Shown: positions 1 through 64,000 of the stretch, one piece after another | Numbering within the stretch: position 1 is the stretch's first letter | Layout of the letters: every line of letters starts with the position of its first letter | Source: an uncultured Helicobacteraceae bacterium | GTDB taxonomy: Bacteria; Campylobacterota; Campylobacteria; Campylobacterales; Helicobacteraceae | NCBI GenBank assembly: GCA_947588965.1 | Contig: CANQAN010000001.1 | Location: forward strand, 186,001-250,000 | Reading direction: 5' to 3' | DNA: 64,000 nt | The notes under the pieces: generated by a model | The model's database searches: none | The model's input: the letters and a program-made list of their open reading frames with translations, nothing else | Told to the model about the DNA's origin: nothing | Position numbers and translations under genes: made by a program

Positions 1-610
1 CCTCAAAGGTGTCAAACAAATACAAATCTCTGTGCGGGAAAAATTCATTGATTTTTCTTGCAAATTCCCCCTTATACACGCCACATTCTGCCACAGCACC
101 CTCCAGCCCTGCTTCATTTATGCGCTTTGCAAGAAGCTCTAAGCTCTTATAGCGCACAAAATCACGCGTATCCTTAACGCTCTCATTGCTAGAAAACTGC
201 ATTGTTACAGGGAAAAGTATGTTTCTTTGGCAATCTTTCAAAACCTCTGCAGTCAAATCCCAATTTAAAAACTCCACATAAGCGTTATTTAAAGATTCTG
301 TCAGTTCAGTGAAAAAGACATCATTTTCGTTATCCACGATAAATGCACAAGCCTTAGCACAATCCAAGCCCTCAACCCTCATTCTCTCTTTCACCACACT
401 CACATTGCCACTTGCAATAAGAAAAACATCAACTTCCAAGCCTTTTAGCTCCTCTATGCTCATTACAGAATAGCCTCTAAACTCCTTGATCTTTTGTGTA
501 TTAAAAGTATAGGGATTCACAAATCCCAGAATCTCAAAATGCGCAAAATCAATTTTCTCCATAACAACCTCTGCAATCGCACCCACACCAAACACAACAA
601 GCTTTTTCAT
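1..610 (-). CDS. TylF-type methyltransferase with N-terminal nucleotide-binding-like domain (partial)
   Basis: This gene is absent from the ORF track because it runs off the window. I translated the minus strand from the ATG at 610, and it stays open to base 1. It starts MKKLVVFGVGAIAEVV, a Rossmann-like glycine-rich strand resembling PglD-type N-domains. After about 165 residues comes AECGVYKGEFARKI followed by LYLFDTFEG, which resembles the SAM-binding start of the TylF/MycF sugar O-methyltransferase family. The start overlaps the stop of the upstream gene as ATGA, so it belongs to the same operon. The inferred role is O-methylation of a surface sugar. The C-terminal half is not visible. 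Confidence 0.7.
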   Translation of the reverse strand, partial: MKKLVVFGVGAIAEVVMEKIDFAHFEILGFVNPYTFNTQKIKEFRGYSVMSIEELKGLEVDVFLIASGNVSVVKERMRVEGLDCAKACAFIVDNENDVFFTELTESLNNAYVEFLNWDLTAEVLKDCQRNILFPVTMQFSSNESVKDTRDFVRYKSLELLAKRINEAGLEGAVAECGVYKGEFARKINEFFPHRDLYLFDTFE

Positions 611-1356
611 GCATTCCTCCCGCTCTCTCTTGCGACCACATAGACATCTCCTGCGATCTGTGGATAGATCTCACCCAGTCGCATAAAGGCCGCGATCATT
701 TGTGGATTCCAATGCGCTTGTATTTGCGCATTTGAAAGGGGCTTGAGCCAATATCCTCCTGTAGAGACAATCTCAAATCCCGCATTTTTAAACTCCGCCA
801 CAAAAGCATCCAAATCATAAATACGTCGATGCCCATGGAACATATCCGCCTCACTCATAGACTTCTCACTCTCCAAAAGTCCCATTTCTACCGCTGCTTG
901 ACGGTGTAGAGAGTGAGAGTTTGGCACAGCAGCAAAAATAATGCCTCCCCCCCCGAGACTATCACCCTTTTTGAGCCAATTTTTAACCAACTCCAAAATC
1001 TCTTTAGGATTCTCCACATGCTCTAAGACATGCCCCATAACAATCGCGCTATAGGATTTTTGAGGGCAAAATTCCTCAAAGAGAGCATTATGCACACGCA
1101 ATCCCTCAAATCTCTTTGAGAGATTCTCACAAAACACAGCACTCCCCTCTAAAACCTCTAATTCCTCAACAAACCCACACAAACGCTCCGTCATTACACC
1201 TTCAGCAGGACCCATTTCAAGCACAGCGCCACCCCTATAGAAACGTTTAAAAATCTCAAAACAATATTCAATCTCAAAGCCCGAAATTTCCCGCGCAGAA
1301 AGCGGATTATCATAATCTCTTGCGATATTTTCTAATCGTTGCTTTTCTGATTCCAT
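607..1356 (-). CDS. Class I SAM-dependent methyltransferase, poly-G tract in coding region
   Basis: This is a 249-residue methyltransferase with motif I around residues 40-50 (VLEMGPAEG), motif IV-like SAIVMGHVLEHVENP and a C-terminal GYWLKPLSNAQ. These are typical of Methyltransf_23-like enzymes in polysaccharide clusters. A run of 8 G on the coding strand encodes GGGG in KKGDSLGGGGIIFAAVPN, where relatives usually have a short KPGG turn. Slippage there would remove the C-terminal half. The current phase is open. It lies 1 nt after the FkbH-like gene and overlaps the next gene by 4 nt. The substrate is unknown; a sugar or acyl hydroxyl is inferred from context. Confidence 0.8.
   Translation of the reverse strand: MESEKQRLENIARDYDNPLSAREISGFEIEYCFEIFKRFYRGGAVLEMGPAEGVMTERLCGFVEELEVLEGSAVFCENLSKRFEGLRVHNALFEEFCPQKSYSAIVMGHVLEHVENPKEILELVKNWLKKGDSLGGGGIIFAAVPNSHSLHRQAAVEMGLLESEKSMSEADMFHGHRRIYDLDAFVAEFKNAGFEIVSTGGYWLKPLSNAQIQAHWNPQMIAAFMRLGEIYPQIAGDVYVVARESGRNA
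947..954 (-). repeat. Poly-G tract (8 G) in methyltransferase gene
   Basis: Eight C on the plus strand read as G on the coding strand, followed by AGG. It is in frame at present. It is the shortest tract of the set and is bounded by an A, so it may slip less than the others. Confidence 0.75.
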
Positions 1357-1357
1357 T

Positions 1358-3040
1358 TTAATTCCTTATTTTCAAACTCAATCCGCTCAAATCCAAGCAT
1401 TCTTGCGTGATTTGCAACACATTTTCTTTGATTCTCTGTGTCTTTAAAGTCTCTAGAAACTCCAAAAACGGCGCATTGCGCACACCCCTTTGGAATTCCA
1501 GCAAGATTCCCTTTGTCCCTAAAAACTCCAAAGCCAAAGCACAGGATTCAAAAAACAAAATCCTCTCCAGCTTCCTCCCAAGCGCACGACAACTTATGCA
1601 AAAGTCTTTAACCAGTACATTTTCACCCTCTCTCAATCCCACAAACACGCAAATAATTCCGCTCTCACTCAATTTGTCGCGCATAGCAACGGTAATAAGA
1701 CATGCATTTGCGCTCTCCATCCATCCCATCACTTCATTTTGTGTCGGTCGCGTGTAATTGCTCAAAAATTGATTTGTCTTATTTAAAAGCTCTGTGGCAC
1801 GAGGCACTGTTGCGCTGACATTGACACAAAATTCCAGCGCGATTTCTAATTTCTCAAAATACTCACGTTCTGAAAGCTCTGCAAACTCCGCTCTTATGCT
1901 GTTTGCTTGAATGTCCTTAGAGCGCAGAGCATCCTCTCTGTTTGTCGCACTTTTAAGCATTTGTGGAAACAAGCGCAAACGTCTCACCACCTCTAAAGGT
2001 GCCGTTGCAAGAAGTGTCTTAATGCCAAGAGTCCTGACATTTTCAATCTCTGCGGGATTATCATCAATAAACAGCACGGATTCTAAACCTATGTTAAGAT
2101 TCTTTGCTATCTCTACAATACCCTCTTTTTTGGGATTCCAACCAATATGTGCGCATGTAAAATCCTCCCATTTTAGAGCAAAATCCCTCCTTGCTTCAAA
2201 CATCTCTCTCACATCTGAAAGTTCGTTTTTAGAACAAAGGGCAAGCAAAAATCCTTGTGCCTTGAAGCGCAAAATCTCATTTTGCAAGAACGCATACTCC
2301 TCGTTGTATGTGAGCCCAAACACCCCATCTTCTCCTAAGATTCCACCATAGAGTGTATTGTCAAGATCTAAGATGAGAGCCTTAAGGCTTGGCAAGACAC
2401 AAGAAGGGATAAGAGACAAGCCCAAAATCTGCGCTAAACTCACACATGCCAGATTGCTTAAGCGCGTCCCTGTGATTTGAATTTTCACATCATCTAAAAG
2501 TGTGCTTTCTAATGTTTGACACTCTTGTATTTTTTGCGCTTCCCTTTGCAACCCTTTTATTCCGCGCATTTGCTCTCTCAACAACTCCCCCACACAAAAG
2601 ACCTGCACATCTCCTAAAATCGTGCATTGCTCCTTGAATCCCTCCCAATCCCTTGAAGTGATCTTATGTTTGCAAATCTCTAGCAAAATCACCAGAATCG
2701 GTGCCTTTGAAAGTCTGCGCAAAGACCCTATGCGCTCTAAGAGATAGGGCAGAACCCCCTCTGTGTGATAATTGTCCAAATCCACCCAAACAAGCTCTAA
2801 ATCGCCCTCTTTGAACCCCTCAAAACTCAATGTGTCATCATAACTGCTTAAAGAAAATCGCGCACTCAATCCCGCATAATGCAAAAAGGGATCAATAATG
2901 CTCAAAATCGGCTCAAAAGCGTGATTCCGATAGACATTAGCCCTTAGGATTCTATCCTCTTCGCCTCTCAAAGCACATTTTCTAGCGCATTCTAAGAGTT
3001 GCATTCTGGTCAAATTTTCTGCGAAGACATCACAATTCAT
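1358..3040 (-). CDS. FkbH-like HAD-superfamily protein
   Basis: This 560-residue protein has the HAD signature LILDLDNTLYGGILGEDG near residue 225 and FIDDNPAEIENVR about 90 residues later, followed by a GNAT-like C-terminal part (LLNKTNQFLSNYTR, then VKDFCISCRALGRKLE). This domain order is that of FkbH-like enzymes. In polyketide pathways these take a glycolytic three-carbon phosphate and load a glyceryl group onto a carrier protein. A carrier protein gene lies one gene upstream, so the same chemistry is inferred here, with the acyl product going to a surface sugar. Its start overlaps the VOC gene stop as ATGA. No poly-G tract is present. Confidence 0.85.
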   Translation of the reverse strand: MNCDVFAENLTRMQLLECARKCALRGEEDRILRANVYRNHAFEPILSIIDPFLHYAGLSARFSLSSYDDTLSFEGFKEGDLELVWVDLDNYHTEGVLPYLLERIGSLRRLSKAPILVILLEICKHKITSRDWEGFKEQCTILGDVQVFCVGELLREQMRGIKGLQREAQKIQECQTLESTLLDDVKIQITGTRLSNLACVSLAQILGLSLIPSCVLPSLKALILDLDNTLYGGILGEDGVFGLTYNEEYAFLQNEILRFKAQGFLLALCSKNELSDVREMFEARRDFALKWEDFTCAHIGWNPKKEGIVEIAKNLNIGLESVLFIDDNPAEIENVRTLGIKTLLATAPLEVVRRLRLFPQMLKSATNREDALRSKDIQANSIRAEFAELSEREYFEKLEIALEFCVNVSATVPRATELLNKTNQFLSNYTRPTQNEVMGWMESANACLITVAMRDKLSESGIICVFVGLREGENVLVKDFCISCRALGRKLERILFFESCALALEFLGTKGILLEFQRGVRNAPFLEFLETLKTQRIKENVLQITQECLDLSGLSLKIRN

Positions 3041-3567
3041 TTCTCAACAAACTCCACAAGCAAAGAATTTCTTAACATAACAAAGGCTATCTTGCGAAAA
3101 TAACGCGCCTCTTTTGGCTGGATAATCACCATAGCTTTACCCCCCCCCGCAGAAGTGGTAGAATGAGTGGAATCCACGACACTCTCTATCTTAGATTCCA
3201 CACTCTTTTCAAACCCACAGACAGCCTCAAAATCCGCACTAGATTTTTTAGCGCAAGAATCTAGTGCTTCAAACAATTCTTTTATGCTTGATTCAATGTT
3301 TTGTGTCTCATAGGCAAGGTGATACATTTTTGTGCGATTTTTGAGATAGCTTGTAAGCGGACCCTTTGGTGTGAGATTTTCTAAAATCTCAAGGCGATAG
3401 AGGGGATGTTTCTCGTCCTTAGGAATCAAAAAGATTCCGCGCACACCCACACTCTCGTCCTCAAACGTATCCTCACAGACAAATCCAAGCGCACGGAAAT
3501 AAAAAAGCTCTTCTTGCAAACTCCACGTAGCCACACCAATGTGATGAATGGGCAAATTCAAGGTCAT
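3037..3567 (-). CDS. VOC (glyoxalase/epimerase fold) protein with tract-bearing insertion
   Basis: The 176-residue product opens with LPIHHIGVATWSLQEELFYF, and HLAYETQNIE and RKIAFVMLRNSLLVEFVE carry the remaining VOC metal-site regions. Between the expected helix (ELFEAL) and the strand KAMVIIQPKEA there is a serine-rich stretch of about 40 residues (SCAKKSSADF to STTSAGGG) that I do not expect in this family. It holds a 9-G tract. Gain or loss of one G gives a stop within a few codons. The gene sits between ACP and FkbH genes with ATGA overlaps on both sides. It may act on the ACP-bound acyl group; the actual reaction is unknown. Confidence 0.75.
   Translation of the reverse strand: MTLNLPIHHIGVATWSLQEELFYFRALGFVCEDTFEDESVGVRGIFLIPKDEKHPLYRLEILENLTPKGPLTSYLKNRTKMYHLAYETQNIESSIKELFEALDSCAKKSSADFEAVCGFEKSVESKIESVVDSTHSTTSAGGGKAMVIIQPKEARYFRKIAFVMLRNSLLVEFVEK
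3140..3148 (-). repeat. Poly-G tract (9 G) in VOC gene
   Basis: The coding strand reads CTTCTGCG, then the G run, then TAAAGC. The current phase is open (SAGGGK). One extra G gives an immediate TAA, and one fewer gives TGA after about five codons. Confidence 0.85.
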
Positions 3568-3803
3568 CGCAAATGCTCTGTGATTTTTTCAATCAATTTC
3601 TTTTGCGAGGTGATTTCGTGCAACTCTGATTCTGAAAACTTCACATTAAACTCCTCCTCTATGCTCATAACAATATCAATATGCGCTAAGGAACTCCACC
3701 GCTCACACCCTTGCTGTGAAATGTCCGCATCCACACTCACTTCTATGCCCAGCACACTCTCTAGTATCTCACAGACTTTTTTTGAAATCTCTTTTTTGTC
3801 CAT
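3564..3803 (-). CDS. Acyl carrier protein
   Basis: This is a 79-residue acidic helical protein with a carrier-protein layout. Helix II begins at WSSLAHIDIVMSIEEEFNVKF. The usual phosphopantetheine site D-S-L is here S-S-L (Ser37-Ser38-Leu39), so the aspartate before the attachment serine is replaced. Many ACPs in polysaccharide clusters carry WDSLAHI at this place, which makes the alignment secure. It stands between a GNAT gene and the VOC and FkbH-like genes, so it probably carries the acyl unit made by FkbH rather than serving general fatty acid synthesis. It overlaps the VOC gene by ATGA. Confidence 0.85.
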   Translation of the reverse strand: MDKKEISKKVCEILESVLGIEVSVDADISQQGCERWSSLAHIDIVMSIEEEFNVKFSESELHEITSQKKLIEKITEHLR

Positions 3804-3812
3804 GAACTCTCC

Positions 3813-4388
3813 TTACAAACGATTTAAGAGCGACAAAACCACCCCTTTTGATTCCTCATAACTCTCCTTTGTGAAAAGCAAGACTTCCAAGCCCTCCTCC
3901 TCACACATTCCAACCCTCTTTGCGCCAAATTTCAAATGAAAGTTCAAAACCTCTCTGTTTTGCGGATAGAGGGTAAAGACATGCCTGTCATCGCATTTGA
4001 AAATCTCATAAAACGCCCTCTTTGTCAAAAAGTCCGATTCTAAAACCTGCAAAAAGCTCACTCCATCGCGCATAATCCACCGCCCAATCTCATAAAAGGC
4101 GAGATTATTGCGCAGAGCAAAGGCATTGTAAGTGGGATAAATGCTATTGACCCCTAGAGGATTCCCCTCTTTGTCCTCTATGACAAAATACCACTCATTG
4201 AGCTTTTGCTTGTAGTTTTCCATATATTTGATCTGCTTTTGTAGGTCATTTTCTTGTTTGTGTAAGAATCTTGATTTCTTCTCATCAGTGCGCAATTGCA
4301 AGATAAAAGCACTGTCACGCACCTCCGCTTCTCTTAAAACTATCGTTATCCCCTGTATTTTTGCAAAATTGTGCGCATTTCTCACCAT
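3813..4388 (-). CDS. GNAT-family N-acetyltransferase
   Basis: The product is about 191 residues starting from the ATG at 4388. The ORF track begins 11 codons earlier, but AAGGAGG lies 5 nt before this ATG and the family alignment starts near ITIVLREAEVRDSAFILQLR. The pattern VIEDKEGNPLGVNSIY and the C-terminal LNFHLKFGAKRVG fit RimJ/RimL- and PseH-like acetyltransferases. A likely job is acyl transfer to an amino sugar, possibly from the adjacent ACP. The upstream FemAB-like reading frame stops inside the start codon region (ATGGTGA), so the two are translationally coupled when that frame is open. Confidence 0.8.
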   Translation of the reverse strand: MVRNAHNFAKIQGITIVLREAEVRDSAFILQLRTDEKKSRFLHKQENDLQKQIKYMENYKQKLNEWYFVIEDKEGNPLGVNSIYPTYNAFALRNNLAFYEIGRWIMRDGVSFLQVLESDFLTKRAFYEIFKCDDRHVFTLYPQNREVLNFHLKFGAKRVGMCEEEGLEVLLFTKESYEESKGVVLSLLNRL

Positions 4389-5539
4389 GCAAACCTCCTT
4401 GCAGCATTTGCAAGATTCCAAGAATCCGCTAAATGCGCACGGTTTAAAAAGAATGGATTCAAACGTGACAAATTAACACAAGCTAAGAAATGCAAACCAA
4501 AATCAATAAAAAATAAAATATGAATAGTGAAAATGAAGTCTGTAGAAGTGGATTCTAATGATTCTGAAAATCTACCCCCCCCCCGCAGAGAGTTACTAGC
4601 AGGGAGTTCCCCCGCAAGAAGTTCGTAGAAATTATGCACAATCGTATGTCCACCGAAGCTTTCCTTTTGAAATATCAAACCCTCATTAAGAAATCTCCCC
4701 TCATTTTCTGTAGAGATTCCGAAGTCAAAGTATGTCTTACTTTGCGTATATTTGTCAATGAGCGTCTTAAGCAGGAGGTCTAGGGCTCCGATTTTTCTAC
4801 CACATTCATTTGTCGCCAAATATTGCGTGTGTACACAATTCTCATAGACAAAGAGTAAGCTCCCCGCTACAATCACTTCCTTGTGCTTGGCAAGATAGAG
4901 TATGATATTTTCTTTAAAACGTGAGTGAAGCAACCTCAACTCCGCCTCTGTATGCACAGCCATCACGCCATGCCGCTCCTGCAAGACAGCATTAAGAAGC
5001 TCTACAAAGCCCTTCATATCTGTGGATTCCTCTATGCTGACATCCTCTCTCTCTGCCTTTTTAACATTGCGTTTTTTGAGTTCATTAAGCCTCATGTTCT
5101 TATAACAAGTCGTGGAGCAATCCACCCTAAAGAGCTTCGCGCCATTTCTAAAGAGTGCGTAAGAATCCTCATTAGCAGGGCTTTTATGATAAATATAGGG
5201 AATACTCTTATAAATCAAACGTCTCATTCCTAACGTGCGCATATAATCCCGCAATAGCGCGAAGCAATCAAGCATTTTTGACTGGCGCATGGAATCCTGC
5301 GTGATAAATCCCCCAAAGGTTAGCCCCTGATGAGAGTATAGAGTATCTCCGCACACATTACAAGGCAGGAGTGCAAGAAGCTTATGCCCATCATAGAACA
5401 AAAGGGAATGATCGACAAATCTATCACTATGATAGTCCATATAATTCCGATCAAACATAAACAAGCCGTTTTTTGCCTCCTTATTGAAGCGATTCCAAAC
5501 TTCCTTGTCTCTTGTCTCATAGGGGACGATTCTTATCAT
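4382..5539 (-). CDS. FemAB-like GNAT acyltransferase with phase-dependent C-terminal tail
   Basis: Residues 1 to about 320 form a FemAB/Acetyltransf_6-like protein (LFMFDRNYMDYHSDRF, LYSHQGLTFGGF, TYFDFGISTENEGRFLNEGL). This family is common in nucleotide-sugar acylation and peptidoglycan branching. The domain appears complete at about NFYELLAGELPASN. A 10-G tract then encodes RGGG, and a further 63 codons follow, including a hydrophobic piece (FIFTIHILFFIDFGLHFLACV), ending inside the next gene's start. One more G gives an immediate TAG and one fewer gives a stop after about seven codons. The enzyme itself should survive every phase; the tail and the coupling do not. Confidence 0.75.
   Translation of the reverse strand: MIRIVPYETRDKEVWNRFNKEAKNGLFMFDRNYMDYHSDRFVDHSLLFYDGHKLLALLPCNVCGDTLYSHQGLTFGGFITQDSMRQSKMLDCFALLRDYMRTLGMRRLIYKSIPYIYHKSPANEDSYALFRNGAKLFRVDCSTTCYKNMRLNELKKRNVKKAEREDVSIEESTDMKGFVELLNAVLQERHGVMAVHTEAELRLLHSRFKENIILYLAKHKEVIVAGSLLFVYENCVHTQYLATNECGRKIGALDLLLKTLIDKYTQSKTYFDFGISTENEGRFLNEGLIFQKESFGGHTIVHNFYELLAGELPASNSLRGGGRFSESLESTSTDFIFTIHILFFIDFGLHFLACVNLSRLNPFFLNRAHLADSWNLANAARRFAW
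4575..4584 (-). repeat. Poly-G tract (10 G) at 3' end of FemAB-like gene
   Basis: The coding strand reads CTCTGCG, G run, TAGATTTTCAG. The present phase reads through a 63-codon tail to the downstream ATG; the other two phases stop at once or after a few codons. Confidence 0.85.
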
Positions 5540-6447
5540 CTCACAAACTCCGCAACCCCAAATCCATCTCTTCCCATGCCATTACCGCAATAAAACATAT
5601 ATTTTCTGCTTCCAACCTCCAAAAGCGCAGGATAGCAGAGCATTTGAGAATCAAACCCATCTTTAGATCTCTGCAGAGGGAAAAGCTCGTCATGCCTTTG
5701 CCAATAGATTCCATCGCTACTTGTCGCAAATCCCGATTTGTATTCTTTATCCAATGTATCAAGCGTGTAATACATCTCATAGCCACCCTGTGTGCGATAG
5801 ACCTTGGGGCGTCCGATTCTGTATTCATTCCCCACACATTGCACACAAGACACCCCATCTTTAGGGAAATTCACCCCGTCTTTTGATTCTGCATATTTAA
5901 TATCATAGCGCGGATAAGGAATCCCGCTAATCATCTCCCAATCATAAATCACACTATAGTAGATTCTAAACACACCCTTTTCATACAAAACACTATGCAA
6001 GCAGCGCCCAAACACACCCTCTGCACTCCTATCTAGCACAGGAGTCTCCTGCACTCTATGAAAGCTCTCTCCCCCATCTTCACTCACAGCAAGTCCGCTA
6101 AAGGCTAAGAATTTCACCTTTTGTGGAATCTGAAAAGCCACATAATACATATAAATGCGACTTCCCACGCGCAACACAGCGCCTAAAATCATTCCATTAT
6201 CATCAAAACAACCCTTTTTGCCGATATCTAGCGCGGGTTCTTTTGAGATTCTTAAGACATTCTTAGGATTCTGTGCTTCCACATCCACAAAGCCGATTCT
6301 TCCCACACCACTTTTATCTCTGAAGCTACAATAAATACGAATCACATCTTCATTCAGCAAAAAGGGTTCTGGCGTGAGCGCGGTATTATCGATCCAAGCA
6401 CTCGCGCCATTAGGGCAATAGACTAAGCCTCTCTTTTCCCAAGCCAT
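5536..6447 (-). CDS. Beta-propeller glycosidase-like protein
   Basis: The product is about 303 residues from the ATG at 6447, which overlaps the preceding stop as TAATG. Repeated blades with paired aromatic and D/G motifs (IYMYYVAF, FRIYYSVIYD, YEMYYTLDTLD, KYMFYCGNGMGRDGFG) and phrases such as SEDGGESFHRV and SSDGIYWQRHD are typical of five-bladed GH43/GH32/GH130-type propellers. There is no signal peptide, so it is probably cytoplasmic. Relatives occur in polysaccharide operons without a proven reaction. It might be a phosphorylase, a hydrolase or a non-catalytic fold; I cannot assign catalytic residues. Confidence 0.7.
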   Translation of the reverse strand: MAWEKRGLVYCPNGASAWIDNTALTPEPFLLNEDVIRIYCSFRDKSGVGRIGFVDVEAQNPKNVLRISKEPALDIGKKGCFDDNGMILGAVLRVGSRIYMYYVAFQIPQKVKFLAFSGLAVSEDGGESFHRVQETPVLDRSAEGVFGRCLHSVLYEKGVFRIYYSVIYDWEMISGIPYPRYDIKYAESKDGVNFPKDGVSCVQCVGNEYRIGRPKVYRTQGGYEMYYTLDTLDKEYKSGFATSSDGIYWQRHDELFPLQRSKDGFDSQMLCYPALLEVGSRKYMFYCGNGMGRDGFGVAEFVR

Positions 6448-7139
6448 TAGCACTTCCTCTCTTGTCTTATGTCCTCTTTAACTTTGCAAAATTGACGCGC
6501 AGGAATCTTTGATAGACTTGCAGGATTCCCCCTATAGATCGCATTTTCTTGCGTGTTTTTGTTAATCACGCTGCCAAGGGCTATGAAATTATCCTGCGCG
6601 ATTTTAATGTGATCAGCCACTGCGCAATTCACACCCAAAAAGCTATAAGATCCAATCTCACAATACCCGCTAATCACACAATGTGAAGTGATGAAACAAT
6701 GCTCTCTCACACAAGATCGATGTCCTAAGTGATTCCCACTCCACATCGTAACATTGTCGCAAACCTTTGTAAAAGGCTGCAAGACATTATGCTCTAAGAT
6801 GAAGCAATTCTCACCAATCTCCACATTGTGCCACACGAAGGCCTTTGAGCTCACATAACTTGCTAGTGTGTATCCTCTCTCTTTTAATGACAAAAACAAG
6901 CGCGTCCTTTCTCTATTTAATTGTCCATTTCCAAGCGCGACAAATGCGCTAAACTCCTCTGCAGGATAAATCCCCTCTAGTTCCTCTAAGGCAATCAAGG
7001 GTAAATCCAAAAATGCCCCCCCCCGCAGATATTCTCTAGAAACAGCAAATCCTACGACACGATAGTCTGAATCATGCGTGAAATACTCATACGCACAATG
7101 CGCTATCTCTCCCGCACCGACAATAACGAGCTTTTTCAT
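6447..7139 (-). CDS. PglD-like sugar O/N-acyltransferase (left-handed beta-helix)
   Basis: The product is about 230 residues, taking the ATG at 7139 after GGGAGG rather than the track start 8 codons earlier. It begins KKLVIVGAGEIAHCAYEYF (nucleotide-binding N-domain) and continues in hexapeptide repeats (VEIGENCFILEHNVLQ, VTMWSGNHLGHRSCV, GSYSFLGVNCAVAD). A 9-G tract encodes RGGAF in the N-domain, where relatives usually have a charged loop before LPLI. Loss of frame would delete the whole beta-helix. The likely role is acetylation of an amino-dideoxy sugar nucleotide. It ends in a 1-nt overlap with the propeller gene. Confidence 0.8.
   Translation of the reverse strand: MKKLVIVGAGEIAHCAYEYFTHDSDYRVVGFAVSREYLRGGAFLDLPLIALEELEGIYPAEEFSAFVALGNGQLNRERTRLFLSLKERGYTLASYVSSKAFVWHNVEIGENCFILEHNVLQPFTKVCDNVTMWSGNHLGHRSCVREHCFITSHCVISGYCEIGSYSFLGVNCAVADHIKIAQDNFIALGSVINKNTQENAIYRGNPASLSKIPARQFCKVKEDIRQERKC
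7016..7024 (-). repeat. Poly-G tract (9 G) in PglD-like gene
   Basis: The coding strand reads TATCTGCG, G run, CATTTTTGG. It is in frame now. Minus one G yields TGA after roughly ten codons, and plus one G runs about 20-30 codons to TAG. Confidence 0.85.
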
Positions 7140-7172
7140 ACTCTCACCTCCCTTACTTTGCAACTCACAACC

Positions 7173-7925
7173 TCAACTCTCAATCTTGCAATTCACAAAA
7201 ATCTCTGCGCCAAAACGCGGACAAAACTCAATCATTCCCTCTAATCCTCTCAACAACTCCTCATTAATAACCCCCTCTTTTAAGAGTAAAGACATTTTGG
7301 CATGGTTGAAAGGCTTGAGAAAATAACTTCCCTGCTCTATCATTTTAATGCCCCCCCCCCGCGCGGAAGAAATAAACTCCACAAGAGATTCTTGTGTAAA
7401 GGCACTGTGTTGTTGAAGTTTTTTTGCGCTTGGCGTGAGATCGCCAAGATTCAAAAGACCGGATTTATAAGCCCAGAGGAGATGAAAGCTAAGGGCATTA
7501 GGGACATTGATATGCAAGATTGTCTCTGTACTGCAGAGTTCAAAGACAGATTTCAAAAACTCCTTAGGCTCACGCACTTCATGCAAAAGTGAGCTTAGAA
7601 TGATAAAATCAAAGGAATGATGTTTTAATACTTGAATTTGATTTTCAAGGAAGTCATTGATAATCTTAACATTAACAAGCCCTTTGCAATCCTCACGCGC
7701 AATCTTTACAAAAACCTCTGAAGGCTCTACAATCACAAGCTGCTCAAAGTCTCTGGTATGATTAGCAATACAGCTCTCACCACATCCGATCTCTAAAATG
7801 CGCTTTGCCCTGTGTGATTCAAGGAATCCTAAGATTTTCTCTCGCCTTATGCGCACCATTGTTTTCTCAAACTCATAATCCGCACTCAAATAATCCTGCG
7901 TATATTTCTCAATGTCTCTTTGCAT
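7173..7925 (-). CDS. Class I SAM-dependent methyltransferase, poly-G tract near the 3' third
   Basis: The 250-residue product has motif I RILEIGCGESCIA, FDFIILSSLLHEVREP and a C-terminal GSYFLKPFNHAKM closely matching the GYWLKPLSNAQ region of the methyltransferase at 607-1356. Where that paralog has EFKNAGFEIV, this one has EFISSARGGGIKMI, so the 10-G tract sits in the position of a normal AGF turn with a few extra residues. Both alternative phases stop within a few codons and remove the last 65 or so residues. It starts with AAGGAG, 17 nt inside the long phase of the formyltransferase tail. The substrate is unknown. Confidence 0.8.
   Translation of the reverse strand: MQRDIEKYTQDYLSADYEFEKTMVRIRREKILGFLESHRAKRILEIGCGESCIANHTRDFEQLVIVEPSEVFVKIAREDCKGLVNVKIINDFLENQIQVLKHHSFDFIILSSLLHEVREPKEFLKSVFELCSTETILHINVPNALSFHLLWAYKSGLLNLGDLTPSAKKLQQHSAFTQESLVEFISSARGGGIKMIEQGSYFLKPFNHAKMSLLLKEGVINEELLRGLEGMIEFCPRFGAEIFVNCKIES
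7351..7360 (-). repeat. Poly-G tract (10 G) in second methyltransferase gene
   Basis: The coding strand reads TTCCGCGC, G run, CATTAAAATG. It is in frame now (ARGGGIK). One extra G gives CAT TAA, and one fewer gives TGA after three codons. Confidence 0.85.
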
Positions 7926-8949
7926 TTTTTCTCCTTATCTCATAAGAATCACGTACAGAATTTTGCAAAGCACTACACAGAAAAATCCCATAAAATAGAA
8001 GCAAAAGCGCAGATCGCGCCTCTATTAACAATAAAAAGAATAAAGGAAATTTTAAAAGGAGTGTCATAACAAATCCCACGCGGTATTCTTGCGGAGATTC
8101 TGATAAATTATGCCCCCCCCCCCGCAGAGGACTAGAAGATTCTAGAGCCTTGTAAGCTTTGATTTGGAATCCGTCAATTCCTGATAGAATGAAGTGAGTC
8201 GCGGATTCCAAAAGGCAATTCCGCCCCACAAACACATCAGTCAAAACAGACTTTTCTATCTCTACATCGCACACTTTTGGGAGTTGATATTCTTTAAAAA
8301 TAAATGCTCGAAGCTGATTGTGAATCTCAAAACTCGTCTTTTGCAAATCAACACAAAGACGTGAAAAGTCAAGAGATTTCCTGCTATAATAACTCCCCGC
8401 AAAGCCCTGTTTAACAGCACTAAAAGTCTCATTAAGTAGGGATTCCACACTCTCACTAAACAAAAGCGTCGCATAATGCAAATATTTGAAATACAAATCC
8501 CGCGCACTCTCATTAAGCCCGATTTCAAAACTCTTTTGAGACACAATGGCGCCCGTGTCTATGCCGGAATCTATCATATGCAAGGTTACGCCACTCTCGC
8601 TTTCACCGCATAAAATCGGCATGATAGAGGTATAGACGCCCTTGAATTTTGGGAGTTTTGAAAAATGCAGATTAAAGAGCCTCTTGCTAAGGAAATTTTG
8701 TGGCTTGATAATTCTATCAAACTCTAGAGATAAAAAGAGCAAATGCGGAATCTCATAGGCTTCTTCTAAAGTGAGGATTCTCAAATGATTCTCTCTTGCA
8801 AAGCCTAAAAATGAGGGTTGCCAAGAATCCACACCGCTATCACTTGCATTAGGAATCACAGCAATCTCTGTAGGACTCAAGCGATTTAGCAAGATGCGCA
8901 CGGCATTAACGGCAATCGCGTTTTTCCCCGCTACGCACACCCTAAGCAT
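7909..8949 (-). CDS. Formyltransferase family protein (sugar N-formyltransferase candidate) with phase-dependent tail
   Basis: Starting at the ATG at 8949 (AGGAG just upstream), about 275 residues form a formyltransferase. It shows NLHFSKLPKFKGVYTSIMPI, the Asn-x-His region followed by the proline-rich loop, and VTLHMIDSGIDTGAIVSQKSF with the catalytic aspartate region. This is the layout of dTDP-3- or 4-amino-sugar N-formyltransferases. An 11-G tract then leads into a 67-codon tail with a hydrophobic stretch (VGFVMTLLLKFPLFFLLLIEA) that ends 17 nt inside the next gene. Plus one G gives GCA TAA at once, and minus one stops after about 15 codons. Confidence 0.8.
   Translation of the reverse strand: MLRVCVAGKNAIAVNAVRILLNRLSPTEIAVIPNASDSGVDSWQPSFLGFARENHLRILTLEEAYEIPHLLFLSLEFDRIIKPQNFLSKRLFNLHFSKLPKFKGVYTSIMPILCGESESGVTLHMIDSGIDTGAIVSQKSFEIGLNESARDLYFKYLHYATLLFSESVESLLNETFSAVKQGFAGSYYSRKSLDFSRLCVDLQKTSFEIHNQLRAFIFKEYQLPKVCDVEIEKSVLTDVFVGRNCLLESATHFILSGIDGFQIKAYKALESSSPLRGGGHNLSESPQEYRVGFVMTLLLKFPLFFLLLIEARSALLLLFYGIFLCSALQNSVRDSYEIRRKNAKRH
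8113..8123 (-). repeat. Poly-G tract (11 G) at 3' end of formyltransferase gene
   Basis: The coding strand reads CCTCTGCG, G run, CATAATTTATCAG. The present phase opens the long tail that reaches the next start codon. Confidence 0.85.
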
Positions 8950-9104
8950 AGCTACTCCTGCTTTTAAGGCTAACAAAAGTTTTTTGCGCATGTTTTTTGA
9001 AAGGATTCTGCGTTTGTGATCTTTGCGCAGTTTTTGAAGTTCTTAGGAGTTTGGAAATGTTTAAAATGCTATGAGATTCTAAGGGGAATCCCATAATTAT
9101 AAAA

Positions 9105-9653
9105 TTATGCCCCCCCCCCCCGCACAGAAACAGAAGACTCACTCAAAGTCAAATCTGTATCTTTTACACTCTCTTGTTTGGTGGATTTTGCATACGCTTG
9201 AGGAAGTGCACGTGAAATGGTGCGAATCTCTGTAAAAACCTGCGTAAAATCAGGCACATCATTCATAACAACCGCCCCCGCGCCAATCATAGCACCCCTG
9301 CCAATCGTAACACCCGGTCCTATCACAGCCCCCGCGCCGATACTCGCACCATCCAAGATAGAAGTGCGCAAAAGAGGCTTATTGTAGTCCTTTGATCGTG
9401 GGAATTTGTCATTAGCAAAGCTTACTTGAGGACCAATAAACACATTAGTGCCAATCTCCACACCATCCCACACTTGTACACCACACTTTATAGTCACATT
9501 ATCTCCGATTCTCACATCATTTTCAATGAAGCAATGCGCACAGATATTGCAATTCTCACCAATCACGGCCCCGGGCAACACCACACAAAACTGCCAAATA
9601 TTCGTGCCTTCCCCGATATTTTGACTCTGCACATCTGCTAATTTGTGAATCAA
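9105..9653 (-). CDS. Left-handed beta-helix sugar N-acetyltransferase (FdtC/QdtC/WbpD-like)
   Basis: The 182-residue protein is built of hexapeptide repeats ([58 protein letters not shown]) with [16 protein letters not shown], the usual active-site loop of dTDP-3-amino-sugar or UDP-amino-sugar acetyltransferases. The start is a TTG at 9653, 7 nt after AGGGA. It fits as the 3-N-acetyltransferase for a QdtA product. After a serine-rich end ([14 protein letters not shown]) a 12-G tract leads straight to TAA. With 11 G the frame would continue 55 codons to TAG at 8942, overlapping the formyltransferase ATG. This junction is therefore in its short phase. Confidence 0.85.
9110..9121 (-). repeat. 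Poly-G tract (12 G) at 3' end of acetyltransferase gene
   Basis: The coding strand reads TTTCTGTGCG, G run, CATAATTTTATA. Twelve G put the gene in the phase that stops at once. Eleven G would open the frame seen in the track as ORF 8942..9142. Confidence 0.85.
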
Positions 9654-9742
9654 TTTAACTTCCCTGCAAGATTTATTCTTTGAAATTTAGAAATTATCTC
9701 TAAAATTTGCTTATTTTTATATTATTTTGCATTTGAGGGAGT
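9654..9742 (-). promoter_or_regulatory. AT-rich gap, possible internal promoter for acetyltransferase gene
   Basis: This 89-bp gap is the longest in the glycan operon. On the minus strand it holds TATAAAAAT and GATAATTT stretches that could serve as -10 elements, and ends with the AGGGA of the acetyltransferase gene. The evidence is composition and position only. Confidence 0.3.
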
Positions 9743-10147
9743 TTATTCTTGTGCTTGTGATTTCACAAAAGCCAAAAATTCCTCATAATCTCTTATATAA
9801 TCGCTCTCATCATAATAATCGCTTGCCAAAATCATTAAAACACAATCGCTAGAGAAATTCCGCATCTCACGCCATATGTTTTTGCCAATATACAGCCCGA
9901 TTGCGGGATTATCAAGGAGAACAACCTTCCTCTCTCTCCCATCATCCAACACAAACTCACACGAGCCACAGATGGCCACTGCCACTTGCTCTAACTGCTT
10001 ATGTGAGTGGAATCCACGCATTTTATAGGATTCATAGATGTAATACACGCGCTTGATTTCAAAGGGGACATTCTTATGCGACTCACAGCTCACCAATTTG
10101 CCACGATCATCGCCCAAAACTTTCCAACTTAAGAGTTTGTAGTCCAT
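9743..10147 (-). CDS. dTDP-4-keto-6-deoxyhexose 3,4-ketoisomerase (QdtA/FdtA cupin)
   Basis: The 134-residue cupin has RVYYIYESYKMRGFHSHKQLEQ, the R-G-x-H-x-H-K signature of FdtA/QdtA, then GSCEFVLDDG and the C-terminal YYDESDYIRDYEEFLAF. These enzymes shift the keto group of dTDP-4-keto-6-deoxyglucose from C4 to C3 before transamination. RmlA and RmlB two to three genes upstream supply the substrate. The start codon follows directly on the stop of the upstream cupin's long phase (TAGATG). QdtA and FdtA products differ in C4 stereochemistry, which I cannot read from sequence, so no symbol is assigned. Confidence 0.85.
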   Translation of the reverse strand: MDYKLLSWKVLGDDRGKLVSCESHKNVPFEIKRVYYIYESYKMRGFHSHKQLEQVAVAICGSCEFVLDDGRERKVVLLDNPAIGLYIGKNIWREMRNFSSDCVLMILASDYYDESDYIRDYEEFLAFVKSQAQE

Positions 10148-10675
10148 CTAAATCACCCTTGCAGATTCAAAGCCAGAATATTGCAAATCGTGACTTTTGT
10201 GCAAATTTTGTAAAAAAGCGCAAAATTTGCAAATAAGATTTAAAAAAACGGGATTCAAATAAAGGAGAATTACCACCCCCCCCCCGCACTCTTTCAAAAA
10301 GACCTCATAGTCATAAATATACTCTTTAGCACTATAAGAAGTGTTTGTTAGCACGAGCAGTACGCAGTCATTTGAGAAATCAAACATTTCTTTCCATACC
10401 ATTTTGTCTAAATATAAGGCTCTAAGCGGACTATCAAGCAAAAATTCCTGCCTCACCACCCCATCACTCACACTCACGCGACAGCTTCCATTCACCGCAA
10501 CCATGAGAAATTCAGAATCCCTGTTTGCATGCTGTCCTCTTATGACATCGTCACTTGTATGATAGAGATAGAACACGCGACAGACTGTAAATGGGCAGTT
10601 TTTGTCCCTCTCAAAAGCCACAAGAATGGAATTTTTACTCTCAAAACATTGCAAATCAAGCATTTTCCAGCGCAT
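10148..10675 (-). CDS. Second QdtA/WxcM-like cupin with phase-dependent tail
   Basis: The start is set at ATG 10675 (MRWKMLDLQCFES), which aligns with the start of the neighbouring cupin; the track ORF is 52 codons longer and reads through the upstream remnant out of frame. About 130 residues match the neighbour end to end (VFYLYHTSDDVIRG, GSCRVSVSDG, YIYDYEVFLKE). The signature is RGQHANR instead of RGxHxHK, so the second histidine is Asn. A 10-G tract after FLKE opens a 41-codon tail (VVILLYLNPVFLNLICKF...) that stops exactly one base before the next ATG. One fewer G stops at once; one more runs on in a third frame. Confidence 0.75.
   Translation of the reverse strand: MRWKMLDLQCFESKNSILVAFERDKNCPFTVCRVFYLYHTSDDVIRGQHANRDSEFLMVAVNGSCRVSVSDGVVRQEFLLDSPLRALYLDKMVWKEMFDFSNDCVLLVLTNTSYSAKEYIYDYEVFLKECGGGVVILLYLNPVFLNLICKFCAFLQNLHKSHDLQYSGFESARVI
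10276..10285 (-). repeat. Poly-G tract (10 G) at 3' end of second cupin gene
   Basis: The coding strand reads GAGTGC, G run, TGGTAATTC. In the present phase translation ends at TAG immediately before the ATG of the other cupin. One fewer G gives TGG TAA. Confidence 0.85.
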
Positions 10676-10964
10676 AAGCTTCCTCACTCTTGCACGATTT
10701 TCCACACCAAACGTGCAGGATTCCCACAAATGAGGGAATTTTTTCAAAGCTCTTTGTCGCCACACTTCCCGCGCCGACAACGCAACCCATGCCAAGATGC
10801 ACACCATCGCCAATAGCGATTTGTCCGCCATTACTGCTTAGAAAAAGCGTTGGAGACACAATGTGAAAATTGCCCTTCAAGCGCACATTTGAGAGAATCT
10901 TCGCAAACCAAAAAATCCGAAAGCGCAAAAATTTGTTTGTAAGCTTAATGAATCTTGCTCTCAA
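10656..10964 (-). pseudogene. Internally deleted hexapeptide acyltransferase remnant
   Basis: About 102 residues run from a TTG at 10964 that overlaps the rmlB stop (TTGA). The first 60 or so residues look like the entry of a WbbJ-type acyltransferase (NFHIVSPTLFLSSNGG, QIAIGDGVHLG). They are followed directly by what is normally the far end of the beta-helix (GAGSVATKSFEKIPSF). The central hexapeptide coils and any active-site histidine are missing, which suggests an internal in-frame deletion. The frame is still open, and its stop overlaps the start of the second cupin by 20 nt, so it may persist as a translated coupling element. It could also be a short functional protein, but I think that unlikely. 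Confidence 0.6.
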
Positions 10965-11989
10965 AACTCCTCCCTGTGCTTTTCTAAATACCACTGAAGT
11001 GTCTTTTTGATTCCACTCTCAAAGCTCTCTTTTGGCTTGAATCCAAGCTCTCTGGCAATTTTGCTGCCATCAATCGCATAGCGTCTGTCATGCCCAGCTC
11101 TGTCTTCTACAAATGTGATTTGTGAAGCATAAGAAAGTCCATCTTCGCGCGGAATCTCCGCGTCTAAAAGCGCACAAATCTCCTTTATGAGATCCAGATT
11201 CTTTTTCTCACAATTCCCGCCAATGACGAAATGCGCACCAAAAAAGTCTGAAAAAAGCACCTTCTCAATGGCTAACACATGATCTCCGACAAACAGCCAA
11301 TCGCGCACATTAAGCCCATCACCATAAGTGGGAATATTCTCGCCGTTTAAAGCCTTGCGAATCACTGTTGGAATGAGCTTCTCTCCATGTTGCTTAGGAC
11401 CATAATTATTAGAGCAATTTGTCAATAAAGTATTCAACCCATAAGTCTTATGAAAACTGCGCACAAGAAAATCGCTTGAGGCCTTAGAGGCAGCATAGGG
11501 CGAGTTTGGCGCATAGGGTGAATCCTCATTGAACTTCCCACTCTCACCCAAGCTTCCAAAAACCTCATCGGTGCTTATATGATAGAATCTGTGAGATTCT
11601 TTTGTTTTCTTGCAACAATGTGGGGCATCAAACCACGCTAAATAGGCATTATGCAAGAGATTAAACGTGCCGCCAACATTAGTTTTTACAAAGGCATTAG
11701 GATTGACAATAGAGTTATCCACATGGGATTCAGCGGCAAAGTGAAGTACGCTATCAATCTCATATTTTTCAAAAATCTCTTTCAAAAGCGCACTATCGCG
11801 TATATTTCCCTTAATAAACACATAATTTGCGTCATTTGGAATGTCCTTGAGATTCTCTAAACTTCCAGCATAGGTGAGTAAATCAAGATTAATCACGCGA
11901 ATTTCGGGGTGTTTTTGCACGAAGTACTCCACAAAATTACTCCCGATAAATCCTGCTCCACCTGTAATTAAAAGATTCTTTATCATCAT
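10961..11989 (-). CDS. rmlB: dTDP-glucose 4,6-dehydratase
   Basis: The 342-residue extended SDR enzyme has the NAD-binding GGAGFIGSNFVEYF at the N-terminus, HFAAESHVDNSI, the catalytic Thr-Asp-Glu in YHISTDEVFGSL and the YxxxK pair in SPYAASKASSDFL. It converts dTDP-glucose to dTDP-4-keto-6-deoxyglucose in the cytoplasm. It overlaps rmlA by 4 nt. RmlC and RmlD are not in the window, and the cupins are ketoisomerase-like, so the pathway probably leads to a 3-amino-3,6-dideoxyhexose rather than rhamnose. Confidence 0.95.
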   Translation of the reverse strand: MMIKNLLITGGAGFIGSNFVEYFVQKHPEIRVINLDLLTYAGSLENLKDIPNDANYVFIKGNIRDSALLKEIFEKYEIDSVLHFAAESHVDNSIVNPNAFVKTNVGGTFNLLHNAYLAWFDAPHCCKKTKESHRFYHISTDEVFGSLGESGKFNEDSPYAPNSPYAASKASSDFLVRSFHKTYGLNTLLTNCSNNYGPKQHGEKLIPTVIRKALNGENIPTYGDGLNVRDWLFVGDHVLAIEKVLFSDFFGAHFVIGGNCEKKNLDLIKEICALLDAEIPREDGLSYASQITFVEDRAGHDRRYAIDGSKIARELGFKPKESFESGIKKTLQWYLEKHREEF

Positions 11990-12864
11990 AACTCCATTTC
12001 CACAATCTCGCGCAAATACCTGCCATAACCTGATTTTTCTAGCATTTTTGCCCTTTTTAAAAGCATTTCTTTGTCAATCCAACCATTATGGAAAGCAATC
12101 TCTTCTAAACACGCCACTTTCTGCCCCTGTCGCAATTCTATCGTCTGCACGAAACTTCCCGCATCTAAAAGGCTGTCATGTGTACCGGTATCCAACCACG
12201 CAAAGCCTCTTCCTAAGGCTTGATTGCGCAATTTTCCCTGCCGCAAGAATGCGTTATTGACATCAGTAATCTCCAACTCTCCCCGCGCACTAGGTTTGAG
12301 GGACTTTGCAATCTCAATGGCACTTTGCGGATAGAAATACAAGCCCGTTGCGATAAAATTACTCTTAGGATTCTGCGGTTTTTCCTCAAGTCTCACCACT
12401 CTCCCGCTTTTATCAAACTCCACAACTCCGAAATGTCGCGGTTCCTTCACGCGATAAGAAAAAATACTCGCACTTCCTTGCTCTGCGAACTGCGCCGCCT
12501 TTTGTAACATTTCAGAAAAACCCTGTCCATAAAAAACATTATCGCCTAAAATATAAGCAAACGCACTCTTTCCTACAAATTGCTCTGCTAGAATCAATCC
12601 ATGCGCCAATCCATCGGGGGAATCTTGCACACAGAAGCTAAGATTCATTCCAAATTCTTCGCCTTTTCCAAAAATCCTTTGAAAGTTCGGAGTGTCCTGC
12701 GGTGTAGAGATAATCAGCACATCGCGGATTTTTGCTAGCATCAGCACAGAGAGCGGATAATAAATCATGGGCTTATCATACAGAGGCAAAAGCTGCTTAC
12801 ACACACCTAATGTCGTCGGATACAGTCGCGTCCCACTCCCTCCTGCTAAAACAATCCCTTTCAA
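11986..12864 (-). CDS. rmlA: Glucose-1-phosphate thymidylyltransferase
   Basis: The 292-residue nucleotidyltransferase has the signature GIVLAGGSGTRLYPTT, KQLLPLYDKPMIYYPL, YILGDNVFYGQGF and WLDTGTHDSLLDAG, which is typical RmlA length and order. It makes dTDP-glucose from dTTP and glucose-1-phosphate, the entry to the dTDP-sugar branch. The start is a TTG at 12864 with only a weak TAGG upstream. It lies 19 nt after the SPOR gene, so transcription may come from the upstream housekeeping genes. Confidence 0.95.
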   Translation of the reverse strand: MKGIVLAGGSGTRLYPTTLGVCKQLLPLYDKPMIYYPLSVLMLAKIRDVLIISTPQDTPNFQRIFGKGEEFGMNLSFCVQDSPDGLAHGLILAEQFVGKSAFAYILGDNVFYGQGFSEMLQKAAQFAEQGSASIFSYRVKEPRHFGVVEFDKSGRVVRLEEKPQNPKSNFIATGLYFYPQSAIEIAKSLKPSARGELEITDVNNAFLRQGKLRNQALGRGFAWLDTGTHDSLLDAGSFVQTIELRQGQKVACLEEIAFHNGWIDKEMLLKRAKMLEKSGYGRYLREIVEMEL

Positions 12865-12883
12865 AGCCTACTCTTTATATTCC

Positions 12884-13669
12884 TTAGCGGATTTCCTTGA
12901 TGAACGCATCCTTATTGATCTTTGAGCGAATCTCACTCAAATGGCTCTGCGCCTCTTGCTTTGTCGCATAGGGACCAATGAGTAAGCGATTATTATCTCC
13001 CGATTTTTGCATACGATAGCTCAACTTCTCATTCTCAATAAGCCCCAGAAGCTGTTTGTTGGGAGCAAACTTACTAAAAGAACCCACTTGCAAATAGAAT
13101 CCCTTCGTCGCCACTCCGCCCTGTATGCTCGGATCGCTTGTTTGAACGTCTTTAAATGTCTCAACAGCACTCGGCTTTTGTGGCTTTGCTTGAGGCTTAG
13201 CCTGTGGTGGCAAAGAGGGAGATTTCACCTCTGGCTGTGCAGGTTGTGCGGGTTGCACAGGCTGTGTGGGTTGCGAAGTCTGTGCTTGTGGTGCGCTTGG
13301 CAGATTCTGATTGCCACCTTGTTGTTGTGATTTAATCTGATCGATAATCCTTTGGAATTGATCATCAGAATTTTCTGCTATTGGCTCTTGTCCATAATCC
13401 GTTGTCTCTTGTGGCGTAGGCGTCTGTACATCCACGCGCTCTAAAGGTTTCTGTGTCGCATCAAAGGATTCAACTTCTTGTTCCTTAGAATCCCCTTGTA
13501 ATAAATACACAACAAGCACGACAATTGCGAGCAGCAAGACAGCAATCGCACCAAGCAAAAGAATCTTTTTACCTCCGTCGCTTTTGATCTCTTCATCATT
13601 ATTGCTAATAAGCAAATCATCTAATTCTAAGTCTGTTTGCGCGTTTTTGTTTGATTCTAACTCTGTCAT
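12884..13669 (-). CDS. SPOR-domain membrane protein
   Basis: The product is about 261 residues from the ATG at 13669, preceded by AAAGGAGACAAA; the track start 20 codons earlier overlaps the upstream gene. It has an acidic cytoplasmic N-terminus, one membrane segment near residues 35-55 (ILLLGAIAVLLLAIVVLVVYLL) and a long Q/P-rich linker with repeated QPAQP-type units. A C-terminal SPOR domain follows (GFYLQVGSFSKFAPNKQLL to NNRLLIGPYATKQEAQSHL). SPOR domains bind denuded septal peptidoglycan, so a cell-division or envelope role is likely. Confidence 0.85.
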   Translation of the reverse strand: MTELESNKNAQTDLELDDLLISNNDEEIKSDGGKKILLLGAIAVLLLAIVVLVVYLLQGDSKEQEVESFDATQKPLERVDVQTPTPQETTDYGQEPIAENSDDQFQRIIDQIKSQQQGGNQNLPSAPQAQTSQPTQPVQPAQPAQPEVKSPSLPPQAKPQAKPQKPSAVETFKDVQTSDPSIQGGVATKGFYLQVGSFSKFAPNKQLLGLIENEKLSYRMQKSGDNNRLLIGPYATKQEAQSHLSEIRSKINKDAFIKEIR

Positions 13670-13679
13670 TTTGTCTCCT

Positions 13680-14225
13680 TTACATATGTCTTGACCAAGA
13701 TGCGCCACGTTCTTTTTGATAGACCCCATAGGGAACAGCCAGAATGTTAAAATTCCTTGGAATGTCTAGTGATGGGAACATTTTCCATTCTGTTGGCATC
13801 TTTTGTGAGAGTTTCGCGCCCAGTATTTTTGCTAACTGACAAGCCTCTTGAAAAGTCGTGTGTCCCTTATGCACATAGAGATGCAAATGCCCAGAAGTCT
13901 TTGTCTCATAGGCGGTGAAATTAATAAAACCCTCTTCACGCAAGAGCAACTGTGCGCGATGCCAAAAACGTTCTGCATTGAATCCATTATAATCAAAGAC
14001 GATATTTTCCACTTTGTCTTGTGCATTAATCAAGGAGTGTGCGATCACAATTTCTTTTTTGAAATGACTTTGGAGCAAATTGCGCGTGATTGGCTCATCG
14101 ACTCTTTTGAATTTATCATAAAATATCCTGCCACTGTGTTGAATCTTCGTTCCAATCCCCTTTTCTTTCAACCAATAATGCGAGGTTATCATCTTTATTA
14201 ATTTCAAATCCATATCCGTTACCAC
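13680..14225 (-). CDS. DUF1882 family protein (HP0184-like)
   Basis: The 181-residue protein is assigned mainly from its place beside glyA and lysS, the order I recall as HP0184-HP0183-HP0182 in H. pylori. The middle reads FYETKTSG-type as [20 protein letters not shown], followed by [22 protein letters not shown]. The start may be the GTG at 14225 or the ATG at 14213. No signal peptide or membrane segment is seen. The function is unknown; a possible similarity to archaeo-eukaryotic primase-like folds is listed in the findings. It is co-directional with its neighbours. Confidence 0.75.
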
Positions 14226-14246
14226 GTATTCACTCCTTGTCTTTGA

Positions 14247-15497
14247 TTAAAAAATCGCGCGATCATAAATAGGAAATTGTAGCGCAAGTTCCTTTAATTC
14301 CCTTTTTATTTTTTCTTGTTTTTGGAGATTTTCAATTTCGTCTAAGACATCGGCAATTTTGTTTGCGACTATCTCAAACTCTCTTTCTCCAAACCCCCTT
14401 GCCGTAAGTGCAGGAGAGCCGATTCTCACACCACTTGTGACAAAAGGACTGCGCTTCTCACCTGGAACAGTGTTTTTATTGACCGTGATTCCTGCATTAC
14501 CCAGAGCCAAATCCGCATCCTTTCCGCTAAATTCTTTATCCAAAAGAGAGAGTAAGACCAAGTGATTGTCCGTGCCATCGCTGACGATTTTATAATTTCT
14601 CTGCATTAAAACCTGTGCCAAAATCCTCGCGTTAGCTTTCACTGCCTTTGCATACTGCGTCCAAGAGGGCTTAAGATTCTCGCCAAATCCGACGGCTTTC
14701 CCCGCAATGACGTGCATAAGGGGTCCCCCTTGCATTCCGGGAAACACAGCCTTGTCAATTTTCTTCGCAAATTCTTCGTTATTTGTAAGAATCAGCCCCC
14801 CTCTAGGCCCTCTTAATGTCTTATGTGTTGTTGTTGTTACGATATCTGCATAAGGGAAAGGATGCGGATATTCTCCTGCGACAACAAGTCCTGCCACATG
14901 CGCAATATCAGCCATTAAGAGCGCCCCGACATCATCTGCAATCGCGCGGAATCTCTCAAAGTCTAATTTCCTAGAATATGCGCTAAACCCACAGACAATC
15001 AAGTTTGGACGCACAGCTTTTGCAATCTCTGCTACTTTATCATAATCAATATAACCATTAAGCTCCACACCATAAAAAAAGCTCTGATACATTTGCCCTG
15101 TGAGGCTCACCTTTGCCCCATGGGTCAAATGTCCGCCATGACTTAGATCCATTCCTAGAATCTTATCATAAGGCTTAAGCAATGCAGAATAGACTGCGGC
15201 ATTTGCTTGCGAACCAGAATGAGGCTGTACATTTGCAAATGCGCAACCAAAGAGCATTTTGGCACGTTCTATGGCAAGCGCCTCAATCCTATCCACAAAC
15301 TCACAGCCTCCATAATAACGTTTGAAAGGATAGCCTTCGGCATATTTATTTGTCAAAACACTCCCCATAGCCTCCATCACACTAGGAAATGTGAAATTTT
15401 CACTTGCTATCATCTCTAAATGCGTGTTTTGTCTCTCCAGCTCTTGATTGATAAATTCAAAAATCTCTTTATCATTTTGTTCTAAGATATAGCTCAT
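14247..15497 (-). CDS. glyA: Serine hydroxymethyltransferase
   Basis: The 416-residue PLP enzyme has [75 protein letters not shown] with the PLP lysine, and a C-terminal [15 protein letters not shown]. It interconverts serine and glycine and supplies one-carbon units; the formyltransferase downstream ultimately draws on that pool. The start overlaps the lysS stop as ATGA, so the two are co-translated. Confidence 0.97.
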
Positions 15498-17008
15498 GGT
15501 GCGTCCTTGTTTGGTTTTTGATTTTCTTTTTTCTGTGGTCTGAGTGCGGGGAACAAGATCACATCCTTAATCGTTGTGTTGCCTGTCAAAAGCATCACAA
15601 GCCTGTCAATCCCGATCCCCTCCCCCGCTGTAGGAGGCATCCCATAAGAGAGTGCATTGACATAGTCTTCATCCATATACTGCGCTTCCTCATCGCCCGC
15701 CTCTTTTGCCTTCACTTGCTCTTTGAATCTCTCCAACTGATCGAGAGGATCATTAAGCTCACTGAAGCCATTAGCAATTTCACTCCCACCGATAAATAAT
15801 TCAAAACGTTCTGCAATGCTAGGATTCTTATCGCTACGTCTCGCTAGGGGACTAATAGAAATCGGAAAATCCACAATAAAGGTCGGATTGATAAGCTTAG
15901 ATTCCACAAACGCATCAAAAGCCTCGCTCTGCAACTTCCCAAGATCTTTTATCCCATCTAATTGAATGTGGTGAGATTCTAAGTGTTGAGAGAGCTTCTC
16001 ACATGACATCACAACATCTCTTGAGATTCCGCCAATCTCTACGAGCGCATCAATATAAGTTATCTCCCTAAAAGAGCCAAAATCAATCTCATGCCCATTC
16101 CAAACAATCCTTTTGGACAGATTCAATTCACTTAACAATTCACAAAACAGCTCTTTTGTAATTGCAATCAAATCCCTATAATCTCTATATGCCCAATAAA
16201 ATTCAATCATTGTAAATTCTGGATTATGCAAATGATCCATGCCCTCGTTTCTGAAATTACGATTTATCTCAAATACAGCCTCAAATCCCCCCACAATGAG
16301 ACGTTTTAAGTAGAGTTCGGGGGCTATACGCAAATAACGCTCAACATTTAAAGCATTATGATAGGTTACAAAAGGCTTCGCATTCGCTCCACCGGGAATG
16401 GGATGCATCATGGGCGTTTCCACTTCTAAAAATCCCTTAGATTCAAAGAATCTCCTCACACAAGAAACAATACGAGAGCGCAAAATGAAGCTCTCACGCA
16501 CGTCTTTATTCATAATGAGGTCTAAATATCTCTGACGATAGCGCAATTCAATATCCACCAAGCCATGATATTTCTCGGGTAAAGGACTGATAGCCTTTGT
16601 AAGCAGTTCAAATTCTAAGCTGTGCAAACTCAACTCACCCGTTCTTGTAACAAAAGGAAATCCGCAAACAGCGATAATATCCCCAACCTCCACATATTTT
16701 TTAAAGATGTCAAATTTCTCTTCTAGTTCATTTTTGGAGAGATAAATCTGTAAGATTCCACTACAATCCTCAATCTTAAGGAATGCCGCCTTTCCCATAA
16801 GACGTATAAACTTTATGCGACCTGCAACCCTTGCTCTTTTGCTGGTATCTTTTTGCTCTTCTGTTGCTTTAATGTTTGCATAAGATTGCAGGAATTCTTG
16901 CGCACTCATTTCTTTTGTCACACCATTTAAATAGGGATTGATTCCCATTTTGCGCAATTCATTAGATTTTGCGATTCTTCCTAGCACATAGGTGTCATTT
17001 TCAAACAT
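15494..17008 (-). CDS. lysS: Lysyl-tRNA synthetase (class II)
   Basis: The 504-residue product has an N-terminal OB-fold anticodon domain ([22 protein letters not shown]) and class II motifs: motif 2 [26 protein letters not shown] and motif 3 [16 protein letters not shown]. The length and the order glyA-lysS-cvpA-lnt match the H. pylori arrangement. It charges tRNA-Lys. It overlaps cvpA by 1 nt and glyA by 4 nt. Confidence 0.97.
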
Positions 17009-17565
17009 TATTGCTCCGTTGTTTGCAAGTTTTCTTGCAGATTCTCCAATGCAGGTGTAACCTCTTCTGTGGCTTCTTGCACAACATCAAGCTTAATGAC
17101 GGCATGCCCCACACCGCGCAATATAGGATACAAATAACTGCCTTTCATTTTGTCCTCAATGAAAACCTTTGCAATTTGAATCTGTGTCAATGCCACTAAA
17201 ATAATCGCCAAAATCATGAAAATTTTCAAGGCACCAAATAAGAATCCAAGCAGACGATTGAGCGCACCAAGCGAACTCAAACTCACCAAACGTTGCAAAA
17301 CCTCTGCAACAAGGAGCGCACCCACCCAAATAACAATTAAGAGAGCCAGAAATCCGACAAGAGAGATGGCTGAAGGATTCTTAAAGGCATAGAGATTTGC
17401 ACTAATCCAATTTCCAGCATCCACAGCATAGACAGAAGCGATATACACGCCCCCTACGATTCCAACCAATCCAAAAAATTCTCGTATGAAACCATTAATC
17501 GCACCACGAATCGCAAGAAACAAAATCAACACGCCAACAACAATATCAAACCAACTAAAATCCAT
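17008..17565 (-). CDS. cvpA: CvpA family inner-membrane protein
   Basis: The product is about 185 residues from the ATG at 17565; the track start adds seven weakly supported residues. [35 protein letters not shown] is the typical CvpA start, followed by three further hydrophobic segments ([23 protein letters not shown] and [17 protein letters not shown]) and a polar C-terminus rich in E and Q. The family influences colicin V production, envelope stress and biofilm traits in other bacteria, with no defined biochemical activity. It is first gene of the lysS-glyA run. Confidence 0.85.
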
Positions 17566-17600
17566 AACACACCTTAAAGAAAACAAAATCTCAATACATA

Positions 17601-17622
17601 AAAATAGACGACAGTCTATTTT
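17601..17622. promoter_or_regulatory. Perfect 9-bp inverted repeat between cvpA and the small ORF
   Basis: AAAATAGAC and GTCTATTTT flank a 4-nt loop GACA. Read on the minus strand the second arm runs into TTTTTAT, so it could act as a terminator for leftward antisense transcripts. It could equally be an operator at the divergent promoters. Confidence 0.5.
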
Positions 17623-17649
17623 AGCAAAAAAAAACTAAAACTTTTATGT

Positions 17650-17655
17650 TAAAAT
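17650..17655 (+). promoter_or_regulatory. Putative -10 box for small ORF and lnt
   Basis: TAAAAT lies 33 nt upstream of the small ORF start and would give a leader of about 26 nt. It sits in AT-rich DNA, as expected for Helicobacter housekeeping promoters, which often lack a clear -35. Confidence 0.45.
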
Positions 17656-17687
17656 GCTAGATTTTAGAAGTTATTTGAGGATAAAGA

Positions 17688-17810
17688 ATGACAAATACCA
17701 AACACACATCTAATATTTTCGCAAAAATCGCAATCAAAAAGCTCAAAAACACAATAAAACAAGCAAAAGGAATTTTAGAATTTTCCTTGAGTTGCAATGT
17801 TTTATCCTAG
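17688..17810 (+). CDS. Small cationic peptide ORF (40 aa) upstream of lnt
   Basis: The ORF is too short for the track. The ATG at 17688 follows GAGG by 7 nt and a -10-like TAAAAT. The peptide begins MTNTKHTSNIFAKIAIKKLK and continues to a stop at 17810; it is lysine-rich and could form an amphipathic helix, with SLSCNVLS at the end. No family was recognised. It could be a leader peptide for lnt, which starts 30 nt later, or a type I toxin-like peptide. A TAAAAT on the opposite strand at 17772-17777 could drive an antisense RNA. Evidence for translation is the ribosome site only. Confidence 0.45.
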   Translation: MTNTKHTSNIFAKIAIKKLKNTIKQAKGILEFSLSCNVLS

Positions 17811-17840
17811 CTCTCTGTAGCGTTTTCAATAAGCATTCCT

Positions 17841-19121
17841 ATGAATCTTTATGCCCACATCCTATGCCTTGAGCCTCATACACAAAACAAACGCACAGCC
17901 AGTGTTATGGGGATATTGTGCGCCCTCTTTTTAAGTGCCTTTATTTATTTAGAACATTTTTGGGATTCTGCTTCTCCCTTATGTGTCAGTATCTGTGCAC
18001 TTTTAGGATTGTTTTTGTATTTGAGACTTTCACGCTTTGGGGCGTTTATTTGTGGGGGAGTTATCGGAATTTTGTGGTTTTATTGGGTGGGCTTTAGTTT
18101 GAGATTCTATGAACTCACCGCCTTGATTCCGCTTGTTTGGGGAGTTTTTTTTCTTGTTTATGGCGGAATCTTTTATGGGCTTTGTTTTTTTTATAATCCA
18201 CTCTATCGCATCCTAACGCTCACCTTTTCTAGTCTCATTCATCCCTTTGGTTTCAATTGGTTTATCATAGAATCCATTTTTGTTAAGAGCTATTTCTTCC
18301 CCTCAAAATACACTCTTTTTTTCTTATTGTTCGGACTTTTCCTATTGAGCCTTTTTCTCTCAAAGAAACTCTACAAAACAAGCCTCATAGGGCTGATATT
18401 TCTTTGTCTGCTCTGCTCCCATACAAACTCTACGACAAAAGCACCTAAGGATTCTCCTTTAAACATTAAAACAACATCGCTTGATATTCCGCAAAATCTG
18501 CGTTGGAATCCCATTGAGTTCCAAAACATCATCACACAAAATTTTCAAAACATCATTCAGGCAAAGGGTAAATACGACTTGGTGATACTGCCAGAAACAG
18601 CCTTTCCGACAGCCTTAAATCTCCAACAAGATATTCTTAAAACACTCAAATCTTTGAGCCAAGAAATCGCAATCCTCACAGGTGGAATCTATAAGGATGA
18701 CAAAATGCGCTATTATAATAGCGCATTTTTATTTCAAGATGGAGAGATGCGTGTTTTTCATAAATTGATTCTTGTCCCCTTTGGTGAGCAAATTCCACTT
18801 CCAAAATTCCTTGCAAAAGGAATCAATCAAATCTTTTTTGAGGGCTTGGAAGATTTCAGCGCACAACCCTTTAATAAGCCAAATACAGCAATCATTAAGA
18901 ATCAAAAATTTCAAATTGCTATCTGCTATGAGGCAACGCGCGAGGAATTCTACAAAGACTCCCCACAAAAGCTTATTGCAATCAGTAATAATGCGTGGTT
19001 TCAGCCTAGTATTGAGCCAACTTTGCAAAAGCTCCTCATGCTCTACTTTGCCAAAAACCACAATACAACAATTTATCACTCCAGCAATGCTTCACAAGAC
19101 TTTATTCTCAATGCCCATTAA
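17841..19121 (+). CDS. lnt: Apolipoprotein N-acyltransferase
   Basis: The 426-residue protein has about six membrane segments in the first 200 residues and a C-terminal nitrilase-fold periplasmic domain. The catalytic triad is visible as Glu in ILPETAFPT, Lys in VFHKLILVPFGEQ and Cys in AICYEATRE. It N-acylates the lipid-modified cysteine of apolipoproteins at the inner membrane. It is somewhat short against the roughly 500 residues of the E. coli enzyme, as is usual in this group. Its last 4 nt overlap the convergent phosphatase gene. Confidence 0.9.
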   Translation: MNLYAHILCLEPHTQNKRTASVMGILCALFLSAFIYLEHFWDSASPLCVSICALLGLFLYLRLSRFGAFICGGVIGILWFYWVGFSLRFYELTALIPLVWGVFFLVYGGIFYGLCFFYNPLYRILTLTFSSLIHPFGFNWFIIESIFVKSYFFPSKYTLFFLLFGLFLLSLFLSKKLYKTSLIGLIFLCLLCSHTNSTTKAPKDSPLNIKTTSLDIPQNLRWNPIEFQNIITQNFQNIIQAKGKYDLVILPETAFPTALNLQQDILKTLKSLSQEIAILTGGIYKDDKMRYYNSAFLFQDGEMRVFHKLILVPFGEQIPLPKFLAKGINQIFFEGLEDFSAQPFNKPNTAIIKNQKFQIAICYEATREEFYKDSPQKLIAISNNAWFQPSIEPTLQKLLMLYFAKNHNTTIYHSSNASQDFILNAH

Positions 19122-19822
19122 CCGCAATAAGATTGCTGAAAGATTCTTTTGCTTGGCCACTCTAGTGCGCTCAATGCGGGATTTTCCAGCTTCTGATAAT
19201 ACACGCAACCCGTATCAATAGCAGCGAAATTTTTCATAAGCAAAACTTCCCTTTGAACATCATGTCCAAAGACATTGAAAATCGCATAATCTTTCTTTCT
19301 ATCCAATGTCTTATAATCATGCTTTCTCAAGCGATTCCAGCAAATCTCCAAAGGATCATCGGGAGGCTTATTCCAAAAGGGCAATCCAAACCCATGCGTT
19401 ACAAAGAGTCTCTTACCATGCTCATCGGGATAATCCAGCTCTAAAGACATCGGCAAATCTTTGAAAAAATCCAAATGCTCATGAATCTTCGCGCTTCCTC
19501 CATCGCGCATATAGCTCTCAATCGTTTCATATCCTCCATTAATAAACCAAACATTTTCATTGCGCAAGGGATGCTTTGGGAATGCATGATAATATTCCAT
19601 CATTAAGACTTCATGATTGCCCAGAACACAAGCGTAGCTGTTTTTGATGACCAAATCCACAACTTGACAAGAATGCGTACCACGATCAATTAAGTCTCCT
19701 ACGAAAATGATTTGTGAATCCCATTTCTGCGGAAGACTCTCAATCAACGCACACAAAGTCTTAAAGCAACCATGCACATCACCTATGCAGTACACGGGCT
19801 TTGTCGTGTCTAATTGCTGCAT
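19118..19822 (-). CDS. Calcineurin-like metallophosphatase (PrpA/ApaH-type)
   Basis: The 234-residue product has the metal-binding series GDVHGC, GDLIDRG and GNHE within the first 75 residues, with H in VTHGFG further on, which defines the bacteriophage-lambda-type Ser/Thr phosphatase subfamily. The substrate may be phosphoprotein or a diadenosine polyphosphate; sequence alone does not decide. It lies 12 nt downstream of pit and may be co-transcribed with it, which would place it in phosphate metabolism. Confidence 0.8.
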   Translation of the reverse strand: MQQLDTTKPVYCIGDVHGCFKTLCALIESLPQKWDSQIIFVGDLIDRGTHSCQVVDLVIKNSYACVLGNHEVLMMEYYHAFPKHPLRNENVWFINGGYETIESYMRDGGSAKIHEHLDFFKDLPMSLELDYPDEHGKRLFVTHGFGLPFWNKPPDDPLEICWNRLRKHDYKTLDRKKDYAIFNVFGHDVQREVLLMKNFAAIDTGCVYYQKLENPALSALEWPSKRIFQQSYCG

Positions 19823-19834
19823 TACATAGAATCC

Positions 19835-21433
19835 TTAGAGCCAAATGCTAGAGAGAATGAAATAAGCAACAGCACCAAACACAGCAGAAACCGGAACGGT
19901 AATGAGCCATGCAGCGACAATTTTGTTGATCGCAGAACGTTTGACGAGTTCCTCTTGATAGACTTTTTTGAGCTGTTTTTTGTCTTTTTTCTTGAAAGCA
20001 AAGACGACATAATAGTCTTTGAGAGCCTCTGCTTCTTTTTTTGCCTTTTTCTTATCGATTGCCTTAATGATAGCCGCCTTTTTGCGCACAGAAGAGCGAC
20101 GGAATTTCTCTAAGAAAGCCTTGACTTCCTCTGCATTCTCACCCTTGCGATCTTCTAGAATTTTCAATTCCATTTCTTTATAACGTTTTTTCAAATATTC
20201 ACGCAAGAATCCCACACCAAAGACAGCTCCAACGGCAATATGTGTAGAACTTACAGGCATTCCAAGCTCACTTGCAATAAGCACTGTCAAAGCCGCACTC
20301 ATCGCAATACAAAAAGCGCGTGTTTGATCTAATTCTGTAATCTCACTCCCCACCGTTCTAATCAATTTAGGACCATAGAGCGCAAGTCCAATAGAGATTC
20401 CAAGCCCCCCTAAAAACATAATCCAAAAGGGAACACTCGCCTTTCCACCAAAGACAAAGGATTCTTTGAGCGCATCGTTAATGGCTGCTAATGGGCCAAT
20501 CGCATTGGCTACGTCATTGGCACCGTGTGCGAAGCTCAAAAGAGCTGCCGCAAAAATAAGAGGAATCGTAAAGAGTTTATTAATCTCCTCCTTTTTGTTT
20601 TCTAATTTATCCAATGTATTCTTAATGACCACCCTTACAATCATAAACACAACAAGCGCAATCACAAAACTCGCCGCAAACGCAACAAGCGGATCAAATG
20701 TAATGACCTTTTTGAGTCCCTTGTTGATAAGATACAGGCTAAAAGCCCATGCCATAAATGCGATCAAATAAGGCACAGTGCGACTTGCCGCGAGCTTTTT
20801 GTTTTCTTTATAAGTGATGGCTTGTTTGACGAAAAACAACAACGCTGCTGCGATAATACCGCCACTCACAGGTGAAATCACCCAACTCAATACGATTTGC
20901 CCCAGCTCTTCCCAATGCGCAACGCCGAATCCACCCGCTGCGATTCCAGCTCCCAAGATTCCACCAACAATAGAATGTGTGGTTGAAACAGGCGCCCCAA
21001 CCGCTGTTGCGGCATGTAACCAAATCGCTCCCGAAACAAGTGCTGCTAACATTAATGTCACAAACACCTTTGTATCACCGATAGAATCCACAGAGATGAT
21101 TCCCGAACGCACCGTATCTACAACTTCGCCCCCTGCAATCAAAGCACCAGAGATTTCGCAAACTGCCGCTATGATTATTGCTCCAGTCATTGTGAGAGCC
21201 TTAGAACCAACTGCAGGACCCACATTGTTTGCCACATCGTTTGCCCCAATATTGAGAGCCATATATCCTCCAACAATCGCAGCAAACCCAAGAATCAACG
21301 GCTTTGTGATTTCATCACTCACCCATATGACCATAGTAATAATCAAAAGCACAAACGCAACGATAACGCCAGCCTTTTGCAAATCCTCTTTGTTAATTTT
21401 AAAACCAGCCTCTAAGTTGTACCAATGTTTCAT
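19835..21433 (-). CDS. pit: Inorganic phosphate transporter, PiT family
   Basis: The product is about 532 residues from the ATG at 21433, preceded by AAGGAT; the track start is 11 codons upstream. The two PiT halves are visible: YMALNIGANDVANNVGPAVGSKALT with STTHSIVGGILGAG, and SFAHGANDVANAIGPLAAI with PVSSTHIAVGAVFG. About ten membrane segments and a charged cytoplasmic loop of about 100 residues near the C-terminus (KAFLEKFRRSSVRKKAAIIKAIDKKKAKKEAEAL region) follow. It imports phosphate with a cation. Confidence 0.95.
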   Translation of the reverse strand: MKHWYNLEAGFKINKEDLQKAGVIVAFVLLIITMVIWVSDEITKPLILGFAAIVGGYMALNIGANDVANNVGPAVGSKALTMTGAIIIAAVCEISGALIAGGEVVDTVRSGIISVDSIGDTKVFVTLMLAALVSGAIWLHAATAVGAPVSTTHSIVGGILGAGIAAGGFGVAHWEELGQIVLSWVISPVSGGIIAAALLFFVKQAITYKENKKLAASRTVPYLIAFMAWAFSLYLINKGLKKVITFDPLVAFAASFVIALVVFMIVRVVIKNTLDKLENKKEEINKLFTIPLIFAAALLSFAHGANDVANAIGPLAAINDALKESFVFGGKASVPFWIMFLGGLGISIGLALYGPKLIRTVGSEITELDQTRAFCIAMSAALTVLIASELGMPVSSTHIAVGAVFGVGFLREYLKKRYKEMELKILEDRKGENAEEVKAFLEKFRRSSVRKKAAIIKAIDKKKAKKEAEALKDYYVVFAFKKKDKKQLKKVYQEELVKRSAINKIVAAWLITVPVSAVFGAVAYFILSSIWL

Positions 21434-21466
21434 CTTATCCTTCCTTTTTGGTTTGGCTCTTAACAC

Positions 21467-21690
21467 TAGGTCTTTAAAAGAAATTCCCCAAAAACCAAAT
21501 TTTTTACAACCAAATTAACGCGTTCAGTGTAGCATTTTTTACCTTTGTTTTAATTAAAGCATTTAATTTTAATTTTTAATGCTTCTTAAAAGCTAGAGAT
21601 TCACAAAATCAAACACTCATTTGTAAATATTTATGTCATTTTTGGAATGTTCTTTGCTTAGCATTAATAAATCTCGCATAAGGAAATGCT
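21467..21690. other. Divergent regulatory region pit / flgH
   Basis: No ORF with a ribosome site was found in the 224 bp upstream of flgH. The stretch is AT-rich, contains imperfect AAGCATT...AATGCTT arms around 21557-21584, and on the plus strand carries the sigma-54-like element listed separately. Confidence 0.5.
21643..21658 (+). promoter_or_regulatory. Sigma-54 (RpoN) -24/-12 promoter of flgH
   Basis: TGGAATGTTCTTTGCT matches the TGGCAC-N5-TTGCW pattern with GG and GC exactly 10 nt apart, and lies 33 nt upstream of the flgH ATG. RpoN drives middle flagellar genes in Helicobacter, so the match is functionally sensible. Confidence 0.7.
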
Positions 21691-22437
21691 ATGAAAACGA
21701 CAAAAACGACTTTAAGAGCCACATTTTTGCTACCTATGACTTTTCTTTTATCCCTTTTGGGATTGTTTTTTGGTGGTTGTGCAACGACGGATCCGCAAAT
21801 TTCATTCAGACCTCCCACCTATGTAGAAGAATTGCCTCCAAGGGAAGATGAGGATAATTTTGGGAATCCGGGCAGTATTTTTGGCAATGGTGGGAATTTG
21901 CTCTTTTCAGACCGTCGCGCAATGCAACTCAATGACTTAGTGACTGTGATTATCAACCAAACCGCACAGGCAAGTTCTACGGCAAACAAAAATCTCAATG
22001 AAACTTCTAACGCAACCCTTACAGGTCCGGGAATCGCCTTTGGAGGACCAAGTGTAAGCATGGGTGATATGACAAATAAACTCAACAACCTCACGGGCTT
22101 CGGAATCACAACGGGGCAGAACACCTCCACTTTTCAAGGCACAGGTTCTCAAAACCGCCAAGAAACTTTCACCACAACCATTGCGGCGCGCATTATTAAG
22201 ATTATGCAAAATGGAAATTACTTCATTGAAGGAAGTCGCGAAGTCCTCATTAATGGAGAGAAGCAAATCATACATCTAAGCGGTGTTGTGCGACCCAATG
22301 ATATTGCTCGTGACAATACAATAGAATCACGTTTCATAGCCGATGCGAAAATCATGTATGACACACAAGGTGAGTTGAAGAAAAATACAGAAAAGGGCTG
22401 GGGAACAAAACTTATTGAATCAATTTGGCCCTTTTAG
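21691..22437 (+). CDS. flgH: Flagellar L-ring protein
   Basis: The 248-residue lipoprotein has signal MTFLLSLLGLFFGGC followed by mature C. FSDRRAMQLNDLVTVIINQTAQASSTANKNL, then RIIKIMQNGNYFIEGSREVLINGEKQIIHLSGVVRPNDI and the final WGTKLIESIWPF are characteristic of FlgH. It forms the outer-membrane ring around the flagellar rod. It is monocistronic here, under a sigma-54-like promoter; rpoN-associated factor HP0958 has a homologue about 4 kb downstream. Confidence 0.95.
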   Translation: MKTTKTTLRATFLLPMTFLLSLLGLFFGGCATTDPQISFRPPTYVEELPPREDEDNFGNPGSIFGNGGNLLFSDRRAMQLNDLVTVIINQTAQASSTANKNLNETSNATLTGPGIAFGGPSVSMGDMTNKLNNLTGFGITTGQNTSTFQGTGSQNRQETFTTTIAARIIKIMQNGNYFIEGSREVLINGEKQIIHLSGVVRPNDIARDNTIESRFIADAKIMYDTQGELKKNTEKGWGTKLIESIWPF

Positions 22438-22459
22438 ATAACTTTTTAAAAATTTAAGA

Positions 22460-22465
22460 TAAAAT
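22460..22465 (+). promoter_or_regulatory. Putative -10 box for thrC
   Basis: GATAAAATG includes TAAAAT 28 nt before the thrC GTG start, in the 55-bp gap after flgH. Confidence 0.45.
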
Positions 22466-22492
22466 GCGCAAATCTCTTAAAAAAGGATTTGC

Positions 22493-23959
22493 GTGCAAAC
22501 ACAATATTTTATCGGCACTCGCGGGGGCGAAGAGTCAGGAATTACTTTTAAAGATGCGGTATTAAGCCCAAGTGCCTCATTTGGGGGGCTTTACACACTC
22601 CAAAACTTCCCACATTTTGATGAAGATGATATCAAAGATTTCACAAAGTTAGATTATGAGGAATTAACAAGAATTCTTTTTAACAAGATAGGATTAAAGG
22701 TAGAGAGAGACTTATTGCATGAATCCTTGTCCCTCTACCAAAACTTTGATGACAAAAAATCTCCAACCCCACTTGTGTCTGTAACGCCACATTTACATCT
22801 CCAAAAGCTGTATTGCGGACCGACACGTGCCTTTAAAGATATGGCTTTACAGCCATTTGGTGCGCTCTTTAGCGGTTTTTTACAAGAAGACCATCATCAT
22901 AAAAACTATCTCATTCTTGTCGCCACGAGTGGTGACACAGGTCCAGCGACCCTAAAGAGCTTCGCAAACAAGCCCAACATTAAAGTTGTCTGCATTTATC
23001 CCCACGGGGGCGTGAGTGATGTCCAGCGCCTACAAATGACAACCACCAATGCAGACAACATTGAAGTTTTAGGGATTGATGGTGATTTTGATGATGCGCA
23101 AAATTTCTTAAAAGAGATGCTAAAGGATTCCAAATTTAACGCTATCTTGCATTCCAAAAATACCTCTCTTAGTGCCGCAAATAGCGTAAATTTTGGAAGA
23201 ATTGCCTTCCAAATCATCTATCATGTCTATGCGAGTCTGCAAATCTACAAAATTAATCACGAAAAGCCTCACATCATCATTCCAAGCGGAAATTTTGGAA
23301 ATGCCCTAGGGGCTTTCTATGCAAAGAAAATGGGATTCCCCATTGAGAAGATTTGGATTGCTTCTAATGCTAACAACATTCTCACGGAATTCATAAATAC
23401 GGGCATATATGACATCACGCAAAAGACATTGAAAAAAACCTACTCTCCTGCTATGGACATTCTCAAAAGCTCCAATATTGAGCGTCTGCTTTTTGCTCTC
23501 TTTGACGCGCAACGCACAAGGGAACTTATGGAATCCCTAGAAAGCTCACATCAATACAAACTCAACAAAGAAGAGCTCATTTGGGTGCAAAATTATTTCG
23601 GTGCCACAAGTTGCGATGATGACTATTGTCTCAACATCATTAAAGCCTACGCCAAAAAAGGCTTCATCATAGATCCTCACACCGCTTGTGGATTCAAGTC
23701 CTTTGAATCCATTCAAGCCCAATATCCTAACGCAAAATGCATTCTTTGCGCAACTGCAGAATGGACGAAATTCGCACCCACTCTTGCAAAAGCACTTGGC
23801 TTTGGAGATTTGAGCGACAAGGAAGCATTAGAAAAAATTGCACAAACCTACAAAATTCAGATTCCAACGCAGATTTCCTCACTCTTTGATCGGCCAGAAA
23901 TCCACAATCGCATCATTAAAAAAGAAGAACTCTATAATAGCATCTTGGAATGGCTGTAA
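22493..23959 (+). CDS. thrC: Threonine synthase
   Basis: The 488-residue PLP enzyme has the start TQYFIGTRGG, the PLP lysine in GPTRAFKDMALQPF, ATSGDTGPATLKSF and IPSGNFGNALGAFYAKKMG. It converts O-phosphohomoserine to threonine. It starts with a GTG at 22493, 5 nt after AAAAGGA. It is followed 9 nt later by glyQ, suggesting co-transcription. Confidence 0.95.
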   Translation: MQTQYFIGTRGGEESGITFKDAVLSPSASFGGLYTLQNFPHFDEDDIKDFTKLDYEELTRILFNKIGLKVERDLLHESLSLYQNFDDKKSPTPLVSVTPHLHLQKLYCGPTRAFKDMALQPFGALFSGFLQEDHHHKNYLILVATSGDTGPATLKSFANKPNIKVVCIYPHGGVSDVQRLQMTTTNADNIEVLGIDGDFDDAQNFLKEMLKDSKFNAILHSKNTSLSAANSVNFGRIAFQIIYHVYASLQIYKINHEKPHIIIPSGNFGNALGAFYAKKMGFPIEKIWIASNANNILTEFINTGIYDITQKTLKKTYSPAMDILKSSNIERLLFALFDAQRTRELMESLESSHQYKLNKEELIWVQNYFGATSCDDDYCLNIIKAYAKKGFIIDPHTACGFKSFESIQAQYPNAKCILCATAEWTKFAPTLAKALGFGDLSDKEALEKIAQTYKIQIPTQISSLFDRPEIHNRIIKKEELYNSILEWL

Positions 23960-23968
23960 GGAATCCTT

Positions 23969-24850
23969 ATGCTGTATTTTTCTGATTTGCTTTTAAAGTT
24001 ACAAGATTTTTGGAATAAACAAGGCTGTCTTATCATTCAGCCCTATGACATTCCAGCAGGTGCGGGGACTTTCCATCCCGCCACACTTTTAAGGAGTTTG
24101 GACTCTAAGGCTTGGAGTGTCGCCTATGTCGCCCCTTCGCGTCGCCCTACAGATGGTCGCTATGGTGAAAATCCAAATCGCTTAGGAAGTTACTACCAAT
24201 TCCAAGCACTCATCAAACCAAGCCCTAATAACATTCAAGAACTCTATCTCAAAAGTCTAGAATATTTAGGGCTCAACCTCAAAGAACATGACATAAGATT
24301 TGTAGAAGACAATTGGGAATCCCCAACACTTGGCGCATGGGGGCTTGGATGGGAAGTTTGGCTTGATGGAATGGAAATCACACAATTCACATATTTCCAG
24401 CAAGTTGGCGGAATCCCTTGCGATCCTGTGGCTGTTGAGATCACTTATGGAACAGAACGTCTTGCTATGGCTTTGCAGGGCGTGGAAAATATTTTTGCGA
24501 TTCAGTGGAATGAGCATTACAGCTATGCTGATGTACATTTAGAAGGAGAATATGAATTTTCAAAATATCACTTTGAAGTCGCAGAAACCGCAATGCTTTT
24601 TGAGCTGTTTGCAAAAATGCAGAACGAGGGAAATCGTGCGCTAGAAGCGGGATTGCCACTTCCCGCCTATGATTGTGCGATGTTAGCAAGTCATTTATTT
24701 AATGTCCTTGATTCAAGAAAGGCCATTTCAGCCACAGAGCGGCAAAATTACATTTTGAAAATCCGCGAACTTGTCAAATCTTGCGCAATGCTCTACAAAG
24801 AGCAAGAATCCCTACGCACAGAACGTTTAGAATCATTTAAAAATGCATAG
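23969..24850 (+). CDS. glyQ: Glycyl-tRNA synthetase alpha subunit
   Basis: The 293-residue product contains [53 protein letters not shown] and [13 protein letters not shown]-like [16 protein letters not shown], all typical of GlyQ at its usual length. It needs the beta subunit GlyS, which is elsewhere. Together they charge tRNA-Gly. It overlaps the Nif3 gene by 8 nt, an order (glyQ, Nif3, zinc ribbon, waaA, RluA) conserved with H. pylori. Confidence 0.97.
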
Positions 24851-25574
24851 CACACGCGCGCTTTTGGATTTTCTCAATCAAACAAGCCCCTTTGAGCTCC
24901 AAGAAGCGTGGGATAATTCCGGCTTGATACTAGGAGATTTGAAGTCCAATTTCCAACACATTTATTTGAGCCTAGAAGTCACACAAGAAGTGCTAGAGAG
25001 TGCAAAAAAAGATTCCGTTCTCATCACACATCATCCCCTTATATTTTCCCCCCTTAAAGTACTCAATTTCGCGCAATATCCTGCCAAACTCCTACAAATC
25101 GCTATCAAAAAAAACATCCAACTCATTGCCATGCACACAAACTTTGACAAAACACATTTTGGTTCATACATTACAAGCACAATTTTGGGTATCAAAAACT
25201 ACTCTCAACAGGGCTTTGCGATTCTTTTTTGCTGGGAAGATTCCTTTGAATCCCTCTGTGATTTTATCAAAGAAAAATTCCATCTTAACACTCTTAAGAT
25301 TACAAAATCTCACACAAAAACACCCCAAAGAGTCGCCCTCATCACAGGGAGTGGAGCGAGTTTTATCCGCAATATTCCAGAGATTGACTGCCTCATTACA
25401 GGCGACATTAAATATCATGATGCTATGGAGGCTTTTGCTCTTAACATCAACCTCATTGATTGTGGGCATTATGAATTGGAATGCTATTTTGGAAAAATTC
25501 TCGCGCCAATTTTGACAAATGCAGGCTATAAAGTTATAATTTCAGAATCACAAAATCCCTTTAGTTTCGTCTAA
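24843..25574 (+). CDS. Nif3-like dinuclear metal centre protein
   Basis: The 243-residue protein has [13 protein letters not shown], the metal-site histidines in [23 protein letters not shown] and the C-terminal [31 protein letters not shown]. This is the Nif3/YbgI family (DUF34), sometimes labelled GTP cyclohydrolase 1 type 2, for which the cellular reaction is not settled. It overlaps glyQ and precedes the HP0958-like gene by 14 nt. Confidence 0.85.
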
Positions 25575-25588
25575 TATTTGGAGTTAGC

Positions 25589-26308
25589 ATGAATAAACAT
25601 TTAAATCAACTCATTAAAATCGCAAATCTTGATAGAGACATTGATTCTTTTAAACCACGTATACAAGAGGCTAAAAAGGAACTAAACGCACTCTTAAATG
25701 AGGAAGAAAAGCTCAATGCAGAAAAAGAATCTCTTGAGTCATCTTGCCATGAAATCGCGCTGTCCATTCAAAAAAATGAAAATCACCTTGAAGAACTATC
25801 ACAAAAATTGAGCGAAATTGCCAACAAAACTAAACTCATCAAAACAGAAAAGGAAAACAAGGCTCTAAGTCTAGAAGAAGAGCTTGCAAAGGAGCAAATC
25901 ACCGTTGCAAATGAAGAGATTCAGCGCCTCAATGGAATCCTAGAAAAGAAAAAAGAAGAGATTCAAGCCCTAGAAGTCCGCATTCAGGAGCTCAAAGACA
26001 AACAAATAGACATAAGCAACAAATCCAACGAAGAAGTCCAAAAGATAAAAGATGAGCAAGGACAAGTTTTCGCGCAAAAAGAAGCACTAGTGGGCAAAAT
26101 GGATCAAAAAATTATCGTCTTTTATGAAAAGATTCGCAAATGGGCTAAAAATACGAGTGTCGTCCCTATCACGCGTCAAGCTTGCGGAGGATGCTTTATT
26201 CGCATTAATGACAAAATCTACTCTGATGTTATGCGCTCTGATGACATTATCACTTGCCCACATTGTGGCCGCATCCTTTACAATCAAGAAGAGAATCATT
26301 CGGCTTGA
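25589..26308 (+). CDS. HP0958-like zinc-ribbon coiled-coil protein (FlgZ/RpoN chaperone type)
   Basis: The 239-residue protein has an almost entirely coiled-coil N-terminal 170 residues (heptads rich in E, K, L) and a C-terminal zinc ribbon CGGC...CPHCGRILY. This is the layout of H. pylori HP0958, reported to stabilise RpoN and to affect flagellin mRNA. That role is carried over by homology and by its position between Nif3 and waaA. Its stop overlaps the inferred waaA start as TTGA. Confidence 0.85.
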   Translation: MNKHLNQLIKIANLDRDIDSFKPRIQEAKKELNALLNEEEKLNAEKESLESSCHEIALSIQKNENHLEELSQKLSEIANKTKLIKTEKENKALSLEEELAKEQITVANEEIQRLNGILEKKKEEIQALEVRIQELKDKQIDISNKSNEEVQKIKDEQGQVFAQKEALVGKMDQKIIVFYEKIRKWAKNTSVVPITRQACGGCFIRINDKIYSDVMRSDDIITCPHCGRILYNQEENHSA

Positions 26309-27540
26309 TCGCTTTTGTAAGCCTCTATTACTCCATGCTGTGCATTGCGCATTTTTGCGCTCTGCCCTTTCTTGCACTCTTATCTTTGAAAGACAAATAT
26401 AAGCATTCATTAAAAAGGCGCTTTTTTTTCTTCAACCCGATTCCTAAGGATTTTTATTTTCATTGGTTGCATGCCTGCTCCTTTGGTGAAGTCAAATCCT
26501 TGCAAAGCCTCATAGAAGCCCTAGAAAAGACATTAAAAGAAAAAGAAAGAATCCTCCTTACAACCACAACACAAACAGGTTACAACCTCGCAACAAAGCT
26601 CTATCCACATTGCATTGTGCGCTATCTGCCCTTTGAAACCTTACTTCCCTTTTGGCTCTACCATCGCAAAATCCTAAGTCTCACACTCACTGAAGCAGAA
26701 CTTTGGCTCTTGCCCGTCTTTTGTGCGCATTCAAAAGGCGCCACCACAACCTACATTAACGCAAGAATCTCCACAAACTCCTTTCCACGTTATTTGCGAT
26801 TCCGCTTTTTCTATGCACGACTCTTCAGCCAGATTCAAAAAGTCTTTTCTCAAAGCACAGGAGATAAAATGCGACTTGAAGCATTAGGAGCGCAAAATAT
26901 TGAAGTCTTTGGGAATCTCAAACTCGCAGAGATTCCGCATGTGAGCGTACATTATGTACCCCCAGCACAACCTCTATGGGTGATTGCAAGTACGCACAAA
27001 AAAAACAATCAAAGCGAAGAGGAGCTGATTTTAAAAGAAATTCTCAAAGCCTTTGATACAAATCACACAGATACGATTCCGCGCTTCTTGTTTGCTCCGC
27101 GCCATCCCGAGAGATTTATAGAGGTTCAAACCACTTTGGATTCCCTTTTACAAGCACATAAACTGCCAAAACTCACAAAAACCTCCATAAGCGGAATCCA
27201 AAATGCCCTGCAAGAGCCTTTTATTTTGCTTGATTCTCTAGGAGAGCTTAACAATCTCTACTCCATTGCCAACACTGTGATTTTAGGCGGAAGCTTTTTG
27301 TCCAATATCGGCGGACACAACCCCATTGAACCCGCGTTTTTTCACGCAAAACTCATAAGCGGACCCTTTATATTCAATCAAGAAGCCCTTTTTTCTTGTG
27401 TTGAAAACTATATTTTATGCCCCATTGAAGAGCTCTCACAAGTTTTGAGTGCGGAAAGATTAAAAGAAATCAAACCCGCAAAACTCACCAAAAAACTAGA
27501 CATCACAGCGCTCATCCAAAGCATTCAAGGACACTCATGA
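26305..27540 (+). CDS. waaA: 3-deoxy-D-manno-octulosonic acid transferase
   Basis: The product is about 411 residues if started at the TTG at 26305, which overlaps the previous stop. The track ATG lies 17 codons inside the previous gene, and family proteins normally begin with one membrane segment, here FVSLYYSMLCIAHFCALPFLALLSL. WLHACSFGEVKSLQSLIEAL, LTLTEAELWLLP, TYINARIS and ANTVILGGSFLSNIGGHNPIEPAFF are KdtA motifs. It adds Kdo to lipid A at the inner membrane. It overlaps the next gene as ATGA. Confidence 0.9.
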   Translation: MIAFVSLYYSMLCIAHFCALPFLALLSLKDKYKHSLKRRFFFFNPIPKDFYFHWLHACSFGEVKSLQSLIEALEKTLKEKERILLTTTTQTGYNLATKLYPHCIVRYLPFETLLPFWLYHRKILSLTLTEAELWLLPVFCAHSKGATTTYINARISTNSFPRYLRFRFFYARLFSQIQKVFSQSTGDKMRLEALGAQNIEVFGNLKLAEIPHVSVHYVPPAQPLWVIASTHKKNNQSEEELILKEILKAFDTNHTDTIPRFLFAPRHPERFIEVQTTLDSLLQAHKLPKLTKTSISGIQNALQEPFILLDSLGELNNLYSIANTVILGGSFLSNIGGHNPIEPAFFHAKLISGPFIFNQEALFSCVENYILCPIEELSQVLSAERLKEIKPAKLTKKLDITALIQSIQGHS

Positions 27541-28358
27541 GAGTCAAAAACACAAAAAACCATTCCCCCAAAAATCACAAAAACCCTAAAAACCAAGAAT
27601 CCAAAAATCACGTAAATTTGCAAAAAGCCTATAAACTTTTGAGCTTGCAAGAAAACATCTCTCACAACGAGGCAAAATCACTGATTGACAGAGGGCTTGT
27701 GAGTGTCGGAAACAAGCGCATACAAATCGCACGTGCATTGATTCCAATTCAAACGCGCTTTAAAATTAACAAGATTGATTCTGTCCAAAAAATCTTTGAA
27801 AACGAAGAGATTCTAGCTCTCAATAAACCTCCCTTTTTAACTAGCGAAGAGATTGTAAGAGAATTTCCAGATTGGACGCTTTTGCACCGCTTAGACAAAG
27901 AGACAAGTGGCGTTTTGCTGCTCGTTAAAGACAAAAGCCCCTTTCATTTGAGGGCAAAAGAATGCTTCAAACAAATGCAAGTACTCAAGCAATACATTGC
28001 AATTGTAGAGGGAATCGTTCAAGAAGAATGCATAATTGACACGCCCCTTTTTATTAAAAAGGGCAGATTTGCAAAGGTACAAGTCAGTCCCAATTCAGAG
28101 GGACACAAGGCAATCACGCGCATAAGTCCAATAGAAATCTCGGGCAAAAAGACAAAACTAAATGTGTTTATAAGCACAGGAAAAACCCATCAAATCCGCG
28201 CTCATTTAGCCTCCATCAAGCATCCCATCTTAGGAGACACGCTCTATGGCGCAAGAGCAGCAGAGAGGATATTCCTCCATGCGCATCGCATCGCTCTTTT
28301 AGGCTATGATTTTTGCTCTCCCATTCCCCCTTCTTTTGTGTTTAGGGACAATCTTTAG
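27537..28358 (+). CDS. RluA-family pseudouridine synthase
   Basis: The 273-residue product begins with an unusual Asn/Lys/Pro-rich leader (KNHSPKNHKNPKNQESKNH), then an S4-like RNA-binding part (KAYKLLSLQENISHNEAKSLID). The catalytic core follows with LLHRLDKETSGVLLL, whose Asp is the nucleophile, and TGKTHQIRAHLASIKHPILGDTLYG. The order matches H. pylori HP0956. The target uridines in rRNA or tRNA cannot be read from sequence. The gene ends 17 bp from a convergent antiporter gene. Confidence 0.88.
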   Translation: MRVKNTKNHSPKNHKNPKNQESKNHVNLQKAYKLLSLQENISHNEAKSLIDRGLVSVGNKRIQIARALIPIQTRFKINKIDSVQKIFENEEILALNKPPFLTSEEIVREFPDWTLLHRLDKETSGVLLLVKDKSPFHLRAKECFKQMQVLKQYIAIVEGIVQEECIIDTPLFIKKGRFAKVQVSPNSEGHKAITRISPIEISGKKTKLNVFISTGKTHQIRAHLASIKHPILGDTLYGARAAERIFLHAHRIALLGYDFCSPIPPSFVFRDNL

Positions 28359-28374
28359 AATTCCTCTCTTTTTC

Positions 28375-29571
28375 CTATTCAACAATCCCAAAGCGATGCG
28401 CAACATAACCCAATGTCGTCCCCTGCACCAACACAGAGATAAACACCATAAAGAATACGATATTAAAAATAAAATGTGAATTCTCCAAATGATAGGCAAA
28501 GGGATAAGTCGCAAGGATAATTGGCACGGCTCCACGCAATCCAACCCAAGAAATAAAGAGCTTTTCTTTCACATTGTACTTGCTTTTTGCAAGAGAGATA
28601 AAAACACCTAAAGGTCGCGCAACAAATATCAAAATCACAACAAGCAATAGAGCTAAAAGGGCAATTTCTTTGAGCTGTGAAGGGAAAACTAACAATCCCA
28701 AAACCAAGAAAACAACAATCTGCATCATCCAAGCTGTCGCATCATGAAAAGCAATAATATGAGACTTGTAAGGGAAAGCAAATTTATTTGTCACAATTCC
28801 TGCAATATAAATACTTAAATAACCATTCCCTCCAAGCAAAGAAGAGATTCCATAGATAAGAAACATCCAAGCAATGCTAATGAGAGGATAAAGCCCGGGT
28901 TGGGAGATATTGAGCTTTGTGCAGATTTTTGGAAAAACAAAGCCACACAACAAGCCAATAGCGCCACCAATGACAAATTGAATGACAAACTCAATCGCAC
29001 AACTCCAAATAGAATTCTCATCCCGCAAGACAAGCAATTGCAGCACCGTAATGGTAAGAAATATCGCCATAGGATCATTGCTGCCCGATTCTAATTCCAA
29101 AAGAGGCTTTATGTGATGCCTAAGCCTAATCTTTTGAGAGCGCAAAATCATAAACACCGCTGCAGCATCGGTTGAAGAGACGATTGAGCCCAAAAGCAAG
29201 GATTCTAAAAAACTCATATCTCCCAAGAGATAGATAAACACTGCCAACACAACAGCCGTTACTAAAACACCTAGAGTTGCCAACATCACGCCACTTGCAA
29301 CAATGGGCTTGATTTGCTCCCAATGCGTATCCAATCCCCCGCTATACAAAATAAAAATCAAAGCGACAGATCCGACAACCTGCGAAAGAAGCGCATCGTC
29401 AAAATTGATTCCTATGATTCCCTCGCTCCCTAAAAGCATTCCCAAAATTAAGAAAATCAACAGAAGCGGCAGTCCTATCTTCTCTGAAATCTTACTTGCA
29501 TACACACTAATGAGTAAAATTGCGCCAATTCCGACGATGTAGAGATTTAAACTATTGATAATATCTAGCAT
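28375..29571 (-). CDS. NhaP/CvrA-type monovalent cation/proton antiporter
   Basis: The 398-residue membrane protein of the CPA1 family has about 12 hydrophobic segments. GSIVSSTDAAAVFMILRSQ holds the transport aspartate region, and LLELESGSNDPMAIFLT and GLRGAVPIILATYPFA are NhaP2 signatures. The C-terminal TrkA_C and regulatory domains of E. coli CvrA-like proteins are absent; the protein stops right after the last membrane segment. It exchanges K+ or Na+ for H+. It lies 9 nt after recR, so the two may be co-transcribed. Confidence 0.88.
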   Translation of the reverse strand: MLDIINSLNLYIVGIGAILLISVYASKISEKIGLPLLLIFLILGMLLGSEGIIGINFDDALLSQVVGSVALIFILYSGGLDTHWEQIKPIVASGVMLATLGVLVTAVVLAVFIYLLGDMSFLESLLLGSIVSSTDAAAVFMILRSQKIRLRHHIKPLLELESGSNDPMAIFLTITVLQLLVLRDENSIWSCAIEFVIQFVIGGAIGLLCGFVFPKICTKLNISQPGLYPLISIAWMFLIYGISSLLGGNGYLSIYIAGIVTNKFAFPYKSHIIAFHDATAWMMQIVVFLVLGLLVFPSQLKEIALLALLLVVILIFVARPLGVFISLAKSKYNVKEKLFISWVGLRGAVPIILATYPFAYHLENSHFIFNIVFFMVFISVLVQGTTLGYVAHRFGIVE

Positions 29572-29580
29572 TTAAATTCT

Positions 29581-30153
29581 TTAAATTTTGATTCGAGACT
29601 GCAATGCTCTGACAATGGAGAGCTGATCGACATTTTCTAAGCTCACTCCCGTTGGGATTCCCTGTGCTATCTTTGTAAAACGAATCTTTAAATGTTCCAA
29701 CTTATCCTCTAAATACAGCATAATACTCTCACTGCCAAGAGATGGGCTCAGAGCAAAAATAATCTCCCTAATCCCATCCCTTATAATTCTTGCTTCAAAC
29801 TGCCTCAAATCCAAATCCTCAAGGCTTCCTAATACAAAATATTTTCCTAAAAACTCTCCGCTCTCTTCAATCAAAAATATCTCGCGCGCATTTGCCACAA
29901 TGCACAATTCACCATTATTGCGCGTTTCATCGGCGCAAATCTCACAAATATATTCATTAGAGATTCCACCACATTCCTCACAAACGCGCAACTCCTGCAC
30001 ACAAGATTCAATATTGTGCGCAACTTGCAATGCGGTAAATCTGTCTTCAAAGGCTAGGAAATACGCAAGTCTCATAGCTGATTTGCGACCAATGCTTGGA
30101 ATCTTTTCTAGAGATTCTATGAGTTTTGCGAAATTTTCAGGGTAAGTTTTCAT
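29581..30153 (-). CDS. recR: Recombination protein RecR
   Basis: The 190-residue product has the helix-hairpin-helix start KLIESLEKIPSIGRKSAMRLAYFL, a zinc finger CEECGGISNEYICEIC and the Toprim part LCIVANAREIFLIEESGEF. Length and order are standard. It works with RecO at gaps, and in Helicobacter it is relevant to intrachromosomal repeat recombination. Confidence 0.95.
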   Translation of the reverse strand: MKTYPENFAKLIESLEKIPSIGRKSAMRLAYFLAFEDRFTALQVAHNIESCVQELRVCEECGGISNEYICEICADETRNNGELCIVANAREIFLIEESGEFLGKYFVLGSLEDLDLRQFEARIIRDGIREIIFALSPSLGSESIMLYLEDKLEHLKIRFTKIAQGIPTGVSLENVDQLSIVRALQSRIKI

Positions 30154-30261
30154 TTAGAGACACCATATAAAAATGCGCGATTATAAATAAGCTTCAATTA
30201 AGATTTTATAAAAATTCTTTTGTTTCGCTCTCTTTTAACAACATCTCAAACTTTGTTTTGC

Positions 30262-30267
30262 TAAAAT
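30262..30267 (+). promoter_or_regulatory. Putative -10 box for dnaJ
   Basis: TTGCTAAAATACT contains TAAAAT 39 nt before the dnaJ GTG. AGGAG lies 6 nt before that GTG. Confidence 0.45.
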
Positions 30268-30305
30268 ACTGGGTTTATTCTCGTGGAATCCTTTAGGAGT
30301 TATTT

Positions 30306-31421
30306 GTGGAAGAATTTGACTATTATGAAATTTTAGAAATCCAACGCACAGCAAGTGGAGAAGAGATTAAAAAAGCCTATCGCAAAATGGCATTAAAATA
30401 CCATCCCGACAGAAATCCCGATGATAAAGATGCTGAAGAGAAGTTCAAAAAAATCAATGAAGCTTATCAGGTTTTAAGCGATCAAGAAAAACGACAAATT
30501 TATGACACTTATGGAAAAAAGGGATTAGAATCTAGTGGCTTTGGCTTTAATGATATGGAGAGCATTTTTGATGTCTTTAATTCTGTTTTTGGAAGTGGCT
30601 TTGGTGGATTTGGAGGCAGAGCTTCAAGAAATAGGAATGAAAAATACCCCCGCGATCTCGCCATAGAACTGCAACTAAGCTTTGAAGAGGCTATCTTTGG
30701 CTGCAACAAAGAAATTGAACTGCGCTACAAAGATGCATGTAAAGAGTGCAATGGAACAGGCGCAAAAGATGGCAAAGTAACAACTTGTAGTGTTTGTAAG
30801 GGGAGTGGAAGAGAAACATTCACGCAGGGCTTTATGACTTTTGCTCAAACTTGTTCTAAATGTCATGGAAGTGGTCAAATGGTCGCTGAAAACTGCGATA
30901 AATGTAAAGGAAGAGGCTATACAGAAGAGAGAGAAACAATTGAGATTAAGATTCCAGAAGGCGTGGATAATCACAATCAAATTCGCATACAAGAAAAGGG
31001 CAATAAAATGCCAAATGGAGTACGTGGGGATTTGTATGTGGAGATTTTTGTTAAAGAAGATGCGCATTTTATCCGCCATCACAATGACATCTATTTAGAA
31101 GTGCCTGTGTTTTTTACGCTTGTTATGCTTGGTGGGAATATGAAAATCCCAGCTCTCACAAAGGAATTAGACCTTAAGATTCCTATAGGAGTGAAAGATA
31201 AACAGCAATTTGTGTTCTATGGAGAGGGCGTTAAAAATGTCAATAGTGGCAAAAGGGGGAATTTTATCGCTGTTGTGAGTATCACATACCCACAAAAACT
31301 AGACGACAAGCAACGCGCAATGTTGAGTGAGCTACACAAGTCTTTTGGTTATGAGGAATCCAAACCCATTGCATGCCATGAGGGACTTATGGATAAAATC
31401 AAAAATTGGTTTAAATCATAA
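30306..31421 (+). CDS. dnaJ: Chaperone DnaJ
   Basis: The 371-residue product has a J domain with YHPDRNPDD, a Gly/Phe region ([26 protein letters not shown]), four zinc repeats ([32 protein letters not shown]) and the substrate-binding C-terminal domains. It is co-chaperone of DnaK. It starts with GTG. It is monocistronic between divergent recR and a convergent methyltransferase gene 5 bp away. Confidence 0.97.
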
Positions 31422-31426
31422 GGAAT

Positions 31427-32890
31427 TTAGGAATATTCAAGGATTCCTAATGCTTGATAGAGAGCGTGAGATTTGAGAAATTCTGCAATCTCAAGCTCTA
31501 AATTTTCCTTTTGAGATTTTTTTGAATATTCTTTTGACACAAAATGCAGGAGGGATTGCACATCTCTTAATCCTTCCATAAATCCCTTCAGACACAGCCA
31601 AATCACCTCATCAGTATGAATCCCACCGCCAATCAAAGATGAAGCAAGAAAGGATCTGTTGTTACACTCAAACAGATGTTTATTATAATCTTTTACACGA
31701 GCGCAAATCTCCTCACTTGGCGCATTTTGAATCGGATGCAAAATGCCCTGCGTCATCATCGCACAAATCATGGGCAGCAACATCTCTCCATCATAAGCTG
31801 TAGATTCCGCTATCGCTCTCAATGTTTGAGGGCGATAGGAATCATCCGTGAAACATTTTAAGATTTTTGTGCAAATCTCACCGACGCCACCTTGAGGTGC
31901 AAGAAAATAAGCGGGTGATTTAACCAAAGCAAAGCCCATTGATAGCAACTTATCAAGCCTCTCTTGCTTTGAGAGTCTGTGATTCCCTTTGATAAAAATA
32001 TCCATGCGAAATAATTCATTAAGAAAATAATCCTTAAGTTGCTCTTTCAAAATAGGTTCAGAAACACTCTGCAAAAGAGCTTTTTCATCTGCATTAAAGG
32101 TGAGTTCATCAAAATACCAAGTCAATTTTGCACTTCCTGCAAATGTGCATTTGCACTCTTGCAAAAGATGCGCCATATCGCTGAAATAGCAACAATGCCA
32201 ATCCTCATTAAAAAACTCATGTGAGAGATAGTTGATTGTACTTTTTTGCAATTCTTCTTGCATATTGAATGCAAGAGGGTTTTGCTGAATGTAAGCAGGA
32301 TGTGTCGCAAAGAATTCTTGCCCGAAAGCTAAGGATTGCTTGATTCTCTGCTCCTTGCTACCAACAACCCCCATTTCATAGAGTTTCAACAAATGTCGCA
32401 GGGCAACTTTCCCATCCCAGCCCGGATAGCAATTATAGCTAATATACACGACACCACCAACCTCCAAACAATCTTTGATAATCTCCAAAATCACTTTTTG
32501 GTTCTTTGTGCTAATCCAACTCCAAACTCCATGCAAGACAATGTAGTCAAATTTGCATTTTTCTCTTTTGAGTCGCTTTTTGATTTGTTTGAAGCTCTCA
32601 TCGGAAATTTTCAAGTTTGCTTGTTTTGCATTCTTTTTGGCATAATAAAGATGTGCGGGAATAAAGTCATTCCCCACAAACTCCCCATCTCTTGTAACAG
32701 CATTAAGAATTAGGCTGTTCCCAAGCCCAAAGCCAAGCTCCAAATATCTTAGATTCCTCTCTCCCCCTAAAGATTCCCTTGTTTCTATCCCCGCCAATGT
32801 CAAACAAAAGTCTATCCACGAGGGATTGAGCGCACGATTAAAATCATTAACATATTCTATCTCTGTCGCATAGCCATTTGTCCAGCTCAT
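31427..32890 (-). CDS. Methyltransferase with C-terminal regulatory domain (PKMT-like)
   Basis: The product is about 487 residues from ATG 32890. MSWTNGYATEIEYVNDFNRALNPSW followed by LRYLELGFGLGNSL and DYIVLHGVWSWIS is the typical opening of class I methyltransferases that carry a MethyTransf_Reg domain, a group that includes rickettsial outer-membrane-protein lysine methyltransferases. The remainder (VVYISYNCYPGWDGKVALRHLL and a helical C-terminus) fits. The substrate in Helicobacter is unknown. It is separated from serA by 56 bp and may have its own promoter. Confidence 0.75.
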   Translation of the reverse strand: MSWTNGYATEIEYVNDFNRALNPSWIDFCLTLAGIETRESLGGERNLRYLELGFGLGNSLILNAVTRDGEFVGNDFIPAHLYYAKKNAKQANLKISDESFKQIKKRLKREKCKFDYIVLHGVWSWISTKNQKVILEIIKDCLEVGGVVYISYNCYPGWDGKVALRHLLKLYEMGVVGSKEQRIKQSLAFGQEFFATHPAYIQQNPLAFNMQEELQKSTINYLSHEFFNEDWHCCYFSDMAHLLQECKCTFAGSAKLTWYFDELTFNADEKALLQSVSEPILKEQLKDYFLNELFRMDIFIKGNHRLSKQERLDKLLSMGFALVKSPAYFLAPQGGVGEICTKILKCFTDDSYRPQTLRAIAESTAYDGEMLLPMICAMMTQGILHPIQNAPSEEICARVKDYNKHLFECNNRSFLASSLIGGGIHTDEVIWLCLKGFMEGLRDVQSLLHFVSKEYSKKSQKENLELEIAEFLKSHALYQALGILEYS

Positions 32891-32946
32891 CACCGCATCC
32901 CTTAATCACTCTCCAGATTCTGCAAAAACAACGAATCTAAGGGATA

Positions 32947-34530
32947 TCAAAGCACAGCATATTTGATTGAAATGCATGCCTCTAAACTTGCCAACTCATC
33001 TAGGATATTTTGAGAAATCGCACTATCAACGACAATCAATGCCAAAGCTTCTTTTCCATAGCGTCCCAAACGAAAATCTGCAATATTGATATTATGTTTT
33101 GCTAAAGTTGTCCCAATAAATCCAATCACACCGGGTGTGTCGTCATTTCTAAAGAGAATCATCTTGCCCTTTGGCTCAATGTCTAGGGCAAAATTATTGA
33201 TATTCACAATCTTAGGAGTGTTTTCATTAAACACAGTGCCACTCACGCTAAAAGTACCATTTTGTGTCAGCAAAGTCAATTTGATTTGATTTTTATAGAT
33301 TCCGCATGATTCTTTGCCCTCCAGCTTTACTTCAATCCCACGTTCTTTTGCAACATAGGGTGCATTGACATAATTCACCTTATCCCCAATGGTTGCGTTG
33401 AGAATCCCCACAAGCGCAAAGGTTGAAAGAGAAGGCAAATACTCTCTCACTTCCCCCTCTGCTTCAAGACTTACAGAACGTATCTCATCGCGATTGACTT
33501 GAATCGCAAAAAACGCCATTTTTTGCACAAGTTCCAAATAGGCTTTCATAAAATTTGGCAGTTCGTTTTCTTTAATAGGTAAATTGAGGGCATTAGGAAA
33601 ACTGCTTCCTCGCGCGGCTTCAAGCGCGGCCTCGGCTGCTTGGATTGCAATTTTTTCTTGCGATTCTAAAGTGTTTGCGCCAATATGCGGAGTGACATAG
33701 AGATTCTTTAAATCCAGAAGTTTATTGTGAATTGCAGGTTCTTTTGTAAAAACATCAATCCCTGCCCAACGTATCTTTTTGGATTCTAAGGCCGCATAGA
33801 GCGCATCCTCACTATACAACCCCCCGCGTGCGCAGTTAATCAAAATCACACCCTCTTTCATTTTGCCAATCTCTTTAACATCGATCATATTAATGGTTTC
33901 TTTATTTTTAGGCGTGTGAATCGTGATAATATCACAGCTTAAAATGTCATCAAAATTTCTCGTGTATGTTACGCCAACATCCGTGGCTTTTGCGGGATTG
34001 ATATAGGGATCATAAGTGATGACATCCATCTCAAAGGCTTTCATGCGCTTTCCAACACGGCTTCCGATATTACCAAAGCCGATGATTCCAAGCTTCTTGT
34101 CTTTTAGCTCTGTACCATACCAATCTTCGCGCTTCCATTTGCGATCATTTTTTAATTGTGCGTTAGCATCGGGAAAGTTACGAATCGCATTCAAAATATG
34201 TGCACAAGTCAATTCTACAGCGGCAATTGTGTTTGCCGTAGGGACATTCATCACCACAACGCCCCTCTTGCTAGAACTCTCAATATCAACATTATCCACA
34301 CCCACGCCTGCACGGACAATAGCGCGAAGTTTTGGGCAATGCTCTAAGAAATCCTCATCAACCTCTGTTGAACTCCTCGTGATAGTAACATCTGCTTTGT
34401 GCAACTCTTTTTTCAACTCATCTTTTGGAAGATGTGCGAGATTCAACACCTCAACTTCTGTGTCTTTTTCTAGTAAATCCAAACCACTTTGATGAATGTG
34501 ATCGCAAACAATAATCGTATATTTTGACAT
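32947..34530 (-). CDS. serA: D-3-phosphoglycerate dehydrogenase
   Basis: The product is about 527 residues from ATG 34530, after GGAGAGACAC; the track adds four residues. It has an N-terminal catalytic split domain (ITRSSTEVDEDFL, RAIVRAGVGVDNVD), Rossmann motif LGIIGFGNIGSRVGKRM, catalytic His in VTPHIGANTLESQ, an intervening ASB-like domain and a C-terminal ACT domain (DDTPGVIGFIGTTLAKHNI). It starts serine synthesis. The long type with ACT domain suggests serine feedback. Confidence 0.96.
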   Translation of the reverse strand: MSKYTIIVCDHIHQSGLDLLEKDTEVEVLNLAHLPKDELKKELHKADVTITRSSTEVDEDFLEHCPKLRAIVRAGVGVDNVDIESSSKRGVVVMNVPTANTIAAVELTCAHILNAIRNFPDANAQLKNDRKWKREDWYGTELKDKKLGIIGFGNIGSRVGKRMKAFEMDVITYDPYINPAKATDVGVTYTRNFDDILSCDIITIHTPKNKETINMIDVKEIGKMKEGVILINCARGGLYSEDALYAALESKKIRWAGIDVFTKEPAIHNKLLDLKNLYVTPHIGANTLESQEKIAIQAAEAALEAARGSSFPNALNLPIKENELPNFMKAYLELVQKMAFFAIQVNRDEIRSVSLEAEGEVREYLPSLSTFALVGILNATIGDKVNYVNAPYVAKERGIEVKLEGKESCGIYKNQIKLTLLTQNGTFSVSGTVFNENTPKIVNINNFALDIEPKGKMILFRNDDTPGVIGFIGTTLAKHNINIADFRLGRYGKEALALIVVDSAISQNILDELASLEACISIKYAVL

Positions 34531-34542
34531 GTGTCTCTCCAT

Positions 34543-35025
34543 TTAAGCTTTTGATAAAGTATAGTCAATCTCATAATGCCTCAACTGCTCTAAAACACTG
34601 CGCAAATAATTCTCATCTTCTGTTGCAACAACCAGCCATATGTTTTCGCCAATTTTGTAATAGGAATATTCTATCTTATTGGCTGTGAATACCTGATTGA
34701 TACAAAAAAATTGATAATCGTTAATCACTCCAACAGAAATTCTAAAAACCTCTTTGGAGCTTTTCTTTAGTGCATCGGCATAGAGCAATCTCACCTGCAA
34801 TTCAGAAGCAGGATAGATAAATTCCCTTGCATCCTGCCCAGAAAGTCTATCCAACCATCCCGAAGAGAGAGATTCAAGCTGACTCTCACTCGGTTGCGCG
34901 AGTTCATAGGGGCTAATCTTTGGCAGTGAGTAGAAATTTATTGCTCCAATGTAATCGCGAATCAGCACAAAAAATAAAATACAAGTGAAAAGCGAAAAAA
35001 TCCCCAACAACATTCTTGCTTGCAT
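34543..35025 (-). CDS. Conserved membrane-anchored protein (HP0398-like)
   Basis: The 160-residue protein has one N-terminal membrane segment (MLLGIFSLFTCILFFVLI) and a soluble domain of unknown fold. No catalytic motif is recognised. It is assigned by position between rpsA and serA, the same as HP0398 in H. pylori. It lies 14 nt after rpsA and 12 nt before serA, so it is part of that operon. Confidence 0.7.
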   Translation of the reverse strand: MQARMLLGIFSLFTCILFFVLIRDYIGAINFYSLPKISPYELAQPSESQLESLSSGWLDRLSGQDAREFIYPASELQVRLLYADALKKSSKEVFRISVGVINDYQFFCINQVFTANKIEYSYYKIGENIWLVVATEDENYLRSVLEQLRHYEIDYTLSKA

Positions 35026-35039
35026 AGCTCTACTTCAAA

Positions 35040-36722
35040 TTATGAAATTTGCCCCTTAATGATGTCTCCTAAAGTCATCTTATCATTAGCGTTGCTATTA
35101 AAATTCTTTAGATTTGCCTTTTCTTTCTGTCTCTCCAGACGTCTTATGGAGACACGGATTCTGTTATTATGCGCATCAATCAAAGAAATTGCCCCATTGA
35201 TTTTGTCTCCGATTTTTATTTCTTCTTTTTTAAGGGGTGCTAAGTCCTCATTGCGTATCAAAGCATCCATCTCATCATCAATCTTAATGAATACGCCAAA
35301 ATCCTTAATGTCTCTCACAACTCCACTGACATTATCATCAACAGAATATTTCTTAGCAAACTCACTTACAGGAGATTCAATCAAGCCCTTACGCGTGAGA
35401 GAGACACGTTCCTTTTGCGTGTCAATCTTAGCAATCTTAACCTCAACAACATCGCCAATTTTCATTAAGTCCTTACATTTTTCATTTTTATTCCAATAAG
35501 CATCTTCATTATGCAAGAGCCCATCGATTCCATCAAGCTTAATGAATGCGCCAAAATCTGTCAAGGTCGCGACAGTCCCTTTTAGAATCTCACCTTCTTT
35601 GTGTTTTTTCGCAAACTGTGCAAAAGGTTTCTCTAATAACTTTTTCAAAGAAACTCTCAAGCGTCTATCCTTAGGGCTAATCTCGATCACTTCCACATCA
35701 ATTTCTTGCCCAACTTTCAAAAAATCCCCCGGGTTTTGAATATTTTTATCCCAAGAAATCTCCGAAATATGCAAGAATCCCTCAATGTCATTACCCAAAT
35801 CCACAAACACACCATAAGGCTCAATATTGCTCACAACCACCTTAATTGCGTCTCCCACTTCCAACTCATTTTCAATTTCTTTCCAAGGATTTTCCGCCGT
35901 TGCCTTAATGGATAACGCAAAGCGACGTTTGTCTTTGTCGTATTTTAAGACTTTGATAGGAACCACATCGTTTTCTTTATAGAGTTTAGAGGGATTCACA
36001 GGTCCTCTGTGGCTGATCTCTGTATAATGCACAAGCCCCTCCACACCATTAACATCAACAAAGATTCCAAAACTCGTGATTTTCTTAACCTTGCCCTCTA
36101 AGATTCCCTCCTCTTTTAAGAGGCTCTCAATGGCGTCTTTTTTGACGGTATTTTCTAGCTCAAAGAGACGTTTTCTAGAGATCACAATGCTGTCTTCATC
36201 GGGCTTCACATTCACAATGCAAGCCTTGATTCTCTTGCCCTCTACCTTGCTAGAATCCTTGAAAGCCGACGCAAACTTTGGCATAAAAAACTCAACATCA
36301 CCGCTCTCTACGATATATCCACCCTTATTGCGTCTTGTTACAACGCCCTCTATCACCTTGTCTTTATAATCTTCTCCTAATTCTTTAATGTATTCTCGTA
36401 TCTTTTCCCTGCGAATCGCCTTTTTATAAGAAACAATCGGGGATTCATTGCGCCTTCCTGTAATGACGATGGGCAATGTGTCTCCAACTTGAAACAACAA
36501 GCCGCCTTGCGCATCTTGAATCTCATCAAGCCCGATAAAACCCTCTTTTTTTTCACCGGGAAGTGCGATAATCACTTGATTGTTTTCTATTGCGACTATT
36601 TTTCCTTCAGAAAGACTCTCACTTTCTCTTTTTTCAAACTGCTCAAACATTGAAGCAAAGTCTTCATTTTCGTCAATGACAATCTTTTCTAACTCTTGTG
36701 AACTAATTCCTACCACAGCCAT
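35040..36722 (-). CDS. rpsA: 30S ribosomal protein S1
   Basis: The 560-residue product has repeated S1 domains. The best are GILEGKVKKITSFGIFVDVNGVEGLVHYTEIS, VVSNIEPYGVFVDLGNDIEGFLHISEIS, GTVATLTDFGAFIKLDGIDGLLHNED and GVVRDIKDFGVFIKIDDEMDALI. The domain count appears to be six with a degenerate first, as usual. It promotes mRNA binding to the 30S subunit. It is followed downstream by HP0398-like and serA. Confidence 0.96.
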   Translation of the reverse strand: MAVVGISSQELEKIVIDENEDFASMFEQFEKRESESLSEGKIVAIENNQVIIALPGEKKEGFIGLDEIQDAQGGLLFQVGDTLPIVITGRRNESPIVSYKKAIRREKIREYIKELGEDYKDKVIEGVVTRRNKGGYIVESGDVEFFMPKFASAFKDSSKVEGKRIKACIVNVKPDEDSIVISRKRLFELENTVKKDAIESLLKEEGILEGKVKKITSFGIFVDVNGVEGLVHYTEISHRGPVNPSKLYKENDVVPIKVLKYDKDKRRFALSIKATAENPWKEIENELEVGDAIKVVVSNIEPYGVFVDLGNDIEGFLHISEISWDKNIQNPGDFLKVGQEIDVEVIEISPKDRRLRVSLKKLLEKPFAQFAKKHKEGEILKGTVATLTDFGAFIKLDGIDGLLHNEDAYWNKNEKCKDLMKIGDVVEVKIAKIDTQKERVSLTRKGLIESPVSEFAKKYSVDDNVSGVVRDIKDFGVFIKIDDEMDALIRNEDLAPLKKEEIKIGDKINGAISLIDAHNNRIRVSIRRLERQKEKANLKNFNSNANDKMTLGDIIKGQIS

Positions 36723-36784
36723 CTGTACCCTTTAAAAATAAAATCTTGCAATCCTACCAAAAATAGCCTTTTAAAAGTATAAAA

Positions 36785-37609
36785 CTAATATTTTTCAATC
36801 GTTTTTACAACTTCATCAATAATCCAATTTGGCGTGGAAGCACCCGCTGTTACCCCACAAAGCTTTTTATTAGAAAACCAAGCAGGATTCAACTCCGAAA
36901 AATCCTCAATTAAATAGCAATCTTTGCAGGATTCCATAGAAATCTCATAGAGCTGCTTTGTATTAGAAGAATTCTTCCCTCCGACAATCACCATAACATC
37001 AACCTCTTTTGCCAAATTCCTTGCGGAATCTTGATTATCAAATGTCGCATTGCAAATCGTATTAAACACTCTGCATTCTGAACATCGGCTGATGAGATAA
37101 TTTGCAATCTCCAAAAAAGAATTAATATTTTTTGTCGTTTGAGAGACAAGAGCGACTTTATCGGAGATTTTTGAGCCTTTGAGAGATTCCAACCCATCAA
37201 CAACGAGCGAATCATTGCTGCAATAACTCATAACTCCCTTAACCTCTGGATGCTTTATATCCCCAAAAATGACAATTTGATAGCCTTTTGCACTCATTTT
37301 TTCACAAATTTTCTGTGGCTTTGTCACAAATGGGCAAGTCGCATCGGTGATGTGCGATGTCTTTTGCTTGAGATTCTGTAAATCCTGCTTTGGGATTCCA
37401 TGTGTGCGGATAATCACTTCCGCATCTTGCGGGATTGCTTGAATGTCTTCATTGACAATCACATTGAAATTATCCCTCAAGCGATTGATTTCTTTTGTAT
37501 TATGAATCAAAGGACCAAGCGTGATTCCATTTTGCTTTTGTTCCGCTAAGGCAATAGCCCTCTTCACTCCAAAGCAAAATCCGTAATTTTTCGCTAATTT
37601 AACACGCAT
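36785..37609 (-). CDS. ispH: 4-hydroxy-3-methylbut-2-enyl diphosphate reductase
   Basis: The 274-residue product shows the three cluster cysteines in YGFCFGVKRA, TDATCPFVTKPQ and FNTICNATFDNQ, with IIRTHGIP and FGDIKHPEVKGV. It catalyses the last step of the MEP isoprenoid route with a [4Fe-4S] cluster; ispA in the same window uses its products. It abuts aroA (stop and start adjacent). Confidence 0.97.
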   Translation of the reverse strand: MRVKLAKNYGFCFGVKRAIALAEQKQNGITLGPLIHNTKEINRLRDNFNVIVNEDIQAIPQDAEVIIRTHGIPKQDLQNLKQKTSHITDATCPFVTKPQKICEKMSAKGYQIVIFGDIKHPEVKGVMSYCSNDSLVVDGLESLKGSKISDKVALVSQTTKNINSFLEIANYLISRCSECRVFNTICNATFDNQDSARNLAKEVDVMVIVGGKNSSNTKQLYEISMESCKDCYLIEDFSELNPAWFSNKKLCGVTAGASTPNWIIDEVVKTIEKY

Positions 37610-38911
37610 CTACAGCCTTTTAATATTTGTAATTGTCTCTAAAATCTCTAAAAAATTAGGGAAAGAGACATTGATGTATTCTGCATTTTTAATGAGCATT
37701 CCGCATTTAAGCCCTGCAATAGCAAAACTCATAGCAATCCTATGATCGCCAAAGCTCTCAACACAAGCCTTTTTCATCACGCCTCCCTCAATCATAAATC
37801 CATCTTCTAATTCTTCTGCTTTGATGCCACACAGCCTTAGATTCTGCACGACTGCGCTAATGCGATCCGTCTCTTTGACCCTCAATTCCTTTGCGTTTTT
37901 GACATAACTTACACCCTTAGCACAAGCCATTGCAATAGCTAATGCTGGAATCTCATCAATCAACCACGAAATTTTTGCGCTCAATTCTATCGCGCACAAC
38001 TCCTTAGGTGCGCTAATAGCTATATCACCGATACTCTCATAAGTTTTGGAATGCTCTTTATATTCTATTTTAACACCCATTTTTTCTAGGATTCTAAAAG
38101 CCTCTATACGCGTAGGATTCAGCAGTACATTCCGCAACGTCCCTTGCGCACAAGGCGTGATAGCAATCGCAACAGCGAAGAAAAAGGCACTTGATGGATC
38201 AGCTGGAATCTCTAAATGTAGAGGCTTTAAGGGTTGTTTGAGGGGTTTTATATGAATTTGCACAGCACCATAATCAAGCGTTTTTGTCTCTATCTCCGCA
38301 CCCATTCCTCTTAGCATTCTCTCACTATGATCGCGACTCAATTCGGGCTCACAATATTGACTCTCTCCTTTTGCGAAGAGCGCACTAAGCAACATCGCAG
38401 ACTTCACTTGCGCACTTGGAATCTTGCTTGTATAATTAAAGCTCTTTAACAGAGGATTCCCAAGCACAACTAAAGGCGCGAGATTCCCATTCTCGCGTCC
38501 TAAAATCTCTGCTCCAATGCTCCGCAAGGGATCCACAACGCGCTTCATAGGACGCTCATTGAGATATTGATCTCCACTTAAGACAAACATTCCCTTTTGC
38601 GCACTCAAAAGTCCCAAATAAAGCCGAATCGCAGTTCCTGCATTGCCACAATACAAAATCGTCTTTGGCTCCAAAATCGTCTTTGGCGGACTTAGATGAT
38701 ATTCTCCCGCTTCCTTTTGCACAACCAAACCCAATTTTTTAGCAATCTCTAGGGAATCTAATGTATCCTCTCCCTCTAGATAATTGCGCACAACGCTTGT
38801 CTCTTTGCTTAAGAGCGCAAAAATCGCGCAACGATGCGAGATGGATTTGTCCGCTGCAATCTTGTCCGTATCAAGCTTAAAAGCCTGTGCACTATGCACT
38901 TCTAGCTTCAT
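37610..38911 (-). CDS. aroA: 3-phosphoshikimate 1-carboxyvinyltransferase
   Basis: The 433-residue EPSP synthase has the start ADKSISHRCAIFALLS, GNAGTAIRLYLGLLS (PEP site), SAQVKSAMLLSALFA, LRVKETDRISAV and FGDHRIAMSFAIAGL. It is the sixth step of the shikimate pathway and feeds phenylalanine, whose tRNA synthetase genes lie just upstream. It overlaps pheT by 4 nt. Confidence 0.97.
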   Translation of the reverse strand: MKLEVHSAQAFKLDTDKIAADKSISHRCAIFALLSKETSVVRNYLEGEDTLDSLEIAKKLGLVVQKEAGEYHLSPPKTILEPKTILYCGNAGTAIRLYLGLLSAQKGMFVLSGDQYLNERPMKRVVDPLRSIGAEILGRENGNLAPLVVLGNPLLKSFNYTSKIPSAQVKSAMLLSALFAKGESQYCEPELSRDHSERMLRGMGAEIETKTLDYGAVQIHIKPLKQPLKPLHLEIPADPSSAFFFAVAIAITPCAQGTLRNVLLNPTRIEAFRILEKMGVKIEYKEHSKTYESIGDIAISAPKELCAIELSAKISWLIDEIPALAIAMACAKGVSYVKNAKELRVKETDRISAVVQNLRLCGIKAEELEDGFMIEGGVMKKACVESFGDHRIAMSFAIAGLKCGMLIKNAEYINVSFPNFLEILETITNIKRL

Positions 38912-41289
38912 CGCAATTCCACCGCAAATTCTTTTTTCAGCGATTCTAACACTGATTCCATCGCCTCATTAATGTCCTTCTCCTCCAACGTTTTTACATC
39001 TGATTGCAATTCAAAACGTAGCGTTAAGCTCACTTTGTCCCCCAAAGATTCATCTCTAAAAATATCAAGAGGATAAAAATGTGTGATATTTGGAATCGCT
39101 AGGGATTTAATGAGCTTTTTCACCCTCAAATACGCAATGTCTTTGTTTAAGACAACACTCAAGTCGCGCTGTACTTTTTGAAATTTAGAGTGCATTTTCA
39201 CATGCGGGATTTTTTGTTCTAATTGATCCACACACACCTCACAGAGATAGGTCGTACTCAAATCAAACTCCTCTGCAACTTGCGGATGCAATGTCGCAAG
39301 GATTCCGATATTTTTGCCATGTTGTATAATTTTTGCGCATTGCCCATTGTGGAATAGCGCAAGAGGTTTTTCAAGCGATTCTAAAGAAAACTCTCCCAAA
39401 ATTCGTGAAATCCTCTCACAAAAATCAAAAAATCCTCCACGCAATCCTTTGGGATGCGGGTAACGTTCCTCCATCGCAAGTCCGCTTTGAATGAGAGCCA
39501 TGTGCGTTGTTTGTGTGCGTTTAGTATCATAGACTTCACCAATCTCAAACAAACTCATAGCATTAAAGCCATTATTAGAATTCCTCTTTGCAGCCCTTAA
39601 TAAACCAAGCAACAATGTCGTGCGCAGAGTGTTAAGCTCTTGTGTGATAGGATTTGCAATCTCTAGCTCATCCTTTAGCGTCTCAAAGCCATATTTTTGC
39701 AACATTTCTTTTTCTTCAAAAACAAAATGCACAACTTCGCTAAAGCCTAAACTCACGGACTTTTGTGCAAGATGGCGCCTGAAAAAATATGCTTGATATG
39801 CATCCTCTCCGTGCTGATTTTTTTGTATAAAATGCAAGGGGGTACTGCTAATGCGATCAATCCCATAAAATCGTATAATCTCCTCCACAACATCTTGAAA
39901 TCCGGTAATATCATGGCGATACAGCGGTGACGTAGCAATAATGAGATTCGTATCGGCAGGAATCTCTACCTCAAACCCCAGCGCCCTTAGCAGATTTATA
40001 ACCTGTAATTTTTCTAATGCAACACCCATCACGCGCTCCATAAGCGTGACATCAACAACTATTGGCTCTTTTTCTGGCAATTCAATGAGCTCTTGAGAAT
40101 CTGTATAGAGAACCCCATCTTTTCCTAAAAGCAATTCTACCAAAATGGACAACCCACTCTCTAAGTCGGGATTGCTCCCCCTAGATGCCCTTTGGAATAC
40201 TCTTGTATCCACTTGTGCTTTTGCCTCTTTGACCTTTTGAGAAATGATATCTGGCGGAATGTAACTTGCCTCCAAGACGACAAACTCCCTTTCTTGTATC
40301 TCTATTTCTTCGGATACACAGAGGCTTACGCCGATTGTAGAGAGCTTTTTGTCGCCATAATAAACACTCTCCAATCCTTGCGCGTCCTTTTTGAGTGTCA
40401 AAATGACCTTTTGATTGTCAAGTTGGCAAAAATTCTGCGGATAAGCATTAAGAAGTACTCCACTCATTAATGTACTGAAGCTCAAGGCATCTTTGAGCCA
40501 TTTTTGCGTGAGGGATTCATTATAGGACAAAAGTAGATTCACAAACAGTGGCAAGACGCAAGATGTGGATTCTATGACCCTAAACTTCAAAGAAGCATTA
40601 TGCTTCTCTGTTGCCACAATCTGCAGGACACAACCCACTCCGGGCGCATTTTGTGGATTGACAGAATCTGATTGCTCACAGCAATCCCTCACTCCATGAA
40701 AATCTCTCTGCTCCAACCCAAACGCGACACTCAAATCCCTAGCCACACCGATTAAACTCATGCAATCCCCACGATTAGGCGTAATAGAGATTTCATACAC
40801 TTCATCATTAAACAAAGCATATTCACGCAATTCGCGACCTATTTCTAATGCACCGCCAATACTCTCATCCAATTCAACGATTCCATGATTGACTGCGGGG
40901 AATCCTAATTCTGTGGTTGAGCACAGCATTCCGCAGCTCTCCACACCTCTAAGCACAGCCTTTTGAATGCGTATTTCTGGTAATTGCGCTCCCTCTAGCG
41001 CAACAGCAACATAGATCCCCGCTCGTGCATTGGGTGCGCCACAGACGATTTGTCGTGTCTCATAGGAATCTGCGCTTCCTCCAATCGCAACTTGACAGAC
41101 GTTAAGTTTTGTGGCATCGGGATGTTTTTGACATTCTAGTATTTTGCCCACCACGACTTTTTTAGGGGCGACAATTTTCCTAAAGGATTCCACCTCTAAG
41201 CCGATTTGATTGAGTGTGCGACAAATCTCATCGCTTGAAATATTTTCTAAGGATAATAATTGATTCAAAATGCTACGTGTAAAAATCAT
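38908..41289 (-). CDS. pheT: Phenylalanyl-tRNA synthetase beta subunit
   Basis: The 793-residue product has an N-terminal tRNA-binding OB fold ([44 protein letters not shown]), B3/B4 editing region, B5 domain ([30 protein letters not shown]), a synthetase-like core and a C-terminal FDX-ACB domain ([25 protein letters not shown]). It forms the heterotetramer with PheS. ATGA overlaps occur at both ends. Confidence 0.97.
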
Positions 41290-42281
41290 TTAAACTGCTC
41301 CAAAATTCTCAAATCACTCTCAAAAAATGCACGTAAATCTGGCACTCCATAAGTCAGCATCGCAAATCTCTCCACACCAAGCCCGAAGGCATAACCACTC
41401 ACATCGCTGTATCCCACAGCCCTAAAGACATTATCATCAACCACACCACATCCGAGAACTTCAAGCCACCCCGTGTGTGAGCAGACACGACATCCCTGCC
41501 CCTTGCAAAAAATACAACTCATATCCACTTCTGCACTTGGCTCTGTGAAAGGAAAGAAACTTGAGCGGAAGCGCACCTTCACATCGCCAAACATTGCCTT
41601 AAGAAAATCCTCCAAAATGAACTTCAAATGCGCAAAACTCACAGAATCCTTTCCATTCTCAACCACTAAACCCTCAACTTGATGAAACATGGGCGTGTGT
41701 GTCAAATCATAATCACAACGAAAAACATTCCCCGGACAAATCATACGAATCGGAGGCTTTTGTGATTCCATTGTGCGAATCTGAACGGGTGAAGTGTGTG
41801 TGCGCAGCAACTTTCCATCTTTAAAATAAAATGTGTCTTGCATATCGCGCGCAGGGTGATATTGAGGGATATTTAAGGCTTCAAAATTATGAAAATCATC
41901 CTCTACCAAAGGACCCATTTGTAAGGAAAAATTCATGCCAACAAAATACTCTACAATTCTATCTAACATCAGCATAACAGGATGATTGGCGCCCTTTTGA
42001 TAACTAGCATTAAACAGGCTCACATCAATTTTTTCTGCATTCAATTTCACTTGCAATTCTTTAAGATTCAATTCTTCTTTTTTGTCAGCTAGAGCCTTTT
42101 CAAAGCGCATTTTAAGGTCATTAAGCTCTTTTGCGAGACCCTTTCTCTCCTCTTCTTTGCAATTTTTTAATTCCACAAAACGTGCCGTCAAACTTCCCTT
42201 TTTCCCGATGACTAAGACACGAATCTCTTCTAATTCCGCAGTTGTTTGTGCATTTTCAATCTTAGAAAATATCTCTTCCAT
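41286..42281 (-). CDS. pheS: Phenylalanyl-tRNA synthetase alpha subunit
   Basis: The product is about 331 residues from ATG 42281; the track begins nine residues earlier. It has an N-terminal coiled coil ([22 protein letters not shown]), motif 2 [33 protein letters not shown] and motif 3 [15 protein letters not shown]. It catalyses Phe-tRNA charging with PheT. It is first gene of the pheS-pheT-aroA-ispH-rpsA-serA run, divergent from the HIT gene. Confidence 0.97.
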
Positions 42282-42406
42282 AGCCTTATATCTCCTAGAA
42301 TTTTGCAAACATTTTATAACATCTTTTTAAATTTACTCCGCTTAATGCTACACAAAATTCCATTAAATTAGGTAAAATTCTAAAAATTAATTTCAAAAGG
42401 ATGTCC

Positions 42407-42787
42407 ATGAGTGTGTTTGAAAAAATCATTAGAGGCGAGATTCCTTGTAATAAGGTTTTAGAAAATGACGAATTTCTAGCATTTCATGATATTGCTCCAA
42501 AGGCTCCTGTGCATGTGTTGGCGATTCCTAAGAAGTTTGCAAAAGACTTTCAAGAACTGAATCCTCAAGAAATGATCGGACTTACAAGCTTCATTCAAGA
42601 AGTCGCTCGTGTGCTGGGCTTAGATAAAAGTGGCTATCGTCTCATTAGCAACGTCGGTGTTGATGGCGGACAAGAGATTCCCTATTTGCATTTCCATATT
42701 TTAGGGGGGGCGAAATTGCGCTGGGATAATCTCGCACAAAATATCTCCGAAGCACAACGTTTAGAAGAAGCTAAACGCGGCATGTGA
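42407..42787 (+). CDS. HIT-family nucleotide-binding protein
   Basis: The product is about 126 residues from ATG 42407, 6 nt after AAAAGGA; the track ATG two codons earlier has no room for a ribosome site. It has CVFEKI-like SVFEKIIRGEIPCNKVLE, APVHVLAIPKKF and NVGVDGGQEIPYLHFHILGG. In the HIT motif H-x-H-x-H-x-x the first His is Tyr (YLHFHI), while the catalytic-side histidines are kept. It hydrolyses purine nucleoside phosphoramidates in relatives. A 7-G run follows the motif (GGA codons). Confidence 0.9.
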   Translation: MSVFEKIIRGEIPCNKVLENDEFLAFHDIAPKAPVHVLAIPKKFAKDFQELNPQEMIGLTSFIQEVARVLGLDKSGYRLISNVGVDGGQEIPYLHFHILGGAKLRWDNLAQNISEAQRLEEAKRGM

Positions 42788-42815
42788 TTGTATTTTCAAC
42801 CCCAAAGGAGTAGGC

Positions 42816-43112
42816 ATGAAAAACTTATTTGTCATTCTCATCACTTACCAAAAATCACTAGAAGAAATTGAACTCATACTTCCCAAACATCGCGACTTTC
42901 TTAGAAAGGGCTATGAGAGTGGGAATCTCCTTGCAAGTGGCCCACAGAATCCAAAGACAGGTGGAATCGTCATTGGCACTTTTGATTCTAAAGAATCCGC
43001 AGAGACTTTTTTTAAATACGACCCTTACGCACAAAATGAAGTTGCAACTTACCAATTTCTAGAATTTACACCCGTGCTGCACAGCACAATCCTTAAGGAT
43101 TTCTTAGAATAA
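42816..43112 (+). CDS. YciI-like protein
   Basis: The 98-residue small dimeric fold has LPKHRDFLRKGYESGNLLASGPQ, with the conserved His, then GIVIGTFDSKESAETFF and YDPYAQNEV, carrying the family Asp-Pro. The family has been suggested to act on small aromatic or reactive compounds; no reaction is assigned here. It lies 29 nt after the HIT gene and is followed by a strong hairpin terminator. Confidence 0.85.
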   Translation: MKNLFVILITYQKSLEEIELILPKHRDFLRKGYESGNLLASGPQNPKTGGIVIGTFDSKESAETFFKYDPYAQNEVATYQFLEFTPVLHSTILKDFLE

Positions 43113-43116
43113 CTCA

Positions 43117-43154
43117 ACACAAAAGGATTCCGCGCAAACTTCCTTTTGTGTTTT
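43117..43154 (+). terminator. Intrinsic terminator after YciI-like gene
   Basis: A perfect 12-bp stem AACACAAAAGGA / TCCTTTTGTGTT with a 12-nt loop is followed by TT. On the plus strand it ends the HIT-YciI unit. The opposite strand has fewer T residues after the stem but could also terminate the glycosyltransferase transcript. Confidence 0.75.
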
Positions 43155-43167
43155 GCGCGTTTATGTC

Positions 43168-44130
43168 CTAATGCACTCCAAATCTCTCTTTGCGCATTCT
43201 GTCAAAATTCTGAAGCGCTTGAATGTTGGCTTGACATTCTTGCTCATATTCTAAGAATTCTTTGATTTTAGGACGTAATTTCTCATCGCTTAGAGAGTCC
43301 AAATAGCTTAAGAGATTGTTGCGCACTCTTAAATACATCTCAAGAGATGTCCATAGGAAGACGATCTGCCTGAAATATTCCCACATATCGCGCCAAAACA
43401 AAAGACTATCAAAACTCTGCTTGAGTGAATCTTTAGAACTAAACAATCCACTTCCACTGTAGCGATAGACGGATCCCACTTTAGAGCTGTGATAGGCCTT
43501 GCCCTGCGAGAGGGCTAAGAAATTTCTAAAGCTATCGGCACGACAAGATTGTCGCATTCTCTCCGAAGAGGGATTTTGAAGTTTAGAGAGATTGTCCTTT
43601 AATATCGTGCTTCTGAAAAATGAGCTGGAAGTGTGTCCCATAATTGCCCCCCCCCCCGCACAGAAGTGAGAGTAGTCGCAGACACAATCATTAGGATAAT
43701 CCACATAGATTTTTTCTTCTGTGTTGGATTTAAGAAGTGTTTTTTCTTGATAGCTTGTGAAGTCTCTGTGAGACTCTAAGAAAGTTATGGCATCTTGGAT
43801 TTTTGTTTTGCTAATCCAATAGTCATCGGGATCGAGGACGGTGAAGTATTTTGATTTGATAAGCGCATACATTCTATAGATTTGATGAGCGAGGCCTTGA
43901 TTTTCTTTTGTTTCAAGGAGTTTAATGCAAGGATTCTTGCTTTGATATTCTTTGACAATCTCCACGCTTTTATCCTTAGAGGCATCATCGGCAATAAGAA
44001 TCTCATAGGGAATATCTGTCTCTTGCATGAGGATAGAATCTAGTGTCTCTTTGAGTGTGGTTTCTTTATTATAAAGTGGCACAAGAATCGTTAAGAGGGG
44101 ATTTGTTTGTCTTTTTGTCTGCTTTGGCAT
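43168..44130 (-). CDS. Family 2 glycosyltransferase, phase-variable (copy A)
   Basis: The product is about 320 residues from ATG 44130, which has AGGAG 5 nt upstream; the track start is a GTG two codons earlier. GT-A fold motifs are TILVPLYNKETTLKETLDSIL, EILIADDASKDKSVEIV and FTVLDPDDYW, the nucleotide-sugar and metal DxD region. The 11-G tract encodes CAGGGAIMG at about residue 160, between the catalytic N-half and a helical C-half. It is in frame at present. The donor and acceptor sugars are unknown. It lies 30 nt downstream of the epimerase gene, reads against the HIT-YciI unit, and is indistinguishable from copy B by eye. Confidence 0.88.
   Translation of the reverse strand: MPKQTKRQTNPLLTILVPLYNKETTLKETLDSILMQETDIPYEILIADDASKDKSVEIVKEYQSKNPCIKLLETKENQGLAHQIYRMYALIKSKYFTVLDPDDYWISKTKIQDAITFLESHRDFTSYQEKTLLKSNTEEKIYVDYPNDCVCDYSHFCAGGGAIMGHTSSSFFRSTILKDNLSKLQNPSSERMRQSCRADSFRNFLALSQGKAYHSSKVGSVYRYSGSGLFSSKDSLKQSFDSLLFWRDMWEYFRQIVFLWTSLEMYLRVRNNLLSYLDSLSDEKLRPKIKEFLEYEQECQANIQALQNFDRMRKERFGVH
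43647..43657 (-). repeat. Poly-G tract (11 G) in glycosyltransferase copy A
   Basis: The coding strand reads CTTCTGTGCG, G run, CAATTATGGG. It is in frame. Both slipped phases run roughly 15-20 codons and stop, leaving only the N-terminal half. Confidence 0.88.
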
Positions 44131-44159
44131 CAACACTCCTTTATGTGACTTGTCGCACT

Positions 44160-45212
44160 CTAAACTTTAAAAAACGCTCGATACCACGCAATGAAATTTT
44201 TAATCCCTGTTTGAATGCTCGTCTGTGGCTTGTACCCAAGCTCTTCAACCAAATCATCAACATTTGCATAAGTTGCAGGGACGTCGCCGGGCTGCAGAGG
44301 CAACAGATTCTTTTGCGCCTCAATCCCAAGCTCCTTTTCAATGGCTTGTATGAAATCCATAAGCAAGACGGGGTTGTTATTCCCGATATTGTAGATTTTA
44401 TAGGGAGCCTTTGAACTGTGGGGGTTTGGATTCTTACCACTCCAGAGAGGATCGGGCTGTGCGTTATTATCAAGCACACGAACAACCCCTTCCACAATGT
44501 CATCGACATAGGTAAAATCGCGCCGCATTTCTCCATAATTAAACACATCAATGGCTTTTCCCTCTAAAATCGCCTTCGTGAATAAAAATAGAGCCATATC
44601 AGGCCTCCCCCAAGGACCATAAACAGTAAAAAAGCGCAATCCCGTTGTGGGCAACCCAAAAAGATAGGAATAGGTGTGTGCCATGAGTTCATTGCTCTTT
44701 TTACTCGCGGCATAGAGACTGATAGGATGATCGACATTATCGCTTGTACTAAAGGGCATATTTTCATTAAGCCCATAAACTGATGAGCTTGAAGCATACG
44801 CCAAATGCGCAACCTTGTGGTGTCTGCAAGCTTCTAGAATATTCACAAACCCTATAAGATTGCTCTCCACATACGCATAGGGATTCACTAAAGAATAGCG
44901 CACGCCCGCTTGTGCGGCTAAATTACAAACTTTATCAAATTTTTCATTTTCAAAGAGCCTAAAAAGATTCTCTCTGTCCTCTAGCTTGAGCTGTATAAAG
45001 CGATAGTTTGGATATTTGCGACTTGTTATGAGATGATTATAGGCTATCTCACTTTGCGTGATTCCCGCTTCTTCAAGGCGTCCATACTTGATTCTCACAT
45101 CATAATAATCATTGATGCAATCCAATCCAACAACCTCATCCCCACGTTCTAACAGAGCCTTTGCAAGAAATGAACCAATAAACCCTGCTGTTCCTGTAAC
45201 TAAAAACTTCAT
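44160..45212 (-). CDS. NAD-dependent UDP-sugar epimerase (UDP-glucuronate 4-epimerase-like)
   Basis: The 350-residue extended SDR protein has [36 protein letters not shown], typical of the CapI/LspL/WbpP-like epimerase group, [22 protein letters not shown], the catalytic [13 protein letters not shown] and [18 protein letters not shown]. It makes UDP-galacturonate or a related sugar for capsule or LPS. It overlaps the upstream aminotransferase by ATGA and precedes glycosyltransferase copy A, so all three may form one unit. Confidence 0.88.
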
Positions 45213-46324
45213 TGTTTGATGACCCTAAAATATTGTTCTATGAAAATCTGATTGGCAAGCCCATTGAATTTGCGCATACCCAGCTTATTTAAGCACAATT
45301 CCACTGCATTGACGACCCAAGAAATTTCACTGATATCCACAAGCCCCATGTGGTTGATTCTAAATATCTTACCTTTTAGAATATCTTGCCCTCCTGCGAC
45401 GTTTACGTTGAATCTTTCCTTTAGAACTTTCCGAATCTTATCACTTTCTTCGTGATAGACACAAGTCATTGAAAGGGCTGGAATCGTCGGATAGATTTTC
45501 AATCCTATGCCTTCCATTGCCGCATCACACGCTAAAGAACGTGCTTTTGTCTGATGATAAATCATATCAATCCCTATTTCTCTTGCTCTCTCTAAAAACG
45601 CACAAAGCCCTATAATAATCGTCGTTGGTGCAGTCCAAGCCGTCGTATTTTTGACTTGATTCTTCAATTCTGTCTTGAGGTTAAAATAGAATCCCACATC
45701 GCGCTCTTGTATCTTTTCTATTGCCTTTTCACTCAATCCAATAATACTAAGTCCGGGGGGCAACATAAAAGCCTTTTGCGATCCACCAATGAGTGCATCC
45801 ACGCAACTCACATCAAGTGGCTCCACACCCATAGCTGTAATGGCATCAACAATCACTAAGATGTTAGGATTATATTCCTTCACCGCTTTTGCGATCAGCT
45901 CATAGGCATGGCGCAACCCCCCAGCACTCTCACACACTTGCATACAGAGCGCATCCACATCGGGATTCTGCTCTAAAGCCTCTAAAACTTCCTCTAAACT
46001 CGCGGGAATATCCCAAGAATTCTTAATCTCCACGTTTGGAATCTTAAAAGCCTTTGCGATTTTTCCAAATCTCTCACCAAATTTTCCACTATTAATGCTT
46101 AAGAGCTTTTTAGCACAAAGAGAGGTTACGCAAGCCTCCATCGCTCCACTGCCCGAGCTTGCCAACATTAAAACTTCAGGCATCTCAATGAGTTCTTTCA
46201 GATATTCACGTGTCCTTGCGAAAATCTCCTCAAATTCAGATGTGCGATGATGAATCGTAGGCATACCCATAGCAGTGCGTATAAACTCTGGGACAGGAGT
46301 GGGTCCGGGCGTAAAGAGTAGCAT
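45209..46324 (-). CDS. Class V aminotransferase (alanine-glyoxylate/serine-pyruvate type)
   Basis: The 371-residue PLP enzyme has [19 protein letters not shown] and [13 protein letters not shown], standard for the serine-glyoxylate/phosphoserine-like group, and [19 protein letters not shown] with the PLP lysine. C-terminal [18 protein letters not shown] is also typical. In H. pylori a similar protein (HP0736) is annotated only as an aminotransferase. It could serve serine/glycine metabolism. Its coupling with an epimerase is odd and may be accidental. It starts with ATG 46324, facing the HD gene. Confidence 0.85.
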
Positions 46325-46414
46325 TAAGATTCCTTAAATAAAAAGCTTCCCCACATTATAATACAAAATAAGCTAAACATTCAATTAAGAAACTCACAAG
46401 AAAACAGATTTTGG

Positions 46415-46420
46415 TATAAT
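46415..46420 (+). promoter_or_regulatory. -10 box (TATAAT) of the HD gene
   Basis: GGTATAATGCC is a perfect TATAAT 10 nt before the track ATG at 46430, so transcription would begin about 3 nt before that codon. The mRNA is then leaderless, or translation starts at ATG 46442, just after AGGA. Confidence 0.65.
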
Positions 46421-46429
46421 GCCACAAAA

Positions 46430-47650
46430 ATGGATAGGAAAATGGAAGAAAAAAAGCCCTCTTTAAGCTTTGAATTGTTGCGCAAGATTTTTATCGCAGC
46501 CCATATGCGCAGATGGAATGATCAAGCCACCCCCATAGAACTTTTAGAGCTTGACAAACAAGCGCACAAAATGGTGATAGCCTATCTGTTAGCACATTTT
46601 GAAATATTAGAAAATCAGCGCACAATAGACTTTGAAACACTCATCTTACAATTTTGTTATGAATTTTTAGAACGTGTCATTCTCACAGATATCAAACCCC
46701 CCGTCTTTCACAAACTCACCAAAACGCATAACAAAGCCCTCGTAGATTTTGTTTGTCAGCGCTTAAAGCCCGACATTGAATGCTTTGGATTCCTAGAATC
46801 CATGCATGAGTATCTCTGTGATAAAACAACAAATCTTGAAAAAGAGATTCTTAAAGCCGCGCATTATTATGCTTCTAAATGGGAATTTGACATCATTTAT
46901 CACTTCAATCCCCATCTCTACGATGTGCAAAATATCAAAAACATCATTGATGCACAAGTGCAAGAGTATTATCATTTAGCGGGAATCAAAAAAATCATTC
47001 TCTACAAAGAAACAAGGGAACTTGTCAATATGTTTGGACAATTGCGCTTCCAAAAACGTTGGAGCCAAACTCCGCGCGTCCCCTGCACTTCTGTGCTTGG
47101 ACACACTTTAATCGTTGCGCTTTGTGCGTATCTTTTAGGCTATGATTTGCCCTTTTCAAAGTCCATGCAGATTCAACACTTCTTTTGTGGATTATTCCAT
47201 GATTTACCCGAGATTCTTACGCGCGACATTATCGCCCCTGTGAAAAAGAGCATTCAAGGTCTTGATGAACTCCTCAAGCAGATTGAAGAGGAGGCTGTGA
47301 GAGACAAGATTCTCAATAACGTACCAAAATCCATCGCACAAGAAATTATTTATTACACGCAAAATGAATTTTCAAATCGCTACAAAAAGAACGGAATCAC
47401 GTACTTGTGCAAAGAAAGCGGTGAAGAATTTTTAAATATTCTTGACAGCTCTACAGAGATTCCGATTTTTGGTGAGTTTTTGAAATATTGCGATCATTTA
47501 AGCGCATTCTTGGAGGCAAAACTCTCCATAATGCACGGAATCAAAAGCCCCGAACTTATAGAAGGAGCAGAGAATCTCAAAAACTCTTATAAGGATAAAA
47601 TATTATGCGGCGTGGATTTGGGCTACATTTTCCGCGCATTTGGAGAGTGA
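46430..47650 (+). CDS. HD-domain phosphohydrolase
   Basis: The 406-residue protein's central part RVPCTSVLGHTLIVALCAYLLG and FFCGLFHDLPEILTRDIIAPVKKS gives the HD_3/YfbR-like metal site (H...HD...). About 200 N-terminal residues also look like a second, helical HD-like region without clear metal ligands. Likely substrates are nucleotides, but none is proved. The start is either ATG 46430 or 46442. Its stop overlaps the start of the TRIC-type gene (GTGA). Confidence 0.75.
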   Translation: MDRKMEEKKPSLSFELLRKIFIAAHMRRWNDQATPIELLELDKQAHKMVIAYLLAHFEILENQRTIDFETLILQFCYEFLERVILTDIKPPVFHKLTKTHNKALVDFVCQRLKPDIECFGFLESMHEYLCDKTTNLEKEILKAAHYYASKWEFDIIYHFNPHLYDVQNIKNIIDAQVQEYYHLAGIKKIILYKETRELVNMFGQLRFQKRWSQTPRVPCTSVLGHTLIVALCAYLLGYDLPFSKSMQIQHFFCGLFHDLPEILTRDIIAPVKKSIQGLDELLKQIEEEAVRDKILNNVPKSIAQEIIYYTQNEFSNRYKKNGITYLCKESGEEFLNILDSSTEIPIFGEFLKYCDHLSAFLEAKLSIMHGIKSPELIEGAENLKNSYKDKILCGVDLGYIFRAFGE

Positions 47651-48273
47651 AGTTGCTGACAATTTTATACATCATAGGAATCACAGCAGAAGGAATGACG
47701 GGCGCACTTGCTGCTGGCAGACACAATATGGATTGGTTTGGTGTCTTGTTTATCGCTTGTGTCACAGCTCTTGGGGGAGGATCTATACGTGATGTTTTGT
47801 TTGGAATGTATCCGCTTACTTGGGTAGCTCACCCCGAATATCTCGCGATTATTTGCATTTCAGCACTTTTAACCATGAAAATCCCATACTTTGTGGTGAA
47901 ATTTGAGCGCACTTTTTTGCTTTTAGACGCCTTGGGTTTAGCTGTTTTTAGCGTGATTGGCGCAAGAGTTGGCTTAGATTTGCATCCAAGTGGCGTTATG
48001 GCCATCACAGGAGCGATTATCACAGGAATCTTTGGGGGGATATTACGCGATATATTTTGTGCGCGGATTCCGCTGGTATTCCAAAAAGAACTCTATGCGA
48101 GTGTCGCCCTCCTCGTTGGGGGGCTGTATGTGGCCTTTTATTTTATCAACACACACTATCGCATACTCTCTGAAAATTCTATCATTCTCATATGTATCGC
48201 AGTAGGCTTTAGCGCACGTCTGATTGCAATTCGCTATCACTTAGGATTGCCGACTTTTAAATTCCAAAATTAG
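47647..48273 (+). CDS. TRIC/UPF0126-type membrane protein
   Basis: The product is about 208 residues from the GTG at 47647, overlapping the HD stop; a TTG at 47653 is an alternative with better spacing from GGAG, and the track ATG lies well inside the HD gene. Seven hydrophobic segments contain two similar halves, each with a glycine-rich R-D motif: TALGGGSIRDVLFG and GIFGGILRDIFC. This is the TRIC/YicG family of cation-channel or glycine-transport proteins. Physiological substrate unknown. It converges on glycosyltransferase copy B 3 nt away. Confidence 0.85.
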   Translation: MKLLTILYIIGITAEGMTGALAAGRHNMDWFGVLFIACVTALGGGSIRDVLFGMYPLTWVAHPEYLAIICISALLTMKIPYFVVKFERTFLLLDALGLAVFSVIGARVGLDLHPSGVMAITGAIITGIFGGILRDIFCARIPLVFQKELYASVALLVGGLYVAFYFINTHYRILSENSIILICIAVGFSARLIAIRYHLGLPTFKFQN

Positions 48274-48276
48274 ACC

Positions 48277-49239
48277 CTAATGCACTCCAAATCTCTCTTT
48301 GCGCATTCTGTCAAAATTCTGAAGCGCTTGAATGTTGGCTTGACATTCTTGCTCATATTCTAAGAATTCTTTGATTTTAGGACGTAATTTCTCATCGCTT
48401 AGAGAGTCCAAATAGCTTAAGAGATTGTTGCGCACTCTTAAATACATCTCAAGAGATGTCCATAGGAAGACGATCTGCCTGAAATATTCCCACATATCGC
48501 GCCAAAACAAAAGACTATCAAAACTCTGCTTGAGTGAATCTTTAGAACTAAACAATCCACTTCCACTGTAGCGATAGACGGATCCCACTTTAGAGCTGTG
48601 ATAGGCCTTGCCCTGCGAGAGGGCTAAGAAATTTCTAAAGCTATCGGCACGACAAGATTGTCGCATTCTCTCCGAAGAGGGATTTTGAAGTTTAGAGAGA
48701 TTGTCCTTTAATATCGTGCTTCTGAAAAATGAGCTGGAAGTGTGTCCCATAATTGCCCCCCCCCCCGCACAGAAGTGAGAGTAGTCGCAGACACAATCAT
48801 TAGGATAATCCACATAGATTTTTTCTTCTGTGTTGGATTTAAGAAGTGTTTTTTCTTGATAGCTTGTGAAGTCTCTGTGAGACTCTAAGAAAGTTATGGC
48901 ATCTTGGATTTTTGTTTTGCTAATCCAATAGTCATCGGGATCGAGGACGGTGAAGTATTTTGATTTGATAAGCGCATACATTCTATAGATTTGATGAGCG
49001 AGGCCTTGATTTTCTTTTGTTTCAAGGAGTTTAATGCAAGGATTCTTGCTTTGATATTCTTTGACAATCTCCACGCTTTTATCCTTAGAGGCATCATCGG
49101 CAATAAGAATCTCATAGGGAATATCTGTCTCTTGCATGAGGATAGAATCTAGTGTCTCTTTGAGTGTGGTTTCTTTATTATAAAGTGGCACAAGAATCGT
49201 TAAGAGGGGATTTGTTTGTCTTTTTGTCTGCTTTGGCAT
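48277..49239 (-). CDS. Family 2 glycosyltransferase, phase-variable (copy B)
   Basis: The translation is the same as copy A from MPKQTK to the C-terminal FGVH. The true start is ATG 49239 with AGGAG upstream; the track version adds nine residues from unrelated upstream DNA. Unlike copy A it is not downstream of an epimerase but follows a 173-bp region without a real gene, so the two copies are probably transcribed from different promoters. The 11-G tract is in frame. Confidence 0.88.
   Translation of the reverse strand: MPKQTKRQTNPLLTILVPLYNKETTLKETLDSILMQETDIPYEILIADDASKDKSVEIVKEYQSKNPCIKLLETKENQGLAHQIYRMYALIKSKYFTVLDPDDYWISKTKIQDAITFLESHRDFTSYQEKTLLKSNTEEKIYVDYPNDCVCDYSHFCAGGGAIMGHTSSSFFRSTILKDNLSKLQNPSSERMRQSCRADSFRNFLALSQGKAYHSSKVGSVYRYSGSGLFSSKDSLKQSFDSLLFWRDMWEYFRQIVFLWTSLEMYLRVRNNLLSYLDSLSDEKLRPKIKEFLEYEQECQANIQALQNFDRMRKERFGVH
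48756..48766 (-). repeat. Poly-G tract (11 G) in glycosyltransferase copy B
   Basis: Same flanks and length as in copy A. It is in frame. Confidence 0.88.
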
Positions 49240-49253
49240 CAACACTCCTTTAT

Positions 49254-49426
49254 AGAATATAAGCAAAAGAAGTTACAAATCTACACATTTGCGCAAACCT
49301 CCTTGTAGAACCCCTACAATAGAGTGCGCCCTGCAACCAATACACATCCCAATTTCATGCAAGAATTTCAAAAACCTAAGTGTCCGAGATTCCACAATTT
49401 TGAAAAGCCAAAAATCCTATTTACGC
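49254..49426 (-). other. Gap upstream of glycosyltransferase copy B
   Basis: No gene is supported. On the minus strand AAGGAGG stands 7 nt before an ATG that opens only a 12-codon ORF ending just ahead of the glycosyltransferase ribosome site. A TTGTAG/CTACAA arm pair surrounds five bases near 49313. It may be a leader or the scar of a lost gene. Confidence 0.4.
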
Positions 49427-49537
49427 TTATTTTACCGCGCCACTTCTGTGTGAGGGATGCTGATAGTCATTTCCTCCACAACCACTTGCTATAAACATCA
49501 CACAGATGATTCCTAACACCGCAAAAATCTTTTTCAT
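49427..49537 (-). CDS. Small lipoprotein (36 aa)
   Basis: Too short for the track. ATG 49537 follows AAAAGGAGAG. The product is MKKIFAVLGIICVMFIASGC followed by 16 polar residues, an ordinary lipoprotein signal with the modified Cys at position 20, similar in size and layout to entericidin-like peptides. The mature part would be only 17 residues. It is 12 nt after the esterase gene. Its function is unknown. Confidence 0.7.
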   Translation of the reverse strand: MKKIFAVLGIICVMFIASGCGGNDYQHPSHRSGAVK

Positions 49538-49549
49538 TTTCTCTCCTTT

Positions 49550-50107
49550 TTAAGATACTTGCGCCCATTCTAAAATCACGTCTTTTTGTGCAGAAAGATT
49601 CTCAAAGCGATGCGAACCTCCCGCACTGATGACCAACTTAGAATCGCAAAAACGTCTCTTTGCCACTCTGTAGTCCAAAATGGCATCACCCTCTTGCAAC
49701 AGCACACAATAGAGGCTGTAGTCCAAAGATTCCACAAAATACTGCCTCAAGCTCTCCACCAAATCCAAACTCCAAAAAAACGACTCCCCGCTATAGGGAA
49801 CAAAAACCTTCCCAATTGCAGGAAGGAGTGTTTCATAGGCGTTAATGACAGGATTGATTAAGAGGGACTTGATTTTATATTTGTGCGCCAAAAATGTCGC
49901 ATAATACCCACCTAGCGAACTGCCAATTAAACAAAGGTTTTCTGCCTTGTATTGTGCGATTAAGGATTCCGCAAGTGCTATTGCGAGATTTGGCACATAA
50001 GGGAGATTAGGCGTGAGCGCATCGGGAGCGAACGACACAATCTCCCTGCCCTTATCACACATCCCGACACTGCGGAATCCATGCAAATACAAAAGCGTTT
50101 TTGACAT
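49550..50107 (-). CDS. YqiA/YcfP-like alpha/beta-hydrolase
   Basis: The 185-residue esterase has LLYLHGFRSVG (oxyanion hole), nucleophile elbow GSSLGGYYA, acid in LLQEGDAILDY and His in AGGSHRFEN. This small family shows esterase activity on short acyl chains. It overlaps the tpx stop by 1 nt. Physiological substrate unknown. Confidence 0.85.
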   Translation of the reverse strand: MSKTLLYLHGFRSVGMCDKGREIVSFAPDALTPNLPYVPNLAIALAESLIAQYKAENLCLIGSSLGGYYATFLAHKYKIKSLLINPVINAYETLLPAIGKVFVPYSGESFFWSLDLVESLRQYFVESLDYSLYCVLLQEGDAILDYRVAKRRFCDSKLVISAGGSHRFENLSAQKDVILEWAQVS

Positions 50108-50601
50108 TATTTAACCGCGTTTAATGCCGCCTCATAATTTGGTTCTGTTGTGATTTCACTCACAATCTCCTTATGAACGACATTTCCTTCGGGATTCACC
50201 ACAAAAACAGCACGTGTCAAAAGCCCCGCCAAAGGGGAGTCGGCTAAAAGCACACCATAAGCATTTCCAAAATCTTTATTCTTAAAATCGCTCAAGGCTG
50301 TAACATTTTGAATCCCCTCTGTAGAACAGAAACGTCCCTGCGCAAAAGGTAAATCCAAAGAAACAACGAACACAGAAGCATTAGGGAGTGCCGCTGCTTT
50401 TTCATTGAACTTACGTGTTTGTGTTGCACACACACCTGTATCAAGCGATGGAACGACATTTATGATCTGATATTTTCCACTTGATCCGCCAACACTTTTT
50501 AAGCTCAAATCACCTGCGACCAAATCCACTTTAGGCGCTTTATCACCAACATTGACTGCATTTCCTTTAAGAGTTACTGCATTTCCTTTAAAAGTTGCCA
50601 T
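50107..50601 (-). CDS. tpx: Thiol peroxidase
   Basis: The 164-residue 2-Cys atypical peroxiredoxin has the peroxidatic Cys in VPSLDTGVCATQTRKF and the resolving Cys in LPFAQGRFCSTEGI, with GLLTRAVFVVNPEGNVVHKEIV. It removes hydroperoxides with thioredoxin. The N-terminal FKGNAVTLKGNAV doublet is normal for the family. An upstream TTTAAAATATT on the minus strand (around 50635) could be its -10. Confidence 0.93.
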   Translation of the reverse strand: MATFKGNAVTLKGNAVNVGDKAPKVDLVAGDLSLKSVGGSSGKYQIINVVPSLDTGVCATQTRKFNEKAAALPNASVFVVSLDLPFAQGRFCSTEGIQNVTALSDFKNKDFGNAYGVLLADSPLAGLLTRAVFVVNPEGNVVHKEIVSEITTEPNYEAALNAVK

Positions 50602-50663
50602 ACTTTTCCTTTATTCATTAAATTTTAAAACGAATATTTTAAACAACAAAACTAAAACTAACA

Positions 50664-51677
50664 TTAAAGTTTATCAATCTTAGGACACGTTCGCAAGGTC
50701 TCAATTGCACTAAACTCTCCACGCAAATAGGATTCCACTGCCACGCGACCAATCATCGCAGCATTATCTGAACAAAATTCCAAAGGAGCTAGGAGCAACT
50801 CCACATCATACAAATCACACATGCGCTTAAGACTCTCGCGCAAGGCAAGATTCGCACTCGCTCCCCCGACAATCCCAAAATGCCTCCAACCTGCTCTATT
50901 CTGCTTGTTTTTTTCAAAGAAAATCTTGCATTTTTGCAACAAATGCGCAATGGCGCTTTCTTGAAAACTCTTACATAAATCCGCCTTAAAGCCCTCACTC
51001 AAAAATTCTTTTTTATCCCTCTCTCTCTCAATCTCCAAGCGCACAGCATTTTTAAGTCCTGAAAAACTAAAGGCAAACTGCTTACGAGAACGTAGCGGAA
51101 TCGGAAAGGAAAAAGTACATTCCCCACTTCGCGCATAGGATTCCACAATAGGACCACCCGGATAGCCAAGCTCTAGCATCTTCGCAACCTTATCAAAACT
51201 CTCACCAAAGCTGTCATCAAGGCTTTGCGCTGTGATTTTAATATCGTGAAAATCATGGGCATCTAAAAGCATCGTATGCCCACCTGAAACAAGCAAAACG
51301 CCAAGTGGAAAAATTGCTTCGGATTCTAAAAACAAGGAATATAAATGCCCCTTTAAGTGATTCACGCCAATTAAGGGCAATTTCAAGGCATAACTCAATG
51401 TTTTAGCCATTATAACGCCCTCAAGCAATGTAATATTCAATCCGGGCTCCGTCGTTACGCTGATGGCTTTAAGTTGTTTTAAATAGGGCTTTGTCTTTTC
51501 TAAAATGCGCGGTAAGGATTCCGCATGGAGTCGGCTTGCAAGCTCTGGCACAACGCCACCAAAGCTACAATGTTCATTTTCTTGAGAGATTTTCTCACAG
51601 AATATGATTTTCTTAGAATCGATCGCAGTAATGGCGATAGAACTGTCATCGCAACTGCTCTCAATGCTAAGAATCAT
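50664..51677 (-). CDS. tsaD: tRNA N6-adenosine threonylcarbamoyltransferase
   Basis: The product is about 337 residues from ATG 51677. It has SIESSCDDSSIAI, the Fe-binding histidines in GVNHLKGHLYSL, LLVSGGHTMLLD, ELGYPGGPIVE and CSDNAAMIGRVAVE. It transfers threonylcarbamoyl to A37 of ANN-decoding tRNAs. A TcdA-like dehydratase gene about 4 kb away would act on the same modification. No clear ribosome site precedes it. Confidence 0.95.
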   Translation of the reverse strand: MILSIESSCDDSSIAITAIDSKKIIFCEKISQENEHCSFGGVVPELASRLHAESLPRILEKTKPYLKQLKAISVTTEPGLNITLLEGVIMAKTLSYALKLPLIGVNHLKGHLYSLFLESEAIFPLGVLLVSGGHTMLLDAHDFHDIKITAQSLDDSFGESFDKVAKMLELGYPGGPIVESYARSGECTFSFPIPLRSRKQFAFSFSGLKNAVRLEIERERDKKEFLSEGFKADLCKSFQESAIAHLLQKCKIFFEKNKQNRAGWRHFGIVGGASANLALRESLKRMCDLYDVELLLAPLEFCSDNAAMIGRVAVESYLRGEFSAIETLRTCPKIDKL

Positions 51678-51694
51678 AGCGCACAAAAAAGTTT

Positions 51695-52306
51695 TTATGC
51701 GTTTTCGTCTAGGACATTAACCCCAAGACTTTCTAGTTTTTTATCAACTTTTTCTAAGGCTTGATCGAGTGTCTTTTGACTCAATTCTGGTAATTCGCCT
51801 CCCCAAGCTCTCTGTGCTTGTTGATAACCGCGCAAAATCCCCTCACGACCTGCTTTGAGCTTCTCAACATCATCTCCTGCTCCCGCCAGAACAAAATCAG
51901 CAATCCGCGCTGAAGTCTGTGGAATCCCAAAGAAACCATCATCGCTAATGAGAGCCTTTGCTTCATCTTGTGTGAGTTCTTGCAAGGGCTTCCCATCATA
52001 ACCGATAGAACCCAAATCTAAGCCATTTAGGATATTGCCTAAACGCGTGAAATCATTTAACGCACTCTCGCCACCGAAAGCGCCTTGAGCTGTGAAGCTC
52101 GTAGAAGATGAGAATGTCACACTCATTTGAAATTGTATGACATAGCTTGACATTAATGTTTTAGCATCAACCTTAGAAGCCATTTCTTTGACGTTTGCCT
52201 CCCTCTCATCCGCACTTGTATTGTCTTTCTTTAGTGGATTAGAAGTCAGCGCACTTTGCAAATCCTTTGCATAGTCTGCATTGCTCTTTAAAGAATCAAT
52301 AGACAT
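51695..52306 (-). CDS. Conserved hypothetical protein, alanine/serine-rich N-terminus
   Basis: The product is about 203 residues from ATG 52306 after AAGGAGG; the track start adds 14 residues. No signal peptide. The N-terminal 100 residues are polar (SADEREANVKEMASKVDAKTL), and the C-terminal part (FFGIPQTSARIADFVLAGAGDDVEKL, GILRGYQQAQRAWGGELPELSQKTLDQAL) resembles a family seen in Helicobacter and Campylobacter, sometimes mislabelled hydrogenase-4 component G. No function is assigned. It is divergent from aguA. Confidence 0.65.
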   Translation of the reverse strand: MSIDSLKSNADYAKDLQSALTSNPLKKDNTSADEREANVKEMASKVDAKTLMSSYVIQFQMSVTFSSSTSFTAQGAFGGESALNDFTRLGNILNGLDLGSIGYDGKPLQELTQDEAKALISDDGFFGIPQTSARIADFVLAGAGDDVEKLKAGREGILRGYQQAQRAWGGELPELSQKTLDQALEKVDKKLESLGVNVLDENA

Positions 52307-52331
52307 ATTGCCCTCCTTAGTAAAAAATCTA

Positions 52332-52337
52332 TATAAT
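52332..52337 (+). promoter_or_regulatory. -10 box (TATAAT) of aguA
   Basis: CTATATAATAATATC holds TATAAT 34 nt before the aguA ATG at 52371. No -35 is evident. Confidence 0.55.
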
Positions 52338-52370
52338 AATATCGTCAAATTTTTTAAAAAAAGTAGAAAA

Positions 52371-53459
52371 ATGAAAAAATTTTATGCAGAATGGGAAAAA
52401 CAAGATGGAATCTTGCTCTCTTTCCCTCATAAAGAGAGTGATTGGAATCCCTATTTAGAAGAGGTGCGGCATGTGTATTGTGCTATCATTGTAGAGATTT
52501 TAAAAGTAGAATCCTGTCTTTTAATCTGCAAGGACACGCAAGAGACACTTGAGATTTTGCAAGCTTTTTGGAAAGAGCGGAAGATTCCACTCAAACTCTT
52601 AGAAAATCTCTATTGCATAGAAATGCGTAGCAATGATACTTGGGCAAGGGACTTTGGCGGAATCACCATTCAAAGAGGACAAAAAAACATCGTTTTAGAC
52701 TTTGGCTTTAATGGCTGGGGGCTGAAATTTAACGCAAATTTTGACAATCAAATCACACATCTCTTGAAGCAAAAAAATATTTTCAAAAATACAGAGACAC
52801 AAAAGCTCATCTTAGAGGGAGGAAGCATAGAGAGTAATGGAGAGGGGTTATTACTGACAAACACGCAATGTTTGTTGGAGAGGAATCGCAACCCCTTCTA
52901 TTCTCAAAAACAGCTTGAAAAAATCCTCAAAAAAGCGCTAGGGATTCAAAAGATTCTGTGGCTGCATTCGGGATATTTGAGGGGAGATGACACCGATAGC
53001 CACATTGACACCCTCGCGCGCTTTATTGCTCCAAACACCATTGCCTACGTGCGTTGCACAGACAGAGATGATGAACATTTCAAATCCCTTACAAAAATGG
53101 AAGAAGAGCTTAAATCTCTACGGAATCTTGCCAATAAGCCCTTTAAACTCGTACCTTTGCCCTTTGTAAATGCACAATACTACGAAAACGAAAGGCTTCC
53201 AGCAACCTATGCAAACTTTCTTTTTATCAATGGTGCAATCTTGTTGCCCATTTATAACACTTCAAGCGACAAATACGCTATTGAGATTCTAAAAAATGTT
53301 TGCCCAAAGCACAGAATCATTCCCATTGACTGCTCTGTTTTAATCCGACAACATGGGAGTTTGCACTGCATAAGTATGCAATTCCCCAAACACACACTCA
53401 ACTTCAAATCCCTTAAAAAACTCAAGCAATCAAGTAAGTTTAAGATTAATCAAGTATAA
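52371..53459 (+). CDS. aguA: Agmatine deiminase
   Basis: The product is about 362 residues; the track adds 30 residues of upstream DNA, but MKKFYAEWEKQDGILLSFPH is the family start. Catalytic features are NDTWARDFGGITI, LILEGGSIESNGEGLLLTN, HSGYLRGDDTDSHIDTLARF and the nucleophilic Cys in QHGSLHCISMQFP. It hydrolyses agmatine to N-carbamoylputrescine and ammonia. The next enzyme, AguB, is encoded less than 2 kb away on the other strand. Confidence 0.92.
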   Translation: MKKFYAEWEKQDGILLSFPHKESDWNPYLEEVRHVYCAIIVEILKVESCLLICKDTQETLEILQAFWKERKIPLKLLENLYCIEMRSNDTWARDFGGITIQRGQKNIVLDFGFNGWGLKFNANFDNQITHLLKQKNIFKNTETQKLILEGGSIESNGEGLLLTNTQCLLERNRNPFYSQKQLEKILKKALGIQKILWLHSGYLRGDDTDSHIDTLARFIAPNTIAYVRCTDRDDEHFKSLTKMEEELKSLRNLANKPFKLVPLPFVNAQYYENERLPATYANFLFINGAILLPIYNTSSDKYAIEILKNVCPKHRIIPIDCSVLIRQHGSLHCISMQFPKHTLNFKSLKKLKQSSKFKINQV

Positions 53460-53460
53460 T
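53455..53460 (+). promoter_or_regulatory. -10 box (TATAAT) of tRNA-Leu
   Basis: AAGTATAATCAC overlaps the aguA stop codon and lies 30 nt upstream of the mature tRNA 5' end, giving the tRNA gene its own promoter. Confidence 0.6.
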
Positions 53461-53490
53461 CACATTCCTTTAATCTCATTTTTTGAGAGC

Positions 53491-53575
53491 GCGGAAATGG
53501 CGAAATTGGCAGACGCACCAGACTTAGGATCTGGCGCCGCAAGGCGTGGAGGTTCAAGTCCTCTTTTCCGCACCA
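53491..53575 (+). tRNA. tRNA-Leu (anticodon UAG)
   Basis: This is an 85-nt type II tRNA: acceptor GCGGAAA pairs with TTTCCGC, the anticodon stem CCAGA/TCTGG encloses loop CTTAGGA (UAG, reading CUN codons), a long variable arm GCGCCGCAAGGCGT follows, then GGTTCAAGTCC and an encoded CCA. The track ORF 53497..53736 is a shadow of it. The 68 bp after it hold no clear hairpin terminator. Confidence 0.97.
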
Positions 53576-53643
53576 ATTCTAAGTTGCACAAATCTTTAGG
53601 CAATATCATTCTTTTGTATTTTTACGATTCTAAGTTAAATTTT

Positions 53644-54204
53644 TTAAGCCTTTTTTGCGACAAGTCTTGCAACCAGAGCCTTTTTAGAATCCTTTGTGCG
53701 CTTTATCAAAGCCTCTTCGTAAAACAAAATTTCTAATTCCAAAAATGCACACAAAAGCTCATTTTTGCGCAACAAATGACTTGAATCACTCGCAAATGCA
53801 TTTTGTGATTCCTCATCACTCCTTACAAAAGTCTCAAAAACAAGGATTCCACCTGTCTTTAGGGCATCTATCATATAGGGAAACAATCTGCGCTCTAAAA
53901 AATAGCTGTTACAAATGAGTTCATAGCGATCTCTTGGAATCTTAAAGGCATCCAAATCCACACATTGCGCTGTGATATTACTCTCATTTTCCAAGTTTTG
54001 CAAGGCAAAAGAGGAGATGTCCAAACTCTCCACACAAAAGCCACAATCACGCATAAATAACGAATTTCTTCCTAAACCACAGGCAATATCTAGTGCTAAG
54101 CCTAACTTTGCCCTCGCTATATGCTTACGTAATAATTCTAAGGGTGTGCCAATGCTTTGATTTTCTCTGTGGCGGTGATTCCACTTATCTGCATCACACT
54201 TCAT
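53644..54204 (-). CDS. SAM-dependent methyltransferase (TehB-like)
   Basis: The product is about 186 residues; ATG 54204 overlaps the aguB stop, TTG 54213 is an alternative. KWNHRHRENQSIGTPLELLRKH and LALDIACGLGRNSLFMRD (motif I), then LDISSFALQNLE and RYELICNSYFLERRLFPYMIDALKTGG, resemble the small TehB/Methyltransf_25 group. Substrate unknown. It is last gene of a unit that begins at panD or later. Confidence 0.8.
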   Translation of the reverse strand: MKCDADKWNHRHRENQSIGTPLELLRKHIARAKLGLALDIACGLGRNSLFMRDCGFCVESLDISSFALQNLENESNITAQCVDLDAFKIPRDRYELICNSYFLERRLFPYMIDALKTGGILVFETFVRSDEESQNAFASDSSHLLRKNELLCAFLELEILFYEEALIKRTKDSKKALVARLVAKKA

Positions 54205-55094
54205 TCCTTGCAATACCGCTTCAGAATCTCTTCATAAGAATCAATGCGTCTGTCACGCAAAAAAGGCCAAATCCTGCGCACATCCTCGCTACGTCTCTTA
54301 TCCCAAACAAACGACAAAATTTCCTCTTTCTCAACACTTCCAAGAGCCAACAACTCACCCTGCGGACCAAAAGCAAAACTAGATCCCCAGAAGCGAATCC
54401 CGCTCATTGCTCCACTTTTATCCGCCTCAAATCCCACGCGATTAATCGCAACAACAGGAATCCCATTTGCAACACTATGCCCACGCTGCACAGCCATCCA
54501 AGCCTCTCTTTGTCGCTCTTTCTCTTCCTCTGCATCCTCATCAAACCACCCAATCGCAGTGGGATAAACAAGAATCTCTGCCCCCTTTAACGTCATAATC
54601 CGCGCCGCTTCTGGAAACCATTGATCCCAGCACACCAACACACCAAGCACACCAACACTCGTAACAATAGGCTCGAACCCTAAATCTCCGGACGTGAAAT
54701 AAAATTTCTCATAGAATCCCGGATCATCGGGAATGTGCATTTTGCGATATTTTCCTGCGACACTGCCGTCCTTTTCAAACACAACTGCAGTGTTATGATA
54801 CATTCCCGCAGTGCGCTTTTCAAACAAAGAGCTCACAAGCACAACACCACATTCTTTAGCAATTTGCGCAAAATAAGCGCAATCTGCGCTAAACTCTAGC
54901 GCATAATCAAAAAATTCCACATTTTCGCTCTGGCAAAAATATTCACAGCAATGCAATTCCTGCAACAACACCAACTGTGCGCCCTCCTTTGCAGCCTCTT
55001 TAATCCTAAGCGCACTCTCATTTTTTGTCTCTGCCTTGCTACCCTTATAGGATTGCTGAATCATTGCAACTTTAACTTCAGAATCTCTCACCAC
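54201..55094 (-). CDS. aguB: N-carbamoylputrescine amidase
   Basis: The 297-residue nitrilase-superfamily enzyme has the catalytic Glu in LVLLQELHCCEYFCQ, Lys in GKYRKMHIPDDPGFYEKFYF and Cys in LGVLVCWDQWFPEAARIM. PTAIGWFDEDAEEEK and WMAVQRGHSVANGIPVVAINRVG are AguB hallmarks. It releases putrescine from N-carbamoylputrescine and completes the agmatine route with aguA. Start GTG 55094, after AAAGGGG. Confidence 0.92.
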   Translation of the reverse strand: MVRDSEVKVAMIQQSYKGSKAETKNESALRIKEAAKEGAQLVLLQELHCCEYFCQSENVEFFDYALEFSADCAYFAQIAKECGVVLVSSLFEKRTAGMYHNTAVVFEKDGSVAGKYRKMHIPDDPGFYEKFYFTSGDLGFEPIVTSVGVLGVLVCWDQWFPEAARIMTLKGAEILVYPTAIGWFDEDAEEEKERQREAWMAVQRGHSVANGIPVVAINRVGFEADKSGAMSGIRFWGSSFAFGPQGELLALGSVEKEEILSFVWDKRRSEDVRRIWPFLRDRRIDSYEEILKRYCKE

Positions 55095-55103
55095 AAATCC
55101 CCT

Positions 55104-55280
55104 TTAATCATCCTCTCCCTCATAATCTTTATCACTGCTCTCATAGTCATCTTCATCGTAGAGAAAATTATCGCTATCCTCATAACGTGAATTGTATCCA
55201 TCATATTCCTCTTCTTCAAAATCCCCTATATATTCATCGTCAAATTCTTCATCATCAAAGGCTCTTGCTAAAATATTCAT
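55104..55280 (-). CDS. Small highly acidic protein (58 aa)
   Basis: Just below the track cut-off. ATG 55280 overlaps the TcdA-like stop (ATGA) and has AAGGAG upstream. The product MNILARAFDDEEFDDEYIGD continues with almost only D, E, Y, S and G to the C-terminus. It probably has no stable fold on its own and no catalytic motif. H. pylori has a small gene (HP0756) in the same place between a ThiF-like gene and aguB, by my recollection. It may be a regulatory or binding partner of a neighbouring enzyme. Confidence 0.75.
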   Translation of the reverse strand: MNILARAFDDEEFDDEYIGDFEEEEYDGYNSRYEDSDNFLYDEDDYESSDKDYEGEDD

Positions 55281-55963
55281 TCAAACTCCTTATCTAAAAT
55301 AATAGACACCGCTTCACTTGCTAAACGCAATCCAAAACTCGCAGTCACTCCGCTAAAACTTCCTAATTCCTTACATTTTGGCACTTCAGGACTAAAAACA
55401 ACCTTAAAATCACCCTTAAACCCTTGCTTCTTAAGCCCTTCTCGGAATTTTCTGGCAAATTTATCCCCATAACTTTTCCAAATAGAAGCATATTGTATCT
55501 GCGCAGGATCGAGCTTTTTGGCACTTCCTGTAGAAGAGAGCAGAATCGGATTCTTAGATTTTCTAGCATTTGCAACCCTTAGGGCAAGAGCGATTTTTGC
55601 GCTAATGTCATCCATAGCATCAATGACAACATCATAGCAAGAAAAGTCAAAACTATCAATGAATTCTTGCGTTACTTGCGCATCTAAGGATTGAATCCCC
55701 TTGTATTTTTGCGCTAATACTTCTACTTTTTTTCTTCCAACACCCTCAAATGCGCCAATTTGACGATTCTGATTTGTAACATCAAAACAATCATAATCCA
55801 CAATGCAAATCGTACCAATTCCCACGCGATATAAGCAATCAAGCGCAAAACTCCCCACACCACCAACACCAAGCACCAAGATTTTTGCACTTTGTAGTCG
55901 CTTAAATCCACTCGCTTTGAATAGCAACAAGGTTCGGGCAAAACGTTCTTCCACGTCAGACAC
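55277..55963 (-). CDS. TcdA/CsdL-like ThiF-family tRNA t6A dehydratase
   Basis: The 228-residue E1-like protein has ERFARTLLLFKASGFKRLQSAKILVLGVGGVGSFALDCLYRVGIG (ATP site), NRQIGAF and VVIDAMDDISAK. SSTGSAKKLDPAQIQYASIWKSYGD is the TcdA subgroup mark, against MoeB or ThiF. TcdA forms the cyclic ct6A from t6A37. It starts with GTG 55963, inside the end of surE. Confidence 0.85.
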   Translation of the reverse strand: MSDVEERFARTLLLFKASGFKRLQSAKILVLGVGGVGSFALDCLYRVGIGTICIVDYDCFDVTNQNRQIGAFEGVGRKKVEVLAQKYKGIQSLDAQVTQEFIDSFDFSCYDVVIDAMDDISAKIALALRVANARKSKNPILLSSTGSAKKLDPAQIQYASIWKSYGDKFARKFREGLKKQGFKGDFKVVFSPEVPKCKELGSFSGVTASFGLRLASEAVSIILDKEFE

Positions 55964-56744
55964 CTATCCATTTCTCTAGAGAGCGCAAACTTCCCCTTGC
56001 TGTGAAATCAAGTGTGATAGGCGTGATAGAAACATAGCCATCCATCACAGCACTAAAATCAGAAATCTCCCCATTATCCCTTTCGTTCCATCTAAGCGGA
56101 TGCAATCCAAGCCAATAATACTCCTCTCCACGTGGATTTCTATGCAAATGCGCATCATTTCCATATGTGCGAATCCCAAGCTCTGTTATGCGCATTCCCT
56201 TGCATTCTTTTGGCGGAATCTGCGGAATATTGACATTCAAAAACTCCCTATTTTTAAGGGGATAAGAATCTTTTAAGACTTTGTTTGCAAGTTTAAAAAT
56301 CACTTCTTTTGCAAGAGCAAAGTCAAATCCGAAATAATCCTTATCGCGCAAAACTTGTGAAATCGCAATGGATGGGATTCCGTGTAAGACCCCCTCCATT
56401 GCCGCACTCGCTGTACCAGAATAGCTCACATCTTCACCCATATTAGAGCCGATATTGATTCCACTCACGATTAAATCGGGCATAAATCCCTCTTGATAGA
56501 GCGCATTAAGTGACAAATACACACAATCTGTCGGGCTTCCATCCTCTAGTTTATAAAAATCATCTTCTAATTTCACAAAGCGCAAAGGTCGCGTCAATGT
56601 CATTCCATGCCCACAGGCTGACTTTTCACTCGCGGGAGCAACCACCACAACATGCCCTAATGCACTCAATGCTTCTCTTAAAGCCAAAAGCCCGGGGGAT
56701 CCATAACCATCATCATTTGTCAGCAAAATACGTCTCACGCTCAC
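55956..56744 (-). CDS. surE: 5'/3'-nucleotidase SurE
   Basis: The 262-residue product has RILLTNDDGYGSPGLLALREAL, with the metal Asp-Asp pair, VVVAPASEKSACGHGMTLT, SPTDCVYLSLNAL and VSGINIGSNMGEDVSYSGTASAAMEG. It is a metal-dependent nucleoside monophosphatase. The track start is a GTG at 56744; the GTG two codons later (56738) is better spaced from AAGGG. It lies 2 nt after ispA. Confidence 0.95.
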   Translation of the reverse strand: MSVRRILLTNDDGYGSPGLLALREALSALGHVVVVAPASEKSACGHGMTLTRPLRFVKLEDDFYKLEDGSPTDCVYLSLNALYQEGFMPDLIVSGINIGSNMGEDVSYSGTASAAMEGVLHGIPSIAISQVLRDKDYFGFDFALAKEVIFKLANKVLKDSYPLKNREFLNVNIPQIPPKECKGMRITELGIRTYGNDAHLHRNPRGEEYYWLGLHPLRWNERDNGEISDFSAVMDGYVSITPITLDFTARGSLRSLEKWIGV

Positions 56745-56746
56745 CC

Positions 56747-57610
56747 TTAAATCTCAAAATATTCTCTCAAAAGACGTCTCAAAAAAAACTCCACACGCCC
56801 ATCTAACGACTCACATTGCTCTAAAATGGAATCCCTAAGAGCTTGTGCTTCTCTCCTTGCCCCCTCTAATCCGAGCAAATTCACATAACTATTCTTAGCG
56901 CAATCGTGTTTTGTCGGCTTTCCTGCCTCTTGTGCGCTCTGTGTGCTGTCAATCATATCATCTCTGATTTGAAAAAACAACCCCAAATCCATTCCGAGCT
57001 TATAGAGTTTTTTGCGCATCTTTTTGTTGCATTCTGCGATGATTCCGCCCATTTCCAGAGAAGAAGCGATGAGTTTTGCTGTTTTGTTGCAATGAATGAC
57101 TTTTAGTTTTTCTAAAGGCAAAGTCTCTCCCTCAAAGCAACAATCTAAGGCTTGTCCTAAGACCATTCCATAGATTCCACCATTATAGCTTAGAGATTCT
57201 ATGAGCTTTGTTTTAATCTTTGGCTTAAGCCTTGCAGTTGCAATCAAATAAAACGCGTGTGTATTTAACCCATCGCCAACAAGAATCGCCCCCGCTTCAT
57301 CATACTTTGTATGCAGTGTCATACAACCGCGTCTTAAAGGAGCATTATCCATTGCAGGTAAGTCATCATGAATGAGCGAGTAGGTGTGCAAAATCTCCAA
57401 TGCTAAAGCCACGCTGAAAGATTCTCTAAGCCTCTTAGGCTTCAATCCCGCCACGACACTCAAAAGCAATTGAGGGCGGAATCTCTTGCCGCCATTTCTC
57501 ACCATCTCCCACAGAGCAGTCTCAAAATAAGGATGAAAACTCTCTAATTTTGGGGAATGTGCCACTAAATAAGCTTCAAAATCCTCAAAAACTGAAGCGT
57601 GTGTCTTCAT
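56747..57610 (-). CDS. ispA: Farnesyl/geranyl diphosphate synthase
   Basis: The 287-residue prenyltransferase has FRPQLLLSVV, first aspartate motif LIHDDLPAMDNAPLRRG, second motif FQIRDDMIDSTQS and GKPTKHDCAKNSYVNLLGL. It condenses IPP with DMAPP/GPP; IspH in the same window supplies these. The start lies 26 nt inside the end of the PDZ gene. The order ispA-surE matches H. pylori HP0929-HP0930. Confidence 0.93.
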   Translation of the reverse strand: MKTHASVFEDFEAYLVAHSPKLESFHPYFETALWEMVRNGGKRFRPQLLLSVVAGLKPKRLRESFSVALALEILHTYSLIHDDLPAMDNAPLRRGCMTLHTKYDEAGAILVGDGLNTHAFYLIATARLKPKIKTKLIESLSYNGGIYGMVLGQALDCCFEGETLPLEKLKVIHCNKTAKLIASSLEMGGIIAECNKKMRKKLYKLGMDLGLFFQIRDDMIDSTQSAQEAGKPTKHDCAKNSYVNLLGLEGARREAQALRDSILEQCESLDGRVEFFLRRLLREYFEI

Positions 57611-58691
57611 TAAGAAGCCCTTTTGTCAAATCTATTGAGGAATTTTGTGCTTTTTCATTGACATTGATGAAAAATTGAAAATCATTTCGCGAAATCAACC
57701 ATTGCTGTCGCATGTCGGGATATTCGCCAAGCAAACGAATGATAGCATTGTATCCCTTAGGGACATCGCGTTGATTAACGCGCAATATCTTATCCCCTAC
57801 GCGCAAACGTTCAAACCCATCTTTAGCCCCCGCTCCAACGCTTGTGATGGTGAAATTATCATCGATTCCAATATGCACACGAGCAAGAAAATCATCTCTA
57901 AGCAACATTCCTCCGCGCCTCCTATCTACAATCACGGGAACCTCCATTATGCTACCATTGCGATTGATTTTGACATTAGCAGTTGAATTTTCTTTCAAAT
58001 CAAAAACCACACGATGAAAAGAGGGCAGAGTTTGGGCATCTTGTCCATTAATAGCTAGGATAATATCCCCATAGCGAAAGGGATTGCGCGGGAAAAAGGG
58101 CTCTACAACATTAACCTCCACTGCGCCTTGCTCATTTTGGAACACCCGAATCCCAATATCTCCATAATAAATAGGATCACTATTGAGGAAACGATCCAAA
58201 TAGACCTTTTCAATAAAAGCATCTCCGCCAATCCCGATACCATAGACATGATCGCACACAGTGCTAATGAGACTGTTTTGAAAAGTTGGTGTGTTGAGTG
58301 TCGCATAATCAATGGGGCTTTGCATCCTTGTCTCTATCTTTCCACTCACACTATCATTTGGTGTGACACTTGCAATCTCATCTTCTAAAATCTCATGCGT
58401 AATATCACGCAAGATGATTGGCTCTAAGTTTTTTTTAGATTCTAGCAAATACATACCCACAAAGGGATCATGCTTTAAGACCTTGTATCCCTTAGGGCTC
58501 ACACGTGGCGAATACACAAACAAAACAGCCTTTGAGGGAGCTTTTGACTCCAAAGAACGAATCGCAATCCCATATGTCCCCCCCACATATTCCATTGAGA
58601 GCGCCGCTCTTTTCTCACATGCCTTGAAATCATAGGCAGACAGACTCACAGCACAACAAATTAACCAAAAACTCAAACACAAAACTCTCAT
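57585..58691 (-). CDS. Exported PDZ-domain protein
   Basis: The product is about 368 residues from ATG 58691, which overlaps the ybaB stop (TGATG). Sec signal [22 protein letters not shown]; mature protein periplasmic. A serine-protease-like N-part without an obvious catalytic triad (RAALSMEYVGGTYGIAIRSL) is followed by a PDZ-like segment (EPFFPRNPFRYGDIILAINGQDAQTLPSF) and a second PDZ-like one (VGAGAKDGFERLRVGDKILRVNQRDVPKGY). It probably scaffolds an envelope process. Conserved epsilonproteobacterial family; function unknown to me. Confidence 0.75.
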   Translation of the reverse strand: MRVLCLSFWLICCAVSLSAYDFKACEKRAALSMEYVGGTYGIAIRSLESKAPSKAVLFVYSPRVSPKGYKVLKHDPFVGMYLLESKKNLEPIILRDITHEILEDEIASVTPNDSVSGKIETRMQSPIDYATLNTPTFQNSLISTVCDHVYGIGIGGDAFIEKVYLDRFLNSDPIYYGDIGIRVFQNEQGAVEVNVVEPFFPRNPFRYGDIILAINGQDAQTLPSFHRVVFDLKENSTANVKINRNGSIMEVPVIVDRRRGGMLLRDDFLARVHIGIDDNFTITSVGAGAKDGFERLRVGDKILRVNQRDVPKGYNAIIRLLGEYPDMRQQWLISRNDFQFFINVNEKAQNSSIDLTKGLLNEDTRFSF

Positions 58692-59002
58692 CACAACCCC
58701 TTAAATGGTAAATCCCCAAAATTTCCTAACATATTCATTGCGACATTTTTGCGGTTAGAATCCACACTCTTTAACACATCATTAAGTGCGCTCATTAGCA
58801 GAATCTGCAGAGATTCTTTATCCTCTAGCAAAGAATCATCAATATTAATATCAAGAATCTCGCCCTCTCCATTAGCCCTGACACTCACCAATCCTCCCCC
58901 ACTCTTTGCAGAAAAAACCAATTCTTTATTTGCCTCTTGCGCACTCTTAAGCTTCTCTTGCAAATCACCCAATGTCTTTGCCAACTCTTGTGGATCAAAC
59001 AT
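58691..59002 (-). CDS. YbaB/EbfC family nucleoid-associated protein
   Basis: The product is about 103 residues from ATG 59002 ([22 protein letters not shown]); the track start lies in pan[29 protein letters not shown] is the family core. It binds DNA as a dimer. It overlaps panD by 8 nt, the order of HP0034-HP0035. Confidence 0.9.
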
Positions 59003-59363
59003 TTTCAAACTCCTCTTTAACTGCAACAATCTGATTTCTCTCATCAACTAACACGATTTTAGGGGCATAGCCTCTTAACTCTTCTTGTGTGTATTGCGCA
59101 TAGGCCATAACAATAATCTTATCTCCGATTTGAACCTTACGTGCAGCCGCACCATTGAGGCACATATCGCCACTTTTCCCTTTGATGATGTAAGTTGAAA
59201 AACGTTCCCCATTATTGATATTGACGACATCCACTTTCTGTCCCTCAAACAATCCCGCAGCATCCATAAGGACAGAATCTATCGTGATGGACCCGACATA
59301 ATTGAGATTTGCATCACTCACCCTTGCGCGATGAATCTTACTATACAGCATTGTCAAATTCAA
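58995..59363 (-). CDS. panD: Aspartate 1-decarboxylase
   Basis: The 122-residue proenzyme has [25 protein letters not shown] with the Gly-Ser self-cleavage site that yields the pyruvoyl group, and [19 protein letters not shown] and [20 protein letters not shown]. It makes beta-alanine for pantothenate. The start is the TTG at 59363 after AAGGA; H. pylori PanD has the same short N-terminal extension before MLYSK as I remember it. Confidence 0.95.
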
Positions 59364-59566
59364 TATCCATCCTTGAAAAAGAAAAATCTCACTCCCGCGT
59401 ATTTTAACACATTTTAACCCTTGAAGCAGTTAAAAGCAAAAATACGCCACCAAAAATCACAAAATTCAATTCTGTTTGCGAAAATTTACATTTATTTTAT
59501 ACTTTTTTTGTAAAAATTCCCAAATTTTAATAAAAAATAAAAAGACAGAAAGATAGAAGGATTTCC
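59364..59566. other. Divergent promoter region panD / efflux operon
   Basis: No ORF with a ribosome site was found. It is AT-rich with TTTATACTTTTT and AAATTTTAATAAAAAATAA tracts near 59494-59540, suitable for a promoter of the efflux operon; AGAAGG at 59555 serves its TTG start. No inverted repeat of operator type was found by eye. Confidence 0.45.
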
Positions 59567-61009
59567 TTGCGTCCATTATTCGTTATTGCCATTATCTGTA
59601 GCCTATTCTTTAGTGCTTGTTCCCCAAAGATGCCAACCAAAGAGGAATTAACACAATCACTCCCGCAAGAATTCTCAAATCTCATTTTAATTGGACAAGC
59701 CCCTAAAGACAAAGAAAACAAAATCCTAAAAACAACGCCACTAGAGCAAATCAAACTCCTCTTTGGAGACGAAACACTTAATACACTCTTTGAACTTGCC
59801 CTAAGCAAAAATCTTGACTTACAAATTGCCAATACAAGAATCTTGCAAGCCAGATCACAGCTCAAAACTGCTCTAGGAGAGCTGTTTCCAACCGTAAATG
59901 GAAATTTAAGCCTCAATGATTCTCACCAGCGCACAGACACGAATCCCGTCCAAAAGAGCAGTGCTTATAGCGCACAAATTGGAGCAACACTCTCTTGGGA
60001 GCTTGATCTCTTTGGACGCTTACAGCACAATAAAAATGCCAAAAACTCCCTCTATGAAAAGTCCCTACAAGATCTAGAAAACGCAAAAATCACACTTTTG
60101 GCAGATATTGCCACACTCTACTTTGCCCTCCTTGAATCGCACACCAACATACAGCTCACCAGTGAAAATATCACCCATTATGAGACGGCTCTAGAGCTTA
60201 CAAGACTTAAGGTTGAAAATGGTCTCTTAGACAGCACAGAGCTTTTTGAAAAGCAAGACTTGCTGACAAGCGAACAAAACACACTAGAAACGCTCAAAAC
60301 CACAGCAGAAGAAAACAAAAATGCCCTTTTGCTCCTCCTAGATTCCAAGTCTCTGCCTTTTGAAATCTCTCGTGTCCATCTCCCACAGACGCGTACAAGC
60401 TTTGCACTTAGCGATCTTCCTGCAGAAGTGATTTTGGCACGTCCAGACATTAAGGCATCACTCTTAAGCCTCTATGCCCAAACTTACAATAAAGCCAACG
60501 CAAAAGCAAGTTTATTTCCAATTCTCTCTATCAGCGCAAATGTCAATGAAATTCTAGATTCATCAACACAAAATGCAGGGAATCTTGCTTGGCAACTTGC
60601 AAGCTCTCTTGTCGCCCCAATTTTAAATCGCACACAGCTCACACAAAATTATTTTTTACAAGATGCCATCTTGCAAGAATCCTATCTCACACTCCAACAA
60701 TCCATTAAAAATGCCTTTAATGAGATTCAAAATACAAGTTTTAATACAAAAAGCACCTCTTTGCAGCTCCAAAACAGCCAAAAACGTCTCACTAATGCTC
60801 AAAGTTACTATGAATTTTCCTACAATCGCCATCTGGTAGGATTGATCGACACCTTAGAATATTCCCTCAATGCCGCCTCTCTTAATAATTCCAAAAAATC
60901 TTTCAATTCCGCACAAAGTCAAAATTTACAAGCCCTAACGCTACTCTATAAAGCATTTGGCGGGAATTTGAACCTCACATCGCTTAAGGATTCCTATGCT
61001 CACAACTGA
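59567..61009 (+). CDS. TolC/NodT-family outer-membrane efflux lipoprotein
   Basis: The 480-residue protein starts with TTG 59567. Lipoprotein signal LFVIAIICSLFFSAC; then two OEP repeats with the usual motifs (ALSKNLDLQIANTRILQARSQLKTALGELFPTVNG, SWELDLFGRLQHNKNA; and ILARPDIKASLLSLYAQTYNKANAKASLFP). It forms the trimeric exit duct. It overlaps the next gene by 14 nt. With the MacA- and MacB-like genes it makes a complete tripartite pump. Confidence 0.9.
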   Translation: MRPLFVIAIICSLFFSACSPKMPTKEELTQSLPQEFSNLILIGQAPKDKENKILKTTPLEQIKLLFGDETLNTLFELALSKNLDLQIANTRILQARSQLKTALGELFPTVNGNLSLNDSHQRTDTNPVQKSSAYSAQIGATLSWELDLFGRLQHNKNAKNSLYEKSLQDLENAKITLLADIATLYFALLESHTNIQLTSENITHYETALELTRLKVENGLLDSTELFEKQDLLTSEQNTLETLKTTAEENKNALLLLLDSKSLPFEISRVHLPQTRTSFALSDLPAEVILARPDIKASLLSLYAQTYNKANAKASLFPILSISANVNEILDSSTQNAGNLAWQLASSLVAPILNRTQLTQNYFLQDAILQESYLTLQQSIKNAFNEIQNTSFNTKSTSLQLQNSQKRLTNAQSYYEFSYNRHLVGLIDTLEYSLNAASLNNSKKSFNSAQSQNLQALTLLYKAFGGNLNLTSLKDSYAHN

Positions 61010-62249
61010 AGAGATTCTGCGCACATTGAATCCTAAAAGAGACTACAAGAAGCTCTTTAAAATTTGGGGCTCACTCCTTGCGATTCTTATTGTCATTGGA
61101 ATCTCACTCTTTTTGTGGCAAAACAAAAGCCCTCATTACACCTACACCACGCAAGAAGTCCAAATAGGCGACATTTCAACAAGCATTAATGCTAATGGAA
61201 CACTCTCTCCTACCAACGAAGTCTCCATTGGTTCTGTCATTTCTGGAATCGTCTTAGAAGTCCTTGTTGATGTGAATGACAAAGTTACAAAGGGGCAAGT
61301 TTTAGCCAAAATTGACAGCGAGAGCATTGAGCAAAGCCTCTATCGCTACGAGGCGCAGCTCAAAAGCGCACAAGCGCAACTCAAAAGCGCACAGGTCAAT
61401 TTAGAGGAAAAAGAATGGCAATACAAGCAACTTCAGAATCTTTTCGCGCAGACAAAAGGAAAAACGCCCTCAAAGCTTGATTTGCAAACTGCAAAAACTG
61501 CATACAATTCCGCTCTTAGCGAAGTTGGAATCCGTGAGGCAAACATTACAGAGATTGAAACTTCCATCCGCTCCACACAAGTTGATTTGAAAAATGCACA
61601 AATCACAACCCCTATTGATGGCGTTGTTTTAAGTCGCTCCATTGAGGTTGGACAAAGTGTTGCGGCAAGCTTCCAAACGCCAGAATTTTTCATTATTGCA
61701 GAAAATTTAGAGGAAATGGAACTCAACGTCAGCATCTCAGAAGCAGACATAGGAAAGGTCAAGGTTGGGCAAGAAGTGCGCTTCAGTGTGGATTCTTATC
61801 CTAATGAAACCTTTAATGCTGTGGTGGATCGCGTGAATTTTGGCGCGACGGAAAACACAGATAATATCGTAACTTATGAGGCAAGAATCTATGTTGATAA
61901 CAAAAATCTGCTCTTAAAGCCGGGCATGAGCGCGACAGCAGACATCACCACGCAGAGTGTCAAAAACGCCCTTCTCGTCCCCTCAAGTGCGCTCTATTTC
62001 TCACCCAAAACACAGCCTAACAAAACCTCAAAATCCTTTAATCCTTTCACCATGTCGCGTCCCAAAATGCCACGACTTACGCAATCTAACTCAAACAACA
62101 CAAATTCTACAATTTGGATTTTAGAAAACAACACTCCTAAAGAAGTGCAAGTTCAAGTCGGAATCAGCGATGGGAATTTCACGCAAATTTTGAGCGATTC
62201 TATCACACAAGGAATGCAAGTCATTCTTGCGCAAAAAGAAGTGGAATAA
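60996..62249 (+). CDS. macA: MacA-like periplasmic membrane-fusion protein
   Basis: The 417-residue product has one N-terminal membrane segment (LFKIWGSLLAILIVIGISLFLW), a lipoyl half-motif (TLSPTNEVSIGSVISGIVLEVLVDVNDKVTKGQVLAKID), an alpha-helical hairpin (about residues 105-195), the second lipoyl half (ITTPIDGVVLSRSIEVGQSVAAS) and beta-barrel. It couples MacB to the outer-membrane duct. A long Ser/Thr/Asn/Pro linker (KTQPNKTSKSFNPFT) interrupts the C-terminal domain. It ends in an ATG-TAA overlap with macB. Confidence 0.88.
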   Translation: MLTTEEILRTLNPKRDYKKLFKIWGSLLAILIVIGISLFLWQNKSPHYTYTTQEVQIGDISTSINANGTLSPTNEVSIGSVISGIVLEVLVDVNDKVTKGQVLAKIDSESIEQSLYRYEAQLKSAQAQLKSAQVNLEEKEWQYKQLQNLFAQTKGKTPSKLDLQTAKTAYNSALSEVGIREANITEIETSIRSTQVDLKNAQITTPIDGVVLSRSIEVGQSVAASFQTPEFFIIAENLEEMELNVSISEADIGKVKVGQEVRFSVDSYPNETFNAVVDRVNFGATENTDNIVTYEARIYVDNKNLLLKPGMSATADITTQSVKNALLVPSSALYFSPKTQPNKTSKSFNPFTMSRPKMPRLTQSNSNNTNSTIWILENNTPKEVQVQVGISDGNFTQILSDSITQGMQVILAQKEVE

Positions 62250-62950
62250 TGTCCTTTATCCAACTTAAGAATATTCATAAAACCTATGGAAAACCGCCCA
62301 ATGCCTTTGAAGCTCTGCGTGGAATCAATCTCAACATCACACAAGGAGAATTTGTCGCCCTTATGGGACCAAGTGGCAGTGGCAAAAGCACACTTGCAAA
62401 CATTCTTGGTTGTCTTGATAGCCCCACAAGCGGAAGCTATGAATTCTACAACGTCAATGTCGGAGCACTCAATCTCAAGCAAAAAGCCCTCTTAAGACGC
62501 AATTATATAGGCTTCATCTTTCAAGGATTCAATCTACTCTCACGTACGACAGCCCTAGAAAATGTAGAACTTCCCCTACTCTATCGCCAAATCCCCAAAA
62601 AAGAGCGCTTAAAACAAGCAATGAAAGCCTTAGAAATGGTAGGATTAGAAAAATGGCACAACCACCAAAGTAACGCATTGAGCGGAGGGCAACAACAGCG
62701 CGTCGCCATTGCAAGAGCGATTGCTTCTCAACCCCTATTTTTACTCGCCGATGAACCCACAGGAAATCTTGACACAAAGCGCAGCATAGAGATTATGGAG
62801 ATTTTAAAACGTTTGAATGTGGAATCACAAATCACCATTTTAATGGTTACACATGAACCAGAAATGGCAAAATATGCGACGCGCAACATTTTTTTTCTTG
62901 ATGGCCTCGTGCAGAAAGATTCCAATTCTAAGGAACAAAATGATTCTTAA
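62249..62950 (+). CDS. MacB-type ABC transporter ATP-binding subunit
   Basis: The 233-residue product has Walker A MGPSGSGKSTLANILG, Q-loop FIFQGFNLLS, signature LSGGQQQRVAIARAIA, Walker B LFLLADEPTGNLD and H-loop MVTHEPEMAKYA. In E. coli MacB this domain is fused with the membrane part; here the two are separate genes overlapping by 11 nt. A T8-type run near 62890 lies in the coding sequence. Confidence 0.92.
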   Translation: MSFIQLKNIHKTYGKPPNAFEALRGINLNITQGEFVALMGPSGSGKSTLANILGCLDSPTSGSYEFYNVNVGALNLKQKALLRRNYIGFIFQGFNLLSRTTALENVELPLLYRQIPKKERLKQAMKALEMVGLEKWHNHQSNALSGGQQQRVAIARAIASQPLFLLADEPTGNLDTKRSIEIMEILKRLNVESQITILMVTHEPEMAKYATRNIFFLDGLVQKDSNSKEQNDS

Positions 62951-64000
62951 TGCTTTTTTTCTTGCTTTCAGACAAATTAAACGCAACTTTTTGCGCTCAT
63001 TGCTTACAATGCTTGGAATCATCATTGGCGTGAGTGCTGTTGTGATTATGATTACACTCGGAAATGGCACAAAACAAGTCATCACAGAGCGCATTAGCAG
63101 TCTAGGAAGCAACATTCTATTCATCTTTCCTGCGCGCAATCAAAATGTCGGTGGGAGCGGAAGAAAATCCTTCAGTCTCAATGATATTAAAACACTCAAT
63201 CTGCAAATTGGACAACTTGTGCGCGCCATTGCTCCCATGACCTCAACCTCTCTCCTCGTGCAATTCAGGCAAGAAAATGCACAAACACAGATTCAAGGTG
63301 TGAATGGAGATTATTTTCTGGCGACAAATTGGAATCTCACCGATGGGAGTCCCTTTAGCGCACAAGATTATCGCACGGGAAGCAATGCGTGCATTATTGG
63401 CGTAAGCGTTAAAAAAAATCTCTTTGACACAAGCGCGACAAATCCATTAGGAAGTAGAATCCGCTTAGGAAGTATCGTCTGTGAATGCATAGGAATCCTA
63501 GAGGAAAAAGGACAGGGTGCTATGGGAAACGATCAAGATGATGTGATTTTAATCCCGCTTAAGACCTATCAACGTAGCATCTCAAAGTCAAGCTCACTCT
63601 ATAACATTCCGCGCCTTATGATTTCGCTCAAAGATGGTGTGGATTCCGCACAAGCAAGCGCACAGATTGCAGATATTTTGCGCAATATTCGCAATATACG
63701 CGAAGGACAAAAGGATGATTTTGAAATCGTGGATACCAAACAAATTTTTGACATTATGCAAAACACCACGTCAAACTTCACGCTCTTTTTGGGTGCGATT
63801 GCAGGTGTAAGCCTGATTGTTGGGGGGATTGGCATTATGAATATCATGCTCGTCTCTGTAACCGAAAGAACACGTGAAATCGGAACGCGCATTGCTATTG
63901 GTGCGTTGCAAAGTGAAGTCCTATTGCAGTTTCTTGTTGAAGCTTTGAGTTTGAGCGCATTAGGCGGGATTCTAGGAATCATTTTTGCATTTTTTGCCTC
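62940..64000 (+). CDS. MacB-type ABC transporter permease (partial at window end)
   Basis: Open from ATG 62940 to the last base, absent from the track. It begins NAFFLAFRQIKRNFLRSLLTMLGIIIGVSAVVIMITLG, the MacB/FtsX start with the first membrane helix. A periplasmic MacB_PCD domain (ISSLGSNILFIFPARNQNVGGSGR on) follows and then IGIMNIMLVSVTERTREIGTRIAIGAL before the second and third helices. About 353 residues are visible, so little is missing. It exports a substrate such as a peptide or lipid-linked compound; not identified. Confidence 0.88.
   Translation, partial: MILNAFFLAFRQIKRNFLRSLLTMLGIIIGVSAVVIMITLGNGTKQVITERISSLGSNILFIFPARNQNVGGSGRKSFSLNDIKTLNLQIGQLVRAIAPMTSTSLLVQFRQENAQTQIQGVNGDYFLATNWNLTDGSPFSAQDYRTGSNACIIGVSVKKNLFDTSATNPLGSRIRLGSIVCECIGILEEKGQGAMGNDQDDVILIPLKTYQRSISKSSSLYNIPRLMISLKDGVDSAQASAQIADILRNIRNIREGQKDDFEIVDTKQIFDIMQNTTSNFTLFLGAIAGVSLIVGGIGIMNIMLVSVTERTREIGTRIAIGALQSEVLLQFLVEALSLSALGGILGIIFAFFA

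Follow-up and report, generated by a model that had tools for sequence, protein, structure and literature searches.

Enzymes of the FkbH family supply glyceryl units, and their best-known role lies in polyketide pathways (methoxymalonyl and tetronate biosynthesis). The window analyzed here, a stretch of 64,000 nucleotides from an uncultured Helicobacteraceae bacterium, carries an FkbH gene and an acyl carrier protein (ACP) gene inside an operon for a dTDP-linked sugar, which raises the question of what product this pair would serve in such a setting. Judging from sequence, we consider it likely, with a probability of about 0.7, that these genes act together as an acyl-donor line, in which glyceryl would be delivered via the ACP to a surface amino sugar; the most likely product would be N-glyceryl Qui3N or Fuc3N, perhaps O-methylated. 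The core of the initial annotation, a glyceryl or lactyl donor line, is retained, given the conserved gene unit, an FdhC-like GNAT, the sugar pathway, a tract in the VOC gene and a C. jejuni precedent, while its role for a FemAB-like gene is dropped. Lactyl is the less likely of the two groups and was set aside as the main product: glyceryl is what FkbH enzymes supply, and we noticed no reductase in the operon.

The Four-Gene Block

All four genes of the proposed line were found on the minus strand (coordinates count from the first base of the window):

1358..3040, minus strand: FkbH, with an N-terminal domain, a HAD domain and a GNAT-like C-terminal domain (TIGR01686)
3037..3567, minus strand: VOC metalloenzyme, proposed glyceryl-ACP 2-epimerase (Pfam Glyoxalase_4, above cut-off)
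3140..3148, minus strand: G9 tract inside the VOC gene, in frame (ON) here
3564..3803, minus strand: acyl carrier protein with a W-S-S-L site (PF00550)
3813..4388, minus strand: GNAT, proposed N-acyltransferase from glyceryl-ACP to a dTDP-3-amino sugar (FdhC similarity, ACP adjacency, GNAT-VOC fusions)

The block is tightly packed: ACP and VOC overlap by 4 bases, as do VOC and FkbH, and the spacing is 9 bases between GNAT and ACP and 1 base between FkbH and the methyltransferase gene MT2. Family matches and gene positions together confirm an ACP-FkbH-VOC-GNAT module within a dTDP-sugar operon. FkbH scores 302 bits against TIGR01686 (cut-off 146.65), and residues D225, D227, S270, K304, D326, and D327 of the HAD domain, as well as Cys484 in the C-terminal part, are invariant in 29 FkbH homologs; its predicted structure (pLDDT 90.6) has 3slr as the best PDB match. 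The ACP scores 27.5 bits against PF00550 (cut-off 20.8), its site reads W-S-S-L-x-H-I, and the phosphopantetheine serine, Ser38, is invariant in an alignment of nine ACPs. Two phosphopantetheinyl transferase (PPTase) matches occur in the genome, one AcpS-like and one longer and Sfp-like.

The FkbH/OzmB-type glyceryl transferase-phosphatases and ACPs of polyketide pathways share with this locus the TIGR01686 family, the HAD residues and a small ACP. In contrast, the protein described here is longer, with an N-terminal domain, has GNAT and VOC partners, and stands in a sugar context, in an operon that lacks a polyketide synthase. A polyketide-like pathway of the methoxymalonyl or tetronate type, with sugar genes as chance neighbors, would accord with the best-known role of the family, with an aryl-polyene-like type II cluster elsewhere in this genome, and with the KAS III-type proteins that adjoin FkbH in some relatives. 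We nevertheless regard it as very improbable: neither a KS nor an acyl-CoA dehydrogenase was found in the operon (ORF list, Pfam and NCBIfam profile matches), the type II cluster, on a different contig, comes with ACPs of its own, and the association with dTDP-sugar genes is repeated across phyla. The earlier statement that there is no polyketide synthase holds for the operon; the genome as a whole includes the aryl-polyene-like cluster.

Recurrence of the Cassette in Other Genomes

The four genes constitute a conserved unit that recurs near dTDP-3-amino-sugar genes in unrelated phyla. The same cassette was found in other Helicobacter and in Campylobacter, Gastranaerophilales, Elusimicrobiales, Clostridia, Mixta, Cohnella, and one Escherichia coli O-antigen locus, and its frequent neighbors are rmlA/rmlB, a 3,4-ketoisomerase, and a QdtB-type aminotransferase. 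Among relatives with the long form of FkbH, an ACP gene lies near FkbH in 29/30 and a VOC gene in 23/30, compared with 5/50 and 2/50, respectively, of other FkbH loci. In three genomes (G015, G027, and G038) the block GNAT-ACP-VOC-FkbH-MT2 is kept next to pairs of FdtA genes, with MT2 following FkbH, and GNAT adjoins ACP in these and in a fourth (G022). GNAT and VOC form one fused protein in Mixta, Elusimicrobiales, and G114. In E. coli MARGA_3, galF and gnd bound a region that holds the set together with rfbBADC, a DegT aminotransferase, and a 3,4-ketoisomerase; a formyltransferase is missing from this set, yet FkbH-ACP-GNAT/VOC is kept with the amino-sugar genes. The cassette of one C. jejuni genome (L055) has no VOC, which is therefore not needed in every case.

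Within the genus, FkbH is patchy (present in 2/19 genomes), as might be expected of a degenerate remnant or of functionless hitchhiking genes. The genes have open frames and overlap one another, their active-site residues are invariant, and synteny is conserved, all of which speaks against such a remnant, to which we give scarcely any weight.

A literature search for FkbH with O-antigen returned no match, and one for FkbH with dTDP returned polyketide and unrelated papers only. The main texts of Hafnia and Proteus O-antigen papers and of an Acinetobacter K-locus paper hold no FkbH or ACP entry, and the cassette is not mentioned in PMC13130089. The cassette offers a candidate genetic origin for the glyceryl and methylglyceryl groups that occur on surface sugars of bacteria; the papers searched do not explain how these groups are made.

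The Probable Amino-Sugar Acceptor

The remaining genes of the operon are as follows:

11986..12864, minus strand: RmlA, glucose-1-phosphate thymidylyltransferase (TIGR01207, 450 bits, above cut-off)
10961..11989, minus strand: RmlB, dTDP-glucose 4,6-dehydratase (TIGR01181, 432 bits, above cut-off)
10148..10831, minus strand: FdtA1, 3,4-ketoisomerase most like C. jejuni WlaRA, 5tpv (PF05523, PDB search)
9743..10147, minus strand: FdtA2, 3,4-ketoisomerase of the C4-retaining Qui3N type (PF05523, alignment to 2pa7)
9105..9653, minus strand: left-handed beta-helix (LbH) acyltransferase, possibly QdtC-like (Hexapep repeats)
7909..8991, minus strand: dTDP-3-amino-sugar N-formyltransferase, WlaRD type (7n7a, 314 bits; WlaRD 4lxq, 304 bits)
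7173..7925, minus strand: SAM methyltransferase MT1 (Methyltransf_31/11/25)
6447..7163, minus strand: NeuD/PglD-like acyltransferase (TIGR03570, 164.6 bits)
5536..6453, minus strand: GH130-like protein (PF04041, weak match)
4382..5539, minus strand: FemAB-like GNAT-fold protein (PF13480)
607..1356, minus strand: SAM methyltransferase MT2 (Methyltransf_23)
2..610, minus strand: first 203 aa of a 332-aa fusion with a TylF-type methyltransferase at its end (PF05711; completed in L001:18612-19610)

FdtA2 was assigned by the His/Arg rule for ketoisomerase type (PMC2943079), as it has Arg where FdtA has His95 in the alignment to 2pa7. The aminotransferase missing from the operon was found on another contig of this genome (G000:C7:76046-77074); it matches 7n63, 5u1z, and QdtB (3frk), and shares 72% identity with the operonic enzyme of G015 and 61% with that of E. 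coli MARGA_3. By these family assignments, the genome encodes a complete dTDP-3-amino-sugar pathway (RmlA, RmlB, FdtA-type enzymes, and a QdtB-type aminotransferase), and thus the genes for a dTDP-Fuc3N or dTDP-Qui3N amino acceptor. The ketoisomerases, N-formyltransferase, and aminotransferase all match C. jejuni WlaR-type enzymes and related solved proteins (WlaRA 5tpv, WlaRD 4lxq, 7n63, 7n67, and 7n7a). Those entries deal with the sugar and how it is formylated; to this the present operon adds the ACP-FkbH-VOC-GNAT line.

Proposed Acyl Transfer and Route

The GNAT matches its Pfam family weakly (21 bits, below the cut-off), and a profile search also returned a weak match to PseH. With phmmer, residues 13-184 of 192 align with FdhC (PDB 5kta, E 2e-14), the sole PDB match up to E 0.1 and the nearest solved relative. 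FdhC is a dTDP-Fuc3N N-(3-hydroxybutanoyl)transferase that takes its acyl group from a CoA thioester, whereas the GNAT here has an ACP and FkbH as neighbors. Both the weak Pfam match and the CoA dependence of FdhC count against an acyl-donor line, and the WlaRD-like formyltransferase and further acyltransferases of the operon could take the same amino group.

In a different arrangement, FkbH and ACP would serve some other product, the formyltransferase and beta-helix acyltransferases would place a formyl or acetyl group on the amino nitrogen of the sugar, and the GNAT would be an ordinary acetyltransferase. In its favor, the WlaRD-type enzyme and the NeuD-like and beta-helix proteins are all present, and the PseH match points the same way. 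We consider this unlikely, given that GNAT adjoins ACP in four other genomes and is fused to VOC elsewhere, and that the E. coli set retains FkbH-ACP-GNAT/VOC beside amino-sugar genes in the absence of a formyltransferase.

For the acyl-donor line, we propose six steps. First, RmlA, RmlB, the two FdtA-type ketoisomerases, and the QdtB-type aminotransferase encoded on its separate contig would, from family knowledge, yield dTDP-Qui3N and/or dTDP-Fuc3N. Second, FkbH, by analogy with its family, would transfer the glyceryl group of 1,3-bisphosphoglycerate, three carbons drawn from sugar metabolism, to the small ACP with removal of phosphate. Third, the VOC metalloenzyme would act on the alpha-hydroxyacyl-S-ACP, most likely by inversion at C2. 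Fourth, the FdhC-like GNAT would pass the ACP-held group to the amine at C3 of the dTDP sugar, as FdhC similarity and the GNAT-VOC fusion suggest. Fifth, O-methylation, of either the glyceryl group or the sugar, may be the task of MT2 and the TylF-type enzyme. Sixth, slippage in the G tract would turn VOC on or off and thereby alter the acyl group, not the sugar. Because the proteins are small and likely to be soluble, study of the pathway in vitro should be feasible.

The VOC Enzyme and Its G Tract

The VOC gene has the marks of a contingency gene, as the initial annotation had suggested. A poly-G tract of 9-16 G occupies the same site in the coding region of 11/11 Helicobacter-type and C. 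volucris homologs, and the gene is in frame in two and off in the other nine; phase variation is indicated by this mixture of on and off frames at one site. In the off frame a metal ligand is lost.

In the VOC enzyme, metal-ligand positions H9/E60/H83/E172 are kept in complete homologs across phyla, and the fold neighbors are glyoxalase I and methylmalonyl-CoA epimerase, with a Ni glyoxalase as the top match. Likeness to these enzymes lies in fold, weak sequence matches, and the four ligand positions; the VOC differs in having Glu instead of Gln as the second ligand, and Gly44 where the epimerase has the E43 base. This glycine aligns with position 43 of 6xbs (an E43Q entry) and is present in all 25 VOCs; the VOC lacks the second Glu used in catalysis by methylmalonyl-CoA epimerase (E43 in S. 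coelicolor). Assignment as methylmalonyl-CoA epimerase was rejected on the missing Glu and on the score against TIGR03081 (42.1 bits, below the cut-off of 114.95). Without that residue, epimerization is not assured, and the VOC may perhaps be a glyceryl-ACP 2-epimerase.

A quite plausible alternative, at somewhat under even odds, keeps the same line with a VOC that is not an epimerase and that subjects the ACP-bound group to a different reaction of the glyoxalase type or only stabilizes a GNAT-ACP complex; the off state would then mean no or slow acylation rather than another stereoisomer. Its probability overlaps that of the best explanation, because the first, second, and fourth steps are common to both. 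The H/E/H/E metal set, that of glyoxalase I, would suit this alternative, as would the top fold match, the absent epimerase base, the VOC-GNAT fusion, and the C. jejuni cassette lacking VOC. On the other hand, no other substrate is evident, the metal site in every complete homolog speaks against a purely structural role, and methylmalonyl-CoA epimerase is the family weakly matched in NCBIfam.

We advance only tentatively, as a possibility with the odds clearly against it, that the VOC is a glyceryl-ACP 2-epimerase and the G tract a stereochemical switch, giving L-glyceryl when on and D-glyceryl when off. If so, the surface would change only in the handedness of one small substituent, with sugar, linkage, and mass constant, and inversion at C2 would escape ordinary mass spectrometry. 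The same enzyme, fused to an acyltransferase, would set configuration in the surface-glycan loci of other phyla. We know of no earlier stereochemical switch in phase variation.

Precedent in Campylobacter jejuni Flagellin

A surface sugar bearing methylated glyceric acid, as had been envisaged, has a precedent in C. jejuni, where flagellin pseudaminic acid carries di-O-methylglyceric acid under the control of Cj1295, a gene with a homopolymeric tract (PMC3068675), and where the flagellin locus includes the fkbH gene Cj1302 and an "epimerase" gene, Cj1301 (PMC7099621). This locus (Cj1295-Cj1302) is the closest precedent, sharing FkbH, the "epimerase", a tract gene, and a glyceric-acid group; PMC3068675 tests Cj1295, and Cj1302 is linked to di-O-methylglyceric acid by locus only. 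The acceptor in C. jejuni is a nonulosonic acid on flagellin, whereas the genes here are for a dTDP-3-amino sugar; KAS III-type genes adjoin FkbH at the Campylobacter locus but not here; and the tract sits in Cj1295 there and in VOC here. Four other Campylobacter genomes have the order ACP-MT-VOC-FkbH. The comparison would tie the flagellin modification to a cassette of several phyla and of an E. coli O-antigen locus.

Other Homopolymer Tracts of the Operon

Runs of nine C bases are far more frequent than expected by chance (21 matches in the window versus 0.11 expected), and 8/10 runs of 8 or more fall in the sugar operon. The FemAB-like gene, previously read as phase-variable and as a member of the donor line, has a C10 tract (4575-4584) that starts at nt 955, while its homologs align only to nt 927-930 (about residue 311). 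On/off switching of this gene is unsupported because the tract lies some 25 bases beyond the conserved region, and its membership in the line was rejected, with no counterpart in G015 or in the stretch of G038 examined. The LbH acyltransferase has a C12 tract past its conserved domain, the N-formyltransferase a C11 tract where conservation among homologs ends, and FdtA1 a C10 tract (10276-10285) close to the domain end. In-frame tracts occur in MT1 (C10), the NeuD-like gene (C9), and MT2 (C8).

The Putative Glyceryl Cassette and Its Operon

The carrier-protein cassette and the dTDP-sugar operon that encloses it most likely make an N-glyceryl, possibly O-methylated, dTDP-3-amino-3,6-dideoxyhexose, with both the methylation target and the surface-glycan destination being predicted. 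Transcription runs from GNAT through ACP and VOC to FkbH; 9 bases separate GNAT from ACP, and the ACP/VOC and VOC/FkbH junctions each have a 4-base overlap:

3813-4388, - strand: GNAT (below the Pfam cut-off; FdhC, E 2e-14 by phmmer)
3564-3803, - strand: ACP (above the Pfam cut-off)
3037-3567, - strand: VOC (above the Pfam cut-off)
1358-3040, - strand: FkbH (TIGR01686, 302 bits vs. a cut-off of 146.65)

The operon spans from RmlA (12864) to beyond the window start, and its last gene, completed from the genome (L001:18612-19610), is a fusion with a TylF-type methyltransferase at its end. Approximately 9-13 kb past the operon end (L001:6473-9379) are sulfotransferase-like, methyltransferase-like (with a GGG motif), and APS kinase-like genes.

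FkbH would load a glyceryl unit onto the ACP for transfer to the sugar. Residues D225, D227, S270, K304, D326, D327, and Cys484 are invariant in 29 FkbH sequences (S270 and K304 were assigned as the HAD Ser/Lys by position), and the protein is modeled with high confidence by AlphaFold (pLDDT 90.6), with BF1531 (3slr) as the model's top solved match and HAD phosphatases and GNAT acetyltransferases as further ones. The ACP has the motif W-S-S-L-A-H-I, its Ser38 is invariant among nine homologues, and the genome contains two PPTase matches. An Sfp-type PPTase match lies close to an aryl-polyene or flexirubin-like type II cluster (L161; G000:C2:139500-151600), which includes two ACPs, two KS matches, and AMP-ligase-like, ketoreductase-/dehydratase-like, and LolA-/MMPL-like genes.

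The flagellin of Campylobacter jejuni NCTC 11168 bears pseudaminic acid derivatized with di-O-methylglyceric acid, a modification with which the homopolymeric-tract gene Cj1295 is associated (PMC3068675); Cj1302 is an fkbH-domain gene and Cj1301 is annotated as an epimerase (PMC7099621). Four Campylobacter genomes (G315, G348, G374, and G385, congeneric with G086, the C. volucris genome) have the order ACP-MT-VOC-FkbH, which makes Cj1301 the probable VOC; the VOC is absent from the sole C. jejuni genome found (L055). Known structures also include glyceric acid amide-linked to Qui4N and the 7-N-glyceroyl Pse of Tannerella (PMC9912281). No earlier description of a glyceryl cassette was found within open PMC text, and a prior account may exist elsewhere.

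Distribution of the Cassette

FkbH is patchy among relatives (18 of 98; 2 of 19 within the genus). The order formyltransferase-GNAT-ACP-VOC-FkbH-MT2 is preserved beside FdtA pairs in G015, G027, and G038, and G022 preserves formyltransferase-GNAT-ACP-VOC-FkbH with extra genes added. Stop codons break FkbH in L042 (G047:C1:2010171-2012664), and ACP and VOC pieces remain in that genome.

A profile scan of GTDB genomes yielded 80 loci. The VOC was nearby in 23 of the 30 loci with FkbH of at least 200 bits vs. 2 of the 50 others (Fisher p 7e-12), and the ACP in 29 of 30 vs. 5 of 50, a comparison biased to the query's close relatives (loci were similarity-ranked and neighbors searched with window proteins), so that the p-value is only descriptive. 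Outside Campylobacterota, dTDP-sugar genes occur at loci from Mixta, Cohnella, Elusimicrobiales, Mailhella, and Clostridia, among others; Mixta and Elusimicrobiales encode Acetyltransf_3 and Glyoxalase_4 on one 326-328 aa protein, and by eye one protein of G114 has both parts. Among 5,426 E. coli genomes the compact cassette occurs once, in the O-antigen locus (L129) of strain MARGA_3; there it shares the galF-gnd interval with rfbBADC and with genes for a sugar 3,4-ketoisomerase and a DegT aminotransferase. No sugar structure was found for this O-antigen.

The Sugar Pathway

Both RmlA and RmlB score above cut-off, and downstream of them come two FdtA-type proteins. FdtA2 has Arg at the His95 position of FdtA (alignment to 2pa7), which is associated with C4-retaining, quinovose-type enzymes (PMC2943079), and FdtA1 is nearest to WlaRA (5tpv, labeled TDP-fucose-3,4-ketoisomerase), with which it shares an H-A-N motif; Qui3N and Fuc3N routes are therefore both plausible.

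The operon has no aminotransferase. Among eight full-length DegT aminotransferases in the genome, the one at G000:C7:76046-77074 shares 72% identity with the aminotransferase that follows the corresponding operon of G015 and 61% with that of MARGA_3. Among solved structures it is closest to 7n63, 5u1z, and QdtB (3frk), and a GT2 gene precedes it, as in G015. With it, the genome has a complete but split dTDP-3-amino sugar pathway.

Predicted VOC Chemistry

Top matches of the VOC model are a Ni glyoxalase and methylmalonyl-CoA epimerases. H9, E60, H83, and E172 are preserved in complete homologues across phyla, and with Glu as the second metal ligand the set is H/E/H/E, as in E. coli glyoxalase I. 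Assignment as a methylmalonyl-CoA epimerase was rejected, since Gly44 stands where the S. coelicolor enzyme has its base, E43. Two carboxylates bound to the metal could act on opposite enediolate faces, an arrangement that would suit 2-epimerization of an alpha-hydroxyacyl thioester.

Homopolymeric Tracts and Probable Phase Variation

In coding orientation, each of the 11 tract-bearing VOC genes compared, one from C. volucris and ten from Helicobacteraceae (that of the window among them), has a run of 9-16 G at an identical site; in four other Campylobacter genomes the VOC is complete and has no such tract. Only the window and L037 keep the conserved tail in frame; in the other nine it is out of frame, and the off frame loses E172. 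Draft assemblies can carry wrong homopolymer lengths, so the on/off state of any single genome is provisional; the shared position is unaffected. A G9 run, out of frame, also occupies the Helicobacter tract site in a Gastranaerophilales VOC (L074:9532-9927), reflecting either shared transfer or convergence.

Tracts in MT2, MT1, and the NeuD-like gene are in frame and within the aligned region, those of the formyltransferase and FdtA1 are at its end, and those of the FemAB-like and beta-helix acyltransferase genes are beyond it. Between 947 and 10285, this one operon has eight C runs of at least 8; after most of them comes a flank of GCAG, GCGC, or GCAC, a pattern that a repeated tract-bearing insertion could give. 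Elsewhere in the window, two near-identical GT2 genes (43168-44136 and 48277-49266) each have a C11 tract, and the ∼4 kb between them holds a GalE-like and an aminotransferase-like gene.
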